DNA from: an uncultured Alphaproteobacteria bacterium
GTDB taxonomy: Bacteria; Pseudomonadota; Alphaproteobacteria; Rs-D84
Reading direction: 5' to 3'
Assembly: GCA_947054455.1 (NCBI GenBank)
Contig: CAMRWN010000002.1
Coordinates: 120,104 to 184,103 of the forward strand
Length of the DNA: 64,000 bases
The position numbers and the translations under genes are program-made. This document shows positions 1-64,000 of the stretch, in pieces. Under the pieces are notes generated by a model. That model had not been told where the DNA came from and searched no databases. It saw only the letters and a program-made list of their open reading frames with translations. How positions within the stretch are numbered: position 1 is the stretch's first letter; each line of letters begins with the position of its first letter.

Positions 1-1046
1 GCGTCCGCCGTCAGCTTTTTAAGTTCGGCATCGGAATTGTCCAGCGTTTCCAGCTGTGCCGACATCCGCGCCAGCAAATCCGGCAATTCATCCGCTGAAA
101 CACGGTGCTTGCGTGCCGCGGCGCGCAATGCGAACAGACGCTCTTCCACGGTGTCCAGACTGTCGGTATCAATGTCGTCCGGCGCCAGCTGGTCGGATAT
201 TTCCGCCGCAGCCTGCGCGATTTCATACAGCCGGTCAATTTGCGCGGCGTACGGATTTGGATCTGTCTTGATGCGCTGCAGAATATGCGCAACGGAATAT
301 ATCTGTGATTCCAGCGACTGGCCGCGCGGGGACATTGCCTCGGCCGCTTCGGCCAGAATGGCGGCGTTTTTTTCAGTATTCATCATCGCGGCGCGACGCG
401 CGGCCAGTTCTTCTTCCTCGCCAGGGGTGGCGTTCAGCGCCCGCAGTTCCGACACATTGTGTTCCAAGAAATCGCGTTCGCTCTCGCTGCGGGCCAAAGT
501 TTCGTGCAGTCGGGCCAAACGAACCTCACATTCGTGATAGCTGGCGTATGCATCCCTGGCCGAATTCAGTAATTCGCGATATCCTGCCTGATGCGTGGCG
601 GCAAACGCGTCCAGTGTGTCGCGGTGCGTGGCGGAATTCAGCAATGCGTGGTTGGCAAACTGGCCGTGTATTTCAACCAGACTGTCGCCAATTTGCTTTA
701 AAATTTTGGCCGATACAGGGGTGTCGTTAACCCACGCCCTGCTTTTACCGTCGGCACCCAGTGTGCGGCGTAAAATCAGCCCATCATCACATTCTATTCC
801 ATTTTCGGTCAGCAGAATTTTTGCCGCCGCGGGTACGGTGTTAAATTCTGCAACCACATACGCCGTGTCGCATCCGCTTCGTACCAGTGCGGCGTCCGAA
901 CGCGCCCCCAGCGCCAGCGACAATGCGTCCAGCAAAATACTCTTGCCCGCACCGGTTTCGCCGGTCAGTATGTTCAGCCCGGCGCCGAATTCCAAATTCA
1001 GCTTTTCAATCAGTACAATATTAGAAATGCTTAAAGAAACCAACAT
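1..1046 (-). CDS. recN: DNA repair protein RecN, N-terminal part (runs off window start)
   Basis: Minus-strand translation from ATG at 1046: MLVSLSISNIVLIEKLNLEFGAGLNILTGETGAGKSILLDALSLALGA..., with RecN Walker A and 'LVEIHGQFANHALLN'. Not in the ORF track because it is truncated. Confidence 0.93.
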   Translation of the reverse strand, partial: MLVSLSISNIVLIEKLNLEFGAGLNILTGETGAGKSILLDALSLALGARSDAALVRSGCDTAYVVAEFNTVPAAAKILLTENGIECDDGLILRRTLGADGKSRAWVNDTPVSAKILKQIGDSLVEIHGQFANHALLNSATHRDTLDAFAATHQAGYRELLNSARDAYASYHECEVRLARLHETLARSESERDFLEHNVSELRALNATPGEEEELAARRAAMMNTEKNAAILAEAAEAMSPRGQSLESQIYSVAHILQRIKTDPNPYAAQIDRLYEIAQAAAEISDQLAPDDIDTDSLDTVEERLFALRAAARKHRVSADELPDLLARMSAQLETLDNSDAELKKLTAD

Positions 1047-1101
1047 TATGCGCTGATTATAATCGTTTTAGTTTCGTGATTTCAAGGCTTTTTAGACAGT
1101 G

Positions 1102-1548
1102 TCAGACAATTTTTTCCAACTGCCAGTCATGCGTCCATAAAATATACGCTGTTATTTCATATCCCGGATAAATCCGCTGCATCAGACGTTTATATTCTGT
1201 CAGTTGCAAAACGTATTTAGCGCGCATGGCATCGCGGCTGACATCGGATTTGTAATCCAGAATTCGAATTTTTTTACACTGATGCCCGACAATAATTCGG
1301 TCTATGCGGCGGCTCAGGAACCGGCCGTCCAATTCGCCGGCCACGGGAACCTCTGTCATGGCGTCGGGCGTGAAAAATTCGGCCAGCATCGGACAGGCCG
1401 CTATGCGCGCCGCCAGCTGTTCATCGCCACGGGCCGCGCCGCCGTCAATTACCACGGTGCGCAGACGCGCATGCATTTTTGTTCCGCATTCCGTGGCAAA
1501 AGAACGACTTTGTTCTTCCTGCAATAATTCGCGCAAACTATTCGCCAT
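1102..1548 (-). CDS. PD-(D/E)XK nuclease domain corresponding to the AddA C-terminus, as a separate ORF
   Basis: Contains GELDGRFLSRRIDRIIV...ILDYKSD nuclease motif; directly follows and overlaps the AddA-like helicase ORF. Confidence 0.75.
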   Translation of the reverse strand: MANSLRELLQEEQSRSFATECGTKMHARLRTVVIDGGAARGDEQLAARIAACPMLAEFFTPDAMTEVPVAGELDGRFLSRRIDRIIVGHQCKKIRILDYKSDVSRDAMRAKYVLQLTEYKRLMQRIYPGYEITAYILWTHDWQLEKIV

Positions 1549-4201
1549 GCACAATCCTTATTGTTTCACCGTCAAATGTCGCACCGGGGATGTTTTGTAA
1601 ATGCTGCCATAATTGCGCATGCCACGAAATATCTGGCGCGCTTGCATACGTTGTGTATCCATATATGTACAGGTGGTCGCGCGCACGCGTCATCGCGACA
1701 TACAACAGGCGATAGTATTCCGCAATGCGAACGTTCATCAGCGCGTCAGCCGCCGCTGCGCGCCGCACGCTGTCGTCGCTGCGGGGCGACCACAGCCATA
1801 CATTTTGCGCCGTGTCCGTCCCGTCGGATTTTCCGCGGCGCATTTCCGGCGTAATTGGCAGCACCTGCTCCGTCCCGGGTGTCCGCGCGGTATCAATCAG
1901 AAAGACAACCGGTGCCTCTAATCCCTTGCTGCCGTGCACGGTTGCGATGCGCACGCCGGACGCGGCATCCATGTCGCGTTTTATTTCGCTGCCACCGGTT
2001 ATGAACCATTTAAGGAAATGCCGAAGTATTCCCGGCTGGGTGCGTTCGTACGCCAAGCAAATTGTTAAAAATTCCTCTAGCGGGTCAATCGCCTGGGCGC
2101 CCAGCGCGGCGATAATCTGCGCGCGTGCGCCGCCGTCCAGAATTCGCGTGAAGAATGAATACGGCGCCAATACGTCCGCCCACTGTAAAAACTGTTCCAG
2201 TTCTGCATGAATATCTGGATGCGTTTGACGTAAAACATTGAAAACCGTTTCCGGCAATGCGTCCGGTGATGTGGCACGGCGCGATTTTGTTTCTTCGTTT
2301 CTTGTTTTGCAGATATTAAAAATATCCGCTTCATTCAATCTAAAAATCGGACTTTTTAACACACAACACAAACTATAGTCGTCCGTTGTGTCCAGACAAA
2401 ATCTGACCAGATTCATCAGGTCTCGTATTGCTGGAAAATTCGGCAGAACTATTCTGTCGCTGCCTGCGACGGGAACACTGCGCTTCTTTAATTCCGACAC
2501 CAGCGGGGCCGTCATGGGATGACGGTTTTGCACAAGAACCATGATGTCATGCGGCATGAAACGGCCTGAATCGACCAGTGATTTTATCCGGTCGGCAATT
2601 GTTTTTATATATCCGCCGACATCTGTGCCGTCGGACGCGCGGGAAATCATTTTGTGAACTTCAACCATTCCGGCGTCGCCGCGACGGAAACATGCATGGC
2701 GGTTGTTTGCAAATCCGGTTGCCTGGGCGACGGTCGGATTGGAAAAGAAGCAGTCGACCGCATGCAGTATCGAAGACAGGGAACGAAAACTCTGCGCCAG
2801 CGGTATTTCACGTATCGTGCGCAGGTTGTTTTGTATTTGCGCGGCGATGTCCTGGCGGCTGGCGGCGAATGCGCGCGGGTCGGCGCCCTGGAATCCGTAT
2901 ATGGACTGCTTGGTGTCGCCGACAACAAAGATAGAATGCGGATTTTTCCCGGCATCGCCTTCGGCAAAAAAGTCGCCGGACAACATGCGCAGTATGTCCC
3001 ATTGCAATGGCGATGTGTCCTGGGCCTCGTCCACCAGGATATGGGTCAGCGACAAATCCAACTGCGACAGCACCCATCCCATAGAATCCGGATTGGAAAA
3101 CAGTTTTCGCGTGTATAGAATAAGGTCTTCGAAATCCAGCAGGCTGCGCTGACGTTTCATATCGCGGTATGTTTGTGCGAACGCCGCACCCAGGTCAAAC
3201 AGTGCGACACTGTCGTCAAAAACGCGACGGCTGGCATGCTGCTGATTCAGGCGATAGACGCGCTCTTGCTCGTCCGCCAAATAATCCTTTTTAGAGACAA
3301 CAGAAATCTTGCCACCGTCGGCTTTTAGGTATATTTCTTTGTATTTTTCAAAATCTATAGTTTTATCAATGTATTGTTTTGTTATATTAACAATATCAAA
3401 CAGGTATTTTGCCGGCTTTTTTGATGCATTTATATCAGATGTTGCCATATTAATGATATCTAACAGCTTTTCTGACGAAAAATCATATGAAATCGGTGTA
3501 TTCAATTCTAAAAAATATTCAATTGTATCAATGAAATATTTACGATACTTATCAATATCAGACGCTTGGAAAAAGTACTTGTAAAGTCCGCTTAATATAT
3601 CCATTAAATCGGCCAGATAGTTTTCAGATACTCTGCCGACGATGTGTGCGAACGCATCTTTGACACGTTCAAAGTTTTGGATTGATTCGTCCCGTGCATT
3701 TATCAGTTTGTCGAACGCATCGTTCATCAATACACGCTGGTTTGCATCCGATACCAGCGTCCATGCAGGTGGCAATCCGGCCTCTATTGGAAAGCGGCGC
3801 AAAATCTCTTCGCAGAATCCGTGGATTGTTTTGATTTTCAAAACGTCCGGGTTGTCTATGTATTGGAAAAATATTTCACGGGCATGTGCGATGTCGTCCG
3901 CTGTTGCTGGATTGTTTATCGCCACCCCGTCCAGCAATTCACGCAATTGCGCGTCCGTGGCCATCGCCCATCCACGCAACGCGGCCAGAATTCTGTTTCG
4001 CATTTCGCCCGCGCCCGCGTTTGTATACGTCAGGCACAATATGCCACCCGCCCCGATGTTGGGTGCACGAAACAATATGCGCAGCAGGCGTCGCACCAAA
4101 ACACTGGTTTTGCCTGTGCCTGCGTTTGCCTGGACCCATATGTTTTCCAACGGGTTGGCCGCCGTGTCCTGGGCGGGGGAAAGGATGCTTTTTTGTGCCA
4201 T
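1538..4201 (-). CDS. addA: UvrD/Rep-family helicase, AddA-like (double-strand break repair), helicase part only
   Basis: 887 aa; WVQANAGTGKTSVLVRRLLR Walker A, LTYTNAGAGEMRNRI, HILVDEAQDTSPLQWDIL, VVGDTKQSIYGFQGADP, ATVHGSKGLEAPVVFL, LLYVAMTRARDHLYIYG. Confidence 0.9.
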   Translation of the reverse strand: MAQKSILSPAQDTAANPLENIWVQANAGTGKTSVLVRRLLRILFRAPNIGAGGILCLTYTNAGAGEMRNRILAALRGWAMATDAQLRELLDGVAINNPATADDIAHAREIFFQYIDNPDVLKIKTIHGFCEEILRRFPIEAGLPPAWTLVSDANQRVLMNDAFDKLINARDESIQNFERVKDAFAHIVGRVSENYLADLMDILSGLYKYFFQASDIDKYRKYFIDTIEYFLELNTPISYDFSSEKLLDIINMATSDINASKKPAKYLFDIVNITKQYIDKTIDFEKYKEIYLKADGGKISVVSKKDYLADEQERVYRLNQQHASRRVFDDSVALFDLGAAFAQTYRDMKRQRSLLDFEDLILYTRKLFSNPDSMGWVLSQLDLSLTHILVDEAQDTSPLQWDILRMLSGDFFAEGDAGKNPHSIFVVGDTKQSIYGFQGADPRAFAASRQDIAAQIQNNLRTIREIPLAQSFRSLSSILHAVDCFFSNPTVAQATGFANNRHACFRRGDAGMVEVHKMISRASDGTDVGGYIKTIADRIKSLVDSGRFMPHDIMVLVQNRHPMTAPLVSELKKRSVPVAGSDRIVLPNFPAIRDLMNLVRFCLDTTDDYSLCCVLKSPIFRLNEADIFNICKTRNEETKSRRATSPDALPETVFNVLRQTHPDIHAELEQFLQWADVLAPYSFFTRILDGGARAQIIAALGAQAIDPLEEFLTICLAYERTQPGILRHFLKWFITGGSEIKRDMDAASGVRIATVHGSKGLEAPVVFLIDTARTPGTEQVLPITPEMRRGKSDGTDTAQNVWLWSPRSDDSVRRAAAADALMNVRIAEYYRLLYVAMTRARDHLYIYGYTTYASAPDISWHAQLWQHLQNIPGATFDGETIRIVHGE

Positions 4202-4298
4202 TTATGCCCTTGCTTTATGCCAGAGATTCTAGTATAAATTTCATAGAACATCAAGAACCTTATAAAAACCGGGGATTCTCATTTCTTAGGGGGAGATT

Positions 4299-6242
4299 AT
4301 GGAAGCCAACCATACACTTTTTATTACAAATCATATACTGATGATTCTTGGCGGGGGGCTGGGATTTCTGCTGATTTTGGCACTGGGGGTTTTGTTTTTC
4401 GTGTCCAGACGCTCGCAAAAGGTTATGCAGTCGCTGCTGACGCTGATGACACAGCCACAGCGTGCCAAGGTTCAGGACGCGGCACGCGTTTTGCAGACAA
4501 TACTGGCGGATGAAATTGCAAAAATTGAATCTGGGTTCCAAAACATGCGCGACACGTTGAACGCGCAGATTGCATCTGCCGTGGAATTAAAACAGGAATT
4601 GACCGTGCAGAATGACAAACTGGTGGATACCGCCCAGAATGCGACAAAAAAATTGGTTCAAATGTCCCAGCGTTTGGATAACACCCTGTCGGGGTTGCAG
4701 GGGGTTGTGGATTCCGATTCCTGGCGCGATGTTCAGCAGTCTACGGACAGGTTTGGCGCGACCGTCAACGATTTGTTGGAAAAAATTAATGCAACCGCCG
4801 GCGACGCTGAACAACAAACGGCCCGCATCCAGCAACAAATTGAAGGCTGGATTTCAGCGTCTGATGAAATGGCGCAAAAATTGCATAATGAATTCGATTC
4901 TAATGCCAAAAACATGCATGCGGCATCTGACGAGGCTGCCACCCTGCAGCAGCAGTTATCGGCCCTGGCCCAGTCGACGGCCGAAGGGTTTAACAATGTA
5001 AAGGGGGCATCCGCGGATTATGCGGTCGTTATGGAACAAAACAACAAGATGTTGGACGGACACTTGAACAGGCTGGATTCGTTCGGCAAGCAGTCGAAAA
5101 AACAGCTGACCAGCCAGATGAATACACTGACCAATACGGCAAATGTTGTCGCAGGACAGGTTCGGTTGACGGAATCCTCTATTGAAAAGCAGATTCGAAA
5201 ACTGACCGATGCGGTCGAGGCATTGATGTCGTCCGCCGGCACGACCGAGGCCGCCGTCCGTGGAATTTCGACAGAACTGGCGACATTGACCAATCGTTTT
5301 GACAGCGAAATCAAGGAATTTGCAACCGGCGTTGTTTCAGAATTGAAAACGGTTTCCGGTGTTGCAAACATCACACTGGAAAACACCAAGACGGCGGCCG
5401 GCGCGTTTTCGGAATCTGTCAAGGCAATGGCGACCGGCGTGCGTGAAACACTGATTGAAATGAATACTGCCCATACCCAGCTGTCGGGCCAGTCGGCCAA
5501 TCTTATAAAGATGTCCGCGGAAACAACCGCCCAGCTGCAGCCGCTGTCGGAATTGATTGAAAAGTATTATGCAGCCCTGCCCGACTTGTCGCGCGGTTCC
5601 GTTGAGACGGGTGCGAATCTGGAAAAAACCGTGGCATCGCTGAACGAAAAAATTGCATTGATGAAATCAACTGTTTCCGAATCCACGGCCACAATCAGCG
5701 AGTCTGCCATAAAGCTGGAGGATTTGGCCGGCCAGTCGCGCCAGCAAATGATTGATTTGATGTCGGATTACGCCAAGGCTGTAAATACCATGCAGACACT
5801 GAACAAGCAAATGATGGTCGCGCGCGCAACCGCACCCATGGATGCAATCAGTGCCACGCCGGCGGCATACGGTCGCGTAAGCAGTGCCGACTTTTTACAG
5901 CAGAGCGAACGCATGTTTGAAAAAATGCATGAACAGTCGCTGGATTTGACGCGTGCCGCCGGTGCGGAAATACCGGATGTAGTGTGGAAGAAATACCATG
6001 GCGGCGATAAAACCATTTTCTCGAAATGGTTGGCCAAGATGATGTCGGCGGCCGACAAGAAACGCGTGCGGGAAATGCTGAAATCGGACGCCGTGTTCCG
6101 TTCCCAGGCGACCCAATTCGTGCGCAGCTTTGACAAGATTCTGGCCGGTGCGCGTAATGCCGACAATGCGGACAAACTGGCCGCGACATTAATTAAAACC
6201 GATTTGGGCCAAATATATATAGCACTGAAAGGAGACATCTGA
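4299..6242 (+). CDS. Membrane-anchored long coiled-coil protein, unknown function
   Basis: One N-terminal hydrophobic segment (ILGGGLGFLLILALGVLFF) then ~500 aa coiled-coil-like Q/E/A/L-rich sequence and a globular C-terminus. Confidence 0.7.
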   Translation: MEANHTLFITNHILMILGGGLGFLLILALGVLFFVSRRSQKVMQSLLTLMTQPQRAKVQDAARVLQTILADEIAKIESGFQNMRDTLNAQIASAVELKQELTVQNDKLVDTAQNATKKLVQMSQRLDNTLSGLQGVVDSDSWRDVQQSTDRFGATVNDLLEKINATAGDAEQQTARIQQQIEGWISASDEMAQKLHNEFDSNAKNMHAASDEAATLQQQLSALAQSTAEGFNNVKGASADYAVVMEQNNKMLDGHLNRLDSFGKQSKKQLTSQMNTLTNTANVVAGQVRLTESSIEKQIRKLTDAVEALMSSAGTTEAAVRGISTELATLTNRFDSEIKEFATGVVSELKTVSGVANITLENTKTAAGAFSESVKAMATGVRETLIEMNTAHTQLSGQSANLIKMSAETTAQLQPLSELIEKYYAALPDLSRGSVETGANLEKTVASLNEKIALMKSTVSESTATISESAIKLEDLAGQSRQQMIDLMSDYAKAVNTMQTLNKQMMVARATAPMDAISATPAAYGRVSSADFLQQSERMFEKMHEQSLDLTRAAGAEIPDVVWKKYHGGDKTIFSKWLAKMMSAADKKRVREMLKSDAVFRSQATQFVRSFDKILAGARNADNADKLAATLIKTDLGQIYIALKGDI

Positions 6243-6261
6243 TACGAACAATGACAAACCC

Positions 6262-6825
6262 TTGAATATTGTAAATGCACAAGACCTGACCGAATGGTTC
6301 AAAGGACTGACGTGGGGCGATACTGTCGTTGCGATAAGATATGCGGACACAAAAAACCGCGACTTTGTGGCGGCCAATTCTGACGCCGTGGCCAAGATGA
6401 TGACCCATGCCTATATCAAGCGTCATATGACGTATTATCTGAACGATTTTGTTGGAACCGATGCGTTGCAGCCGGTAAAGGATACTGAAAATTTATCGGA
6501 ATGTGTTCGCGCGGCGATTGCCGACGGATATCCCGCATACCAGTTTGATGCATCACGGCTGCCGCCGGAATTTCTGCGACTTGTCGGTAATCTGAATAAA
6601 TTTCTGCATAATGCGGCGATAAAGCATATAGATTCCAAAACACGGTCGAACGAAGGGGAATTTGCCATTGACCTGCAGTTCCTGAACAAGGAGTTTGCAG
6701 ATTATCGCAATGCGATGACCCAGGCAAAATGGCTGGCAAACGCACCGATGCGCGACGGCAAAAAAAATGATGAATTCTCAATGAACGCCGTGCTGAATGC
6801 AAAATCAAAAGATTTGGGGCTTTAA
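6262..6825 (+). CDS. Hypothetical protein, 187 aa (start uncertain; TTG or other non-ATG)
   Basis: Open frame just downstream of the coiled-coil ORF; GGAG at 6231-6234; no ATG at the expected spacing. Confidence 0.6.
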   Translation: MNIVNAQDLTEWFKGLTWGDTVVAIRYADTKNRDFVAANSDAVAKMMTHAYIKRHMTYYLNDFVGTDALQPVKDTENLSECVRAAIADGYPAYQFDASRLPPEFLRLVGNLNKFLHNAAIKHIDSKTRSNEGEFAIDLQFLNKEFADYRNAMTQAKWLANAPMRDGKKNDEFSMNAVLNAKSKDLGL

Positions 6826-6844
6826 TAAAAAAGCCGCAAAAACA

Positions 6845-6870
6845 AAAGCCCGTTGTTATCAACGGGCTTT
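6845..6870. terminator. Bidirectional hairpin terminator between convergent genes
   Basis: aaagcccgttg-ttat-caacgggcttt followed by T-rich run. Confidence 0.8.
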
Positions 6871-6874
6871 GTTT

Positions 6875-8950
6875 TTAATCCTCCAAGAAGCTTTTTAATT
6901 TACGCGCGCGCGTCGGATGCTTCAGTTTATTCAGCGCCTTTTGCTCAATCTGGCGTATGCGTTCACGCGTCACGCCGATGTATTCGCCCACCTCTTCCAA
7001 TGTGCTGGTTTTGTTGGTAGACATTCCGAAACGCTGGCGCAGAACGGTTTCCTCTTTGGGATCCAGTTCCGACAGAATCTGTGTGACGATTTTACGCAGA
7101 TTTTTCTGGGCCGCGGATGTAAACGGATTTTTGGCCGTTTCGTCGGCGATAATCTCCAAACGCGAACTGTCGTCTTCGCTGCCGACAGGCGCTTCCAGTG
7201 AAATTGGCTTCAGATTCACCTTCATCGCCTTGTGAATCTTGTCGACCGGCAAATAAATCATCTTGGATAATTCTTCGGCGGTCGGCTGGCGGCCGTATTT
7301 GTGCATAAACTGGCGCGATGCACGCTGAATCTTGTGTATATTATCAATCATATGAACCGGTATGCGAATTGTGCGGGCCTGGTCTGCGATGCTGCGCGAT
7401 ATGCCCTGCTGAATCCAGTTGGTCGCATATGTTGAAAACTTGTTCCCCAAACGATAGTCGAATTTATCCACCGCCTTCATCAGACCGATGTTGCCGTCCT
7501 GAACCAAGTCCGAGAAATCCAACCCCAATCCGCGGTTGCTGGATTTTTTCGCAAATTTGATAACCAGACGCAGGTTGGCTTCTATCATTTCGCGCTTGGC
7601 GCGGGCCGCTTCGGTTTGACCGCGACGCACCAGTTCCACCACCTTTTTATATTCGGCGGTCGGCTGTCCTGTTTCGTTCGCGATGGCGGTTATATCCTCT
7701 TGAATTTTCAGGATGTCTTTTTCATGCTTTTTGGCAAAATTGACCCACGCAGGATTTTTGTGCTTCGCCATTTTCTTGACCCAGTTTCGGTTCAGTTCGT
7801 TGCCCGCGTATTCGGCCAGAAAATCTTCGCGCTTTATTTTGTTCGCCAACGCCAGACGCAGCAGTTTACCCTCCAGCCCCATCAGCAACTGGTCCCGCTT
7901 GGTCAGTTGTTCCAAAATTTCGGCGTTTCTGTCGTCGTTAAGGCGTATCTTGCTGACGTGTTCAAACAGTTCCAGACGCATCTTGGTATATTTCTTTTCC
8001 AGCGCGTCGTCTGGTTTGGCGGATGTCAGCAAATTCTCCAGTCGTTTTGCCTGCAGCTTTTGCATGCTGTTGAATATGCGTTTGATTTTTGTAAACAGTT
8101 CCGTAATCATGGGCATCAGCGCTTCTTCCATGACCGGAATTGGCACGCCGGATGTGCCGCGTGCTGTATCTTCCTTTTTTACGCCGTCTTCTTCGTCGGC
8201 ATCCTCTTCATCGTCTTCTTCGGCGGTGCTTTCCTCTAAATCATCCAAATCGTCGTCATCCAGTTCGTCAACGTGTTCCACACCCTTGGATTTCAATGCC
8301 TCGGACAAGGCGGCCAGTGATTTTTGCTCGGCCTCGCTGGAATACATTACTTCCAGATTCACGATATAACGCAGTCTGATGTCGTCATTAAGCAGCTGCT
8401 GATACCAATCCAGCATTGCCTGGATGGTCATGGGACTTTCACACAGGCCGTACACCATCAGGCGCGATGCCGCTTCTATACGCTGGGCAATGGCAACCTC
8501 GCCGGCGGCAGTCAACAACTGAACTGTTCCGATTTGCTTCAGATAAGATTGAACGGAATCTTGCACGCCCAGCACCAGATTTCCGGTCTGACTGCGTTCC
8601 AGCTGTTTTGCAAAGTGTTCGTAATCATCGTCGTTGACATCGACCTGCTCTGCATCGGCATTGAGCAAATTGCGAGTCTTGTCCAACGGTTCTTCATCTG
8701 GGTCGTCATAATATTTATCCATGTTTTTGGAAAAATCACCGGTTTCCAAAAACTCCAGCCCCAAATCCTGCTGAAAGAAATCCAACACTTCGTCTTTTTC
8801 GGCGTCAGGCACCTCGTCCGCTTCGGTCGCAGTATCAAAATCCAACTGAGACAGATAGCCGACCTCTATCGCACTGGATGCCAGTCTTTGCAGGTTTTCC
8901 GGCAATGAATCCATCAGCAACTTGGTTGCTTCATCAAGTTTTTTAGCCAT
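6875..8950 (-). CDS. rpoD: RNA polymerase primary sigma factor (sigma-70)
   Basis: [81 protein letters not shown] and C-terminal [30 protein letters not shown]. Confidence 0.98.
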
Positions 8951-8987
8951 GAGACGCCCTTTGCGCTGTTATACGAATGTATGTTTA

Positions 8988-9512
8988 TTATTTGCTTTTC
9001 TTTGCCTTGGCAATCGCTTCGTGCAATGCGGATTCGGAAACCAGCCCCAAAACAATCGGGCTTTGAATCTGAATCAGCGAATAAGAACTGTGTGTTTTAT
9101 TGCGTACGGACGCGACGGTCGGATTGGTGCTGCGCATCAGGCGTGCCACCTGTCCGTCGGACAGTTCCGGATAATTCTTCAGAATCCACAAAATGCCGCC
9201 CAGACGGTTCTGGCGGTGCAATTTCGGCGTATATCCAACACCCTTTTTGTTCTGTGCCTTTTGTGCGACAACTATTTCATCACGCAGTGTCAGGCGGGCG
9301 TTCGGGTCGGCTTCGCACGCGGCGATGTCTTCACGTGTCAGCTGGCCGTTTAAAATCGGATTTAAACCCTGAATCTTGTATGTTTCGGCATCGGCGATAT
9401 TTTTAATTTCCAATTCATGCAGACCGCAGAAATCAGCGATTTGTTCAAATGTCAGTGCGGTGTTTTCAATCAACCAAAGCGCGGTTGATTTCGGCATATA
9501 CGGGTAATTCAT
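8988..9512 (-). CDS. DUF1013 family protein / TrcR-like cell-cycle regulator (alphaproteobacterial)
   Basis: MPKSTALWLIENTALTFEQIADFCGLHELEIKNIAD... family signature; ORF start trimmed to MNYPYMPK. Confidence 0.85.
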   Translation of the reverse strand: MNYPYMPKSTALWLIENTALTFEQIADFCGLHELEIKNIADAETYKIQGLNPILNGQLTREDIAACEADPNARLTLRDEIVVAQKAQNKKGVGYTPKLHRQNRLGGILWILKNYPELSDGQVARLMRSTNPTVASVRNKTHSSYSLIQIQSPIVLGLVSESALHEAIAKAKKSK

Positions 9513-9614
9513 GAACGTTCCTCTTTTTACTGGGGGCAATATACACCAAAACACGCCCATTTTCAAGCCATTTTTTCCAAAAAACATGTCCGGCAACGCC
9601 GGACATTAACATTC

Positions 9615-11039
9615 TCAAGCTTTCTTTATGATTTTCATTCCGTCGCGTGTGTCTACCACGGACCAGCCGGCGGCATCAATCTGATTGCGCAGATTGTCGG
9701 CCGCGGCCCAATCACGCGCCGCCTTGGCCGCCGCGCGCGCATCTGCCAGGCTTTGTATTTCCGCCGGCACATCGGTGTTTTCCAGTGCCAGCATTTTGCG
9801 CGCCCGGTCAATAAACTGCAGCCCCAGCAGACGGTCTGCAAATTCAAACAGCGCAATCTTGGTCGCGGCATTGATATCAGAATCTTTGGACATTTCTTGA
9901 ATGCGGACCAGAGTTTCTGCGGTTTTCATGTTGTCCGATACCGGCGCCAGGATTTTTTTACGCCACTGGTCAAAGCGCGCATTGTCAAGGGCCTCGGGCG
10001 CTGTTTTCAGCAAATCCACCACGCGGCGAACAATATTCTTATATCCGGCCGCCGCCGCGTCCATTGCTTCCCACGAAAACGCCAGTTGTGTCTGATAATG
10101 CCCCAACAGTATCAGATACCGGTACGCCATCGGGTCATAACCGCGCCGGCGCAGCGCATCAAGCCCCAGAAATTCACCCTTGGATTTGCTCATTTTTTCC
10201 CCGGACTTGTCGACCAGGAAACTGAAATGTACCCAATAGTTGACCCATGGTTTTCCGGTTATCGGCTCAGACTGTGCGATTTCGTTTGTATGATGCACGC
10301 GGGACAAATCTTCGCCGCCGGTATGTATGTCGAAATGCGCCCCCAGCAATTTCATGCTCATCGCGCTGCATTCCGCGTGCCAGCCCGGAAATCCGACGCC
10401 CCACGGACTGTCCCATTCCATTTGACGCCGAACATCGCGCGGCGAAAATTTCCATAATGCAAAGTCTGTTGGATTGCGCTTTGCCTGATTGAACTGCACA
10501 CGGGCGCCGGCGCGGTTTCCGTCAATCGCCCCGCCCGTCAGCGCACCGTATGCCGAAAATTTCGACGTGTCATAATAAATTCCGTCCCCCTGGATTTCGT
10601 ATGTATAACCCAGCTGTTCCAATTTCTGAACCAATTCGATTTGTTCGGGGATATAATCCGTTGCATGCGGCATTTCGGTCGGGCGTATAATGTTCAAGTC
10701 GTCATAATCATGCAGGAATTCTTCTTTATAAAATTTGGCGATATCCCATACGGATTTGTTTTCACGGGCGGCACCCTTTTCCATTTTGTCTTCGCCGGAA
10801 TCATCCGCATCGCTGGTCAGATGCCCCACGTCTGTGATGTTCATTACATGACGCACATCGTACCCGTTTTCGATAAACATGCGCTTTAATATGTCGCTGT
10901 GAATCATTGTGCGCAAATTGCCGATATGGGCATAATGGTACACCGTCGGTCCGCAAGAATAAAACCCGACGCGTCCCGGCGTCAGCGGTTTGAATTCTTC
11001 TATTTTTCTGGACATTGTATTGAATAATCTGATGGTCAT
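9615..11039 (-). CDS. cysS: Cysteinyl-tRNA synthetase
   Basis: FYSCGPTVYHYAHIGNLRTMIHSDILKR (HIGH), GWHAECSAMS, EKMSKSKGEF (KMSKS). Confidence 0.97.
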   Translation of the reverse strand: MTIRLFNTMSRKIEEFKPLTPGRVGFYSCGPTVYHYAHIGNLRTMIHSDILKRMFIENGYDVRHVMNITDVGHLTSDADDSGEDKMEKGAARENKSVWDIAKFYKEEFLHDYDDLNIIRPTEMPHATDYIPEQIELVQKLEQLGYTYEIQGDGIYYDTSKFSAYGALTGGAIDGNRAGARVQFNQAKRNPTDFALWKFSPRDVRRQMEWDSPWGVGFPGWHAECSAMSMKLLGAHFDIHTGGEDLSRVHHTNEIAQSEPITGKPWVNYWVHFSFLVDKSGEKMSKSKGEFLGLDALRRRGYDPMAYRYLILLGHYQTQLAFSWEAMDAAAAGYKNIVRRVVDLLKTAPEALDNARFDQWRKKILAPVSDNMKTAETLVRIQEMSKDSDINAATKIALFEFADRLLGLQFIDRARKMLALENTDVPAEIQSLADARAAAKAARDWAAADNLRNQIDAAGWSVVDTRDGMKIIKKA

Positions 11040-11129
11040 GACGGTTTTTCCTTTGATATCGTAAAAATGATAATCAAACCGCCGCCATTTTGCAAATGAA
11101 AAACTGACCAGCTTTTCCGTGCCGCCAAA

Positions 11130-11253
11130 CACATCGCCACAAAACAACATGCTTGGACGAAGCAAATTCAATATTCACGGTGGGAAAGAATTAGGTTCAT
11201 TAGGCTGTATTGACCTAACATCTCAAATGGATGATTTTACAAAATGGTTTTAA
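11130..11253 (+). pseudogene. C-terminal remnant of a Tlde1/DUF2778-like peptidoglycan L,D-transpeptidase-fold domain
   Basis: Frame ending at TAA 11251-11253 reads SPQNNMLGRSKFNIHGGKELGSLGCIDLTSQMDDFTKWF*, matching the C-terminus of ORF 15349..16365 (GRGGFSIHGGDEPGSAGCIDLTNEMPGFATWF). Start approximate. Confidence 0.75.
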
Positions 11254-11366
11254 ATTTGCATTTTTGGAAATTCGGGCTATAACATGGACGAGTTATATAA
11301 AAAGCCCTCGGATTCGGAGGCAAAAAAAAACATCCCACAGGTATTCCATGGGATGAGTTATATATC

Positions 11367-11455
11367 TGGCGGAGCGTATAGGACTCGAACCTATGGAGGA
11401 CTAATACGCCCTCACAGATTAGCAATCTGCTGCATTACCACTCTGCCAACGCTCC
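11367..11455 (-). tRNA. tRNA-Ser (anticodon GCT)
   Basis: GGAGCGT...ACGCTCC acceptor stem, anticodon loop TTGCTAA, long variable arm, GTTCGAGTC T-arm, encoded CCA. Confidence 0.95.
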
Positions 11456-11541
11456 GTGTGTGGGTATTATATAGGAACCCTTTGGCGAATGCAAGTATGA
11501 AAATAACAATTTAAAAAAGAAAACGCCCGCAAGGGCGTTTT

Positions 11542-13284
11542 TTATTGTTCGGCGTTATGTTCCGGACTATAGATTTCAACATCCCGGGTCATGGCAATAA
11601 ACTTGTCCGCACGACGCGCCGGCAGTTCAGATGCCGGAACCTGCTGCAATTCCGTTATAGCGTCTGCAACGGCCGTCGACAACAGTTCCATCGTTGTCTG
11701 CCAATCGGTGTGTGCACCACCCGCCGGTTCGTTTATGATTTTGTCGATAACATTCAAGTCCGCCATGTCGCGCGCAGTCAGTTTCATTGCTTGGGCTGCG
11801 GTGGCCTTGAATTTGTTGTCCTTCCATAAAATACTGGCGCAGGATTCAGGTGCAATAACCGAATAAATCGCATTTTCCAGCATCAAGACCTTGTCCCCGG
11901 TGCCGATTGCAATCGCACCGCCCGAACCGCCCTGGCCAACATTTACCGCAACGTACGGCGTCTTGACCCGCAGCCCGGTTGCAATTGATTCCGCAACCGC
12001 CTGCGACTGGCCACGTTCTTCACCTTCGCGACCGGCAAACGCGCCCGCTGTGTCAAACAACGATATTATCGGCAGATTGAATTTTTCCGCCAGACGCATC
12101 ATGCGCTGCGCCTTGCGATATCCATCCGGATTAACCATGCCGAAACGATGCTTTTGCCGTGTTTCAATGTTGCGGCCCTGTTCCTGGCCGATTATCACGG
12201 CCGGGATACCGCGCCAGAAACCGATTCCGCTGCCCATGGCGGCATCTTCGGCAAACGTTCTGTCGCCGGCCAGATATGTCCAATCATCCACAATTCCGGC
12301 AATATAGTCCAGAAAGTGGGGACGATTTTCATGGCGTGCCAGCAAAACCTTGTCATAGGCGTCGGTTTCGCCCATGCCGCGAATCTTTTTTGACGCATCC
12401 ATCGCCGGTGTCGCGACATTAATCTGCTTTGGCGCGCGTTCCTGTCGCGTCAACACGGCCAATATCTTGACCAGCGCGTCGTGCATTCCGGCGCGCGGCA
12501 CAACCATGTCAACCATGCCGTGTTCATACAGATAGTCCGCTGTTTGAAAGTTCGACGGCAGTTTTTCGCGAATGTTTTGTTCGATTACGCGACGGCCGGC
12601 AAAACCAATGCGCGCGCCCTGTTCCGCGATGTGAATATCACCCAGCATTCCAAATGACGCCGTAACGCCGCCATATGTCGGGTCTGTCAGAATCACGATG
12701 TATGGAATTCCATTCGCGTTCAACTTGTTTACAGCAACCGTGGTGCGCGCCATTTGCATCAATGACAATATGTTTTCCTGCATGCGGGCGCCGCCACTGC
12801 AAGTCACCATTATGAACGGCTGCTTTTTTTCGATGGCATGCTCCATACTGGCAACTATGCCGTCGCCGGCCGCGCGTCCCATGGACCCCATCATGAAATC
12901 ACCGTTCAGCACGCATACCGTCGCCGGCACGCCACCGATAACGCCGTCGGCAGTTGTAATCGCATCGTTCGCACCTGTGTCGGCACGCGCCGCGGCCAGA
13001 CGTTCCTTGTACGGCATGCGGTCTACGAAATTCAGCGGATCGTCGGAAACCGTGGGCAGTGTGATTTTTTCCCATTCGGTGTTATCAAACAACAGGTCGA
13101 AACGCTGTTTCGGTGTCATGATGAACGCACGTCCGCATCGCGGGCATATATAATGATTGTCTTTGTAATCCTTGTAATAGACCAGGCGTCCACAGGATTC
13201 GCATTTTATCCACATCAGCCGGCGAACACGGTCATAGCGTTCGCGGTTGCGGTTTTTAATTCCGGATTTTTTACCAAACAACAT
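11542..13284 (-). CDS. accDA: Acetyl-CoA carboxylase carboxyltransferase, beta and alpha subunits fused (AccD-AccA)
   Basis: N-terminal half: Zn finger CESC..CPRC and AccD core (VTCSGGARMQENILSLMQMARTTVAV...DPTYGGVTASF). C-terminal half: AccA core (RNIETRQKHRFGMVNPDGYRKAQRMMRLAEKFNLPIISLFDTAGAFAGREGEERGQSQAVAESI). Single ORF. Confidence 0.95.
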   Translation of the reverse strand: MLFGKKSGIKNRNRERYDRVRRLMWIKCESCGRLVYYKDYKDNHYICPRCGRAFIMTPKQRFDLLFDNTEWEKITLPTVSDDPLNFVDRMPYKERLAAARADTGANDAITTADGVIGGVPATVCVLNGDFMMGSMGRAAGDGIVASMEHAIEKKQPFIMVTCSGGARMQENILSLMQMARTTVAVNKLNANGIPYIVILTDPTYGGVTASFGMLGDIHIAEQGARIGFAGRRVIEQNIREKLPSNFQTADYLYEHGMVDMVVPRAGMHDALVKILAVLTRQERAPKQINVATPAMDASKKIRGMGETDAYDKVLLARHENRPHFLDYIAGIVDDWTYLAGDRTFAEDAAMGSGIGFWRGIPAVIIGQEQGRNIETRQKHRFGMVNPDGYRKAQRMMRLAEKFNLPIISLFDTAGAFAGREGEERGQSQAVAESIATGLRVKTPYVAVNVGQGGSGGAIAIGTGDKVLMLENAIYSVIAPESCASILWKDNKFKATAAQAMKLTARDMADLNVIDKIINEPAGGAHTDWQTTMELLSTAVADAITELQQVPASELPARRADKFIAMTRDVEIYSPEHNAEQ

Positions 13285-13287
13285 TTT

Positions 13288-13566
13288 TTATCCATTCATT
13301 TTTTTTGTTAACTCGCGGCTGGGCTTGAACAGGATTGTCGTGCTGGCCTGCAACGGCATCGGTTTTCCCGTCGCCGGGTTATATCCGATTTTTGTTGCGC
13401 GCGCGCGCGGCTGAAACGTGCCAAATCCGCGGATTTCTATTCTGTGGCCATCGGCGACGGATTCAATCATATGGTCTGATACCGTATCCAATATCGCGGC
13501 CGCATCCGACGCGCGCATGTGTTTAAACATAACCTGAATAGAGCGTACTATGTCCGAACGTTTCAT
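13288..13566 (-). CDS. Integration host factor/HU family DNA-binding protein (IHF beta-like)
   Basis: RIEIRGFGTFQPRARATKIGYNPATGKPMPLQASTTILFKPSREL. Confidence 0.92.
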   Translation of the reverse strand: MKRSDIVRSIQVMFKHMRASDAAAILDTVSDHMIESVADGHRIEIRGFGTFQPRARATKIGYNPATGKPMPLQASTTILFKPSRELTKKMNG

Positions 13567-13715
13567 ATTTTCTTTCCTTTTTCTTGCCCTCAATTATTTA
13601 TATCTTAGCATATTTTATCAAGAGTAAAGTTTTTTTTGATTTATGAATATGTTCTTGGTGTCGCCCGACGCAACGCGTGATAGCCTGAAATCCGGACAAA
13701 GCAAAGGAGAAAGTT

Positions 13716-14513
13716 ATGCACGATTTATTCGACATATGCGACTGCGGTGCGGACGAATGCACCGAAAACACGGCGCCTACAATGCCACTGATTGGCGACC
13801 CGGCACCGGCATTTCATGCAATGACCACCAATGGCCCCGTTGATTTCCCGGCAGATTATGCGGGCAAATGGGTGGTATTGTTTTCGCATCCGGCGGACTT
13901 TACACCGGTTTGCACATCTGAATTCATGGCGTTTCAGGCCATGGGCGAAGAACTGCGCGACCTTAATACCGAACTTATCGGTCTGTCCGTCGGCAGCATC
14001 TCGTCCCATTTGGCGTGGATTGACGCCATCCGCGGGATAAAATACCGCGACTGGACCGATATGGAGATAACATTCCCCGTCATCGATGACGCCGCCATGC
14101 GCGTTGCCAAACAATACGGAATGATTCATCCCAACGCGTCTGAAACCCATGCCGTGCGCGCGGTTTTTATAATCGACCCCAAGGGAATAATACGCGCAAT
14201 ACTATATTATCCCGCATCAACCGGACGCAATTTTGATGAAATCAAGCGAATGCTGGTTGCGCTGCAGACAACCGACGCGTTCAAGGTGTCCACGCCGGCC
14301 GACTGGCTGCCGGGGGACGACGTGCTGGTGGCATCACCCGCAACCGCCGAAGACATGCGCCGCATGATGAACGGCATGCGCACCCCGGGCGGAAAAATCG
14401 ACAGCCGTGCCTGGTTTTTCAGCTTCCGCGCCCTGCCGGCAGAGGAAATAGCAAACAAATTGCAAAAAAAGCCATCGCGGTCGACGAACGGCGCAAAAAA
14501 CAAAAAGAAATAA
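13716..14513 (+). CDS. Peroxiredoxin (AhpC/TSA, Prx6/1-Cys-like architecture)
   Basis: VVLFSHPADFTPVCTSE peroxidatic Cys motif; ...FIIDPKGIIRAILYYPASTGRNFDEI. N-terminal Cys cluster CDCGADEC. Confidence 0.92.
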   Translation: MHDLFDICDCGADECTENTAPTMPLIGDPAPAFHAMTTNGPVDFPADYAGKWVVLFSHPADFTPVCTSEFMAFQAMGEELRDLNTELIGLSVGSISSHLAWIDAIRGIKYRDWTDMEITFPVIDDAAMRVAKQYGMIHPNASETHAVRAVFIIDPKGIIRAILYYPASTGRNFDEIKRMLVALQTTDAFKVSTPADWLPGDDVLVASPATAEDMRRMMNGMRTPGGKIDSRAWFFSFRALPAEEIANKLQKKPSRSTNGAKNKKK

Positions 14514-14540
14514 AAAACGGGGCGTAGACCCCGTTTTTTT
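14514..14540. terminator. Hairpin terminator between convergent genes
   Basis: aaaaacgggg-cgta-gaccccgttttt. Confidence 0.75.
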
Positions 14541-14543
14541 TAA

Positions 14544-14888
14544 TTAAAACACCAGCGGAAAATCACGAATATCCATCGGCACCCCGTCGCGGTCGGGATC
14601 CCATTGAAACTGCTCTATCAAAACTTTTTTATCTTTTGTGAATTTCACGCCTTCGGCCTTTAACGCCTTGTACTGTTGTTCAAAAAATCCGGCGCCGCAC
14701 AAACTGCCGTCCTTGAAGACAACCCGATGCCACGGCAGATGCCACGAGGCCTTGTTATTCGACGCATATCCGACAAAACGCGCCATTCGCGGTCGGCCAA
14801 TCATACGTGCAATCTGCCCGAATGTGGCCACCCGCCCGACTGGGATGCGGGCAACAATGTCATAAACCTGTTCATTAAACGTTTTCAT
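14544..14888 (-). CDS. MGMT-fold alkyltransferase-like protein (ATL)
   Basis: MKTFNEQVYDIVARIPVGRVATFGQIARMIG...; active-site motif reads PWHRVV (Trp in place of the PCHR Cys). Confidence 0.88.
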   Translation of the reverse strand: MKTFNEQVYDIVARIPVGRVATFGQIARMIGRPRMARFVGYASNNKASWHLPWHRVVFKDGSLCGAGFFEQQYKALKAEGVKFTKDKKVLIEQFQWDPDRDGVPMDIRDFPLVF

Positions 14889-14977
14889 GACATATATTTT
14901 ATATCGCCCACAAGAAATGTCAAATAAGCTATTAATCCCTTGCAAAAGAATTTCAAATATGTATAATCCCATCCACA

Positions 14978-15067
14978 GGAGACGTGGCAGAGTGGTCGAA
15001 TGCGCGCGACTCGAAATCGTGTATACCGGCAACGGTATCAAGGGTTCGAATCCCTTCGTCTCCGCCA
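14978..15067 (+). tRNA. tRNA-Ser (anticodon CGA)
   Basis: ggagacg...cgtctcc acceptor, anticodon loop CTCGAAA, long variable arm, ggttcgaatcc T-arm, CCA encoded. Confidence 0.95.
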
Positions 15068-15348
15068 GGAATATAGAGCATCCCACGGTAAACCGTCGGG
15101 ATGTTTCTTTTGCCCCGGAATCCGGGGATTTTTATCAGCAACGGTACCAGTGTATGTTCTCTGTCGCGGCCAATTGCACCAAAATCCGTCGCGCAGCATA
15201 CCTTGCCCAAAACATCGATGCCAGTTTATATTGCTTTTTATCGTAATTTGTGGTATAATCTCTAGCAAGAACAAAGGCGACATTTGTCGCCGTTTTTTAT
15301 TGTCCCGCCGCCCGCGGGGCTTTTTTTTATAACACAGGAAAAAATAAT

Positions 15349-16365
15349 ATGGCTACAAATTGGGGAGATGTTACTTGGAATGAATATGGGGAATTAGTAT
15401 TGGATATCTATAAACAACCTCCGGAAACAAAAGATGATACAACTAATAAACCGAAACATACATATAAAGAAATAGATTGTGGTGGTGAATGTGGCGGGTG
15501 TGTTGCGTTGGTTGTTGATGGCAAGGTTGTGTCTGGGCCGCCGTTCCACCCGAACTGTAAATGTTCTTTGTCGGGAAAAGATATTGAGGAAGCGCCTGAA
15601 CATGAATCTAATTTAGGTAATCCGGTTGGACGCGACAGAAATTCTGAACCAAGGGACGTTAAATGGTTGAAAGATGCTCTAAATAAACTTGGGTTTTATG
15701 ATCCCGATACCAGAGCCGGTGAAACACCAGATGATTTAAATGAATATCCTAACCAGAATTTGTTTGATGCGATTAATAAATTCCAACGCGAACATGGATT
15801 GCCCGAACGTGGCATTGTGAAACCCGGTTATCAAACCGAAGCCAAAATAAATAATGAATTGCAACATCAAACAAAAGAACCAAAAGCAGATTTTGAATAC
15901 AATGGCTCAACCTTTAAAGGACCAGTCAATGCAAAAGATAACCAATATGCAGTCTTTGATGGCAAAACATTGGCTGTTTATGATGGTGGTGAAAAAGTTG
16001 CTGAATTTGCCGGGGTGTCCGGCAAGCCAGGATATCAATCTCCAGAATATCAAAATAAAACAGATACTGGGCCGATTCCACAAGGAACATATGTTGCGAG
16101 AAAAAAAGATTTTCAAAATAGAGATGATTATGGCCCTATAAAAAAATATACTTCGTGGCCTGGTGGTGAACATGGTTGGGGAAAACATAGAGTATGGTTG
16201 GAACCCTCTAAAGAAACAAATACGTTTGGTCGAGGTGGTTTCAGTATTCATGGTGGCGACGAGCCCGGTTCTGCGGGTTGTATTGATCTAACAAATGAAA
16301 TGCCAGGATTTGCAACTTGGTTCAAAAATAATGGAAAAGATTTAATTATTAAAGTAAAATACTAA
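15349..16365 (+). CDS. Modular protein: phage minor-head-type 'CxxC...HPNCKC' motif + peptidoglycan-binding-like region + Tlde1/DUF2778-like domain; putative PG-targeting effector
   Basis: CGGECGGCVALVVDGKVVSGPPFHPNCKCSL; VKWLKDALNKLGFYDP...AINKFQREHGL (PG_binding_1-like); FDGKTLAVYDGGEKVAEFAGVSGKPGY...TGPIPQGTYVARKK...RVWLEPSKETNTFGRGGFSIHGGDEPGSAGCIDL. Confidence 0.75.
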   Translation: MATNWGDVTWNEYGELVLDIYKQPPETKDDTTNKPKHTYKEIDCGGECGGCVALVVDGKVVSGPPFHPNCKCSLSGKDIEEAPEHESNLGNPVGRDRNSEPRDVKWLKDALNKLGFYDPDTRAGETPDDLNEYPNQNLFDAINKFQREHGLPERGIVKPGYQTEAKINNELQHQTKEPKADFEYNGSTFKGPVNAKDNQYAVFDGKTLAVYDGGEKVAEFAGVSGKPGYQSPEYQNKTDTGPIPQGTYVARKKDFQNRDDYGPIKKYTSWPGGEHGWGKHRVWLEPSKETNTFGRGGFSIHGGDEPGSAGCIDLTNEMPGFATWFKNNGKDLIIKVKY

Positions 16366-16381
16366 AAAACAAAGGCACAAA

Positions 16382-16708
16382 ATGAAAAAAACATTAAACA
16401 TAACAAGTTATGTCGCGACAATATGTTTGTTTTGTGCCTTGTATGTTTTTATATTTGATATTGCGTGTATAGGTAGAATTTCAAAATTTAATCATATTTG
16501 GGCAAATGCATGTCAGTTTGATATTGATGGTACGCATTTGAATTGTATGATAAATAATGATATTACATGCATTGTATTGCTGTTGCCTATCTTAGCTGTT
16601 ATGTCGTTTCGTTTGGCAAAGATATATCGCGAACGCGTCCTGTTGGCTCCGATTTTGGGCTTTTTACTGTTTGTTTTGTCGATTATAACATATTGGGGCC
16701 TTGTGTAA
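16382..16708 (+). CDS. Small multi-TM membrane protein; candidate immunity partner of upstream effector
   Basis: 108 aa with three hydrophobic segments; starts 17 nt after the effector stop codon, same strand. Confidence 0.6.
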   Translation: MKKTLNITSYVATICLFCALYVFIFDIACIGRISKFNHIWANACQFDIDGTHLNCMINNDITCIVLLLPILAVMSFRLAKIYRERVLLAPILGFLLFVLSIITYWGLV

Positions 16709-16785
16709 AATGTTGGATTGTTTCAAGAACTCTTGAACGCTTTTTTCCTGTTATATTGTATGCAATTGACCGTAGAATTATCTAC

Positions 16786-16832
16786 CTCCGCCAGGATAAA
16801 AAAATGCCCCGGATGGGGCGATTTTTTTATTC
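16786..16832 (+). repeat. Partial tRNA-Ser 3' end (CTCCGCCAGGAT) + terminator, scar/att-like duplicate
   Basis: ctccgccaggataaaaaaatgccccggatggggcgatttttt; near-identical to the 3' end and downstream terminator of tRNA-Ser(GGA) at 53402 (minus strand). Confidence 0.75.
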
Positions 16833-17048
16833 CCCTGTTTAACAAACGGGAAAACACTTTAATAAATAGGTTGCATGCAGTGTCTTAAACATGCTATAAT
16901 TCTTAATGATACGGGTGTTCCGTATTTGGACTTAGAAATCCATTAGCTGCGTCAGAAAAAGACGTTCAAACTCCAACCACCAATTTTGGTGGATTTTTGT
17001 TTGCACCCCGCCGGGGGGGGTGCAACGGGCGGGAAAATGGAGTAAAGA

Positions 17049-17411
17049 ATGAAAAAGAACCTGTGTGTAATGTGCATTATTCTGTCTACAGTAAACACGG
17101 CGAATGCAGAAACGTTCTTTAGTAAAAACCAGAACGCAATAACCGACACTTCGCAGAGTTCAATATACTGGGCCGTCCCCAACACCATGTCTTCATCCGT
17201 GGCAGAGGCAACCGCAATCAGCAACTGCCGTGAACAATACTGCGACGTACATGTTCCAACGGATAGCAGTAGTGGTGCGCCAGATTCTGCCTTTGCACAA
17301 ACATTTGCCATAACCGCAGCGACGAAGGAATATGTATCAAGCGTCGGTTCATCCGGCGACGAGACCGAAACATCGCAAACATACCCCATCGCAACATGTC
17401 CGGCCGGCTGA
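17049..17411 (+). CDS. Small secreted protein with signal peptide (possibly frameshifted at its C-terminus)
   Basis: MKKNLCVMCIILSTVNTANA signal peptide; the neighbouring frame continues past the stop with Cys-rich ...INACKINCDGDECQAKDDTGTWHYTNTCLY*. Confidence 0.5.
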   Translation: MKKNLCVMCIILSTVNTANAETFFSKNQNAITDTSQSSIYWAVPNTMSSSVAEATAISNCREQYCDVHVPTDSSSGAPDSAFAQTFAITAATKEYVSSVGSSGDETETSQTYPIATCPAG

Positions 17412-17542
17412 CATCGTTTCCAATCAATGCATGCAAGATAAATTGCGACGGCGACGAATGCCAGGCCAAAGATGATACCGGCACATGGCACTACACCAAT
17501 ACATGTCTGTATTAAAAATGCGGCGGGAAATTCCGCCGCATT

Positions 17543-18700
17543 TTATACATCAAAATTATAATTTTTTACTGATTTTACAATTGCGTTAACCAGCTTGTTC
17601 TGGTGGTTGTCGGATTTCAGCAAACGCTCTTCGGCCGCATTTGACAAATGCCCCAGTTCAATCAACGCGCTGGGGACCGCGCAACGCAAAACCGCGAACG
17701 GCGCATGACGAACGCCCGGGCCGGGCTGCGCCTCTATCCCGCCGCTGCGAAACGCGCGCGAACATCCGTTGGCATACTCTTCGCTCATTTCGGCCAAGGC
17801 ATGCTGCTGCAGCGCAGACAACGCGACACGTATGTCTTTTTCAAAGTCAGAGAAATCGGACACCCCTATTCTATCGGCCGCGTTTTCGGATTCGGCCAAT
17901 TTTTTCGCTTCTTCGTCGGACGCCTTTTCGGACAATGTGTAAATCGAGAAGCCCTTCATTGCACGGCTGGGGTTTGCGTTCGCATGCAGTGATAAAAACA
18001 AGTCCGCCTTGCGCTGTTCGCCGATTTCGGCACGCTGGGCCAATTTAAGATATCGGTCATCGCTGCGTGTCATATAAGTTTTGAATCCCGCCGCATCCAA
18101 TTTCGTCCGCAGCTTTTTCGCCACCGCCAGAACGATATCCTTTTCACGGGTTCCGCCCTTGCCTATGCAGCCGGGATCCTTGCCGCCGTGTCCCGCATCA
18201 ATGACGATAACATATTTATGCGCGGGCGCCGTTTTCGTTCCCGTTGATGCAGCGGCCGTTGCAGTTCTGGCCGGCGCAGTGCCGGCGGCAAAATCCAAAA
18301 CCAGACGATATCCGTAATCGCCGTTCGGTTCCAAAACCATGATTTGATTTTTCGGAATCTGGCCGACAGGTTTGCGCAGGTTTGCCGCAATCTGCAGGCG
18401 GTCGCCAACCTGGGTTTGGGAAACAGAAGATATCAGCGTTCCCGACGCCAGCGACGGCGACAGCGATTGATTTGCGGCCGTATTTGCCAAACTTATTATC
18501 AAACGGTTTTCAGGATACGACAGCATATAGCTGGGGCGCATGGATGTTTCAATCACCAGGCGGGTTTTGTTTCCCGGCTGAACACCGGTTCGCAGCGAGC
18601 GCAACGAATTTCGTGCCGCCAGCGCCATCTTGGGCGCGATAGCCACCGCCGCGACTGAAAAACCGGTTATTTTCAAAAGAGTACGTCTGGATACTTTCAT
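17543..18700 (-). CDS. amiC: N-acetylmuramoyl-L-alanine amidase with AMIN-like domain (Tat-type signal)
   Basis: MKVSRRTLLKITGF twin-Arg; YVIVIDAGHGGKDPGCIGKGGTREKDIVLAVAKKL...ADLFLSLHANANPS...SALIELGHLSNAAEERLL. Confidence 0.93.
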   Translation of the reverse strand: MKVSRRTLLKITGFSVAAVAIAPKMALAARNSLRSLRTGVQPGNKTRLVIETSMRPSYMLSYPENRLIISLANTAANQSLSPSLASGTLISSVSQTQVGDRLQIAANLRKPVGQIPKNQIMVLEPNGDYGYRLVLDFAAGTAPARTATAAASTGTKTAPAHKYVIVIDAGHGGKDPGCIGKGGTREKDIVLAVAKKLRTKLDAAGFKTYMTRSDDRYLKLAQRAEIGEQRKADLFLSLHANANPSRAMKGFSIYTLSEKASDEEAKKLAESENAADRIGVSDFSDFEKDIRVALSALQQHALAEMSEEYANGCSRAFRSGGIEAQPGPGVRHAPFAVLRCAVPSALIELGHLSNAAEERLLKSDNHQNKLVNAIVKSVKNYNFDV

Positions 18701-18781
18701 TTGAGTGAAATTATATCAAATTTTTAAAAACTGCACAAGTCCCGCGTCCGAAAAAATCCCCCAAGGCGGGGGATTTTAAAA

Positions 18782-20026
18782 TTACTTGCTGACGCAGTTT
18801 GCAAATATTTGCGCAATCAGGGACGATTCCTCGCCGGTCATTGATGCGACCGGCACGACATAGCAGCGCGCACTGTCGCGCATAATGAACACCTTAGTTC
18901 CGCGCTTGTATGCGTTTTTCATATTGTCAATCTGGGCCGAAGACAGAAACGCGTTCTGGGTTGTCGCCGGCAACGACATCGCGGCGTTTACCACCTGATG
19001 CGCGGTGCCATAGCTCCACAATTCCGACATGGATGTGATTTCCATATAAACCGGCCAGTTTTCATACGGGTTTTCTTTTGCCTCTTCCACGGTCGGGAAC
19101 GCAACCCCGGTGATAAGCGCCGCCGCCGTCTGCAGTGCGGTCGGCTGAGATGCGCCGGAAGATGTGTGCGAAACCGTATTAAGCTGCATATTATCGCCGC
19201 ACGCCAAATTCATTCGGTTTGTATACCCGGCCAGCACCGCGTCAACCGCATTCTGCCAGTCGGCGCCCTTTTTATTTAAATCCAAACTGACGATTTTTTC
19301 CGCCCATCCCCAAACACTGGCGCCGACATTGCCCGCGTTTGCAAAACGGGTGACCATTTCCGCACTGCCCCCCGGAACGCCTGCACCGCAATAGTCCGTC
19401 AGTTGCGATGTCAGCATGCTGGTCGTTTCGTTCCCGTACGCCAGCGAAACCGAATGACATGCCATGGCGGCTTCCAATTCCTGGCGACGCTGCAGGCACA
19501 AATCGGAATGAGACTTGCTCAGCTGTGTGGCCATGTTTGACATCGCCAGATAAGACATCAATTCCTGTTGCACATACGACGGACACAGACGCGCCGCGGT
19601 GTTCATGCCACCAACGCCCGTACGTGTGTTCGTATCGTACTGCGGCAGCAGGATAGATGTGTCCTTTTGCAGGCACAGCAATGTATAATTGTACAGTTCG
19701 CTTTCGGTCGCATACTGGCAACGGCCGTCGCGCTGGCCCGGGATGACGGAAACGTCCCCGCAATAATCCGACAGACACTTGTAAATGCGTTCACGGCACG
19801 CGGTGTCGACATCGGGCTGGGTTATCATATAATATGTATTGCGCTGATTTGCCTTGTACGCATTTGCCAGACCCTGGTTCCCGCGCGCGCCGCCCGTTCC
19901 GGACGCAGACGACGATACCCCGCGCACGGTGTTTGACGCCCCCACGGTACCCGCAGACAGTGCATATGCCCCACCGCCCCAGCAGCATAATCCGACCAAA
20001 CCAAACAATGCAAAGATGTTTTTCAT
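18782..20026 (-). CDS. Secreted hypothetical protein (signal peptide, several Cys)
   Basis: MKNIFALFGLVGLCCWGGGAYA signal peptide; 414 aa uninterrupted ORF. Confidence 0.7.
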   Translation of the reverse strand: MKNIFALFGLVGLCCWGGGAYALSAGTVGASNTVRGVSSSASGTGGARGNQGLANAYKANQRNTYYMITQPDVDTACRERIYKCLSDYCGDVSVIPGQRDGRCQYATESELYNYTLLCLQKDTSILLPQYDTNTRTGVGGMNTAARLCPSYVQQELMSYLAMSNMATQLSKSHSDLCLQRRQELEAAMACHSVSLAYGNETTSMLTSQLTDYCGAGVPGGSAEMVTRFANAGNVGASVWGWAEKIVSLDLNKKGADWQNAVDAVLAGYTNRMNLACGDNMQLNTVSHTSSGASQPTALQTAAALITGVAFPTVEEAKENPYENWPVYMEITSMSELWSYGTAHQVVNAAMSLPATTQNAFLSSAQIDNMKNAYKRGTKVFIMRDSARCYVVPVASMTGEESSLIAQIFANCVSK

Positions 20027-20146
20027 TGAAAATCCCTCTCGTTATCAGAAATTTTAACACATCGGGATTCAAAAGGCAAACATTCATTTAACACGGCATG
20101 CAACAAATCGATTGATTTGCACTGACAAATCTATAATAATTCGGGC

Positions 20147-21218
20147 ATGATTATACCAAATGAAATTTTAACCCGAATTTCCGACGACATTTCCGCCGTC
20201 AGGGGGTTTCTTTGACCCGGCAAAGCTGGAATCTGAAATAAGCGAACTGACCCGCCAGACCGAAAATCCCGAATTTTGGGATAATCCGGACGCCGCGCGT
20301 ACTGTAATGCAGAAAAAATCATCCAAGGAAAAGGCGTTAAGCGAACTGCGCGCAATGGAATCCGAATATGCCAACCTGCGTGATTTATATGAAATCGCCC
20401 CGGATGACGCGGATGTTGTCGCAGCGATTGAAAATTTGGCGGATACGGCGCACCGCGCGAAATTTATCACCCTGTTCAAAGACCCGGCGGACAATAACGG
20501 CGCATTCTTGTTCATCCAGGCCGGCGCCGGCGGAACCGAGGCCCAAGACTGGGCCCAGATGCTGTCGCGGATGTACGCCCGCTGGGCCGAGCGGCACGGA
20601 TTTTCAACAGAGGTCATAGAAGAACACGAAGGCGACACCGCGGGAATAAAAAACATTACATACCGCATATCTGGCGAACGCGCGTACGGTTGGCTAAAGA
20701 ATGAAATCGGTGTGCATCGTCTGGTGCGTATATCACCCTTTAACGCCAATGGCAAACGCCAGACCAGCTTCGCATCCGTCGACGTATGGCCCGACATCGA
20801 CGACACCATAGAAATAGAAATAAACGACAAAGACCTGCGGATTGATACATACCGTTCGTCCGGCGCGGGTGGCCAGCATGTTAACAAAACCGACAGCGCG
20901 GTGCGCATAACCCACCTGCCTACGAATACGGTGGTAACATGCCAGAACGAACGCAGCCAGATTCAAAACAAGGAAATGGCGATGAAAATGCTGCGTTCGC
21001 GCCTGTATGAACTGGAACTGCAGAAACGCGCCGAGGAGGAAAATGCCGCCAAGGCCGCGCAAAAGAAAATCGAATGGGGCAGCCAGATTCGCAACTATGT
21101 ACTGTACCCATACCAGCTGGTCAAGGATGTGCGCACCGGGGTCGAAAAAACTGATTCCGATGCGGTTCTGGACGGGGATTTGGACGAATTTATGCTAAGC
21201 CTGCTGCAGCGCGGATAA
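20147..21218 (+). CDS. prfB: Peptide chain release factor 2, programmed +1 frameshift at TGA 20213-20215
   Basis: MIIPNEILTRISDDISAVRGFL then AGGGGGTTTCTTTGAC slippery site; +1 frame continues DPAKLESEISELTRQ...; SSGAGGQHVNKTDSAVRITHLPTNTVV (GGQ motif). Confidence 0.96.
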
Positions 21219-21222
21219 AAAA

Positions 21223-21271
21223 ACAAACCGGCTTAGGCCGGTTTTTATTCTGGTGCACCCGGCGCGATTCA
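21223..21271 (+). repeat. Direct-repeat copy 1: terminator + truncated tRNA-Arg 3' end
   Basis: aaacaaaccggcttaggccggtttttattctggtgcacccggcgcgattc, repeated at ~21380-21428 where it belongs to the intact tRNA-Arg. Confidence 0.85.
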
Positions 21272-21407
21272 CTCGGCATAAATGCCTGCGTGGCATTCCT
21301 GACGTCTCGACTGCGCGAATGCTTGTCTCGACTAGTCATTGTCGAACGCGCGTTCTAATCGCGGCATATAAAATAAAAAACAAACCGGCTTATGCCGGTT
21401 TTTATTC

Positions 21408-21484
21408 TGGTGCACCCGGCGCGATTCGAACGCGCAATCCCCGCCTTCGGAGGGCGATGCTCTATCCAGTTGAGCCACGGGTGC
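21408..21484 (-). tRNA. tRNA-Arg (anticodon CCG)
   Basis: Reverse complement gcacccgtggctcaactggatagagcatcgccctccgaaggcggg...gttcgaatcgcgccgggtgcacca; loop CTCCGAA. Confidence 0.94.
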
Positions 21485-21634
21485 AAGTATTCCTGATTGT
21501 ACCGCTTTTTATAAAAAATGCAAGCAGTGCTTTCACATATTTAAACGCCGCGCACACGTTCGGCAAAAATACGATTGCAACAGGAAATAATTCCCGCTAC
21601 AGTTCATACATAATATAAATAGGAGGGAATTCAT

Positions 21635-22087
21635 ATGTTCAGATTTTTGTTAATTGCACTGGCACTGGCGGGTTGCAACAGTATTTATGTAAAGCCCGGT
21701 ACACTGGATACCACCAAAACATTTTACGCGGACCGCGGCGGATACACAATGCGCCGCAGCATCAAGCAACAGATGGAGGCACGTGGATATAACGTGGTTG
21801 TCGGCATCGCCAAATCAGCCACACATTTGAACGACGGCGCCGAAGGAATAGAAATTGATTCCGCTGGCGTTCCAAACGATGCGCGCTATATTGTCAAAGT
21901 AAATGAACGCCGTGAAATGTTCAATCCGTTTTGGTGTCCGCTGAATGGTTTTTGGTGGTGGAATTTCAACGTATCCATTGCCGACCAGAAAACGGGACAA
22001 GAACTGATGACATGGCGCGGGCGCGGATGCTCGCACAGTTCGCTGCGCAAGCTGAACAAAATTTTGGAACAAATGGAAATTAAATGA
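21635..22087 (+). CDS. Putative lipoprotein
   Basis: MFRFLLIALALAGCNS lipobox; 150 aa. Confidence 0.7.
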   Translation: MFRFLLIALALAGCNSIYVKPGTLDTTKTFYADRGGYTMRRSIKQQMEARGYNVVVGIAKSATHLNDGAEGIEIDSAGVPNDARYIVKVNERREMFNPFWCPLNGFWWWNFNVSIADQKTGQELMTWRGRGCSHSSLRKLNKILEQMEIK

Positions 22088-22509
22088 CGTCAGACGAAAA
22101 TATCGCGGCAATTTTAGAAATAGTCAGGGCGTGCGACGCCCTGCAATTGTGTACGTGCGGCGCGACCGAATACCCAGAAACACGACACGTATCCAATGCA
22201 ATGAACCGTGATGCGAATGATTTGACACTGATGTTCATGACCGGCGCAAAAACGCCAAAGGCGGCACAACTGCGCGCTAATCCTAAATGCTGTCTGTACT
22301 ATTTCAACGACGCAAACCGTCATGCGGTGCGACTGTTCGGCGAAATCGAATTTATTGCGGACATGGCGTTGCGACGCGTGCACTGGCGACCGGAATTTGC
22401 AAAATTCGGATACAACGGCCCAGACGACCCGGATTTCGCGCTTATGCGTTTTATACCACGAAAATACAAATTTTATGTCGCATCCGAGTTAAAATCAGGA
22501 ACACTGTGA
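22084..22509 (+). CDS. Pyridoxamine 5'-phosphate oxidase-like FMN-binding split-barrel protein
   Basis: LQLCTCGATEYPETRHVSN...LTLMFMTGAKTPKAAQLRANPKCCLYYFNDANRHAVRLFGEIEFI; ATGA overlap with preceding CDS. Confidence 0.8.
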   Translation: MTSDENIAAILEIVRACDALQLCTCGATEYPETRHVSNAMNRDANDLTLMFMTGAKTPKAAQLRANPKCCLYYFNDANRHAVRLFGEIEFIADMALRRVHWRPEFAKFGYNGPDDPDFALMRFIPRKYKFYVASELKSGTL

Positions 22510-22520
22510 AAATAACAATA

Positions 22521-22553
22521 AAAAAAGGGGCCGAAAAAACGGCCCCTTTTAAA
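22521..22553. terminator. Hairpin terminator between convergent genes
   Basis: aaaaggggccg-aaaaaa-cggcccctttt. Confidence 0.75.
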
Positions 22554-22565
22554 CAACTTGTGATA

Positions 22566-23189
22566 TTATTCATCAATGTTTGTGTATTCGCAAAAACCTT
22601 CGTTTGTATCGCAGCGGGAAATTGTGCCTTCGCTGATGAAATATCCGCGTTCATGCAGACATGCCGCGCACATTTCCGGGGCCTCGGTTCCGATGTGCCA
22701 GTTGCCACAGTTTGTGCAGCGCCACATGACAACCTTGTCCTGTTTGAACAATGTGCCGTTTTCAATGGCTTCGGCCAGTGCGCGATAACGCGATTCATGA
22801 TAACGTTCGGCATAACCGATGTTTTTCAAAACTTCCGCAATCGCCGGGAAGCCTTCCTGGGCCGCAATCTGGGCAAATTTCGGATACATTTCGGTATTTT
22901 CTTCGTGTTCACCGTATGCCGCCGCCTTCAGATTTTCCAATGTAGTTCCGATTTTGCCGGCCGGGAAAGACGCGGTAATTTCCAAATCACCGCCTTCCAA
23001 AAACTTGAACAGACGAGACGCGTGTTCCTTTTCCTGGTCCGCAGTTTCCAAAAAGATTTTCGCAATTGCCTGATAGCCTTCCTTTTTCGCCTTGGATGCA
23101 AAGAAGGTATAACGGTTGCGCGCCTGGGATTCGCCGGCAAATGCCATCAGCAAATTCTTTTCGGTCTGCGTTCCTTTTAGTGTTGCCAT
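22566..23189 (-). CDS. Rubrerythrin
   Basis: MATLKGTQTEKNLLMAFAGESQARNRYTFFASKAKKEGYQ...; C-terminal rubredoxin-like WRCTNCGNWHIGTEAPEMCAAC. Confidence 0.95.
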   Translation of the reverse strand: MATLKGTQTEKNLLMAFAGESQARNRYTFFASKAKKEGYQAIAKIFLETADQEKEHASRLFKFLEGGDLEITASFPAGKIGTTLENLKAAAYGEHEENTEMYPKFAQIAAQEGFPAIAEVLKNIGYAERYHESRYRALAEAIENGTLFKQDKVVMWRCTNCGNWHIGTEAPEMCAACLHERGYFISEGTISRCDTNEGFCEYTNIDE

Positions 23190-23271
23190 GATTTTCTCCT
23201 TTATGTAGTTTAGCTTGTGCATAAAATCCTAGCACATGGTAATTGAAAAATCAAAAAAATTATTATGCCGC

Positions 23272-25150
<1,879 letters not shown>

Positions 25151-25181
25151 TTAAACACATTAAAAATAAAAAGGCAAAAAA

Positions 25182-25412
25182 ATGTTTGGAAAAGTAAAAA
25201 AAGTATTCTTTACCGGTGTGTTTGGGATTTTGTATGTTTCGTTTATTGCACAGTTGGTATATATTCTGGGCTGGACACACGGATTTGAAAACAAACTGAT
25301 TCAGCTGGCGTTGCTGTCGCTGGAATGGCTGGTTCTGATTGCGGCACGTTATCTGTCAAAGCGCAGCAGCGGTGCCGCCCAGCATAACGGCTATAACAAC
25401 CGCCGTCGTTAA
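25182..25412 (+). CDS. Small membrane protein, 76 aa
   Basis: Hydrophobic segments VFGILYVSFIAQLVYILGW and LIQLALLSLEWLVLIAA. Confidence 0.6.
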   Translation: MFGKVKKVFFTGVFGILYVSFIAQLVYILGWTHGFENKLIQLALLSLEWLVLIAARYLSKRSSGAAQHNGYNNRRR

Positions 25413-25579
25413 TATTGCGACAACGCATAAAAAATCCCCGCAATCGGGGATTTTTTTATATTCGTTTTGCCCGGCGAAGAATCCGCCCCCCCAACATATC
25501 CCGCACTATAAAAGTTCATTTTATTCTTGTCCATATTGCTCTTGAAAATCAATAAAAATGCCTTATTATTAGTTTTACC

Positions 25580-27337
25580 ATGAAAGAATATATTTTACCT
25601 TTTCGAAATCTTGTCGTCAGCCCGGGATTAACCGTGCCGCTGTACATAGACAATCCATTATCTATCGCCTGCATAGAAGCCGCGATGAAAAACAGCCGCC
25701 GCATCGTCCTGACGCCGCAGCACAGCTGGGGCTATCCGGCCGAGGCCGGGGATGTATATGATGCGGGGACAATCGGCGACATCGCCCAGGTTTTACGCAT
25801 GCCGGACGGTTCGGTTCACGCAATAGTACGCACGACGGGCGTTGTAAAGATATCGGACATTTCCGTTGAAAACGGATTGTTTACCGGCGAAATGACGCCG
25901 CTGGAAATTCTGGACGACATGGAAACGGAACGCGTCGTTGCATTGCGCGACAAGATAACCGCAAATCTGCAGTCGCTATATGCATCGCGCAAGGCCAAGA
26001 CGGACAAGCTGCGCGCTGTTGCACAAAATTATCCGCTGCCGGCGTTCATAGACTCGGTCGTGCAAATGCTGGACGTTGAAACGGACATATCCGTCCAGAT
26101 TCTGTGCGCAAACACTTGGCTGGAAAAACTGATTATTCTGCTGGGCCAGGTCAACCTGCTGGGCGAGACGATGAAAATAGAAGATTCCATCAACCGCCGC
26201 ATAAACCAGCAAATGGAAAACGGCCGCCGCGACGCATTTCTGCAGGAAAAGCTGCGTGCGATTCAAAAAGAACTGGGCGACGACAGCGAGGAAATGGATG
26301 CGGAAAACATGCGCCGCCGCATAGAAAAAGCCCCCCTGCCCGCGGATGCCCGCGACAAGGCCATGTCGGAATGGCGCCGCATGCGCAGTCTGTCGCCAAT
26401 GTCGAACGAAGGCGGCCTGCTGAAGACATATCTGGATGAACTGCTGGCGATGCCATGGACAAAATCTTCGTCTGCGCCGATTGATTTGAAAAATGCACGC
26501 GCCACATTGGATTCGTGCCACAGCGGCATGCCCGGCGTCAAGGAACGCATTCTGGAACACATTGCAGTCATGAAAAAAACGGGCCGCAACCAAGGCAGCA
26601 TTTTATGTCTGGTCGGGGCGCCGGGTGTCGGCAAGACATCCCTGTGCAAGTCAATTGCAGACGCACTGGGCCGCAAGTATCAGCGCATATCGCTGGGTGG
26701 AATATCGGACGAGTCGCATTTCCGCGGCCACCGCAAAACCTATATAGGTGCGCAAACCGGGCGAATAATGGACGCACTGAAACGCTGCAAGGTGAACAAT
26801 CCTGTCATTGTTTTGGACGAAATCGACAAAATGGGCCGCGATTGGCGCGGGGATCCGGAATCGGCGCTGCTGGAAATACTGGACCCGGAACAGAACAAGA
26901 CGTTCCGCGACCATTATCTGGAGGTTGATTTCGACCTGTCCAACGTATTGTTCATCGCAACCGCGAACAGTCTGAACATGTCCAGCGCGCTAAAAGACAG
27001 AATGGAAATTATCGAAATCCCCGGATATGACACCGCGGAAAAGATAAAAATCGCACGCGACCATCTGATTGCGCGCGCCGCCCGCGACACGGGTTGGGAC
27101 ATGGACAACATCGTCATATCAGACGACGCCATACGGCATGTTATTCAAAATCATACGTCGGAACAAGGCGTGCGCCAGTTGCAGCGCGAACTGACCGCGA
27201 TTCTGCGGCGCACCCTGCTGGAAAACGACGGCGAAGATGCAAAAACCGAATTTACACCGGCGACGATAGACAGACTGCTGTCCGTGCGTCAGTCGGCCGG
27301 ATTCGCAAAAAAAATCGGGTTCGGGATACGGGCCTAG
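25580..27337 (+). CDS. Lon-like AAA+ protein lacking the C-terminal protease domain
   Basis: Lon N-domain and AAA+ module (GAPGVGKTSLCKSIADALGRKYQRISLGGISDESHFRGHRKTYIGAQTGRI...VLDEIDKMGRDWRGDPESALLEILDPEQNKTFRDHYLEVDFDLSNVLFIATAN); stops at GFAKKIGFGIRA* with no Ser-Lys protease domain. Confidence 0.88.
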   Translation: MKEYILPFRNLVVSPGLTVPLYIDNPLSIACIEAAMKNSRRIVLTPQHSWGYPAEAGDVYDAGTIGDIAQVLRMPDGSVHAIVRTTGVVKISDISVENGLFTGEMTPLEILDDMETERVVALRDKITANLQSLYASRKAKTDKLRAVAQNYPLPAFIDSVVQMLDVETDISVQILCANTWLEKLIILLGQVNLLGETMKIEDSINRRINQQMENGRRDAFLQEKLRAIQKELGDDSEEMDAENMRRRIEKAPLPADARDKAMSEWRRMRSLSPMSNEGGLLKTYLDELLAMPWTKSSSAPIDLKNARATLDSCHSGMPGVKERILEHIAVMKKTGRNQGSILCLVGAPGVGKTSLCKSIADALGRKYQRISLGGISDESHFRGHRKTYIGAQTGRIMDALKRCKVNNPVIVLDEIDKMGRDWRGDPESALLEILDPEQNKTFRDHYLEVDFDLSNVLFIATANSLNMSSALKDRMEIIEIPGYDTAEKIKIARDHLIARAARDTGWDMDNIVISDDAIRHVIQNHTSEQGVRQLQRELTAILRRTLLENDGEDAKTEFTPATIDRLLSVRQSAGFAKKIGFGIRA

Positions 27338-27359
27338 CAAATAAACAAAAGGACATAAT

Positions 27360-27647
27360 ATGAAAATCCTGCATGCATACGAAATTGTAAAGACCATCGA
27401 AAAATCCAATGCCAAAATCCGCTTTCTAGAAGGTGCATATTCGGAACAATACATCTTGGACGACGTCAATCATTTCATAATCGCAACCAAACTGGGACCA
27501 GTAGCGGGCAAACAACTGATATACACAGCCAGCACAGAGGTGGCACACCCCTGCAATGATACTGATTTCCATGGACGCCCCGCGCAGATAATATTTGATG
27601 CCCTGCGCAAAAAAATGTGTCAAAATAATCAAAATCGGACGCGTTAA
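27360..27647 (+). CDS. Hypothetical protein, 95 aa
   Basis: Open frame with ribosome-binding-like AAAGGA upstream. Confidence 0.5.
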   Translation: MKILHAYEIVKTIEKSNAKIRFLEGAYSEQYILDDVNHFIIATKLGPVAGKQLIYTASTEVAHPCNDTDFHGRPAQIIFDALRKKMCQNNQNRTR

Positions 27648-27649
27648 AA

Positions 27650-28201
27650 ATGATTTTGATAATAAATACATCAGGGGCCGGGCTGGAATTCGCAATGGGC
27701 GAACATTATGCGCACATTGATGCGGAAAAGCAGTCCGCCGCCCTGCCCGCCGCAACGCAAAAATTTTTAAACGAATGCGGCGCTGCATGGTCAGATTTGC
27801 ACGCAATCGGCGTTGTCGTTGGCCCCGGCAGTTTTACCGGCATTCGTCTGGGCATTGCATATGCCAAAGGACTGGCCATGGGATTGAACATTCCCGTCGT
27901 GCCAATCAGCGCATTTGAATTATACCTGGCGGCGACGCCGGACGCGTTTGTTGCAATTGATTCCGGACGCGGCGATTTCTTTGTCGCCGCACCGGGACTG
28001 ACGCCGTGTACAATGTCAATTGATGACGTTGAAACACGCCAGATGGAATGGCCCCGCACGGTCGGTCATCGTCCGTTCAACCTGGGGCTGGGGACGCATA
28101 TTGTGCAACAGAAACTGGATTCCGGCGCCATTGAACCTGCGGTTCCGATGTATCTGCGTCCCAGCTATGCGGAGCAAAACAACAAATGTTCGACGAAATA
28201 G
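27650..28201 (+). CDS. tsaB: tRNA threonylcarbamoyladenosine biosynthesis protein TsaB
   Basis: MILIINTSGAGLEFAM...IGVVVGPGSFTGIRLGIAYAKGLAMGLNIPVVPISAFE. Confidence 0.92.
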   Translation: MILIINTSGAGLEFAMGEHYAHIDAEKQSAALPAATQKFLNECGAAWSDLHAIGVVVGPGSFTGIRLGIAYAKGLAMGLNIPVVPISAFELYLAATPDAFVAIDSGRGDFFVAAPGLTPCTMSIDDVETRQMEWPRTVGHRPFNLGLGTHIVQQKLDSGAIEPAVPMYLRPSYAEQNNKCSTK

Positions 28202-28572
28202 CAAATCTTCACGCGAAATGCTTTCCGGCAAAACCCTGGGCGGCGGGTGATTTTGCAGATTTGAAAAAATCCGGCTGCGAAATAATTGCCAGCCAAAACG
28301 GTTTCATTGTTTATCGCACCGTCCTGGACGAAGCCGAAATAATAACAATCGGCGTTGCACCCGACGCGCGGCGCGGCGGAATCGCGGCCGCCATGCTGGG
28401 GATTGTCGAAGGTGAACTGAAAAAATCCGGCGTAAAAAAAATATTTTTGGAAGTGGCCGAAGATAATGCCGCCGCGCGCGCACTGTACGCCCGCAACGGA
28501 TACGTTGAATCGGGGCGCCGGCCGAAATATTACGACGGCGTTGACGCCATTTTAATGGAGAAGAACATATGA
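28186..28572 (+). CDS. rimI: GNAT acetyltransferase, RimI-like
   Basis: IGVAPDARRGGIAAAMLGIVEGELKKSGVKKIFLEVAEDNAAARALYARNGYVESGRRPKYY; overlaps tsaB. Confidence 0.85.
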   Translation: MFDEIANLHAKCFPAKPWAAGDFADLKKSGCEIIASQNGFIVYRTVLDEAEIITIGVAPDARRGGIAAAMLGIVEGELKKSGVKKIFLEVAEDNAAARALYARNGYVESGRRPKYYDGVDAILMEKNI

Positions 28573-29561
28573 CCGAAGAAAATGTAGAAATTCATCTGAC
28601 GCCATCCACGCCGGTTCCCGGCGACACGGTTGCAGTCGTGGCAATCGGCGGCGAGTTGACGAATACAGAAGACAAGGCGGATTCATATGCCAAAATGCTG
28701 CGACGTTTAATGGCTGAAAATGACATTGAGGGCGTTTCGGTATATTCGGTTTATTATTTGTTTGGCAATCATAACACGACAAATGAACGCATTGAACTGT
28801 TCTGCCGCGCGGGTCGCCGAGTTTTATGCCGTCAAAAGAGTCCTCAAAAAATCCCGGACTATGTCGCAAAAATATATGACGCTGTTTTGCGGCCGCGCAT
28901 TTCCAGCGCGGACGGAAAGCGGATTCCAACGCCAGAGGCCGACGCGCGCATCGGGCGACTGACGCTGTACGCGCACTGCCACGGTGCGGCGGTTATCGTG
29001 CAAATGGCGAATCTTATGCGGCGCGACATGGCCAAAATGGGATACACCAACGCAGAGATAGATAAAATTCAGAAAAACCTGCTGGTGGTGCAGTACAGCC
29101 CGATTGCCCCGCTGGAACATCCGCGCTTTACAACACTGTCGTTTGCATCGGCCGAAGACACGCAGATGGACCACTATAACACCGTATCGGAATATATCGC
29201 GGAACATTCCGCAGATATTCTGCCCAGCTATTTGTCGTTCATGGGCGAAAATCTGTTCGTCGCGTCAAAATTGAAATCCACATTCGGCAAAGAACACGAC
29301 CACCGTGGAATGCTGCGCGATGACGATACGCGCCACAATCTGACACCAGACGGGAAAATTATATTCGCCGCCCAGCGAAACGCACTGATTAACGGCGTAC
29401 GACGGTCGCAGGCCGGCGCTTCAATGCCGCCGGTTTCGAAACTGGTGTCGGATGACCGTATTGTGAATTTTGATGATTTGAATACAAACGGCGAATTTCT
29501 GAAACGAATTATGACGTTTGATTTGCAGCAACAAAATCTAGAACGCGGGCGTCAAAAATAA
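28569..29561 (+). CDS. Hypothetical protein, 330 aa
   Basis: ATGA overlap with rimI; no recognised domain; 3' end overlaps the convergent helicase by ~50 nt. Confidence 0.6.
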   Translation: MTEENVEIHLTPSTPVPGDTVAVVAIGGELTNTEDKADSYAKMLRRLMAENDIEGVSVYSVYYLFGNHNTTNERIELFCRAGRRVLCRQKSPQKIPDYVAKIYDAVLRPRISSADGKRIPTPEADARIGRLTLYAHCHGAAVIVQMANLMRRDMAKMGYTNAEIDKIQKNLLVVQYSPIAPLEHPRFTTLSFASAEDTQMDHYNTVSEYIAEHSADILPSYLSFMGENLFVASKLKSTFGKEHDHRGMLRDDDTRHNLTPDGKIIFAAQRNALINGVRRSQAGASMPPVSKLVSDDRIVNFDDLNTNGEFLKRIMTFDLQQQNLERGRQK

Positions 29562-30819
29562 CATCGCGCGGACGCAGCGGCCCAGACACATGCATGTCCG
29601 CCGCCGTCCGCGTACGGGACAGCGCGACATACGTCTGGCCGTGTGCAAACGCACCGCGGGAAATATCAACCACAACCGAATCCAGTGTTTTTCCCTGGGC
29701 CTTGTGTATTGTCATGGCATAGCCCAGATTCAGCGGGAACTGTTTATAGGCGCCGACCTCGTTTTCCACCAGACGGTCATTCTCGTCGCGCGAATATTCT
29801 ATCTTCTGCCATTTTTCCGGTTTTACCACAACCGTGTCGCCCGTTCGATTAAGCAGACGCACCAATATTTCGCGGGCCGACATTGCCTGCACGACACCCA
29901 TGGAACCGTTGTGCCACTTGTCCCCGTTTTTCACAAACACAACCAACGCACCAACCTTTAGCGTCAGTTTCAGCGGCGCCGGCACGTCGCGTTCCTGGAA
30001 CGTTCCGGTCAGTTCCCCGTTGTACGTGATTTCAGGCGCCCCGATTTGATTCAGCCGGTCTGCGTTTATGCGTTCGGCCACAGCACGAAACGGCGTGATT
30101 ATAACCGCCGTGGCGCGCGCGCTATCATCCGAAATTTTGCAATTGTTAAAGAATTCCAGCGCCGACATGTCATTGTTGCGCAAACGCATCAGATTATCCA
30201 GCAATGCACCGTCGTTCTGGCGATAAACGCATTCAAAATTAAACATCCTGAAATCCGCGCGCTTATAGGCGTGGCTGTCGAAAAAATACGCGTTTGGATG
30301 CATGTATTCGGCACTGTACTGCGCGACGGCCGACGCGGTTATAACGGGCGGCAATTGAAACAGGTCGCCAATCGCCACCACCTGCAGGCCGCCGAACGGC
30401 GCATTATTATGCCGCGCGGCGCGCGCCAGATAATCCATCGCATCCAGCAAATCCGGCGCAACCATCGATATTTCATCAATAATCAGAACATCGGCCGCAT
30501 TCAGTATGTTTCGCGGTTTTGCCTTCAGCTTCAACAATTCCATCATTATAAAATCGCGTGGCTGAATCTGGAACAGCGAATGTATCGTCTGGCCGCCGAT
30601 GTTAAGTGCCGACACAGCCGTGGGGCATGCGCATATGATGCGCTTTTTCGATGCCGATTTCAGATAATTGACAAAGGTTGACTTGCCGGTGCCGGCCTGG
30701 CCCATAATCAGCAGGTTTGCATTAGAACGCTCTATCGCGTCAAAGGCGGCCATCTGTGTTTCATTCAAAATCGGCGCAATACATGTCATATCGGCCTTAT
30801 ATTTGCACACCGCGCACAA
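29509..30819 (-). CDS. PIF1/RecD-like superfamily 1 DNA helicase
   Basis: LLIMGQAGTGKSTFVNYLKSASKKRIICACPTAVSALNIGGQTIHSLF; VLIIDEISMVAPDLLDAMD; GYAMTIHKAQGKTLDSVVVD. Confidence 0.9.
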   Translation of the reverse strand: MCAVCKYKADMTCIAPILNETQMAAFDAIERSNANLLIMGQAGTGKSTFVNYLKSASKKRIICACPTAVSALNIGGQTIHSLFQIQPRDFIMMELLKLKAKPRNILNAADVLIIDEISMVAPDLLDAMDYLARAARHNNAPFGGLQVVAIGDLFQLPPVITASAVAQYSAEYMHPNAYFFDSHAYKRADFRMFNFECVYRQNDGALLDNLMRLRNNDMSALEFFNNCKISDDSARATAVIITPFRAVAERINADRLNQIGAPEITYNGELTGTFQERDVPAPLKLTLKVGALVVFVKNGDKWHNGSMGVVQAMSAREILVRLLNRTGDTVVVKPEKWQKIEYSRDENDRLVENEVGAYKQFPLNLGYAMTIHKAQGKTLDSVVVDISRGAFAHGQTYVALSRTRTAADMHVSGPLRPRDVIFDARVLDFVAANQTS

Positions 30820-30895
30820 AAAATAAAGCGGATATTAAAATTATCTTTATTTTTGGCTTGCAACAAAATGTAAATCATAATATAATGGCCGCCGT

Positions 30896-30972
30896 GGGTT
30901 AGTAGCTCAGTTGGTTAGAGCGGAGCGCTCATAACGCTTTGGTCGTGGGTTCAAGTCCTACCTAACCCACCA
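30896..30972 (+). tRNA. tRNA with CAT anticodon (Met or Ile2)
   Basis: gggttagtagctcagttggttagagcggagcgctcataacgctttggtcgtgggttcaagtcctacctaacccacca; loop CTCATAA. TTGGTCG variable region resembles Ile2 but is not decisive. Confidence 0.93.
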
Positions 30973-31081
30973 AAGAATCTTTACAGGCACGCGTGGCGCG
31001 CCTGTTTTTTTATTATGTTTATTTTTCTCTTGCGCCATATGTTTGATTTTTTCTAGAATGACATATAAAAGAGAGGAAAAT

Positions 31082-34000
31082 ATGAGGAAAAAGCGCTGTT
31101 TCCTAGTTTTTTTAACGTCTTTGTGTCTTGCATTTTTTACCGCCGGCGCAATGGCGGCTGGCTATATTTGCCCGGATTTAAAGCAATATACATCCTGCAA
31201 CACGGGGTATTATCTTAACTCGGCCGAGATAGGAAACGCGTGTGTTCTGTGCAGCACGGCGGCCAATAGAACATCCACCCAATCATGCACGCGTACATGC
31301 ACAACAACGGAACTGACCAACCTGCATGCGACAGCGGGAACCGTGTCCGGCGCAACGCAGACATGCGCGGGTAATTTCCAGACGGGAACTGGCGGCGAGA
31401 CCGTGGGAACGGGTTCGTGTAGCGGGTGTTCCACATGGGGAACATGCGGCGGCGGCACATGCGCGGCCACGTCGTGCGTCGCCGGCTATTATTTCGGCAG
31501 CAATACATGTTCGGCCTGTTCGGCGCTGAATAATACAGCAGTATTGTCAAACACGACAATAACGGGCGGCGGAACACGCACAAACAAATGTACCGGCAAA
31601 TACACCGGCGGTGCCGGCGGCACCAAGGGCAGCAGTGAATGTACAGGATGCAGCGCATCCACATGGTCATGCACATGTCCGGCGGGCTTCCACGCTGTAA
31701 ATCAGGGTACCAGCACATGCAACTGCGAAGCGGACACAGTCAGCGTTTCTTATAATCTGAACGGCGGCGCCGGCACGACGCCGACGGCGACAACATGCAC
31801 ACTGAACGCATCTTGCACGCTGCAGTCGGGCGACACCACGTCTTTCTATCGCGCAGGCTATGTGTTTACCGGCTGGTCCACGTCGACAACCGGCACAGGT
31901 TCGTCATCCGGCACGTTCAGCGCAAATACGACCGTTTATGCAATATGGACGCCGTGCGGCACCGGAAAATACAAGGGTGCCGGCACAAAAGCCGCCGCGG
32001 CATGCTCGGCATGTCCTGTGGCATATCCCAACACAACGGCAACGACATCGACCCTAATCACACAATGCTACAGCGGGACCAAGAAACGCTCGTCGACTGG
32101 CGCACACTTGGAAAAACTGCCCCAGGGCTGTAAAAGCGCAACATACACGGACTGCACCCCGGCGACATGCGATTACGTAGCATATTCAAACAGCGCAGGC
32201 ACCGGCGACGGCGAATTAAAAAGCGGCTGTGCGACAAACACCAATACATGCGACAAGCCTGTTAAAACCGTTATCGCTGATGTGAACCACTGGGCGTCTT
32301 CGACGGCAACCAGCTGTACGGCATGCGATGCGTCCTATCCGTATTCACCCGCCGGAACAACGGCCGCGGGCAAATGCTATCGCAACTGTACAACTGCCGA
32401 CGTAAACGGCGCAACCGCGGTGTCCGGAACCGTCCTGCAGGAAGGAACACGCTCATGCCGCGCCACAACATGCGACAGCAGTCATTGTATCGCCAGTGGC
32501 GGCGTCTGTATGACAAAGCCGACATATGGCACATGCAGTGGCAATCCTGACAACCCCCTTACCTGCAATACCGGGTATGAATTGTCTGCGGACAAACTGA
32601 ACTGCGAAGCAAAAACATTCACCGTTTCATATTCGTGCGGCGACGGCACGGGAACAAAACCGTCCAACGCCAATATCAAATACAACCAGTCTTTTACCCC
32701 GGCAAACAACACGTGCACCCGTGCATCGTGGCAGTTTGGCGGATGGACAGTATCCGGCACGTCGGACGTCAAACAGGCGGGCGCCGCATTCAAATGGCTT
32801 TATACCGAAAATAAAACATTCACCGCAAAATGGATTCAGACGGCGGGCAACTGCACCGCGGGCCAGTATTACAACGGCACCGTGTGCCAGTCATGTCCGT
32901 CCGGATACACATCAAATGCCGGCGCGACCGCACAATCCGACTGCTACAAGGATTCCACAACCGCGTGTACCAATCCGGGCGTAAACAAAAACTGCCCGTC
33001 GAACGCAAACGCGTGTGATTACGACACCAGCGTCAAGGTACCCTGCCGCCAGCAATACGGCAGCAGCACCTGCACCCCAACCGGAACCGCCACGTGTCCC
33101 ATCAAAACAGGCAGTGTTTCGTGCAACGCCAATTATTACCAGGACAGCGACAACTGCCTATCATGCGCCGATCTGGGTGGGAACTACACATATTCCGGCG
33201 GTGGCGACGGCGGCAGTGAAATCTGCTATGAAAAGTGCAAATTTGCATGCGACGCGTCCCTGTTGTGTCCGGCCAACGCCACCTGCACCAACGTCAGCGA
33301 CACCATAAACGGTGGTAAATTCTATCCGTCAAAAACGTGTACGCCATTTGCAGGAAACACATGTCAAATAACATTCACATGCAATACCGGATATTCAAAA
33401 AATAACAACTCATGCCAGGCAAACGTTTACGCAATCACGCTGGATGACAACGGCGGCAGCGGCGGCAGCGGAACCGTCTATGAAAAATACAACACGGGAT
33501 GGTCGCTGACAAACTTTGGCACGACGGTATCAAAGGTGCGTATCCCCACGCGCAGCAACTATACTTTCCTGGGATACTTTGAGGCCCGCACAGGCGGCAC
33601 CGCGGTGATTGCCGCGAACGGCACGCTGCCGGCCAACACCAAGTACGTGTCTACAAAAACACTGTACGCGCAATGGTCCCAGGACAATTTCTATTGCACC
33701 GCCGGGAAAAGCGCATCGGGCGCAGCGTGCGCGGCTGGTTCTTACTGTCCGGGTGGAACAGTGCCGGCCGGTACGGAAAACAATACCACAACCGGGTGTC
33801 AGCGCACATGTCCCGCGGACGCCAAGGGCGGCAATGTTTCATCACCCACAGGTGCGACATCCCGCGACCAGTGTTCTGCGACACGCACAAACTATTCGGA
33901 TGCCAGCATGCACGGGCGCGCGAATCAAACATGCCTGTACGGAACGTCGGAATACAACCGCAGCTGTACCATTGAAATAACCAGCTGCGAGGCCGGATAT

Positions 34001-37000
34001 TACCGCGCATCCGAAGCGGATACGACATGTACCAGCACCGATATCGGAACATACAGTCCGGCAAACGACCTGCGGGCGTATTCATGCCGCGACCTGAACG
34101 GGGCGAACGCCACCACCACCACCGAAAACAGAAACGCGGCGGCGGCAACCCAGTGCTACAATACATGCTCTAATATCAAGATTGACAACGGAACGCGCGT
34201 CCCGGAAAATTCCAAAGAATACTATACGGGTACGACCATACCGGCGTGCCGCTATACAACGCAATGCACGACCGGATATCAGGCATCGGGCGACACATGC
34301 GTGCCAAGCGTCTATAAAATCACCCTGAACCATGACGGCGGAACATCCGCAACGGCGGAAATCTTCCTGAAATACAACACCGGCTGGTATTCTGATTCCG
34401 CCGCAACGCGCGTGCTGACATCCATCGTGCTGCCGACGAAGCCGGGTGGATTTACATGCTATGGATACACATACGGAAACACAATCGTAGTTGATCAGGA
34501 CGGTGCGCTGACATCTGATTACAAACTGTTCACGGCACCGGCGACAATTCGCGCAAACTGGGAACAAAACCCGCAGATAACATGCGCGGCCGGCACATAT
34601 TATACAGGGACCGGAACAACATGCACGAAATGTCCGGCGGGTTCATATTGCACGGGAACAACCACATTCCAGGACATCGGCACCAGCACGGGAATTGCAA
34701 CATGCGCGTCCCTGAACGGAACATATACCAGCGCCGTAAACGCGTCCGGTCAGACATTGACCACTGAAATCGGGTCAAATGCGGGCGCAACCGGGCCGGG
34801 ATTGTGCTTTGCCACAAACGTCGCATACCGCCCCGCCAGCAATTCCGGAACGGGCAAGCAAACATGTTATTACAACACGTCCACCAGAAGCTATATAGCA
34901 AACTGTGAATCCCAGCAGATTCTGACCTGTGTCGAAGGATATTATCTGGCCAGAAACACCGACACTGACTGCAGCGTTGCCGGACACGGATACTACAGTG
35001 CGGCCAAAACACTGGAACGCACGGCGTGTCCGAATCTGGGTGAAACCGCGGGTGTAACAACCAAAAGCGAAACATCCGGTGATATTACAAAATGCTATCT
35101 GGGCAACATATGGTACGAACCGGCCGGCGGCCACAGCGGCCACAGACGCAGCTGCTATCATATAAACGACGCATCGATTACAGATGTTTCGGCCGGATAT
35201 AGCTATAACTGCGATGTATCCGTGATTGTCAGCTGCGATGCCGGATACTATGACAACGGTGCGTATAAAAACGACAACGGCGAACGCGACTGTATCGCGG
35301 TGGAAAAGAACTACTACAGCCCTGAACAGGCGTTCTATACGCCCGGCAATGATCGTCCGGACCAGAACAACCCGGGTATGTCTACAAAAAGATACGCATG
35401 TCCGGATTCGGGTCTGACCGACACGCGTTATGGCGCACGCGACAGCGAATGCTATAAGCAGTGCCGTGAAATCGCAATTGATAACGGAACAGGCATTGTA
35501 CCGGTCGGAATGGAAAAAGTATTCTATGAAAACACGGCGTATCCTGTATGCTTGTACACGGCGCAATGCGACGAAGGATTCACCCCGGCCAGCACCGAAC
35601 CGACGGCCAATCCGTCCTGCGGCGTATGTCCTGAAAACCATTATTGCGGCGACGGCGGCACCCAGAACAGCTGTCCGGCATCACATCCTTATTCGGATGC
35701 GGGCGCAACAGACCGCAGCGCATGTTATAAAAACTGCGAACTGGCGCAAAACGCACAGGAAATGTCCGGTCGCGAATACGCCAACGGCACCAGCACGTGT
35801 AAAATAACCGCGTGCGTTGCGGGGACATACCTGACCGGGGACAGATGCGTCGCCTGCCCGGCCGGTAAAATCTGCACGGGCGGAACAACACCGCCGACAG
35901 ACTGTCCGGAAAACTCCTATTGTCCGTCCGGTTCCGACGAGCCGATGGCATGCCCGGCGGAATTCCCGCTGTCCGCGGCAAACACGACAAGCATAAGTGC
36001 ATGTTATAGAAACTGCACGATTGACGACGTCGAAAATTCCGACAGCGTCAGCGGCACCATAACGCAGGCTGGGGTTAACACCTGCGTGGCAACATCGTGC
36101 AAACCGGGTGCATATATGACGGGTCAACACTGCACCATTTGTCCGGCGGGCAGCATATGCGACGGTGGAATCACGCCACCGACAGACTGTCCGGCAGACT
36201 CATACTGTCCGTCCGGTTCGTCCGACCCCATCGCGTGTCCGGCAACGCACCCCAATTCACCCGCGGGGACAACGGATGCACACGGATGCTATCAAACATG
36301 CGAAGAATACGCACTGGACGGCGGTACGGCCATACCCGATGCAGACAAGGCGTTCTGGGAAAAAGTATGCCAGTACCATGGTATTTCCGACACGGAAAAT
36401 CCGTGTGAAATTATCGGCGACAGATGTGTGGAAAAATCATGCCACAGTAATTTTGAGCTGATTGACGGTAAATGCCGCCTGTGCAACCGTGAAAACGTGA
36501 TGTCATACAAACCCACAGGCAACTGCATACCGCAGACATGCGTGCTGGGCTGGCACCCAAGCGGCCTGTATTGCGAAGAGGATGTACGGGAATGCACCGC
36601 CCCCAACGCAACATATGCCGAACAGACATGGAACCCGAAACTGGGGGCATTTGGAATATGCACCGTACGCGAATGCGATGCGGGATATCATCTGGCGTCG
36701 AATGCATGCGTGCCGGACGAACAGGCCTGTACGGTTGAAAACGGCGTCGGAATACGCGAATGGGACCAGGTCGCCAACAAATGGGGTGCGTGCCAGGCGA
36801 CATCATGTAATCCGGGATACACAAACGACCCGTCTGAAACCAACGAGCACAGCAAACCGTGCGGCCAGTGCAAGAACAAATTCAGCGTTCTGGGCGAACA
36901 GGCGGCCAGCAGTTATGTGCGCGGATGCGAAATCGCGTCATGCATGTACCAAGGCGAGATATATAATCTGGATAACAACGAATGCGTGCCGATTTGCATA

Positions 37001-37084
37001 GACGACAGCGACGACACCGGAACAATACGCCGCGTCGGCAATAAATGTATCCGAACATGCAACGAAGGATATACGGCATGGTGA
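31082..37084 (+). CDS. Giant secreted Cys-rich repeat protein with InlB/Flg_new-like (Listeria-Bacteroides) repeats
   Basis: Signal peptide MRKKRCFLVFLTSLCLAFFTAGAMAA; many CxxCPAG(S/K)xC repeats; four YxItLxxxGGxG...(FxGxx)...Y(A)xW segments. No C-terminal TM or autotransporter barrel visible. Confidence 0.88.
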   Translation: MRKKRCFLVFLTSLCLAFFTAGAMAAGYICPDLKQYTSCNTGYYLNSAEIGNACVLCSTAANRTSTQSCTRTCTTTELTNLHATAGTVSGATQTCAGNFQTGTGGETVGTGSCSGCSTWGTCGGGTCAATSCVAGYYFGSNTCSACSALNNTAVLSNTTITGGGTRTNKCTGKYTGGAGGTKGSSECTGCSASTWSCTCPAGFHAVNQGTSTCNCEADTVSVSYNLNGGAGTTPTATTCTLNASCTLQSGDTTSFYRAGYVFTGWSTSTTGTGSSSGTFSANTTVYAIWTPCGTGKYKGAGTKAAAACSACPVAYPNTTATTSTLITQCYSGTKKRSSTGAHLEKLPQGCKSATYTDCTPATCDYVAYSNSAGTGDGELKSGCATNTNTCDKPVKTVIADVNHWASSTATSCTACDASYPYSPAGTTAAGKCYRNCTTADVNGATAVSGTVLQEGTRSCRATTCDSSHCIASGGVCMTKPTYGTCSGNPDNPLTCNTGYELSADKLNCEAKTFTVSYSCGDGTGTKPSNANIKYNQSFTPANNTCTRASWQFGGWTVSGTSDVKQAGAAFKWLYTENKTFTAKWIQTAGNCTAGQYYNGTVCQSCPSGYTSNAGATAQSDCYKDSTTACTNPGVNKNCPSNANACDYDTSVKVPCRQQYGSSTCTPTGTATCPIKTGSVSCNANYYQDSDNCLSCADLGGNYTYSGGGDGGSEICYEKCKFACDASLLCPANATCTNVSDTINGGKFYPSKTCTPFAGNTCQITFTCNTGYSKNNNSCQANVYAITLDDNGGSGGSGTVYEKYNTGWSLTNFGTTVSKVRIPTRSNYTFLGYFEARTGGTAVIAANGTLPANTKYVSTKTLYAQWSQDNFYCTAGKSASGAACAAGSYCPGGTVPAGTENNTTTGCQRTCPADAKGGNVSSPTGATSRDQCSATRTNYSDASMHGRANQTCLYGTSEYNRSCTIEITSCEAGYYRASEADTTCTSTDIGTYSPANDLRAYSCRDLNGANATTTTENRNAAAATQCYNTCSNIKIDNGTRVPENSKEYYTGTTIPACRYTTQCTTGYQASGDTCVPSVYKITLNHDGGTSATAEIFLKYNTGWYSDSAATRVLTSIVLPTKPGGFTCYGYTYGNTIVVDQDGALTSDYKLFTAPATIRANWEQNPQITCAAGTYYTGTGTTCTKCPAGSYCTGTTTFQDIGTSTGIATCASLNGTYTSAVNASGQTLTTEIGSNAGATGPGLCFATNVAYRPASNSGTGKQTCYYNTSTRSYIANCESQQILTCVEGYYLARNTDTDCSVAGHGYYSAAKTLERTACPNLGETAGVTTKSETSGDITKCYLGNIWYEPAGGHSGHRRSCYHINDASITDVSAGYSYNCDVSVIVSCDAGYYDNGAYKNDNGERDCIAVEKNYYSPEQAFYTPGNDRPDQNNPGMSTKRYACPDSGLTDTRYGARDSECYKQCREIAIDNGTGIVPVGMEKVFYENTAYPVCLYTAQCDEGFTPASTEPTANPSCGVCPENHYCGDGGTQNSCPASHPYSDAGATDRSACYKNCELAQNAQEMSGREYANGTSTCKITACVAGTYLTGDRCVACPAGKICTGGTTPPTDCPENSYCPSGSDEPMACPAEFPLSAANTTSISACYRNCTIDDVENSDSVSGTITQAGVNTCVATSCKPGAYMTGQHCTICPAGSICDGGITPPTDCPADSYCPSGSSDPIACPATHPNSPAGTTDAHGCYQTCEEYALDGGTAIPDADKAFWEKVCQYHGISDTENPCEIIGDRCVEKSCHSNFELIDGKCRLCNRENVMSYKPTGNCIPQTCVLGWHPSGLYCEEDVRECTAPNATYAEQTWNPKLGAFGICTVRECDAGYHLASNACVPDEQACTVENGVGIREWDQVANKWGACQATSCNPGYTNDPSETNEHSKPCGQCKNKFSVLGEQAASSYVRGCEIASCMYQGEIYNLDNNECVPICIDDSDDTGTIRRVGNKCIRTCNEGYTAW

Positions 37085-37085
37085 T

Positions 37086-37117
37086 AAAAAAATCCCCCGA
37101 AAAATCGGGGGATTTTT
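37086..37117 (+). terminator. Hairpin terminator after the giant gene
   Basis: aaatcccccgaaaaatcgggggattttt. Confidence 0.75.
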
Positions 37118-37263
37118 ATCAGTAATAGCAAGGCCGGTCGCCATCGACATCAGTTTGGAGGCTTCGACGCCTCAACATGGTAATTCCCATGTCAGATTCA
37201 GTGTACACCAATTCCCATAGATTAACAATAGATTTTTTATATCGTTATGATTATCATTGCCGT

Positions 37264-38424
37264 ATGAAGAAATACGATGTTATCATAATCGGCGCTGGGG
37301 CGGCCGGCCTGACGGCGGCGCGGCACGCATTGGAAAACGGACGTCGCACGGCTGTGTTTGACATTGGCGACAACCCCGCGCGCAAGGTTGCGCTGTCGGG
37401 GGGCGGCCGATGCAATTTCACAAATGCGGCGGCAGCTCACAACCGATATTTCGGACGCAACCAGGATTTTGTTCGCGGCGCAATCGCACGCATCTGCCCG
37501 GACGACATGCTGCAATGGGCGCGGGAACGACATAATTTAAGCTTTGTGGAAAAATCGCCGGGACAGTATTTCTGTGTCCAGGGCGCCGGCGCGGTTGTGG
37601 ATGCACTGATGGCGGATTGCAACGACGCTGATTTTTATTTCAATGCGTCCGTACGTGATGTTGCCAAAACATCCGACGGATTTCTGGTCCAGGCTGGCCG
37701 GATTCAGGCGCAGTGTCAATCCATTATAATCGCAACAGGCGGAATATCGTTCCCAGCGGCCGGTGTGTCCGATGCCGGATATGTTATTGCAAAAAATTTC
37801 GGTCATAAAATCGTACCGGTTCGCCCCGCCCTGTGTGCGATTGCGACCAAGCGTTTTTCAGATGAACTGGCGGGTGTATCGGTGCCGGTGGAAATCCGTA
37901 TCGCAGGCGAAACAATTCGCGACGACATGCTGTTCACGCATTTTGGAATCGGCGGTCCAGCGGCATACCGCGCAACGGTTCGCGACATGTCCGGCGGCAT
38001 GGAAATCAACCTGGCCCCAGGCATGGATGTTGCCGCAATAATGCGAATGGCAAAACAAAACAGCGGCCGCAAATCCGCAGCAGGCGTACTGGGCGCGATA
38101 TTGCCCGCGCGCGTTGCGAAATGGGCCGCGCCGAACGCCGGTAAAAACATTGCCGATTACAAGGATTGCGAGATTGACGCAATCTGCGACCGTATATGCC
38201 GCATACGTCTAGACGCGGACGAAATCAAACTGCATGGCATGCAGTCCGCGGAAATTGTCCGGGGCGGGATTGATACGGACGGCGTGTCTTCAAAGACCAT
38301 GGAATCAAAAATTTGTCCCGGGATGTTTTTCGCGGGCGAAGTGCTGGATATCGCCGGCGATTTGGGTGGATTTAATCTGCACTGGGCATGGGCCAGCGGC
38401 GCCGTCGCCGGGAAAAATGCATAA
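37264..38424 (+). CDS. NAD(P)/FAD-dependent oxidoreductase, BaiN/HI0933 family
   Basis: MKKYDVIIIGAGAAGLTAARHALENGRRTAVFDIGDNPARKVALSGGGRCNFTN; C-term PGMFFAGEVLDIAGDLGGFNLHWAWASGAVAG. Confidence 0.93.
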   Translation: MKKYDVIIIGAGAAGLTAARHALENGRRTAVFDIGDNPARKVALSGGGRCNFTNAAAAHNRYFGRNQDFVRGAIARICPDDMLQWARERHNLSFVEKSPGQYFCVQGAGAVVDALMADCNDADFYFNASVRDVAKTSDGFLVQAGRIQAQCQSIIIATGGISFPAAGVSDAGYVIAKNFGHKIVPVRPALCAIATKRFSDELAGVSVPVEIRIAGETIRDDMLFTHFGIGGPAAYRATVRDMSGGMEINLAPGMDVAAIMRMAKQNSGRKSAAGVLGAILPARVAKWAAPNAGKNIADYKDCEIDAICDRICRIRLDADEIKLHGMQSAEIVRGGIDTDGVSSKTMESKICPGMFFAGEVLDIAGDLGGFNLHWAWASGAVAGKNA

Positions 38425-38501
38425 AATATACGGACGGAAAACGTACCTATAAAACAAAAGCGCGCAAACCTGTATAATTTCCTGCGACAGGGTTTAGTAT
38501 C

Positions 38502-39392
38502 ATGAGAGAAGAAAAATTCATTGCGCGCGACGGCAAGCGTCTGGTTTGCACTGTATGGGACAAAGTTTCCAATCCAATAGGCGTGGTACAAATAATTCAC
38601 GGCATGGACGAACATGTCCGTCGTTATGACAGATTTGCCAAATTCTTGAACCTGCACGGATACATAGTATTCGGCGACGACCACCGCGGCCACGGGAAAA
38701 CGGCGTCGGCCATTTCAAAAATCGGACAACCGGACGGCGACAAGGATATGTTTGCCGCAACCGTATCCGACGAAATGGAAATAATGAAATATCTGAAACG
38801 TAAATATAATCTGCCGGTGTTTTTATTTGGCCACAGTTATGGCAGCTTTATAACGCAGTCAATAATGCAACAGACGGATATTCCGGCCGCGGGCGTATGC
38901 CTGTCCGGTTCGGCGCGCTATCCGGAATGGATTCTGGGGCTGGCGCGCGGGGTGGCATGGATGGGCCGCGCGTTGTGGGGTGCGGACGCACCGGCGCGCC
39001 TGCTGGAACTGATTTCACCAATCAGGGGAAAAACAAACGGGACCAGCCGCCTTACGCGCGACGCGCATCAGGCAGCGCTGCACGATGCGGATCCGCTGCG
39101 GGCAAAATATTTCTCGTACGGATTTTATTTTTCATTGTTCAAAAATCTGATGACACTGCACCAGGAAAGCAAATTTCCAACCCCGCTGCTGATTATCAGC
39201 GGCGCGCGCGATATGGTCAGCTTGAACAGCCGTTTCAGCAAATCGCTGTACAATGCATATCAAAATCATGACATGTCGAACCTGACGCTGATTATATATC
39301 CGGATGCACGGCACGAATTGCTGATGGAACTGAACCACGAAGAAGTCCAGCATGACATACTGCAGTTTTTTAATTCAGCGATGAAACGCTGA
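38502..39392 (+). CDS. Alpha/beta hydrolase (monoacylglycerol lipase/lysophospholipase-like)
   Basis: VVQIIHGMDEHVRRYDRFAKFLNLHGYIVFGDDHRGHG; LFGHSYGSF nucleophile elbow; DARHELL. Confidence 0.88.
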   Translation: MREEKFIARDGKRLVCTVWDKVSNPIGVVQIIHGMDEHVRRYDRFAKFLNLHGYIVFGDDHRGHGKTASAISKIGQPDGDKDMFAATVSDEMEIMKYLKRKYNLPVFLFGHSYGSFITQSIMQQTDIPAAGVCLSGSARYPEWILGLARGVAWMGRALWGADAPARLLELISPIRGKTNGTSRLTRDAHQAALHDADPLRAKYFSYGFYFSLFKNLMTLHQESKFPTPLLIISGARDMVSLNSRFSKSLYNAYQNHDMSNLTLIIYPDARHELLMELNHEEVQHDILQFFNSAMKR

Positions 39393-39515
39393 TTAAGATG
39401 CGTGCGTTCGTTTTTAAATCAAATAAAATGTAAAATACATAATAATTATAATTTTTAATGATTTTTGTTTACATGATAGGAAAACTTTACTATAATATTC
39501 CGAAATGGAATAAAA

Positions 39516-40346
39516 ATGCTGGTAAAGAAAAAGTTTAAACAAAATCCAGTGGAACGCGCACTGGGCGCGCACGGGCGCCGGCGCAATACAATACCGGACG
39601 CCAAGGCGGCATTTTGCCGCTTTCTGGAAACTCAATACGGATTCACCGACATACGTCCAGTCATTGGCATAGTATGCAATACTTTTTTCACGGCACGCGA
39701 CGGCAACGGCCAGCGGCTGTTTATCAAAACCGGCACACATCGCGGAATATATGAAAACGAATTTTTAATGACGCGCGCCCTATACGCCAAAGACAATCGT
39801 CATTTTTTGGAACCACTGTATTATAACGACCACTGCGAATTTAATTTTGTCGCAACCAAATACGTCCGCGCCACCAGTTTGGCAACCGTCATAAACCGCG
39901 GTACGCTGACAGCGATGCAAAAACTAAGACTGATACGCGACCTGCACCGAATATTTATTGCACTGCGGGAATCCGACGTGGTACACCGCGACATCCGTCC
40001 CGATAATTTCATGATTTACCGCGGCCGCCTGATTCTGATTGATTTTCAGTTGGCGGTATCGAAATCGAATTATATCGAATTGGAATACATGCGTGAACAT
40101 CCGCGACGGCTGCGGAATCTGGGCGGTGCAGATTTCCAATCAGGGCATTTTGAATGGGACGATGCATATTCTTTGCTGCAGGTATTGAAATATATTGGGC
40201 GCATGCGTGAATACGGCGCCGAATATGATGCAATTTATCATGAAATCAAACGGCACATCGGCAAAGATAAAATCAAAAGCGCCGTACGCGAAGGCGGCAT
40301 GCACCGTCTGATGCGACATATGCACGCCGCCTGGGCGCGGGCATAG
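39516..40346 (+). CDS. Small protein-kinase-fold protein (LPS/aminoglycoside-kinase-like)
   Basis: RLFIKTGTHRGIYENEFLM (Lys/Glu), VVHRDIRPDNFMIYRGRLILIDFQLA (HRD..N..DFQ). Confidence 0.7.
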   Translation: MLVKKKFKQNPVERALGAHGRRRNTIPDAKAAFCRFLETQYGFTDIRPVIGIVCNTFFTARDGNGQRLFIKTGTHRGIYENEFLMTRALYAKDNRHFLEPLYYNDHCEFNFVATKYVRATSLATVINRGTLTAMQKLRLIRDLHRIFIALRESDVVHRDIRPDNFMIYRGRLILIDFQLAVSKSNYIELEYMREHPRRLRNLGGADFQSGHFEWDDAYSLLQVLKYIGRMREYGAEYDAIYHEIKRHIGKDKIKSAVREGGMHRLMRHMHAAWARA

Positions 40347-40357
40347 CGCGCCGCCCC

Positions 40358-42880
40358 TTAGGCGCGGATTCTGACGCGCTGGAAATCACGATTTACACTT
40401 ATTTCATTCGAGCCGACGACGCGGCCAAAGGAATCGGCAACCTCTATCCTATAGACGCCGTACTTTATGCCGTCAAATATAAATCCCCCTGACGCGTCCG
40501 GACGCCGCGTGGCCACAATGTCGCCGTTCAAATCGCGCATATAAACGGTATATCGCGCACCAGGGGCGCAATCTGCAAACTGGCCTTCAACCGCACCCAG
40601 ATGATTAAACACCACATCTATGGGCCGTACGACACCGGGACGCAGCACCAGCTTTTTCTGGGTCCATTGCGGCACCAGCGATAAATCCGCAACATTCTGT
40701 TCGTCGACGATTATGGACGCCTTTTGATACGGGGCCAGATTAGTGATAATCAAATCACCGGACGCATCGGTTATGGACGGTGCTTCGCGGCCATTTACAA
40801 TCAACGCCACATCGGGAACCGGTGCGCCGCGGTCATCGCGCACGCGCGCGTATATGGTTCCGTAATCAATCATCTGGTTTTCCGAATTCGAGAACAAACG
40901 CGCAGTATCCGGAACGCGGCCGAAACTGATGTTATAAGTCAACCCCAACGACAAATTCCGGTCGGTGTCGGTTCCGACACTAAGATTTATGCCGCCGAAT
41001 TTAAACAGCCGCCCCAGTCCAACGCCGAAAGTATCCAAATCCGCCCCACCCCCATAGCCGGAACGACAGTCGTGCGTCCATGTTGCGGTTGCAAAAGTAT
41101 TTTTGTCCCAGCGATATTCGGCAAAGGCACCATATTCGCGCAAACCACTGTCGGGCGCCGTCTGATATCGCACGCGACCGTTTGCACGAATGCGTCCGTA
41201 TGTGGCCTGGAACATCGCATCCATCTGATTTTCAGTCTGGTCGAATTCGCGGCGCCATATGTTTTCAAGCGTAAAATTGTAATAGCGCATAAAGTTCGGC
41301 GACAAGCGCGCGGACACTTCGCGTGATGTTTGGCCATCATGATATTCGCGCGACGTATAAGATATATAGTAAGGCGTTCTTATCCACGGCAGCGAACCCG
41401 TCAGGCGCCCTTCGAACAAATCACGCAGATACCCGTCGCGATAGTACGATACGGGCGACATGGTGTCGCCATAGTATTCATAGCGCCCGAACAGCGTCCC
41501 GATATATATGTCGCCCTGGGCGTCTATGTGGTGGCCGATTGCGGATTTATTAATGTTATAATTAAGATTGTACTGAACCGACAGTCCGTTCAACGCCAGC
41601 TGCGCACCCAGCGTGGAAAACTGCGACACGTCAAAAGGATTCCGGACATCCTGCGCATTGGTCAGTCCGCCAATCAATGTTATATAATCGCCCAGCCCGT
41701 AATAAAAAGTTGCATCGGCGGAAACCTTGTCCGATGGATTCAGGTTCGGTTCGTTCGCTTCGAACACATACCGGTTTGGCTGAAACGCGGAAATATTGTA
41801 TCCAAACTGGCCCGCCCCCACAGGCGACGTCCCGGAATAATAACGGCGCGGGATTTCGCGAACCTCGCCATAGGGACCGTATAATACAACCCTGAAATCA
41901 TTTAGACCGTAATTTACCGGAATATTTCTAAATTCATACCGGCCGGCGGCGCCAGATTGGCGAAATCCTATCAGCTGGTTGTTCAGGTACAATTCGGCTT
42001 CCCAACCGCCCGGCATCGGCCCGGTGATGTCAATTGTCTTGTCTGCGGAAACAACCAAGTCTTTGAACGAACTGGCCAACACCCCACGACCATTGGCGGC
42101 GCCATAGAACATATTGCCCTGGATGCCCGTGATGTCGCCGGCGGCGAAACGCACCAGATTAAACCTGTTTCCCGGTTCGTCCAACAGTGTTCGGCCCGCG
42201 GTTATTCTTGCGCGCGCATCAGACAGGCGCGAATTGCCGGCATCATCACCAAACAGCGTCAGACGCGTGTCCAGTCCCGCAAAAACAAACCCCAAATTCG
42301 CCTGGTAATAATTCGAATAGGCATGCCCATAATTGTCCCGGTTTATGTTTCTGAAATTATGGTTGTACCTGTAAATCAAATCCGCAACGGGAAAGGTGAA
42401 CTTTCTGTTGTCGAATTCATAGTCGGCAAATGTATCATATGACGGCGCACGCGGCATGTTTCTGCGACGCGCGGCGTTTCTGTTTTCCATTTCAACCGGC
42501 AAAACAAATTCTGATGAAACATCCAGACGCATTTCCGACAAGTCCACGCCCAGCTTAATCGGCAACAGGCTTTCATAAACCGCCACGGAATAAAAATCAC
42601 GCTCGTCAAACGTACGAACCGGAACGTTGTCATCAATGCGAAACGGTCGTCCCGCCAATTCACCGCGACGACGCGCGTCGTCAAATTTTATGCGCATTGC
42701 GGAAACCATGTCGCCCCAGTCTAAAAAATAAACACCCGACACATCAACGGCATGCACGATATCGCCCGCCGGGAATCCGCCCACGCTGGGTTCCAGCAGC
42801 AGCATTTCACCGGCATTGGCGGATGCAACAACACCTGCGCCGCAAATCAGGCTATATAGTCCACTGGTCCACGGTTTCAT
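40358..42880 (-). CDS. Outer-membrane fimbrial usher
   Basis: Large beta-rich protein with usher-like regions (FRNIPVNYGLNDFRVVLYGPYGEVREIPRRYY; GAPVPDVALIVNG...; HLGAVEGQFAD), next to a pilus chaperone. Confidence 0.8.
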   Translation of the reverse strand: MKPWTSGLYSLICGAGVVASANAGEMLLLEPSVGGFPAGDIVHAVDVSGVYFLDWGDMVSAMRIKFDDARRRGELAGRPFRIDDNVPVRTFDERDFYSVAVYESLLPIKLGVDLSEMRLDVSSEFVLPVEMENRNAARRRNMPRAPSYDTFADYEFDNRKFTFPVADLIYRYNHNFRNINRDNYGHAYSNYYQANLGFVFAGLDTRLTLFGDDAGNSRLSDARARITAGRTLLDEPGNRFNLVRFAAGDITGIQGNMFYGAANGRGVLASSFKDLVVSADKTIDITGPMPGGWEAELYLNNQLIGFRQSGAAGRYEFRNIPVNYGLNDFRVVLYGPYGEVREIPRRYYSGTSPVGAGQFGYNISAFQPNRYVFEANEPNLNPSDKVSADATFYYGLGDYITLIGGLTNAQDVRNPFDVSQFSTLGAQLALNGLSVQYNLNYNINKSAIGHHIDAQGDIYIGTLFGRYEYYGDTMSPVSYYRDGYLRDLFEGRLTGSLPWIRTPYYISYTSREYHDGQTSREVSARLSPNFMRYYNFTLENIWRREFDQTENQMDAMFQATYGRIRANGRVRYQTAPDSGLREYGAFAEYRWDKNTFATATWTHDCRSGYGGGADLDTFGVGLGRLFKFGGINLSVGTDTDRNLSLGLTYNISFGRVPDTARLFSNSENQMIDYGTIYARVRDDRGAPVPDVALIVNGREAPSITDASGDLIITNLAPYQKASIIVDEQNVADLSLVPQWTQKKLVLRPGVVRPIDVVFNHLGAVEGQFADCAPGARYTVYMRDLNGDIVATRRPDASGGFIFDGIKYGVYRIEVADSFGRVVGSNEISVNRDFQRVRIRA

Positions 42881-43619
42881 TGGTGTTCTCGTCAATTAAT
42901 GTGATAAGGGCGCCCGCGGTCGGCCTTTGCAGCAACGGTATTTTCAGAACACGGGCCGACGTGGTCATGAATATGCGAAATTTGGACACCCGGCCGATTT
43001 CACGGCCATCTTCGCTGACGACCAACGTGCCGTAAAATGAACGGTTGCCGCCCCTGCGCACCATGACTGCGGCCAACGGTTTGCCGCCCGCATTGTAAAT
43101 TTCCACGCTGCTTATCGCGGCGGTGGCGCGCGGATCGCCTTTTTCTATCATGACCGGAATGGAAACGCCATATAATGCGCGCAAATTGATTTTCAATCCG
43201 TCCCCGCCGCGCGACGTTGTATCTGCCGGTTCGTTCGGTGCGGTTTCACGTATCATTAAATGCGAAACATATTCCCCGTCGGGCGCCGCGGCCATCGGAC
43301 GACGCGCCACACGTACGACCTGGGACTGCATTGGCGCCAACGTTATACGGCGCGGCGACCAGTCCAAATAAGGTTCCGCAAACGGATTGCCTGCAGACGG
43401 CGTGTCTATTTCCTTGTATTCTCCGTCCGAATTTTGAGAAAAATTAACCATGCGGATATCATATGTCTGGGTTTTGTCCGACGTGTTGGTAAAGCGCAAC
43501 TGGCCGGTGCGGCGTGCGCTGTCCGCGTCGAATTCCATAAAAAATGTCGCCAGTGATATGTTCGCCCGAACAGCGGCCGGTATCATAAGCATAATTGCGA
43601 CACAAAAAATACGTATCAT
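42852..43619 (-). CDS. Pilus-assembly periplasmic chaperone (PapD-like fold)
   Basis: Signal peptide; LRFTNTSDKTQTYDIRMVNF...LDWSPRRITLAPMQSQVVRVARRP...VSHLMIRE. Confidence 0.8.
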   Translation of the reverse strand: MIRIFCVAIMLMIPAAVRANISLATFFMEFDADSARRTGQLRFTNTSDKTQTYDIRMVNFSQNSDGEYKEIDTPSAGNPFAEPYLDWSPRRITLAPMQSQVVRVARRPMAAAPDGEYVSHLMIRETAPNEPADTTSRGGDGLKINLRALYGVSIPVMIEKGDPRATAAISSVEIYNAGGKPLAAVMVRRGGNRSFYGTLVVSEDGREIGRVSKFRIFMTTSARVLKIPLLQRPTAGALITLIDENTNETVDQWTI

Positions 43620-43637
43620 TGAATTTCTCTCCGCATG

Positions 43638-44546
43638 CTAGTAATTGACAACAACGGTGTACGTGCCGTTGTACGTTCCCGTCGCCTGGTTTGAATTAAT
43701 GTTCAGCGACGCCCCTACGTTCAGCGTCAAATTTCCCGACGCATCCAGTGTCGCGGTGCCGGCCGCAGGCGAACTGACAAAGTTTTCCAGCCTCATCACG
43801 GCGCCCGGCCCGGACAGCGTAGTCGTCGACGGCAGCGATATTGAAATGGATGTGTTTGGATTTCCGGTTATTGCAAAAGCCCCCGACGTCCCCGGCATTG
43901 ATGGAATCAGCCGCACACCGCCCGCCCCAGACGTGATTGTTCGCGTTCCAGACGGGGCGACCGTGATAAGGGAATTGCCGCCTGTGGCCTCTACCCCGCC
44001 AAAATTCAAGGCGCGCGTCTGACTGACCCCCAGCGTCCGCCACAATGTCAGCGTTATCGGCAGCGTAACCGTCGCCGTTCCGCCCAACGCTGAATCGCCG
44101 CGAATCTGGACGCTGCCGGTATAGTTGCCGGGTGTCGATGCGGACGAAAACGTCATCGTCGCGCCGATATTGGCCACCGCGGTCGGATTCAGCAATGAAA
44201 TCTGTAGATTGGGGGTTATGGTGAAATTGCTTACTGAAACAGTGCCGCCTGCACCGTTGCTAAGCACCACCGAAGAATTTAAAAACGTCATATTGACGAC
44301 ATTGGCGACCGTCCCCAAACCGGTGCCTGTAAAACTGACCTGTCCGGCGTAGTGGGTTGTGCCGCTGGGGGCGGCGGTTAACCCGGTTCGAGTTATATTG
44401 CCGTTCAACGCAACAACCGCGCTGCCGGATGTAGCTGTGGGAACCTGGGTCCCAAAGGACAGGTTTTTTACCACCGTAAACGTGGCCGCCCGAACCGGCG
44501 CCGCAGCAAACACACACAACACAAACCCACAAACAACACGCATCAA
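43638..44546 (-). CDS. Tandem-domain pilin/adhesin-like subunit (DUF4402-like)
   Basis: C-terminal DASGNLTLNVGASLNINSNQATGTYNGTYTVVVNY signature; two repeats of the domain. Confidence 0.78.
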   Translation of the reverse strand: MMRVVCGFVLCVFAAAPVRAATFTVVKNLSFGTQVPTATSGSAVVALNGNITRTGLTAAPSGTTHYAGQVSFTGTGLGTVANVVNMTFLNSSVVLSNGAGGTVSVSNFTITPNLQISLLNPTAVANIGATMTFSSASTPGNYTGSVQIRGDSALGGTATVTLPITLTLWRTLGVSQTRALNFGGVEATGGNSLITVAPSGTRTITSGAGGVRLIPSMPGTSGAFAITGNPNTSISISLPSTTTLSGPGAVMRLENFVSSPAAGTATLDASGNLTLNVGASLNINSNQATGTYNGTYTVVVNY

Positions 44547-45019
44547 TAATTAACCGTAACAGTATATGTCCCGTTATAGGTACCGGGCGCCTGGTTGGCG
44601 CCGACATTCAGATTCGCACCAACATTCAGCGTCAGATTTCCGGACGCGTCGGTGGTGTTGCTGGTCGGTGTGGTTGTTGACGTGAAAGTGTCAATCGTCA
44701 TGGAATTTGAACCGCTGGTGACCGTGCCATTTGAAAACGTTATGGTCAGTGCAGTCGACGGCGCCGCCGTTATGTCAAAATGCCCCGCAGCCGCCGTGCC
44801 ATACGTGGTCAACGTCGCAGATGTGGCAGCCCCCGCCGGCGACAGTGTCACGACCCCCGCCGTGGCCCCCGGATTGACGGTACCAAAGTTCATTTGTTGT
44901 GTCTGGGTTGCGGTAATCGCGCGTTGAATGACAACAGACGCGTTTCCCGTGGCGTTGACAGCATGCGCCGCGCCCCCCAGTCCCGCGAACAATATCGCGG
45001 CAGTCAGTATTTTATTCAT
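44543..45019 (-). CDS. DUF4402-like pilin subunit
   Basis: MNKILTAAILFAGLGGAAHA signal; MNFGTVNPGATAGVVTLSPAG...DASGNLTLNVGANLNVGANQAPGTYNGTYTVTVNY; ATGA overlap with 43638..44546. Confidence 0.8.
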   Translation of the reverse strand: MNKILTAAILFAGLGGAAHAVNATGNASVVIQRAITATQTQQMNFGTVNPGATAGVVTLSPAGAATSATLTTYGTAAAGHFDITAAPSTALTITFSNGTVTSGSNSMTIDTFTSTTTPTSNTTDASGNLTLNVGANLNVGANQAPGTYNGTYTVTVNY

Positions 45020-45206
45020 TTGATGTGCCCTCCTGTATACTTATTGTATTGCAGGTGCGCATATATTGCCATTGGCGCATATTCCCAAACAAACCGAGAC
45101 TTAGGCCGCAACAGAATCAACCATAGATTGAATTTTTAAACAAATAAGCCATATTCATTGCATTTGCAAGCATACGAACACTATGCGCCAAAATTGCACA
45201 ATATTC

Positions 45207-46031
45207 CTACCGCTGTTTAATTGTGAATAATTCAGGCTCTTCTTCAATGGGACGCTTGCGCAACAAGCACCTTATAAATGACAGATATTTATGGTTTTCA
45301 TTGAAAATTTGCAATATTTCCATCCATCGCTGTCTTATTGCAACTAAATCCTCTAAGGGCAATGATTTTATATGCGGCTTTGACATAAAATAATCCACAT
45401 ATTCAGCCAGTCTTTCATCGGACTGTGAAGCCAATGGAACAGTCTCCAGTTTATATACCTCAAAAACCTTATTATTCGTATAAATTTGCATCCAGTCATC
45501 TGCTGTCATGTAATTAATTTTTACCCCGATAATTTCTGATACTTTATCTAACAACTGACGCGGTGGACGGGAATGATAAAAAAGATTGCAAACAGAACAA
45601 AATCCCCAATTACTTAAAACGCGATGCATTTCAGATACGGCCCTAGACTTGTCATCCATAAAAGATGTTGCCCCACCAGATATTATTAAATCAATCGACT
45701 GATCAGCACATGGAATATCATATGCTGACGCAACAACAAATTTTACTAACTGTTGAATCTGGGGCGTATCACGCAACAACTCTTGATTAGCAACAGACAC
45801 CGCGGCTTCAGACACATCTATTCCCAACACATTAGCTCGAATTAATCTTGCCACCTCCAATGAAGAAAAACCTGTATTTGAGCCTATTTCCAATACACGA
45901 CTGTTTTGATTTGCAAAAGAATTTTGCAAAATCCAATTTATTGTATCTTTGCCACCCGGGCAACGATTTGTTTCCCGCAACAGAGAAATGAAATCCACAT
46001 ATGGCATTTTATAGTATTTGTCCGAAGACAT
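45207..46031 (-). CDS. Class I SAM-dependent methyltransferase
   Basis: NSRVLEIGSNTGFSSLEVARLIRANVLGIDVSEAAV; AYDIPCADQSIDLIISGGATSFMDDKSRAVSEMHRVL. Confidence 0.85.
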   Translation of the reverse strand: MSSDKYYKMPYVDFISLLRETNRCPGGKDTINWILQNSFANQNSRVLEIGSNTGFSSLEVARLIRANVLGIDVSEAAVSVANQELLRDTPQIQQLVKFVVASAYDIPCADQSIDLIISGGATSFMDDKSRAVSEMHRVLSNWGFCSVCNLFYHSRPPRQLLDKVSEIIGVKINYMTADDWMQIYTNNKVFEVYKLETVPLASQSDERLAEYVDYFMSKPHIKSLPLEDLVAIRQRWMEILQIFNENHKYLSFIRCLLRKRPIEEEPELFTIKQR

Positions 46032-46042
46032 ATAATTCCTCC

Positions 46043-47053
46043 TTATGGCATTGATACATTATCATAATCGCGTAGTAAAATTGCACAATCACGTATGTCA
46101 TCATGTCTTAAAATCCACAAAATAAAGCGCTCTATTCCCAATCCAAAGCCACTTGTTTGTAATGGACATATTTCACGCATATGCCTATACCACTGATATT
46201 CAGAACCATCAACATTGTGCGCAATCAAGGATTCATCCAAATCTGCCACAGTCTTGACACGTTGACCACATCCCAGTATTTCTCCGATACCTGCCAATAA
46301 GTCTGAAGCAACCGCAGCACCGTCTGTCGTACCGCGCGCCTGATAGAATGGAACCAGCAGCCACGGTAAATCCGTTAACCAAATAAAATCCCCATATTGT
46401 TTTAGCAAATGCTGTTCTCCAATTTTGGTTATATTATACAAGCAATCAGATATTTGTGTGGTTGAATTGGGAATATCTTTTAATATTTCAACAGCATCGC
46501 CATATGCCAAGCGGCTAAAACCACGCTCTAATGCAGCTTGCAAATGTTCCACACCACCAGCGACCTGACATATACCATCAGCATTATGTTCCAGCAAATA
46601 CTGTATCATATACTTTATATAACGTTCTGCCAAATCCATTACATCATCTATTGTCCCCGGTATTTCAGCCTCAGAATGGATAAATTCATTCAAATGACGC
46701 TCATCAGTTTGTTCCCCTCGAAAAGTTGGCATTATATAATACGCCCCACGCCCCGACAAACGTGCCCCGATTTCTAGAGAAAATTGCATCGAGTCTGCCA
46801 AATAAACTTTATTTCCACGAATATTTACAGCCACTGGCACAGAGTCGCTGCCCAGTCCCATTGGACTACTAATCGAACCTGTTGTAATAGGAAACATCAT
46901 GGGGCATATATTTTCTTTATGATAGAACCGATGCGTGGCCTCAAATATGCTTTTATATATATTGCACAATATGCGATACCAAGGATCTTTTAATAGAACA
47001 TCTATGTGGTTGTTTGGAGTTTTCCATGATTTAGGAGCAGATATTTTACTCAT
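46043..47053 (-). CDS. Stand-alone class II aminoacyl-tRNA-synthetase-like catalytic core (AsnRS/AspRS / asparagine-synthetase-A-like)
   Basis: Motif 2-like FRGEQTDERHLNEFIHSEAEIPG and motif 3-like SGFGLGIERFILWILRHDDIRD; no N-terminal OB-fold anticodon domain (336 aa). Confidence 0.8.
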   Translation of the reverse strand: MSKISAPKSWKTPNNHIDVLLKDPWYRILCNIYKSIFEATHRFYHKENICPMMFPITTGSISSPMGLGSDSVPVAVNIRGNKVYLADSMQFSLEIGARLSGRGAYYIMPTFRGEQTDERHLNEFIHSEAEIPGTIDDVMDLAERYIKYMIQYLLEHNADGICQVAGGVEHLQAALERGFSRLAYGDAVEILKDIPNSTTQISDCLYNITKIGEQHLLKQYGDFIWLTDLPWLLVPFYQARGTTDGAAVASDLLAGIGEILGCGQRVKTVADLDESLIAHNVDGSEYQWYRHMREICPLQTSGFGLGIERFILWILRHDDIRDCAILLRDYDNVSMP

Positions 47054-47192
47054 TTTACCACCTATCTCATTTTCACAAAATAACTAGCATATATATTTCA
47101 TAAAATCAACTGATATTAACGCGTTATTATGTGTTGTAATATTTTTATAATAACGGTATACTAATAATTATAATAAACCAAATGGAGTTAAC

Positions 47193-48266
47193 ATGAAAGA
47201 GCTTATAAAGCCAAACGCGTTGAAACCCGGTGATATAGTTGCAACCGTATCTTTGTCATGGGGCGGTGCAGGTTTATTGCCAGAACGTTATAATCATGGA
47301 AAACAACAAATTGAAGACACATTTGGAGTCAAAATTATTGAAATGCCCAACTCTATGAAAACAGATGAGTTATACGATAACCCTGAATTAAGACTTGGCG
47401 ATTTAATGGATGCATTTAAAAATCCCGACATCAAAGCAATTCTGACAAATATCGGTGGCAGCGATACTATACGACTGCTTCGCCATATGACCGACGAACA
47501 CTGGGAAATAATGCGCAAAAATCCAAAAATATTCTTAGGCATGTCAGATACAACGGCAAACCATTTTATGTGTATGAAAGCTGGGATATCTTCTTTCTAC
47601 AGCCCATCAACAATGTTTGGATTTGGTGAAAATTGCGGTATTTGCGATATAACAATCAAAAGTGTAAAAAAAACTCTGTTTCAGAATAATCCAATCGGTG
47701 TATTGCCACAATCGGATACATTCATTGTTGATAAGATTCGTTGGGATGATAAAAATAACACTTATCGTGAACGCACACAAACCGATGGTTGGCATTTTAT
47801 CCAAGGCACAAATATAGCCCAGGGCCGCCTAATTGGCGGATGCATGGAAGTTTTACAAATGATAAATGGCAGCCGTCTATGGCCATCGCTTGATGAATGG
47901 GATAACACAATACTGTTTATTGAGACAAGTGAAGATATGCCTTCTCCTTCTACATTCTCATATTTTTTACGCAACCTTGGCGCCCAAGGTATTTTAGACA
48001 AAATTAATGGCATTTTATTCGGGCGTCCCGGTGGCGAATTTACAAAAGCCCAAGAGGAAGCAAAAGAAAAATGGCTGAATAAATATAAAGATTTTGATAA
48101 ATATTTGTTAAAGGTTTGCAAAGAATACAACCGAACAGATTTACCGATTGTAAGCAACATGGATTTTGGTCATACAGTACCGCAGATATTATTACCTTAT
48201 GGTGCAATGGCTCAGATTAATCCGATACAGAAGACAGTGTCAATAATAGAATCTGCGGTAAAATAA
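47193..48266 (+). CDS. S66-family serine carboxypeptidase, MccF-like (LD-carboxypeptidase fold)
   Basis: LKPGDIVATVSLSWGG...; AILTNIGGSDTIRLL; IFLGMSDTTANHFMCMKAG; GRLIGGCMEVL; ILFIETSED; MDFGHTVPQILLPYG. Confidence 0.87.
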   Translation: MKELIKPNALKPGDIVATVSLSWGGAGLLPERYNHGKQQIEDTFGVKIIEMPNSMKTDELYDNPELRLGDLMDAFKNPDIKAILTNIGGSDTIRLLRHMTDEHWEIMRKNPKIFLGMSDTTANHFMCMKAGISSFYSPSTMFGFGENCGICDITIKSVKKTLFQNNPIGVLPQSDTFIVDKIRWDDKNNTYRERTQTDGWHFIQGTNIAQGRLIGGCMEVLQMINGSRLWPSLDEWDNTILFIETSEDMPSPSTFSYFLRNLGAQGILDKINGILFGRPGGEFTKAQEEAKEKWLNKYKDFDKYLLKVCKEYNRTDLPIVSNMDFGHTVPQILLPYGAMAQINPIQKTVSIIESAVK

Positions 48267-48294
48267 AGAACATTCCCTGATAACACAGGGAATG

Positions 48295-49383
48295 TTATCG
48301 GGACAGCATATCTTTATACTTAAAATACAGCGGATATAGCTCGGCTAGGCGACGCTGAACACTTGACTCTTCTGTACCCAATCTATATTGATTTTTTATA
48401 AAAGCATCCGCATGTACAAGCTGTTGACTCAGTCTGTATTGTTCCGCGGAAAAATCTTTCATTAATGTTGATATATTGTTTGTATTATTAAATTCAACAT
48501 TCATATAATCTGATAATATTCCAGCTATTTGGTAATCATTTAAATGATTGCGCATTTTTAACAAAGCTAAATTTACCAGCATTTTCTGCAATAATCTTTT
48601 ATAACCTATACCGGGATGTTCTTTTAAAGACATGCCTGTTGAATACGCACTAGCCACAGTGGAAAAAATATGTGAATTAGTAAAATTGGTATCAAAACCA
48701 TATTTCTTCAGAACCGGCGCAATAGCAAAGGCATCGTATTCATTTTGATATTGTTCTGTTCTAGCCAGCAACACTTCAATACCCACACCATATTCAGCCC
48801 CTATCATGCGCCCGTCATTAAATATTGCTATATATTGTCCGATACGCTTGTACTCCCCCGTATCCTGACGCAAATAAAAAGTTATTCCACGCCCTTTGAC
48901 TTTATCACCCATGCCATAAGTCCAGTTGTATGACTTTTCTGGCCTAGTATCATATTCAACATCATAATAATGCCGAAAGTGTTCAATTAATATTTTATCC
49001 TGTCTTGACGCATTAACTTTGACTTTATTCGCTGATATACCCTGATCCGATATAAGATCGGCGACAACATCTTGAAAATCAACAACAGCATCTGCTGGAA
49101 CCAAAGTTCCAAGCATATTAAAATAACCAGGATAGCGCACTTTTAATCCGGAATAAAACGGATCTGTCATTGATTGCAAACGCAGACACGGCTGATGCAA
49201 ATAAACGCCACGGTCATTTATTTTCTCATCTAACAACATATTTTTGAGCGGCGTTATGGTAGCGCTAGCAAAATATACCGTTTTATCGTATGTTAATAGC
49301 GGCGAAGGCTGATGCCACGTCAAACCATATCGCTGACATGATTGAAAAAATTTATCTTTGATAATTGAATGACGTAAGTCCAT
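48295..49383 (-). CDS. AlaRS-like class II synthetase core (stand-alone)
   Basis: LTWHQPSPLLTYDKTVYFASATITPLKNMLLDEKINDRGVYLHQPCLRLQSMTD...YFNMLGTLVPA resembles the AlaRS active-site region (DpTLLFTnAGM.qFk...QkClR...FFEMLGNFSFG); editing and C-Ala domains absent. Confidence 0.65.
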   Translation of the reverse strand: MDLRHSIIKDKFFQSCQRYGLTWHQPSPLLTYDKTVYFASATITPLKNMLLDEKINDRGVYLHQPCLRLQSMTDPFYSGLKVRYPGYFNMLGTLVPADAVVDFQDVVADLISDQGISANKVKVNASRQDKILIEHFRHYYDVEYDTRPEKSYNWTYGMGDKVKGRGITFYLRQDTGEYKRIGQYIAIFNDGRMIGAEYGVGIEVLLARTEQYQNEYDAFAIAPVLKKYGFDTNFTNSHIFSTVASAYSTGMSLKEHPGIGYKRLLQKMLVNLALLKMRNHLNDYQIAGILSDYMNVEFNNTNNISTLMKDFSAEQYRLSQQLVHADAFIKNQYRLGTEESSVQRRLAELYPLYFKYKDMLSR

Positions 49384-49401
49384 TATGGCAATGATAATAG
49401 A

Positions 49402-49914
49402 TTAAAATTTCGTAAAATCAATCAAATTTGATAATTTTTTGATGTTATTACTGCGGACAATCTTATACGAGACTCCTGCTTTATCCAGTTTGTTTTTCAA
49501 TATCGGCCAATAGATTGTATCATATTTATGATCCCAGCACAATAAATCCCACAAAGCACGAATAGACATTGTACGCAAAGACTCATTATAAAAAGCACGT
49601 TTAATGCAGCGATAATGACGCCGCCAACGTCCCACCCGTAAAACAATGACAAAATCTACATTTTCTAAAATTGCGTCTATCCAATCATGGTAATAAACAC
49701 CATCACAAATCCATTCAGAATTCTTGGAAATAAACCCAGCAATTATTTCTTTACGCTCGCTGACGGTACGACTATCAATAAATCTTTTACCAGCATCATT
49801 AATCCATTTTACTGCATCTAAATCCAAATAAGAAACACCCTTTCGTGTTGCAACCGCTTTGGCCAGCGTGGTCTTTCCGCTGCCGGAACCGCCCGTAATA
49901 TAAATTCTCATGCA
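49402..49914 (-). CDS. P-loop kinase (adenylate-kinase/FlaR-like)
   Basis: MRIYITGGSGSGKTTLAKAVATRKGVSYLDLDAVKW...FVIVLRVGRWRRHYRCIKR. Confidence 0.78.
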   Translation of the reverse strand, partial: CMRIYITGGSGSGKTTLAKAVATRKGVSYLDLDAVKWINDAGKRFIDSRTVSERKEIIAGFISKNSEWICDGVYYHDWIDAILENVDFVIVLRVGRWRRHYRCIKRAFYNESLRTMSIRALWDLLCWDHKYDTIYWPILKNKLDKAGVSYKIVRSNNIKKLSNLIDFTKF

Positions 49915-50001
49915 ACATAGGATATCTTTATTTTTACTAAAAACAAGCATTTTTACTTGTGATATTTTATAGTTATTGTACAGTTTGTCCAGAGGTCTTA
50001 T

Positions 50002-51246
50002 ATGAAACAGGTCCTAATAATTGGTGTTGGCAGTCGTGATAATTTCAAAGACAGATATATTTTATCTGAACTATCAAGGTTGCCTCATAATATATTTATT
50101 GCCAAAAGCACATACGATGACTATTGGTTCAAAGAATATATAAAAACCACAAATGTATTATCCCTAGATTTTTCAGATATTACTAATTGTATTGCCCAGA
50201 TTTCATATTGGTGTGAAACAAATAATATATATTTTGATGCCATATTCTCATTCAAAGAACACATGGTCGCCCAAGCATCTATAATCGCCCAAGCATTCGG
50301 GTGTATTCATACAAGTCTAGATAACATTTTTAGGGCGTCAAACAGTAAATTACTGTTTCGCAAACACTACAATACCATTGACAACCAAGATGTTATAAAG
50401 TCAGAAATAATACTTCTGGACAACTTCGATAACTTCGAAAAGTTGCCAGAAATAAAGTCTGCCATGGTTATAAAACCACTTTTTGGTTCCAGCAGCTGCG
50501 GCGTACGGCAAGTTTTACCGGGCGATGATATTGCAAGTATAATCGCAGACTCTAAACAGGCTATATCCGATAAATTCAACACCGCACATAATCGTGGCTT
50601 TTTATTAGAAAATTATATAAAAGGTCCCGCATTTAGTATTGACGGTATTATTCAAAATAACACCATTCATTTTGCCGGTATAAACGAATACATGTATGGC
50701 CCTTTGCCATATTTTGTTCAGACAGGAAATATAATACCGGCTTCGCTTTCAACAGACCAAACGAATTTTTGCAAAAATGCCCTGCAGAATCTTATACATC
50801 ACTTTGGATTTAACAACACCCCTTTTCATGCAGAAATTATTATCAACAGAGACAAAATATATTTGATAGAAATTGCATGTCGCATGCCGGGCGGCAAGAT
50901 ACCACGCGGATATGAGTTGGCCTATGGATTTCACTTTGTCGAACAAGTGGTAAACCTATATCTTGGACTGCCTGTAAACTTTGAACACAAAACAAATTTC
51001 CAGATAATCCAAAAAGGGAAACATATATTTAACGATTGTGTAATTGAGTCTATCTGCATACCTGAAGATATAGGTACTATAACAGATTTTTCATTACTAA
51101 CACAGGAAGGCGAAAAAAATCAATATCCTTCACACAATAAGCCAATTTATTTTTATACGGTACGAGCAAATAGTTTGGATAAAGCACATATAAAATCTCA
51201 TAAGATTGAAAAATCCATAAAGATTAAAACCAAGCTTAATAATTAA
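50002..51246 (+). CDS. ATP-grasp ligase
   Basis: MVIKPLFGSSSCGVRQV, LLENYIKGPAFSIDGII, PFHAEIIINRDKIYLIEIACRMPGG; typical ATP-grasp carboxylate-amine ligase layout. Confidence 0.85.
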   Translation: MKQVLIIGVGSRDNFKDRYILSELSRLPHNIFIAKSTYDDYWFKEYIKTTNVLSLDFSDITNCIAQISYWCETNNIYFDAIFSFKEHMVAQASIIAQAFGCIHTSLDNIFRASNSKLLFRKHYNTIDNQDVIKSEIILLDNFDNFEKLPEIKSAMVIKPLFGSSSCGVRQVLPGDDIASIIADSKQAISDKFNTAHNRGFLLENYIKGPAFSIDGIIQNNTIHFAGINEYMYGPLPYFVQTGNIIPASLSTDQTNFCKNALQNLIHHFGFNNTPFHAEIIINRDKIYLIEIACRMPGGKIPRGYELAYGFHFVEQVVNLYLGLPVNFEHKTNFQIIQKGKHIFNDCVIESICIPEDIGTITDFSLLTQEGEKNQYPSHNKPIYFYTVRANSLDKAHIKSHKIEKSIKIKTKLNN

Positions 51247-51325
51247 AACGAAACCGCCGCCAGAACTGCGCTCCAATACATAAAGACGTGTTTTTTTGAT
51301 TTCACAGTCAATCCATTTTTTAGTA

Positions 51326-51487
51326 TTACACACCCACTATTAAATCTTTACCCACAGACTTAAACAACGCAACAAAATTTTTAATATTTCTTGTAATATC
51401 AATACACCCGGCTGAACTAGAAAACCATCCCCCGTGAATACTAAATCTATCACGGTCGTATGTGTTTGTCTCTTTGGATGGTTCCAG
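51326..51487 (-). pseudogene. Remnant of Tlde1/DUF2778-like domain C-terminus
   Basis: Minus-strand frame: LEPSKETNTYDRDRFSIHGGWFSSSAGCIDITRNIKNFVALFKSVGKDLIVGV*, preceded by an in-frame TGA where the intact homologue (15349..16365) has Trp. Confidence 0.8.
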
Positions 51488-51554
51488 TCAGACACAAAAA
51501 TTACCGGACGATATTGTATTGACTAAGTATGCGAAAATGGTTAGAATTTTTTGC

Positions 51555-51962
51555 ATGAGAATAGGTTTTTTCGTATTTTTTATGGCAGTTATAAACTTTT
51601 CGAGTGGTTTTGCCGCATCGTTTCAGACAGAAATTGTATTATGTGATGAAGTGTACGAAAAACAGTCCAAAAAATCCGATTCTACCATATCCATTATACA
51701 ATCTTTAAACGAGTATACCGACTGTTATCAAAAAATTGTCTTTAAGATTATTGAAACGGAATACACGCAAAATGCGGATAAAATGAAACAAAATTTCATA
51801 GCATATATAAATACGGCCGGTGAAATGACCGGTTTCATTGACCGACCGGATTCCTGCTATCCGCAATGCGGAACGACTGCTGGTATAAATGCTGCGACTG
51901 CGCGTAATCATGCCGCAAAGCAGTATTTGAATTTGATTCTGAATAGTAGGACAGAAATGTAA
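51555..51962 (+). CDS. Small secreted/periplasmic protein; candidate immunity partner
   Basis: MRIGFFVFFMAVINFSSGFA signal peptide; 135 aa; 3' end abuts the convergent lysozyme-fusion ORF. Confidence 0.6.
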   Translation: MRIGFFVFFMAVINFSSGFAASFQTEIVLCDEVYEKQSKKSDSTISIIQSLNEYTDCYQKIVFKIIETEYTQNADKMKQNFIAYINTAGEMTGFIDRPDSCYPQCGTTAGINAATARNHAAKQYLNLILNSRTEM

Positions 51963-51965
51963 AAT

Positions 51966-53138
51966 TTATCTATACCCACTATAATCTGCATTTTGAAACA
52001 ATCGCCATTCTGCATCCCGACGTCTATCTAAATCTCCATGGTTTCTAAATGCTCTCCAAGCGGATTCTGGTGTTGGATATGTATTACTGCGATAATTTTT
52101 ATCATTTATATATTTACGAATAGTTGATTGATATAGCCCCCTATTCACATTTGCTGGCGCACCAGAACCTGGACCAATATTGAACACCAATGCAACAAGC
52201 GCATCATATTGATGTTGAGGCATTGCCGCTAAAACATCATGATTTATTTGTTTAGCTATTGTGTCATATGTAGACTGTAAATCTCGATGGAATAACTCTG
52301 TCGCCTCTTTTTCGGTCAAACCTTTACTAAAATCGTCACCAGTTTTTATCAAGTGTCCATAACCAATTGTCGCACCAGGCGGTAGGGGGGCACCGGCCGA
52401 AACAGGCAGCCCAGTTGCATCATTGTAGATAACGTGTTTTCCATCTATTTTCACACATCCTTCTAATGATTTCAGCCATTCTATTCCTTTGTCGCTTATT
52501 TTCATATTTCTGATATCCTTTTCTATTTCATTCTTTTTTTCTTTTGATGAATACGGCTTGCTACTGATAGTACGACCGTCAGTGCCAATAACGTCCTCTG
52601 TGATACTGCAGCGACAATTGGGATGTAGCGGGATTTGCGGGATATCATCTTCGTTGTCATATATTTCACCATCACGTAATGCGCATTCTTCACAGGTGTC
52701 ATCCTCTTCTTCGGCATGCCAGCGCCACACACGACGCGTTTTGCCGTTTGGTATATTGTCATTCTCCGGCAAATCAAGACTATAAAACTCTAACTGTTTA
52801 TTTTCGATACGGCCATCCGGCAGCAGAACGCGAACGTCTATGTTTTCTTCCAATTCTACATAGTCTTCAACATCTATCTGCTGACCGGATTCTTCATATT
52901 CTGCCTCGGCCTGTGCGATGGCTTCCCCAAGTTCGGCATCCAGCTTCGCCTGAGCTGAATTAAACTGTTGCAATGTCATATCGTATTCCGGCGCAGCCAT
53001 GCGTCCCGTGGCATCTGTTTTTGCCATGCCGGGATACAGCATTTTCATATACCGCTCCACCATGGCATACGTCTTGCTGTTTTTATCCATATATGCGGGC
53101 GACGACATTAGTTGTCGTAAAAATTCTGGTGTTTTCAT
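51966..53138 (-). CDS. Modular protein: phage minor-head-type 'CxxC...HPNCRC' motif + GH24 phage-type lysozyme domain
   Basis: TCEECALRDGEIYDNEDDIPQIPLHPNCRCSIT; C-term GIEWLKSLEGCVKIDGKHVIYNDATGLPVSAGAPLPPGATIGYGHLIKTGD...LFHRDLQSTYDTIAKQI...QYDALVALVFNIG. Start trimmed to MKTPEFLRQL. Confidence 0.83.
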   Translation of the reverse strand: MKTPEFLRQLMSSPAYMDKNSKTYAMVERYMKMLYPGMAKTDATGRMAAPEYDMTLQQFNSAQAKLDAELGEAIAQAEAEYEESGQQIDVEDYVELEENIDVRVLLPDGRIENKQLEFYSLDLPENDNIPNGKTRRVWRWHAEEEDDTCEECALRDGEIYDNEDDIPQIPLHPNCRCSITEDVIGTDGRTISSKPYSSKEKKNEIEKDIRNMKISDKGIEWLKSLEGCVKIDGKHVIYNDATGLPVSAGAPLPPGATIGYGHLIKTGDDFSKGLTEKEATELFHRDLQSTYDTIAKQINHDVLAAMPQHQYDALVALVFNIGPGSGAPANVNRGLYQSTIRKYINDKNYRSNTYPTPESAWRAFRNHGDLDRRRDAEWRLFQNADYSGYR

Positions 53139-53199
53139 TTGTGATTCCTTTAGGTAAATAAAAAAAAGATCCCACAGAACTGCGGGGGATGAGTTATAT

Positions 53200-53221
53200 T
53201 CCTGGCGGAGACGAAGGGATT
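53200..53221 (-). repeat. Truncated tRNA-Ser 3' end, scar/att-like duplicate
   Basis: tcctggcggagacgaagggatt, 22 bp identical to 53399-53420 within tRNA-Ser(GGA), followed by unrelated sequence. Confidence 0.85.
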
Positions 53222-53401
53222 GTATATTCCCACCGCTGTTGCGGCGGGCCCCTTTCGCTACGTAAGGCTCAAACTTCGTCATTGAACTGACTCGTTTTCG
53301 CCAACTGACGCCCCGAACCCTGCAACTTGCGTTGCGAATGTTTCGTCCACGCTTCTTCCGGGATAAAAAAAAATCGCCCCATCTGGGGCATTTTTTTATC
53401 C

Positions 53402-53492
53402 TGGCGGAGACGAAGGGATTCGAACCCTTGATACCGTTGCCGGTATACTACATTTCCAATGTAGCGCACTAGACCAACTATGCGACGTCTCC
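53402..53492 (-). tRNA. tRNA-Ser (anticodon GGA)
   Basis: Reverse complement ggagacgtcgcatagttggtctagtgcgctacattggaaatgtagtataccggcaacggtatcaagggttcgaatcccttcgtctccgcca; anticodon GGA. Confidence 0.95.
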
Positions 53493-53510
53493 GGATTCTG
53501 GGACGGCCGA

Positions 53511-53882
53511 TTATTCGGCTGCCTCTTGCGCGGTTTCAACAGTTTCTTCTGCGTCAACCGGGTCTTCGACCAATACGTTTTCCAATTCCGCGTCAATTTC
53601 ACGCAAAACCGGATCTTCACCGCCGATTTCCAATGTTTCTTCGCCAGAAGCGACAATCGGCGAGTCCTTGTAGGACTGTACAAATTCATGACGAACATTT
53701 GCAACGTCCAACTTGCCGCTGGCAATTTCACGCAAGGCGACGACCGTCAGTTTATCTTTCGTCTTTTCAATAACAGGTTCCGCACCGCCATTCAAATCGC
53801 GAACACGCTGAGACGCCAGCATCCCCAGTTCATAACGGCTTTCTACAAATGGTAATGTATCAGAATTTGTTGTACGGGCCAT
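53511..53882 (-). CDS. rpoZ: DNA-directed RNA polymerase omega subunit
   Basis: MARTTNSDTLPFVESRYELGMLASQRVRDLNGGAEPVIEKTKDKLTVVALREIASGKL. Confidence 0.9.
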   Translation of the reverse strand: MARTTNSDTLPFVESRYELGMLASQRVRDLNGGAEPVIEKTKDKLTVVALREIASGKLDVANVRHEFVQSYKDSPIVASGEETLEIGGEDPVLREIDAELENVLVEDPVDAEETVETAQEAAE

Positions 53883-53942
53883 CATTAAATCCTTTGTTGA
53901 AATCGTTTTTAACCACGCTATAATGCCCCAAGGTTGGTAAAA

Positions 53943-55190
53943 ATGCAAGCAGAAAATAAAAAAAACAACATTAAAACGTTATCTTTTGGATGCCGGCTGA
54001 ATTCTTTGGAATCGGAAAAGATTCAAAATATGCTGTTTGGCCACATAAACACGGCTATATTGGTAAACACGTGCGCCGTCACGGCAGAGGCAGAACGCCA
54101 ATCCGGTCAGACAGTAAGAAAACTGGCAAGGGAAAACCCTGATGCACCGATATTCATAACCGGATGCGCTGCAACCAGAAATCCGGGGCTGTTTTCAAAT
54201 ATTCCGCACACATTCGTCGTTGCAAACCGCGATAAACTGCGTCTGCAAGCATATATGGATGCAATGGCAAGCGCGCCCTGCCACATTGAAAATCCAAAAA
54301 TTGCTGTATTTAAAAACTCGGACCCAAAACTGTCAAAACAGTTTGTACAGGTTCAAAACGGCTGCAACCACAAATGCGCATACTGCATAACACGCGCACT
54401 GCGCGGACCCGCGGAATCGTTTGAATATGCGTCCATTGTTGCAGATGCGCGCGCCGCGGTGGCCAACGGATTTAATGAAATCGTGCTGACCGGGGTCGAC
54501 ATCGCATCATACGCACGGCGCGATGCGGACGGCGTAATTCTGATATCAGACCTGTGCCGCAGACTGCTGGACGATGTGCCACAGATACGCAGACTGCGTC
54601 TGTCGTCAATGGATCCGGCGTCGCCAGAAATATTAAAAATAATAGACCTTATGCACCAAGAACCGCGAATGATGCCGCACATGCATCTGTCGATGCAATC
54701 GGGTTCTGATTCGGTTTTGCGCGCAATGCGCAGACGCCATACCGCCGCGGATATACGAAATCTGGTTGCGCGTGCGAACGGAATAACATTCAGCTGGGAT
54801 ATAATATGCGGATTTCCCGGCGAAACGGCCGAACTGTTTGCCCAAACCATGCAACTGGTGCAAGAAACGCGTCCAATTCGTATTCATGCATTCCCGTTTT
54901 CACCGCGCCCCGGCACCGAGGCTGCGAACATGCCGAATCAAATAGAGCGCGCAGAATCCAAACGCCGCGTAAAAATCATCGCGGATGCGGCCGACGCCAT
55001 TCGCATCGAATTCATGCAGTCTCAAATCGGGAAAAAAGTTCAGATACTGGCCGAAGAAAACAATATCGCGCGGGACCCGCATGATATTGCTGTAAAAATA
55101 TTGGGCGAACCTATCGCCCCACGAACCATATGCGATGTCGAAATAACAGGATACAATGCCGATGGGCTTATTGGCACATATAATCATTGA
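53943..55190 (+). CDS. mtaB: Radical SAM tRNA methylthiotransferase (MtaB-like)
   Basis: TLSFGCRLNSLESEKI...LVNTCAVTAEAERQSGQTVRKLAR...FVQVQNGCNHKCAYCITRALRGP. Confidence 0.92.
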   Translation: MQAENKKNNIKTLSFGCRLNSLESEKIQNMLFGHINTAILVNTCAVTAEAERQSGQTVRKLARENPDAPIFITGCAATRNPGLFSNIPHTFVVANRDKLRLQAYMDAMASAPCHIENPKIAVFKNSDPKLSKQFVQVQNGCNHKCAYCITRALRGPAESFEYASIVADARAAVANGFNEIVLTGVDIASYARRDADGVILISDLCRRLLDDVPQIRRLRLSSMDPASPEILKIIDLMHQEPRMMPHMHLSMQSGSDSVLRAMRRRHTAADIRNLVARANGITFSWDIICGFPGETAELFAQTMQLVQETRPIRIHAFPFSPRPGTEAANMPNQIERAESKRRVKIIADAADAIRIEFMQSQIGKKVQILAEENNIARDPHDIAVKILGEPIAPRTICDVEITGYNADGLIGTYNH

Positions 55191-55238
55191 CAAAATCGTT
55201 ATATCGTACTACAATAAATTAAATAAAGAGGTAAACAT

Positions 55239-55676
55239 ATGCAAAAATTTGACAAAAGACACGACAATATAATTTCATTTTTCGTTATTGTATTGGTATT
55301 AAGCGGATTTATCGGTGCCAGCGAATTGGCGTCCAGAAGACAGAAGCACGCCGGCTATGAACCCGGCAAAAGCCTGAATCGCAAAGAACGCACGGAAGTT
55401 AACGCGATGAATGATTCCACACTGAACAGTCGGATTGCCGCATATAACCTGATGCGCCGCGACTATAATCAAATGTTGAATAACTCACATGAGCGCAACA
55501 AAGAAAAATTCAATTCATTTGAATTGAACAAGGCGGGTTTACCGAGATTCTTTAATGACAACGACACAATCCGCAAACAGGACGAAATGATGCGAAAGTT
55601 CGAACGCGACAGCATAGAAGCACGTTATCAGCAGCTGCAGCGTCAGATTGCGCAAAAACGTCAAAAACAAAAATAA
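55239..55676 (+). CDS. Hypothetical protein with N-terminal TM, 145 aa
   Basis: IISFFVIVLVLSGFIGASELA hydrophobic segment; charged C-terminus. Confidence 0.6.
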   Translation: MQKFDKRHDNIISFFVIVLVLSGFIGASELASRRQKHAGYEPGKSLNRKERTEVNAMNDSTLNSRIAAYNLMRRDYNQMLNNSHERNKEKFNSFELNKAGLPRFFNDNDTIRKQDEMMRKFERDSIEARYQQLQRQIAQKRQKQK

Positions 55677-55756
55677 AATCACCCCGCCATGCGCGGGGTA
55701 TTTTTTAAAAAAATCTGTTGGCAAAAACCGTTTATAACTGCTATTATCCAACAGCT

Positions 55757-56932
55757 ATGAAAAAGAAAATATTTACACTGCTGATTTTATTGATTTCAAC
55801 CGCCGCGCGCGCTGATTTTTCGACCAAGGCCAGGTCCGCATTTTTAATCGACTATGATTCTGGCACGGAAATTGTGGCAAAAAACGCGGATACGCTGATG
55901 CCGCCCTCCTCTATGGTAAAGCTGATGACGCTGGCGCTGCTGTTTGACGAGGTAAAGGCGGGCCGTTTGACGCTGGACGACAGGCTGCCGGTCAGTGAAA
56001 ATGCCGACTATAATCAGCCACAGTGGTACCCGGCCAGCAAAATTTGCCTGGTTGCGGGACAAACACTGACGGTGCGCGACGCAATATTGGGACTGATTGT
56101 GCTGTCCGGTGGCGACGCGTCGGTTGTTGTCGCGGAAAAACTGGCGGGAAGCGAGTCCGCATTCACCGACATGATGACAAAAAAGGCGCGCGCAATCGGC
56201 ATGCCCAAATCAACATTTGGAAACGCCAGCGGCCTGCCAAATCCGAACAACCTGATGACCAGTCGCGAATTGGCGACACTGGCGACGCATATTATTTCGG
56301 AACATTCCGCCATTTTCCCAATGTTCGCAACCAAGCGGTTTGAGTTCGGCGAACACAAAACAGAATGGTGCCGTGAATGGGGGCGCACACATACGGTGAA
56401 TTACAACAAACTGCTGTTTATAATGCCCGGCGCAGAAGGAATGAAGACAGGCCACACCGACGACGGCGGATACGGCATGGTGGCCAGCAGCATGGTCGGC
56501 GGACGCCGTCTGGTCGGCATCATAAACGGCTTTGACGGCAAGGGACACGATGCACTGGCCGCGGAAATGAAAAAGCTGCTGAACTATGGATATTCCACCA
56601 CCACCGGCAAAGTGTTCTTTCGCCCGGGCGACACGGTTGCAAAAATCCCGGTATGGTACGGCCGCGCCGACAGTGTCGACGCCACGGTTGCCCGACCGTT
56701 TGCAATAACGCTGCCGAAATCGGCGGGCATGTCGGGGCTGCGCGTTCTGGCGCGATATGACGACCCGGTGGCGGCCCCTGTGGCGGCGGGCGACGTCATC
56801 GGCGAAATCATCGCCGAACAAAACGGCCGCGTGATTGCGCGCGCACCGCTGGTTGCACGCGAACGCGTTTCCAAGATTCAGTTTCTGGGGCGCGTAATAA
56901 AAAATATCCGCGTATTATTCGGAGGCAGATAA
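55757..56932 (+). CDS. D-alanyl-D-alanine carboxypeptidase (DacA/DacC, PBP5/6 type)
   Basis: Signal peptide; LMPPSSMVKLMTLALLFD (SxxK), LSGGDASV (SGN-like), GMKTGHTDDGGYGMVAS (KTG). Confidence 0.95.
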   Translation: MKKKIFTLLILLISTAARADFSTKARSAFLIDYDSGTEIVAKNADTLMPPSSMVKLMTLALLFDEVKAGRLTLDDRLPVSENADYNQPQWYPASKICLVAGQTLTVRDAILGLIVLSGGDASVVVAEKLAGSESAFTDMMTKKARAIGMPKSTFGNASGLPNPNNLMTSRELATLATHIISEHSAIFPMFATKRFEFGEHKTEWCREWGRTHTVNYNKLLFIMPGAEGMKTGHTDDGGYGMVASSMVGGRRLVGIINGFDGKGHDALAAEMKKLLNYGYSTTTGKVFFRPGDTVAKIPVWYGRADSVDATVARPFAITLPKSAGMSGLRVLARYDDPVAAPVAAGDVIGEIIAEQNGRVIARAPLVARERVSKIQFLGRVIKNIRVLFGGR

Positions 56933-56933
56933 A

Positions 56934-57836
56934 ATGGCGCCACGCAAAAACGCACCGCTTTACAACTTTCCCGACCCGATTGACAACGACAGCTTGGTCG
57001 GACATGCGGACACACTGCGGGCGTTCACGAACGCATGGGCGGCACGCGACACACACCCGATACATCCGGTATGGATGCTGACCGGGCCGCGTGGAATCGG
57101 CAAGGCGACGCTGGCGTATAAAATTGCAAAAATGGTTTTTGGAAACGTCGGCGACTTTTTTATCGTTGATTTGGCGCGCAACATTGACAAGGACGGGAAA
57201 TCCAAACCCGACGGCAAGATCATATCCGTATACACCGTGCGCGCAATGATTGAAAAGATGCAGATGTCGTCAATGTCGGGCGACTGGCGTGTTATTCTGA
57301 TTGATTCAGTCGACGAACTGAACACCGCCGCATCAAACGCAATTTTGAAATTGTTAGAAGAACCGCCGGCAAAAACACTGTTTCTGTTGGTGGTGCATCA
57401 ATTGGCGAACGTATTGCCCACCGTGCGGTCGCGCGCGCGCGTTGAAAAGATGCGGCCGTTGACGATATCCCAACTGCGCGAGCTGTGCGCAAAGTTCATG
57501 CCCGAAGACGACATCAGCACCGATACACTGAAACTGTCCAGCGGCAGTTTTGGAAAAATTGCCGGCATAAAAAAATCCGGCGGCGACGCTGTTTATGCCC
57601 AATTGATAGACGTTCTGGAAAACCCGCGCGCCACGGCGTCGGACATGATGAACATCGCAAAAAAAATCGCGGCCGACCCGGCGCTGCACACGATACTGCT
57701 GGACGCGGTGGCGCGGTTTGGCCTGGCCGAACTGTACCCGGTGGCAACCCATGCGATTGCGGACATAAACAAAATATATCTGGAACCGGAAATCGGCATA
57801 TTCAAAATCATCACGGAAATCAAAAAATGTTTATAG
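56934..57836 (+). CDS. holB: DNA polymerase III delta' subunit
   Basis: WMLTGPRGIGKATLAYKIAKMVFG...WRVILIDSVDELNTAASNAILKLLEEPPAKTLFLLVVHQLANVLPTVRSR. Confidence 0.92.
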   Translation: MAPRKNAPLYNFPDPIDNDSLVGHADTLRAFTNAWAARDTHPIHPVWMLTGPRGIGKATLAYKIAKMVFGNVGDFFIVDLARNIDKDGKSKPDGKIISVYTVRAMIEKMQMSSMSGDWRVILIDSVDELNTAASNAILKLLEEPPAKTLFLLVVHQLANVLPTVRSRARVEKMRPLTISQLRELCAKFMPEDDISTDTLKLSSGSFGKIAGIKKSGGDAVYAQLIDVLENPRATASDMMNIAKKIAADPALHTILLDAVARFGLAELYPVATHAIADINKIYLEPEIGIFKIITEIKKCL

Positions 57837-58585
57837 ACACCCACTGTCATTTGACCGACAATTACGTCGCGGGCGATTTGAACGCGGTGATTGCGCGCGC
57901 CGCCGCTGCAGGCGTCGACACAATAATATGTCCCACCGCCAATCCGGCCGACATCCCCGCCGCATTGAAAATCGCCGCGACACATGATAATATCTTTGCA
58001 ACAATCGGCATTCACCCGGAATACGCGGACACCGATGCGACGGCATGCCTGACCGACACTGTTTTAAAACATCCGCGCGTTGTCGGTATTGGCGAAATCG
58101 GGCTGGATTATCATTTCGGACGCGAAAACCGCGACAAACAGATAAAACTTTTCGAAAGTCAGCTGCATATTGCAAGGCGTGCCAACCTGCCCGTGGCGAT
58201 TCACACACGCGACGCCGAAGACGACACAGCCGCAATTTTAACGGGCGATGTGTGCGGCGTTATGCACTGCTTTACCAGCTCTTGGGATTTGGCGAAAAAG
58301 ATGTTGGACCGCGGGTTTTATTTTTCGGCATCCGGAATACTGACATTCAAAAATGCGGATGAAATAAGGGAAACATTTGCAAAAATTCCAAACGACCGCA
58401 TTGTTATTGAAACAGACAGTCCATATTGCGCCCCGGTTCCGCACCGCGGCACCACGTGCGAACCGGCTTTTGTTGTCGATACGGCGCGCGTGCTGGCAGA
58501 CATAAAGGGAATGCAGCTGAACGACATGGAAAAATTGTTGACAACAAACACATGCAACTTGTATCCAAAAATCAAAAAACAATAA
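57827..58585 (+). CDS. tatD: TatD-family metal-dependent hydrolase
   Basis: MFIDTHCHLTDNYVAGDL...IGIHPEYA...GEIGLDYHFG...PVAIHTRDAEDDTAAIL...VIETDSPYCAPVPHRG. Confidence 0.95.
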   Translation: MFIDTHCHLTDNYVAGDLNAVIARAAAAGVDTIICPTANPADIPAALKIAATHDNIFATIGIHPEYADTDATACLTDTVLKHPRVVGIGEIGLDYHFGRENRDKQIKLFESQLHIARRANLPVAIHTRDAEDDTAAILTGDVCGVMHCFTSSWDLAKKMLDRGFYFSASGILTFKNADEIRETFAKIPNDRIVIETDSPYCAPVPHRGTTCEPAFVVDTARVLADIKGMQLNDMEKLLTTNTCNLYPKIKKQ

Positions 58586-58626
58586 AATTTGCAAAAATTA
58601 TTTACCTGTTGTAAAATAAGGGCATT

Positions 58627-59097
58627 ATGCCACGTCAAATAATAAAATCAGGCCAAGTTTCCGAAAACCGCAAGGCGCGGTTCAACTACTCTATTGACGA
58701 CACCATAGAGGCCGGCATTTCATTGACCGGTGCGGAAATAAAATCAATCCGATACGGCCTGGTCAGCATTGTCGACGGATTTGTGCAGCGGCGCGGGGAC
58801 AACCTGTTTCTGGCCGGTGTGGAAATTCAGAAACTGCCGACGGCGGCGCGTTATGTTAATTTTGACGAACGCCGGCCGCGCCAGTTGCTGCTGCATCGGG
58901 CACAAATAAACAGAATGATTGGCAAATTGCAGGAAAAAGGCGCGACGATTGTACCGCTGAAGCTGTATTTCAACAATCGCGGCCGTCTGAAGGTATTGCT
59001 GGGCGTCGGATACGGGAAAAACAAAGTGGACAAGCGTGAAACAATAAAACGTCGCGAATGGGATAAAAACAAATCTCGAATATTAAAGGGGCGCTGA
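58627..59097 (+). CDS. smpB: SsrA-binding protein SmpB
   Basis: ENRKARFNYSIDDTIEAGISLTGAEIKSIRYGLVSIVDGFV...KVLLGVGYGKNKVDKRETIKRREWDKNKSRILK. Confidence 0.97.
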   Translation: MPRQIIKSGQVSENRKARFNYSIDDTIEAGISLTGAEIKSIRYGLVSIVDGFVQRRGDNLFLAGVEIQKLPTAARYVNFDERRPRQLLLHRAQINRMIGKLQEKGATIVPLKLYFNNRGRLKVLLGVGYGKNKVDKRETIKRREWDKNKSRILKGR

Positions 59098-59117
59098 TAA
59101 AACGCCTGACGGAAACA

Positions 59118-59142
59118 AAAAAAACGCCCCGCGGGGCGTTTA
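59118..59142. terminator. Hairpin terminator
   Basis: aaaaaaacgccccgcggggcgttt. Confidence 0.7.
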
Positions 59143-59143
59143 A

Positions 59144-59485
59144 TTATTTCTTCCAGAACGCGAATCCGCGACGCGTGGATTTTTCCTCGCGCTGTTTTCT
59201 GTCTTCGGCGGCGCGGCGGTGTTCCGCACGGCGTTCCTGGAAACGGCGGGCGGCTTCCTCGTCCCGCTGAATCAACTTGATGGATACAACCGACAATTTT
59301 CCATTGCGCGGTTCTTCGTCAAATTCAACTATGTCGTTTTCGTTCAAAAATCTGATGCCGGCATCCCTTAATGCACTGGAGTGAACAAACACATCGTCCG
59401 TATTACCATTTTCATTCGGCGCATCCGGCGTAATAAAGCCGAAACATTTCTTGCCGTTGTACCATTTTACTTTCCCTTGGCGCAT
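59144..59485 (-). CDS. Cold-shock domain protein with charged C-terminal extension
   Basis: MRQGKVKWYNGKKCFGFITPDAPNENGNTDDVFVHSSALRDAG...; Arg/Glu-rich tail. Confidence 0.92.
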   Translation of the reverse strand: MRQGKVKWYNGKKCFGFITPDAPNENGNTDDVFVHSSALRDAGIRFLNENDIVEFDEEPRNGKLSVVSIKLIQRDEEAARRFQERRAEHRRAAEDRKQREEKSTRRGFAFWKK

Positions 59486-59625
59486 AATCTTGTCCTTATG
59501 TTATGCTTGTTATGATTCCACGAAACCCGGGAACCTGTTTTTATTGTGTATTATTCGCACGCACAACGCAAGAAAATAACAAACCCCGGCCCATAGTTTG
59601 ATTTCCTAGGAACCGGGGCAACGCG

Positions 59626-61014
59626 TCATTTTTTATAATATCGCTGCACTTCCTTCATAACGAAATTAAACAATTTTCCCGCCATGGTGTCGGACGGCAC
59701 CTGCCAATCGGTTCGGGGATATGGCATTGCGGCCACCAATATAAACCGCGCCATGAAATGAAAGATTTCGCTGGTCTGGGCAGGCGTCAGCGGGGCCGGT
59801 GTATGTGTTATGTAAAACACTTCGTTTTCAATCGCATTGTCCAGCTTTTCCATAATGGTGTCAACGACCTTGTCCGGATAATGCATTGTGCATTCTTTTG
59901 GGAAACCTTCGAACAATGATATGTTCAGACCACGGCTGTATGCGATATTCCAGCCCACGCGTTCAAACAAATCATCCAGACAGCGACAAACCAGCAAATT
60001 GTATTTCTTGGTCCCGGCGTCATGCATTGCCGCCGCGTAATTATCGCCCGGCGCCGCGTTCTTGCCACGAACACTTTCATACTTAACGTGGGTCTGCTTT
60101 TCAAACTCAAAAAATGTACGAACCTGGCATATAATCTCCATCGGGACAACCTCTTTCTGTGTGCCAATATTTATGACCAGTTTCGCATCACGATAATTTC
60201 GCGGATTTTCTATATTATAAAAATCATCGCGCACCGACAATATTCGTTCCGGCATCATCTGCTGAATGCGCTCGATAAAAGTGCGCGCCTGCGGCACCAA
60301 ATCAAACAGGCATTTTACGCGCCACACGTCCTGCAGTCGCATGCGCGGCTTTTTTACCATATCCAGCGCGCGCACTAAATCGGCGGCAATCTTTTCATGT
60401 CCGCCGCCCAATACAGCCAAAGCCGCCTCGGCCGGGGTGGAAACATATTTCTCCATCAGTTTTGCCCGCACCTTTTCCGATACGGCACGCGCGGATGCAT
60501 CGTTATTGGTTTTTATGATGACATCATAAACTGCGTCGCATACATCGCTAACATATTTTGAATAATATTTTCCGGTTATTTTTTCCAATGCACGGTCAAT
60601 ATTTTTCTCTGCACCGATTATAACCGTTACAATCGATGAAACATTCAAAACAATTTTATGCCCCGCCCCACTGGTAAAGAACTGGTTCCGCATCGGATCC
60701 ATGTCCAGACGATGGTTCACTATGTACGGCAGCAGCGGATGAATATCCGAAATCAACACGGGTTCGGAAACGGCGGAATCAGTTTCATAGTCATAACGCA
60801 TAACTGGCGCCTTGGGGGCGCCCAGACAGCGCCCCAGGAAATAAAACACCTCGCGGAACCAGTGCATTCCATCGCCGTATAATACACGCAGATAGTCGGC
60901 GGCCTCTTCATTAATGCGACCGTCGGCCACCGCACGGTCAATCGCCGCCAAGTTTTTGCGGTCGTGCGCGATGGTCAACGCATCTGCGTTAAATTCAACC
61001 TTTGGTTCGGTCAT
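59626..61014 (-). CDS. Hypothetical protein, 462 aa, with possible divergent RelA/SpoT-like nucleotidyltransferase region
   Basis: MVKKPRMRLQDVWRVKCLFDLV...DDFYNIENPRNYRDAKLVINIGTQKEVVPMEIICQVRTFFEFEKQTHVKYESVR resembles the D..R.K / YR..K / EIQ.(R)T / H..YE layout. Confidence 0.5.
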   Translation of the reverse strand: MTEPKVEFNADALTIAHDRKNLAAIDRAVADGRINEEAADYLRVLYGDGMHWFREVFYFLGRCLGAPKAPVMRYDYETDSAVSEPVLISDIHPLLPYIVNHRLDMDPMRNQFFTSGAGHKIVLNVSSIVTVIIGAEKNIDRALEKITGKYYSKYVSDVCDAVYDVIIKTNNDASARAVSEKVRAKLMEKYVSTPAEAALAVLGGGHEKIAADLVRALDMVKKPRMRLQDVWRVKCLFDLVPQARTFIERIQQMMPERILSVRDDFYNIENPRNYRDAKLVINIGTQKEVVPMEIICQVRTFFEFEKQTHVKYESVRGKNAAPGDNYAAAMHDAGTKKYNLLVCRCLDDLFERVGWNIAYSRGLNISLFEGFPKECTMHYPDKVVDTIMEKLDNAIENEVFYITHTPAPLTPAQTSEIFHFMARFILVAAMPYPRTDWQVPSDTMAGKLFNFVMKEVQRYYKK

Positions 61015-61026
61015 ATCATCGTCCTG

Positions 61027-62493
61027 TTATTTCATTATTGGGAACAGTATCACGTCGCGCAATGTCGGCGCGTCCGCAATAATTGAAAAGAATCTGTCAA
61101 TCCCCAGCCCCAGTCCTGAAATCGGCGGCATGCCGTGTTCCATCGCGCGCAGGAAATCCTCGTCCAGATCGAACGCTTCGTCATCGCCGGCCGCTTTGTT
61201 TTTCGCCTGTTCTTCAAACGCGGCGCGCTGGACAATCGGGTCAACCAGTTCGGAATACGCCTTTATCAGTTCGGCACCGCATACGATAAATTGGAATATA
61301 TCGATTCTGCGACCGTCCGCATCATTGCGACGCGCCAGCGGTATCAGATACGCGGGATAATTGTGGACAACAGACGGCTGTACAATCTGGTCGCGAATTT
61401 TGCGCTTGAACACATAATCCACAATCGCCGGAACAGATTTCAACGGTTCCAGTTCGTCGGCGGGGAACATTCCCTTGGCCACCAATTGTTTCTTTAGAGC
61501 GTCGGTATCGCGGAATTCCAAAATATCCACGCCCAGCAATTCGTTCATGCGCGCGGTGTAGTCTATTTCATCGTACTTGGAGAAATCCAGTTTCGTCCCC
61601 TGATATTCAATCTGCAGGCTGCCGCGCAAATCCATCAGAATCTTTTGAATCAGATTCCAGGAAAATTCAACATTCTGTTTATAGTCCCAATATGCCGCGT
61701 ACCATTCCAGCATGGTAAATTCCTGCAGATGCATGGCGTCCATGCCTTCGTTGCGGAAATTTTTGCCCAGTTCGTAAACACGGTCAAATCCGGCCGCAAT
61801 CGTCTGCTTCAGAAATAATTCCGGTGCAATACGCAGATAGAAATCGGCATCCAACGCATTGTGGTGCGTAATAAACGGCCGCGCCGCCGCACCAGAGGCC
61901 ACAACCTGCATTATGGGGGTTTCAACCTCTACAAATCCGTTGTTGTTCAGATAATCGCGTATCAGGCGCAGCATCTGGAAACGCATCTTCATTGTGCGGC
62001 GCGTATCTTCGTTGGCGATTATATCCAGATAACGCTGGCGATATCTGGTTTCCATGTCCGTCAGACCGTGAAACTTTTCCGGCAGCGGACGCAGTGCCTT
62101 GGACAGAATTTCATATTGCGCGACCTTTACCGTCAATTCGCCGGCGGTGGTATGATATAATTCCCCGGTTATGCCGATGAAATCACCCAAGTCGACGTTG
62201 GCCTTCATAAATTTATAGTTTTCTTCGCCCAGTTCTTCACGCGACATTGAAAATTGTATTTCGCCGTCAATATCGTAAATACGTCCAAACATCAGCTTGC
62301 CCAGCCAACGCAGCGCCGTCACGCGCCCAGCCAGTTTAACCGCCGTGCCGTCCGCCAAATCACGCGCGGCGCAAATCGTGTGCGTGCGGTCAAATTTATC
62401 CTTCCATACCACGCCGTCCCGCGCACGGATATTTTCAGCCTTTTGCAGACGCGCGGTCAATTCGTTGGTGGACATTGCTGTGTTTTCTGCCAT
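61027..62493 (-). CDS. lysS: Lysyl-tRNA synthetase, class II
   Basis: METRYRQRYLDIIANEDTRRTMKMRFQMLRLIRDYLNNNGFVEVETPIMQVVASGAAARPF; FRNEGMDAMHLQEFTMLEWY; GLGLGIDRFFSII. Confidence 0.97.
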   Translation of the reverse strand: MAENTAMSTNELTARLQKAENIRARDGVVWKDKFDRTHTICAARDLADGTAVKLAGRVTALRWLGKLMFGRIYDIDGEIQFSMSREELGEENYKFMKANVDLGDFIGITGELYHTTAGELTVKVAQYEILSKALRPLPEKFHGLTDMETRYRQRYLDIIANEDTRRTMKMRFQMLRLIRDYLNNNGFVEVETPIMQVVASGAAARPFITHHNALDADFYLRIAPELFLKQTIAAGFDRVYELGKNFRNEGMDAMHLQEFTMLEWYAAYWDYKQNVEFSWNLIQKILMDLRGSLQIEYQGTKLDFSKYDEIDYTARMNELLGVDILEFRDTDALKKQLVAKGMFPADELEPLKSVPAIVDYVFKRKIRDQIVQPSVVHNYPAYLIPLARRNDADGRRIDIFQFIVCGAELIKAYSELVDPIVQRAAFEEQAKNKAAGDDEAFDLDEDFLRAMEHGMPPISGLGLGIDRFFSIIADAPTLRDVILFPIMK

Positions 62494-62726
62494 TTTTATT
62501 TTCCTTTTTGAACTATAAATTTAAAAAACGGACGCAGAAAAGTGCGCCCGTCATGAAATCTGATGGTCGCACCCCGATTAAAAAAATTTTTTCAAATTTA
62601 ACTTCATCTTGTCTTTGACCAATTTGGTGATTTATATTATTGCCAATTTCCTGTCAAAAGTAAAGAAATATTTACAATTTGCAAACCTATACTTGACAAA
62701 CATAGTTATTGTATTATATTTTAAGT

Positions 62727-63809
62727 ATGAAAAGACCTGACTTATCTATCATCATTCCAATGTACAACGCATCCAAATATATTGGCGGATGCATGGAAAG
62801 CATCCTGGCCCAGCAAGGCATTAAATCACATGAAATAATTGTGGTTAATGATGGTTCCCGCGATGGTTGCGATAAAATTGTGGCGGAATACGCCCGCCGT
62901 TTTCCAGAGGTAAGATTGATATCCCAAGAAAATGCCGGGGTATCAACCGCACGAAATCTGGGCATAGACAACGCGTCGGGCGAATATATCACATTTGTTG
63001 ATGCAGACGACCAGGTCGGCATTAATTATGCCAGTGTCGCACCATATTTTTCCAGCCCACAGGCCCAGAGTAAAAAAATCGGCAACATGCTGTATTCCAT
63101 TGTACAGCCATATAATATGTCAGATTTGAAATATGATTTTGACGACCGCTATTTCTCTCGGATGTTGGAATGCGCACGGGCAAACGACGCCGATGTCGCA
63201 CTGGCCGGAAAATTCACGGTAAACCATGACATGAACAGTATCAAGCAGCACGTTTACCACACAGAACACACATATTCCGTATCACCCGATGAAACAGCCG
63301 TACTGCTTAAACAGGCCACCGGCCGCGAAAACGCAAACTTTGCGCTGTATCGCACAGAAATGCTGAACCGCAAGGATCTAAGATTTATTCCGGAAATTCA
63401 TCTGGACGAAGATATTCTGTTTTGCATGCAGGCAATATTGAATTCAAAAAAGGTTTCGACCGTACCCGGCGCAACATATCTGTACAACAGACATATGGGC
63501 ACGCTGTCAAATTTCACAGACGCAATTCAAACGGAAATGAAATACGCAATCGCAAACATTCAGCGTTATTCTGTATTACTGCATGATTTAAATGAAAAAA
63601 TGCCGGATTCGCCCGCATTCAACAATCTTATGCGCGAATTTTCAACCAAGGGAATCGCGTCGCCACTATCATACGAATTTCCATCCATGTGCTATGATTG
63701 TCCACACGAAAGATGCACGGGCTGCTATATGCGCGAAAACAAAATGGCAAAGGTAAAAAAGAATCTGGAAATATACGTCCCATCCGTACTGAAATCCAAA
63801 CAGAGATAA
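62727..63809 (+). CDS. Family 2 glycosyltransferase
   Basis: LSIIIPMYNASKYIGGCMESILAQQGIKSHEIIVVNDGSRDGCDKIVAEYA...ENAGVSTARNLGIDNASGEYITFVDADDQ. Confidence 0.93.
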   Translation: MKRPDLSIIIPMYNASKYIGGCMESILAQQGIKSHEIIVVNDGSRDGCDKIVAEYARRFPEVRLISQENAGVSTARNLGIDNASGEYITFVDADDQVGINYASVAPYFSSPQAQSKKIGNMLYSIVQPYNMSDLKYDFDDRYFSRMLECARANDADVALAGKFTVNHDMNSIKQHVYHTEHTYSVSPDETAVLLKQATGRENANFALYRTEMLNRKDLRFIPEIHLDEDILFCMQAILNSKKVSTVPGATYLYNRHMGTLSNFTDAIQTEMKYAIANIQRYSVLLHDLNEKMPDSPAFNNLMREFSTKGIASPLSYEFPSMCYDCPHERCTGCYMRENKMAKVKKNLEIYVPSVLKSKQR

Positions 63810-63819
63810 ACAGTGATGA

Positions 63820-64000
63820 GCCTCGCAACCCTGCGAGTTCTCGCCCCTTTGCTTACTATCATATAAAAAACCACCTAATGGTGGTTTTAAAACTTTGGTG
63901 CGAGCAAAGTACTTCGGGCTTCGCCCTCGCCTCGCAACCCTGCGGGTTCTCGCCCCTTTGCTTACTATCATATAAAAAACCACCTAATGGTGGTTTTAAA
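63820..64000. repeat. Two tandem direct-repeat copies (~72 bp, 109-bp period) running to window edge
   Basis: gcctcgcaaccctgcg(a/g)gttctcgcccctttgcttactatcatataaaaaaccacctaatggtggttttaaa at 63820-63891 and 63929-64000, one mismatch. Confidence 0.9.

Follow-up and report, generated by a model that had tools for sequence, protein, structure and literature searches.

A six-gene island shared with genus-mates

What do two truncated aminoacyl-tRNA synthetase (aaRS)-like proteins do in the small genome of an uncultured alphaproteobacterium, encoded side by side with a methyltransferase, an S66 family protein, a kinase and an ATP-grasp ligase? These genes lie in a 64,000-nucleotide stretch of contig CAMRWN010000002.1, referred to here as the window (Table 1). 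The initial annotation had described six consecutive genes, AT-rich with respect to their flanks, and this was confirmed: all six ORFs (45207-51246) are present and free of frameshifts, with a gene GC content of 0.345-0.402 versus 0.49-0.55 in the neighbouring genes for usher, MtaB and Dac, and GC3 values of 0.31-0.34 versus 0.50-0.64 in the same neighbours. Profile searches assigned five of the products to the SAM methyltransferase, class II D/K/N aaRS core, S66 peptidase, P-loop kinase and ATP-grasp_4 families.

Table 1. Features of the island and its immediate surroundings (window coordinates).
Feature	Position	Strand	Basis or remark
SAM methyltransferase, AgnA-associated family, 274 aa	45207..46031	-	Methyltransf_11, 64 bits
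AgnA-like protein, 336 aa; AspRS/AsnRS catalytic core without anticodon-binding domain	46043..47053	-	NF005055, 231 bits; 43% to AgnA
S66 (MccF/LD-carboxypeptidase) family protein, 357 aa	47193..48266	+	PF02016/PF17676
Hairpin resembling a terminator (stem of 11 bp), where the S66 and AlaL genes converge	48269..48296	.	such sites occur in the region in chance number; weak evidence
AlaL, truncated AlaRS-like core, 362 aa	48295..49383	-	alignment to AlaRS and other AlaL
P-loop kinase, 182 aa, PRK06217/'DNA topology modulation'-like	49402..49950	-	profile matches
ATP-grasp carboxylate-amine ligase, 414 aa	50002..51246	+	ATP-grasp_4, 67 bits
Inserted island, 6.2 kb	45088..51310	.	comparison with the G703 site
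Small secreted protein gene, flank, outside the island	51462..51962	+	copy at the empty site 84% identical

The six genes form a real island that is missing at the same site in a sister species (G703), where the same flanks enclose around 300 bp instead of the 45088-51310 segment. Co-occurrence in other genomes, on which the initial annotation had made its proposal depend, was found in two genus-mates (L014 and L016) that carry all six genes together, and a third (L015) has five of them before its contig ends. In L016, gene order and strands are exactly those of the flipped window. The island genes are under purifying selection (dN/dS 0.06-0.26 where computable), which, together with their co-occurrence in genus-mates, rules out a recent random insertion or decay. 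The borders have no common word of at least 10 bases and no tRNA, the nearest being a tRNA-Ser at 53402; promoters and terminators in the region showed no excess over chance, and an Rfam scan of it gave no match. Phage or plasmid cargo was also considered and rejected, since a single-protein search with AlaL found no match in plasmids, phages or viral contigs. Neither did an AgnA search of viral contigs, while AgnA relatives do occur on plasmids. Among 289 genomes of the class and 398 of the phylum, samples that do not include the island-bearing genus-mates, AlaL was found in its own genome only.

The AgnA-like protein and its methyltransferase

One of the two aaRS-like proteins had been described as an AsnRS/AspRS-like core. 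The core type is correct, but the protein is specifically of the AgnA type, being 43% identical over 99% of its length to AgnA, the agrocin 84 synthetase, so that the closest pathway is that of agrocin 84 and not that of microcin C. It matches AsnRS models only from around residue 130 onward, has intact motifs 2 (FRGE..ERHL) and 3 (GFGLGIER), and keeps the AgnA-family stretch TTGS(I/V)SSPMGLGSDS. As the initial annotation had noticed, neither this protein nor AlaL has the anticodon-binding and editing domains of housekeeping AsnRS and AlaRS. We propose that the AgnA-like protein may be the enzyme that forms a P-N bond. The methyltransferase is 41% identical to the one adjoining AgnA in Exiguobacterium and 29-39% identical to those in the same position in pAgK84, Xenorhabdus, Peribacillus and Streptomyces.

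The NCBIfam model matched by the AgnA-like protein is named 'asparagine synthetase A', and this could point to an asparagine-supply or other metabolic island in which an ordinary enzyme of that kind sits among unrelated cargo. Consistent with such a role, besides the AgnA-like protein the assembly contains only two PF00152 members, frames of 620 aa and 497 aa that probably encode AspRS and LysRS, and no AsnRS was seen among them. However, AgnA is present in only nine of 190 genomes of the order, its neighbours in those inspected around it are S66, methyltransferase or aaRS-like genes, and across the family both gene company and gene fusions (see below) speak against unrelated cargo, which makes this explanation very unlikely.

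AlaL, a putative alanyltransferase

AlaL gave no significant match in Pfam, NCBIfam or PDB, and aligns with AlaRS cores and with proteins annotated as 'alanine--tRNA ligase-related'. It had been taken for an AlaRS-like core that activates an amino acid; the likeness to AlaRS stands, but the motif 3 Arg (replaced by Val), the Asp of VDTG and the Asn of IWN have been lost. Without these alanine-activation residues, AlaL is better read as a transferase using Ala-tRNA, like AcmF of the ascamycin pathway, which transfers alanine from Ala-tRNA onto a nucleoside and in which the changes N219Q and D232E have been reported (PMC12945691). Q183 and E197 of AlaL occupy the AlaRS Asn and Asp positions and thus match both AcmF changes, a comparison made with the reported residues. 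According to the AcmF numbering these positions are 13 residues apart, as against 13-15 in the AlaL rows counted and 23 in AlaRS. We therefore propose AlaL as a putative Ala-tRNA-dependent alanyltransferase of the AcmF kind. Phylogeny, one of the checks initially suggested, separated AlaL rows from AlaRS rows on a 100/100 branch, although branches are long and, genus-mates apart, other AlaL proteins share no more than 16-23% identity with that of the window.

The S66 protein, the kinase and the ATP-grasp ligase

The S66 fold of the third protein was assigned from sequence, and the protein matches PDB 5f9m, 'MccC family' (E 6e-98). MccF-like self-immunity had been suggested for it. The family is right, but the full Ser-Glu-His catalytic triad of MccF-type peptidases is not there: in the alignment Thr92 takes the nucleophile position instead of Ser, with Glu244 and His327 kept, so hydrolytic immunity is not assured. 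Many S66 proteins of related clusters also lack the nucleophile. In favour of the pathway proposed below, MccF converts isoasparaginyl-adenylate to adenosine phosphoramide (PMC9239234).

The P-loop kinase, retained in L014-L016 with 38-74% identity, is proposed to be a nucleoside or nucleotide kinase. The ATP-grasp protein, with a weak match to the dapdiamide A synthase DdaF and 55-59% identity to its counterparts in L014 and L016, may join an amino acid onto the amine of the alanyl group.

The presence of an MccF-like protein, the lack of an exporter among the cluster genes and the extra AlaRS that another genome of the genus (G793) has at this site, where its contig stops, would also fit an island that detoxifies or sequesters foreign aminoacyl-nucleotide toxins and makes nothing. 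We regard this as highly improbable, given that AgnA, AlaL, ATP-grasp and methyltransferase are proteins of biosynthetic kinds kept in genus-mates, with dN/dS well below 1 where computable.

A proposed pathway and its closest known relatives

The reading that we favour, and hold to be fairly probable, is that the island is a biosynthesis and self-protection cluster for an N-acyl phosphoramidate nucleotide antibiotic, an alanyl-adenylate mimic aimed at AlaRS. The gene set fits the aminoacyl-nucleotide compound accompanied by an MccF-like protein that had initially been envisaged. Every step of the pathway is deduced from homology and gene company. The AgnA-like protein would use ATP and Asn (or Asp and ammonia) to form a P-N bond, yielding Asp-N-AMP or AMP phosphoramidate, and the methyltransferase would methylate this nucleotide, by analogy with phosmidosine, which has a methyl ester. 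To our knowledge agrocin 84 is not P-O-methylated, though pAgK84 carries the same methyltransferase family, and this counts against the methylation step. The host AlaRS would provide Ala-tRNA(Ala), whose alanine AlaL would pass to the nitrogen of the phosphoramidate, just as AcmF uses a sulfamate as acceptor in the ascamycin pathway; the host AlaRS was not found in the assembly, which is 86% complete. An extra residue placed by the ATP-grasp enzyme on the alanyl amine could mask the toxin and perhaps help uptake, and the kinase may supply or trim the nucleotide. The S66 protein might either split the acyl-phosphoramidate, as immunity or as a biosynthetic release of AMP phosphoramidate from Asp, or bind and deliver it.

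The initial annotation had mentioned AspRS as the target of microcin C-type antibiotics, but the AlaL type, the company of AlaRS in related clusters and the AlaRS of G793 make AlaRS the likely target here. G793 is the only one of 156 genomes of the genus with two AlaRS matches, and the extra protein (436 aa), encoded at the site orthologous to the island, groups 100/100 in the tree with the AlaRS of AlaL clusters. Against this reading, neither a spare AlaRS nor an exporter is present in the window cluster itself.

Four known systems were compared with the island. The agrocin 84 plasmid pAgK84 (agnA, an adjacent methyltransferase, the MccF-like agnC5 and the resistant LeuRS agnB2) has in common with it the AgnA homologue, the methyltransferase family, the MccF-like S66 protein, the predicted N-acyl phosphoramidate product class and the idea of a spare resistant aaRS. 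The AgnB2 LeuRS and the agnC genes for the dihydroxy-methylpentanamide side chain are absent from the six genes, which instead include the AlaRS-like core, kinase and ATP-grasp; the island is hence not an agrocin 84 cluster. Ascamycin shares the truncated AlaRS-like protein with both residue changes and the short spacing, and alanine as the likely amino acid, but is a sulfamate, whereas AgnA here implies a phosphoramidate, and its resistant AlaRS, AcmD, has no equivalent in the window cluster. Phosmidosine, a prolyl phosphoramidate nucleotide from Streptomyces with an oxidised base, resembles the proposed product as a methylated aminoacyl phosphoramidate, with proline in place of the predicted alanine; two other clusters (L011 and L092), in which AgnA and S66 occur with a methyltransferase and a ProRS-like core, may be of this type. 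With microcin C (MccB/MccF), whose target is AspRS, the island shares the MccF-like gene and the concept of an aminoacyl-nucleotide phosphoramidate toxin. Nonetheless, a microcin C-type cluster targeting AspRS was rejected as scarcely credible because no ThiF/MccB-like adenylyltransferase, nor any sign of a ribosomal peptide, is found in the six genes, and we know of no mcc cluster that includes AgnA or AlaL. The chemistry is best read as nearer to agrocin 84, phosmidosine and ascamycin. The initial statement that no cluster with this exact set has been described holds as far as searched, although both key parts have characterised counterparts.

If the proposal is true, an undescribed alanyl-phosphoramidate antibiotic is predicted, with AlaRS as a rare target among known natural products. 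The compact six-gene set would make it testable how AgnA forms the P-N bond, and the island hints that even genomes of around 0.9 Mb retain chemical weapons despite their cost.

AgnA loci across phyla

A survey of 80 AgnA loci from many phyla found an S66 gene in 69 and a methyltransferase in 44; S66 lies within 1.5 kb of AgnA in 31 of the 80, versus none of 34 short control loci. AlaL is accompanied by a spare full-length AlaRS in L008, L010, L023 and L043, AlaL variants lie beside GlyRS in L017, L046 and L050, and ProRS-like cores occur with a spare ProRS in L021, L022, L042 and L069 (pairing of core and spare aaRS: label permutation 0.0004, or 0.003 without near copies). Two ProRS-like cores are paired with LeuRS instead (L007 and L025), which means that the core does not always correspond to the target.

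The GlyRS neighbours could suggest a pathway of the same AgnA class that uses glycine, or some other small amino acid, and is directed at GlyRS or a different aaRS. AcmF also accepts Gly- and Ser-tRNA(Ala) (PMC12945691), and the window AlaL and the GlyRS-paired variants share one half of the tree. However, it groups there with the AlaL of L023 (support 89/86, on a long branch), a cluster with an AlaRS gene, and AlaRS is also what the extra gene of G793 at this site encodes. This alternative is in our opinion unlikely, and alanine, with AlaRS as target, is preferred.

The chances seem evenly balanced that AgnA is the hallmark of a modular and widespread class of nucleotide antibiotics, the aminoacyl phosphoramidates. 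Their shared warhead would be built by AgnA together with methyltransferase and/or S66, while a degenerate aaRS that can be exchanged (Ala-, Gly-, Pro- or Met-type) would pick the amino acid and hence the target aaRS; the window cluster would be the alanyl member of the class, in gut-type alphaproteobacteria with minute genomes that swap modules within one genus. A rule readable from genomes would follow, the degenerate and the spare aaRS of an AgnA cluster suggesting its amino acid and target. AlaL and S66 are fused in two Streptomyces loci (L031 and L034).

A recurrent island at a site that is empty in a sister species

The six ORFs named in the initial annotation are all there, with open reading frames (see table), and the description of the block as AT-rich was borne out, as GC content is 34-40% in the island genes versus 49-55% in the flanking ones and GC3 0.31-0.34 versus 0.50-0.64. 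HMM families were assigned to the methyltransferase, a class II (D, K, N) aaRS core of the 'asparagine synthetase A' type, the S66 peptidase, the P-loop kinase and the ATP-grasp_4 protein; the truncated AlaRS-like protein, here named AlaL, had no match in the HMM libraries. In a sister-species genome (G703), around 300 bp stand in place of the island between matching flanks, and both genomes share fimbrial genes, a small secreted protein, a MuF/lysozyme protein and MtaB. The six-gene block is a real island. The fimbrial genes are of the chaperone-usher type, in an alphaproteobacterial genome of very small size. In the MuF/lysozyme protein, a phage lysozyme domain is joined to a MuF-like domain; the family is multi-copy and often broken in the genus, and this member may be a polymorphic toxin or a prophage remnant.

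Co-occurrence in other genomes, proposed at the outset as a check, was observed in genus-mates: all six genes are together in L014 and L016, the latter with exactly the same order and strands, and five in L015, where the contig ends. The proteins are 38-89% identical to those of the window and under purifying selection (dN/dS 0.06-0.26 where not saturated). The S66-AlaL-kinase block seems to move apart from the AsnRS-like gene, since it is closer to that of L015 (74-89% identity) than are the AsnRS-like protein and the methyltransferase (just 67-68%).

Coordinates of the island and of related features
Feature	Location	Coordinates	Strand	Size
Chaperone-usher fimbrial genes	window	40358-45019		
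Island	window	45088-51310		
Six island genes	window	45207-51246		
AlaL	window	48295..49383	-	362 aa
MuF-lysozyme protein	window	51966-53282		
AgnA-GNAT acetyltransferase domain fusion	L009, Pantoea plasmid	8434-10029		
AgnA cluster	L011, Streptomyces	8914-17056		
AlaL-S66 fusion	L031, Streptomyces	18586-20778		
AlaL-S66 fusion	L034, Streptomyces	18431-20590		
Extra AlaRS	L116 (G793:C5)	52-1359		436 aa

The AgnA family

A translated plasmid search matched the AsnRS-like protein to AgnA, the 'Agrocin84-synthetase' of pAgK84 (43% over 99%), a truncated AsnRS without anticodon-binding domain turned into a biosynthetic enzyme (PMC4392301). The toxic moiety of agrocin 84 has an N-acyl phosphoramidate bond and its target is LeuRS (PMC5059758). 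The AgnA neighbourhood on pAgK84 also contains a similar methyltransferase and an MccF-like gene, agnC5. Scanning one genome per species with an AgnA profile yielded 186 relatives, 80 of which were kept as loci, from Alphaproteobacteria, Clostridia, Bacilli, Streptomyces and other actinomycetes, Legionella, Vibrio, Myxococcus, Chlamydiae, Elusimicrobia and candidate phyla; within the order, AgnA was present in 9 of 190 genomes, all nine of the window's genus. With 10-kb flanks, 69 of the 80 loci had an S66 gene and 44 an AgnA-type methyltransferase, versus neither in 34 loci around housekeeping AlaRS with shorter flanks. Because these controls have less flank, S66 within 1.5 kb is the fair comparison (31/80 versus 0/34). 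The claim that no described cluster has this exact set holds for the open-licence literature searched, where absence is not proof and where no description of the AgnA family beyond agrocin 84 was found either. Candidate loci for phosmidosine-type biosynthesis occur in Streptomyces (L011 and L092): both combine AgnA and a methyltransferase with S66 and a ProRS-like core, and L011 has molybdenum/FAD oxidase genes in addition. AgnA is fused to a GNAT acetyltransferase domain on a Pantoea plasmid.

AlaL and the accompanying synthetases

AlaL can be aligned to AlaRS cores and to proteins annotated as 'alanine--tRNA ligase-related', and a 100/100 branch splits AlaL from AlaRS rows. AlaL proteins keep the Arg of motif 2, which in the window stands in Gln-x-Cys-x-Arg, and have a GRG-like stretch instead of the AlaRS GPCGP; in the window and genus-mates the IWN Asn is Gln and the VDTG Asp is Glu, and in the window the motif 3 Arg is Val. 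The ascamycin alanyltransferase AcmF is likewise a truncated AlaRS-like enzyme that has lost most ATP- and alanine-activation residues, with N219Q and D232E, and moves alanine onto dealanylascamycin from the Ala-tRNA made by AcmD (PMC12945691). The two changed residues are 13-15 apart in the counted AlaL rows, 13 in AcmF (its numbering) and 23 in one canonical AlaRS. Compared by reported residues rather than by its own sequence, AcmF shows a functional likeness to AlaL, with membership not proven.

Full-length synthetases track the degenerate core within AgnA loci. AlaL is found with AlaRS in L008, L010, L023 and L043; an AlaL variant with GlyRS in L017, L046 and L050 (two GlyRS copies in the last two), possibly glycyl members with GlyRS as target; and a ProRS-like core with an editing-less ProRS in L021, L022, L042 and L069, the exception being LeuRS with this core in L007 and L025. 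MetRS-like proteins occur in L024, L079 and L088. Label permutation for the separation of AlaL (Ala/Gly) from ProRS-like cores (Pro/Leu), a grouping picked after the data were seen, gave 0.0004, or 0.003 with near copies dropped; a stricter exact-name match gave 0.006 and 0.012. The cores seem to have been swapped repeatedly, because the Ala label takes at least 8 changes on the AgnA tree, by starred branches.

The S66 protein

The closest solved structures are those of Bacillus 'MccC family' proteins. The triad Ser is replaced by Thr92 in the window and by Thr in the three genus-mates; among around 78 aligned S66 proteins of AgnA loci (L006-L093), the nucleophile position is Ser in just 32, Thr in 22, Cys in 8, Ala in 7 and Leu in 6, with triad Glu and His nearly invariant. 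E. coli MccF acts on isoasparaginyl-adenylate to yield adenosine phosphoramide (PMC9239234). In AgnA clusters, this reaction might serve biosynthesis, by releasing AMP-phosphoramidate from an adduct with Asp, in addition to providing immunity, and proteins without the nucleophile could have a role in binding and delivery. The Streptomyces AlaL-S66 fusions have Ala at this position.

Proposed product and AlaRS in the genus

We consider that the island product is probably some aminoacyl phosphoramidate nucleotide, and, with somewhat less assurance, favor an alanyl version targeting AlaRS. AgnA would form the P-N bond, the methyltransferase would methylate the nucleotide, AlaL would transfer the alanyl group from tRNA and the ATP-grasp protein would carry out a capping step, with the kinase presumably participating in the pathway. 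Among 156 genomes of the genus, a second AlaRS match was present only in the sister-species genome G793. This additional AlaRS lacks the editing domain and lies beside a contig end, at the site orthologous to that of the island, with MuF, omega-like, MtaB and Dac genes adjoining it as in the window; it is joined by a 100/100 branch to the AlaRS of the L023 and L043 AlaL clusters and not to the housekeeping AlaRS rows that represent the order in the tree. The window genome's own AlaRS was not found in the 86%-complete assembly, which most likely reflects a gap. Housekeeping AlaRS is a shortened protein in the genus, with frames mostly of around 690-720 aa where other families of the order have 866-905 aa.

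Follow-up and report, generated by a model that had tools for sequence, protein, structure and literature searches.

The window analysed here is a 64,000-nucleotide stretch of DNA from Candidatus Enterousia (Rs-D84, Alphaproteobacteria), a strongly genome-reduced gut bacterium; the assembly of this genome comprises 728 kb and is 86% complete. Its features of interest are listed in Table 1, where positions prefixed C1 lie elsewhere in the same genome. The gene under study encodes a fusion protein ending in a GH24 lysozyme, and a 135-aa ORF converges on it tail to tail, with 3 nt between the two stop codons. An earlier sequence-only reading had placed both ORFs at these coordinates and had described an HPNCRC-type motif and a complete phage-type lysozyme in one ORF; both statements held, the latter by Pfam, PHROG and the catalytic triad. 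The start codon of the fusion, ATG 53138, was conserved among relatives in the N-domain alignment; the ORF list also gives an in-frame ATG further upstream, at 53282.

Table 1. Positions of the fusion genes, their putative immunity genes and the associated leaders, tRNAs and repeats
Feature	Position	Strand	Details
Putative fusion toxin gene	51966..53138	(-)	390 aa: N-domain (residues 1-210), linker, GH24 lysozyme; Pfam/PHROG and alignment
MuF-type Cys/His motif C149xxC152 ... H172PNC175RC177	52608..52694	(-)	Partial Phage_Mu_F match, residues 134-179
GH24 lysozyme domain (about residues 216-390)	51969..52493	(-)	PF00959, 4.9e-15
Putative immunity protein	51555..51962	(+)	135-aa member of partner family P1; helical model, four conserved Cys and export features
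Second terminator-like hairpin, remaining	53171..53186	(-)	Leader of the window GH24 fusion
22-nt direct repeat, second copy	53200..53221		Just upstream of the GH24 fusion, between tRNA and toxin
22-nt direct repeat, tRNA-Ser 3' end copy (att-like)	53399..53420		100% identical
tRNA-Ser (GGA)	53402..53492	(-)	ARAGORN; 264 nt upstream of the GH24 fusion, same strand
tRNA-Ser (CGA)	14978..15067	(+)	ARAGORN; 282 nt upstream of the second toxin, same strand
Leader of second toxin	15242..15347	(+)	Extended -10 promoter, two terminator-like hairpins; covariance model R1, 103.9 bits
Second putative toxin	15349..16365	(+)	Short N-part with HPNCKC, PG_binding_1, Tlde1 tail
Putative immunity protein of second toxin	16382..16708	(+)	108 aa, multi-TM, family P0
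25-nt tRNA-Ser repeat	C1:48898-48922 and tRNA-Ser end near C1:51066		Two-gene cassette, ~2.2 kb

The N-terminal part of the fusion carries TCEEC from residue 148 and HPNCRC from residue 172, and all four cysteines and His172 were kept in the alignment of relatives (A1). The Pfam model Phage_Mu_F matched at 2.3e-5 and 25.5 bits, below its cut-off of 29.6, and only over the last half of the model; one relative (L096) scored 31.2, just over the cut-off. PHROG searches gave an endolysin match (1.9e-21) and a minor head protein match (8.7e-10), and the SPP1 gp7-like match in NCBIfam was below cut-off. A chance motif without profile-level homology, named beforehand as a possible refutation, was not borne out, as profile-level homology is present. 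Structural matches of the AlphaFold model (pLDDT 76) were muramidases such as 6et6, 9kbs and 6h9d; viral minor capsid proteins matched over ~45-75 columns only, none with E <0.01.

In the tail, the Phage_lysozyme match spans residues 256-377, and the GH24 catalytic pattern EG...YxD...TIGYGH is present. E226, D240 and T257 were invariant in all 12 aligned relatives and correspond to the catalytic E-D-T of GH24 lysozymes such as T4 lysozyme. A lysozyme lacking its catalytic Glu would have been a second refutation, and E226 is kept. Comparison of the fold with muramidases gave TM values up to 0.77 by target length. By its conserved residues and modelled fold, the window lysozyme is not degenerate.

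The second window fusion has a PG_binding_1 module and a Tlde1/YkuD tail (Pfam PF10908 1.1e-9, PF03734 5.9e-7, PF01471 3.1e-6). The claim that two window loci share the motif and carry different wall-attacking tails held; the two loci also have the same type of 5' leader. A common N-domain of about 200 aa, proposed as a check, failed: the two proteins share the Cys/His motif only (26% over 73 aa, pairwise E 3e-5). The true N-domain paralogue of the window GH24 fusion lies at C1:49555-50766, with 53% identity over 200 aa and a GH108 tail. Two further places in this genome hold orphan tail-plus-partner cassettes. At C1:8118, only HPNCRC and a linker remnant precede a different GH24 with a secreted neighbour, an arrangement that resembles an orphan cassette, and C1:47921 is an orphan Tlde1 tail with a TM partner.

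The N-domain was carried by 25 of the 59 genomes searched, 18 of the 35 Enterousia genomes among them. Public genomes, when scanned, yielded 78 loci; matches to the whole N-domain came from Enterousia or other gut Alphaproteobacteria, and weak matches outside these bacteria reached the motif only. The C-domains, clustered with the linker trimmed because the common linker otherwise fused nearly everything, fell into GH24 (26), Tlde1 (18), GH108 (15), M23 (1) and truncated GH24 (1) families.

Tails and partner genes were compared over 57 gene pairs, and the overall family test used about 60 loci. Partner families P0 (13 loci) and P5, both multi-TM, were found only with Tlde1 tails, P2 and P3 only with GH24, and P4, P6 and P7, among the compared loci, only beside GH108. 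Pairs of loci with the same partner agreed in tail type in 168 of 175 cases (shuffled mean 60, maximum 93), a value reached in 0 of 2000 shuffles. The shuffle ignores the relatedness of loci, but the same link between tail and partner was seen in several species and, in the case of P1, in a second family within the order. Every partner family showed a hydrophobic N-terminus or TM segments and the toxins did not, as judged by a hydropathy measure rather than a trained predictor; the fusions carry no signal peptide. Polymorphic toxins are recognised by one N-domain with exchanged tails (here GH24, GH108, Tlde1 and M23), by a linked partner gene that changes with the toxin domain and by orphan toxin-immunity cassettes; each of these was found, with no binding data for the partners. 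A further criterion, a known trafficking route for the N-terminal part, finds no support from T6SS or phage routes and only a conserved T4SS as a weakly inferred candidate. The survey of genomes for the N-domain with variable C-domains bore out the prediction on about 60 loci, and the proposal of a polymorphic toxin-like family is supported by comparative evidence, toxicity being inferred.

The 135-aa ORF had been called signal-peptide-bearing, and this held as a hydrophobic N-terminus by the hydropathy measure. Its family, P1, is the convergent neighbour of seven GH24 fusions and one GH108 fusion. The hydrophobic N-terminus is common to P1 proteins, as are four cysteines that never vary; the fold is predicted to be helical (model pLDDT 79), and no PDB match to it was found at E<0.001. 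Membership of a known lysozyme-inhibitor family was rejected, with no Pfam or NCBIfam match, and the best PHROG match was weak (5e-4), to a family of unknown function. P1 was present in 9 of 59 genomes, all within the order Rs-D84, including a genome from another family of the order with a GH108 fusion and convergent P1 (G041) and one in which two stacked P1 genes flank a GH108 remnant (G029). GH24-linked and GH108-linked P1 separated across one branch of the tree (support 91/87), a split that is tentative because of long branches. We assign no promoter to the immunity gene, because a local promoter scan gave 6 matches where 6.6 were expected by chance. The proposed role as a periplasmic immunity protein or inhibitor is supported by comparative evidence, and immunity itself is inferred.

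Another partner family appears to derive from a toxin domain. P6 proteins show homology to GH108 tails (blastp E-values down to 5e-13) but start with a signal peptide. They are missing the EG[GD]Y segment, the presumed site of the catalytic Glu, which all 16 aligned GH108 tails keep. The homology and the missing segment together suggest immunity by an inactive copy. We infer from sequence that P6 is an immunity protein derived from the GH108 toxin domain, as an inactive, secreted copy. P6 genes were seen at L033:421-963(-), L034:2181-2735(+), L022, L024, L130 and L203, and at L203 the P6 gene follows GH24.

A conserved leader lies upstream of nearly all fusions. It consists, in order, of TTGATTTTT, an extended -10 (TGnTATAAT), a hairpin with T-run, a GC-rich hairpin with T-run and a ribosome site, and the first hairpin shows compensatory changes. 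A covariance model found the leader in 34 of 35 Enterousia genomes and in 0 of 24 other genomes. Copies in this genome lie at 15242-15347(+), C1:50767-50872, C1:8058-8163 and C1:26008-26099, of which those at 15242 and C1:50767 belong to the training alignment of the model (R1). In the window GH24 copy, both the usual promoter and the first hairpin are gone, and the gene may be poorly expressed or silent. Relatives also have the leader in front of GH24 and GH108 genes that stand alone. Because lysozymes without the N-domain share this leader, the N-domain cannot be an export tag for all of these enzymes. The leader may mark an accessory-gene regulon under attenuation, a possibility in which both attenuation and coordinated control are inferred.

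The leader of relatives was also observed before DNA methyltransferases, a conserved 216-aa protein and tail-fibre-like proteins (L176-L245). The tail-fibre-like proteins are at L209, L218-L222, L224, L225, L227, L229, L231-L233, L235, L240 and L242, and also at L038:5344-6009(-). Some have Mtd_N and some have weak PHROG tail-protein matches, in genomes mostly without phage genes, and their genes are often convergent with sugar- or surface-biosynthesis genes.

Toxin loci are linked to tRNA genes. A same-strand tRNA ended within 700 nt upstream (<=700 nt) at 24 of 43 loci, compared with ~2% expected; an other-strand tRNA was found at one of the 43 and a downstream tRNA at none. These loci are not independent, because they are related. 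Several tRNAs are used, namely three Ser isoacceptors, His, Glu, Gln and Thr. The C1 toxin and its partner are bracketed by a tRNA-Ser end and a 25-nt exact copy of it, 2168 bp apart, and just past them stands an orphan Tlde1 tail whose partner is a membrane protein. No integrase was found within this cassette; a tyrosine recombinase is encoded at C1:256397, and its role is not shown.

Phage genes were searched for in these genomes. The terminase phrog_2 was missing in 32 of 35 Enterousia genomes, including this one, the portal PF04860 in all 40 genomes tested (T7-type portals were outside this search) and the sheath PF04984 in 57 of 59, neither carrier being this genome. No relatives of the fusion were found in phage, plasmid or viral collections. 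The wording "head-type" used for the motif in the sequence-only reading therefore needs correction and is not to be read as phage-borne, given the missing terminase and portal. Membership of the MuF phage toxins was likewise not accepted, since the phage context was looked for and not found. The window toxin may nonetheless work similarly to them, which we regard as possible.

Delivery by a T6SS or other contractile system was rejected: VipB was found in 0 of 53 Rs-D84 genomes, and the sheath in only 2 of 59 genomes. VirB4 was present in 47 and VirD4 in 52 of 53 Rs-D84 genomes, and VirB8, VirB9 and VirB10 are encoded in this genome at a distance from virB4 and virD4. The T4SS genes are scattered over C1:81633-86349, C1:229610-231874 and C1:248444-250855. 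A SPOR domain was seen at the end of the VirB9-like protein, and an ASH-like region in the 789-aa VirB10-like protein. This conserved, dispersed T4SS is the best candidate exporter, an assignment that could fall either way and is only weakly inferred, by analogy with bactericidal X-T4SSs (PMC6536674). The sole basis of the link is its co-occurrence in nearly all genomes, toxin-bearing or not.

We consider it likely (probability about 0.78) that the locus is a polymorphic, peptidoglycan-targeting toxin-immunity cassette of Candidatus Enterousia. The comparisons show the architecture, the exchange of tails, their match with the partners, the partners' export features, the conserved catalytic residues and the tRNA linkage, and killing and inhibition are inferred. 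In this view, the toxin would be a cytosolic protein whose constant N-domain, with its terminal MuF-type Cys/His motif, probably serves recognition by the export machine, and whose exchangeable C-domain, here a GH24 muramidase, would cut the wall. The toxin would be transferred into the periplasm of a neighbouring cell, where peptidoglycan would be degraded; P1, a secreted helical protein, would block the matching muramidase in the producer's periplasm. Cassettes would arrive and be exchanged at tRNA 3' ends, and orphan tails and stacked immunity genes would be what remains of such events. Against this reading stand the lack of activity, inhibition or secretion data, the pairing of P1 with both GH24 and GH108, the promoter and hairpin lost from the window copy, the stand-alone lysozymes behind the same leader, the T4SS link by co-occurrence alone and the shuffle's disregard of relatedness.

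The rival that survives best, though unlikely, is that the fusions descend from phage virion proteins, domesticated or in decay (a minor head protein joined to an injection lysozyme), or, in a variant that shares this low standing, are cargo of an unrecognised phage-like particle; in both versions they would have been left at tRNA integration sites, with the small neighbours as unrelated passengers. The MuF motif, the PHROG head and endolysin matches and the tail-fibre-like genes behind the same leader speak for it, as do tRNA 3' ends, which are classic phage integration sites, and polyvalent phage proteins that carry wall enzymes aiding injection (PMC5512222). Against it are the missing phage genes (T7-type portals not covered), the lack of any relative in the phage, plasmid or viral collections, and the tail-specific exported partners and orphan tail-partner cassettes, which are unexpected for virion parts.

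It is very unlikely that the enzymes are house-keeping or machine-assembly muramidases that open the producer's own wall for a T4SS or for growth, with the partners as local regulators. VirB-type systems commonly use a dedicated muramidase, and muralytic enzymes are paired here with periplasmic proteins; however, the presence is patchy (about half of Enterousia), tail chemistry changes, several loci occur per genome, partner genes are found orphaned and stacked, and the enzymes lack a signal peptide. Also very unlikely are toxin-antitoxin-like addiction cassettes that maintain themselves at tRNA sites without cell-to-cell transfer: tRNA repeats do flank a two-gene cassette and the two genes are tightly paired, but the N-domain is conserved though catalysis does not need it, and an un-exported toxin without a signal peptide would miss its substrate, which is periplasmic.

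The toxin-immunity cassette was compared with known systems. In the MuF polymorphic toxins of temperate phages (PMC5576092, PMC3482391), a MuF-type motif is likewise followed by a variable C-terminal toxin and then a small ORF. All MuF toxins reported come from phages or prophages, and most of their toxin domains are of nuclease, metallopeptidase, ART or RelA-like type (Jamet et al. 2017, PMC5576092; Zhang et al. 2012, PMC3482391); neither peptidoglycan nor lysozyme is mentioned in the first of these papers. The Enterousia family differs in the absence of phage context, its peptidoglycan-attacking tails, its exported partners and its half MuF profile. The X-Tfe/X-Tfi pairs of the Xanthomonadales-type T4SS (PMC6536674, PMC10933484) likewise comprise wall hydrolases with cognate immunity, dispersed genes and a chromosomal T4SS. 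X-Tfes carry a C-terminal XVIPCD, whereas the common module of the Enterousia toxins is N-terminal; the latter end in the catalytic domain, and their C-termini differ by tail type, with no common C-terminal recognition domain. Unlike those of the X-T4SS, the Enterousia T4SS genes are scattered, and VirB9 has a SPOR domain. Tlde1, known from the Tlde1/Tldi1 T6SS pairs (PMC9638812), is also among the swapped tails here, as in the second window toxin, but the order has no T6SS, the tail is fused behind MuF-type/PG_binding_1 modules and the partner is a small multi-TM protein. CDI/Rhs-type toxins similarly have a constant N-part, a tail swapped together with its cognate partner and orphan cassettes downstream; the Enterousia toxins differ from them in having no filament or Rhs repeats, a swap junction after HPNCRC and cassettes behind tRNAs.

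What is new here is the placement of toxin genes just behind tRNAs, the common promoter with two terminator-like hairpins for most toxin genes, and a partner family that looks like an inactive, secreted copy of GH108. If the cassette reading is correct, it would show a MuF-type module working away from phages, would provide new candidate muramidase inhibitors (P1, P2, P3, P4, P6 and P7) and would be a clear example of immunity that arose from the toxin's own fold. The gut genomes of Rs-D84 are mostly <1 Mb, and a paper that does not mention secretion systems (PMC12306168) proposes that these bacteria live as obligate symbionts or parasites on other cells. That genomes of ~0.8-1 Mb carry a large exchangeable set of wall toxins with matched partners suggests a central place for bacterial contacts in their life.

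A bolder reading, no more than possible, is that Enterousia has a regulon of mobile attack-plus-protection cassettes behind one promoter/double-terminator leader type. Such a regulon might contain wall toxins with their inhibitors, tail-fibre-like proteins by surface-sugar genes, and DNA methyltransferases with their neighbours. The dispersed T4SS might inject the wall toxins into neighbouring bacteria, perhaps for feeding, and one immunity family might have arisen from the toxin's GH108 by loss of the catalytic Glu and gain of a signal peptide.

A further arrangement was observed at L181 and L207:234-836(+), where the leader is followed by the gene of a 201-aa protein that is endolysin-like at its front and carries a C-terminal MuF motif scoring above the Pfam cut-off, the reverse of the domain order in the window fusion.
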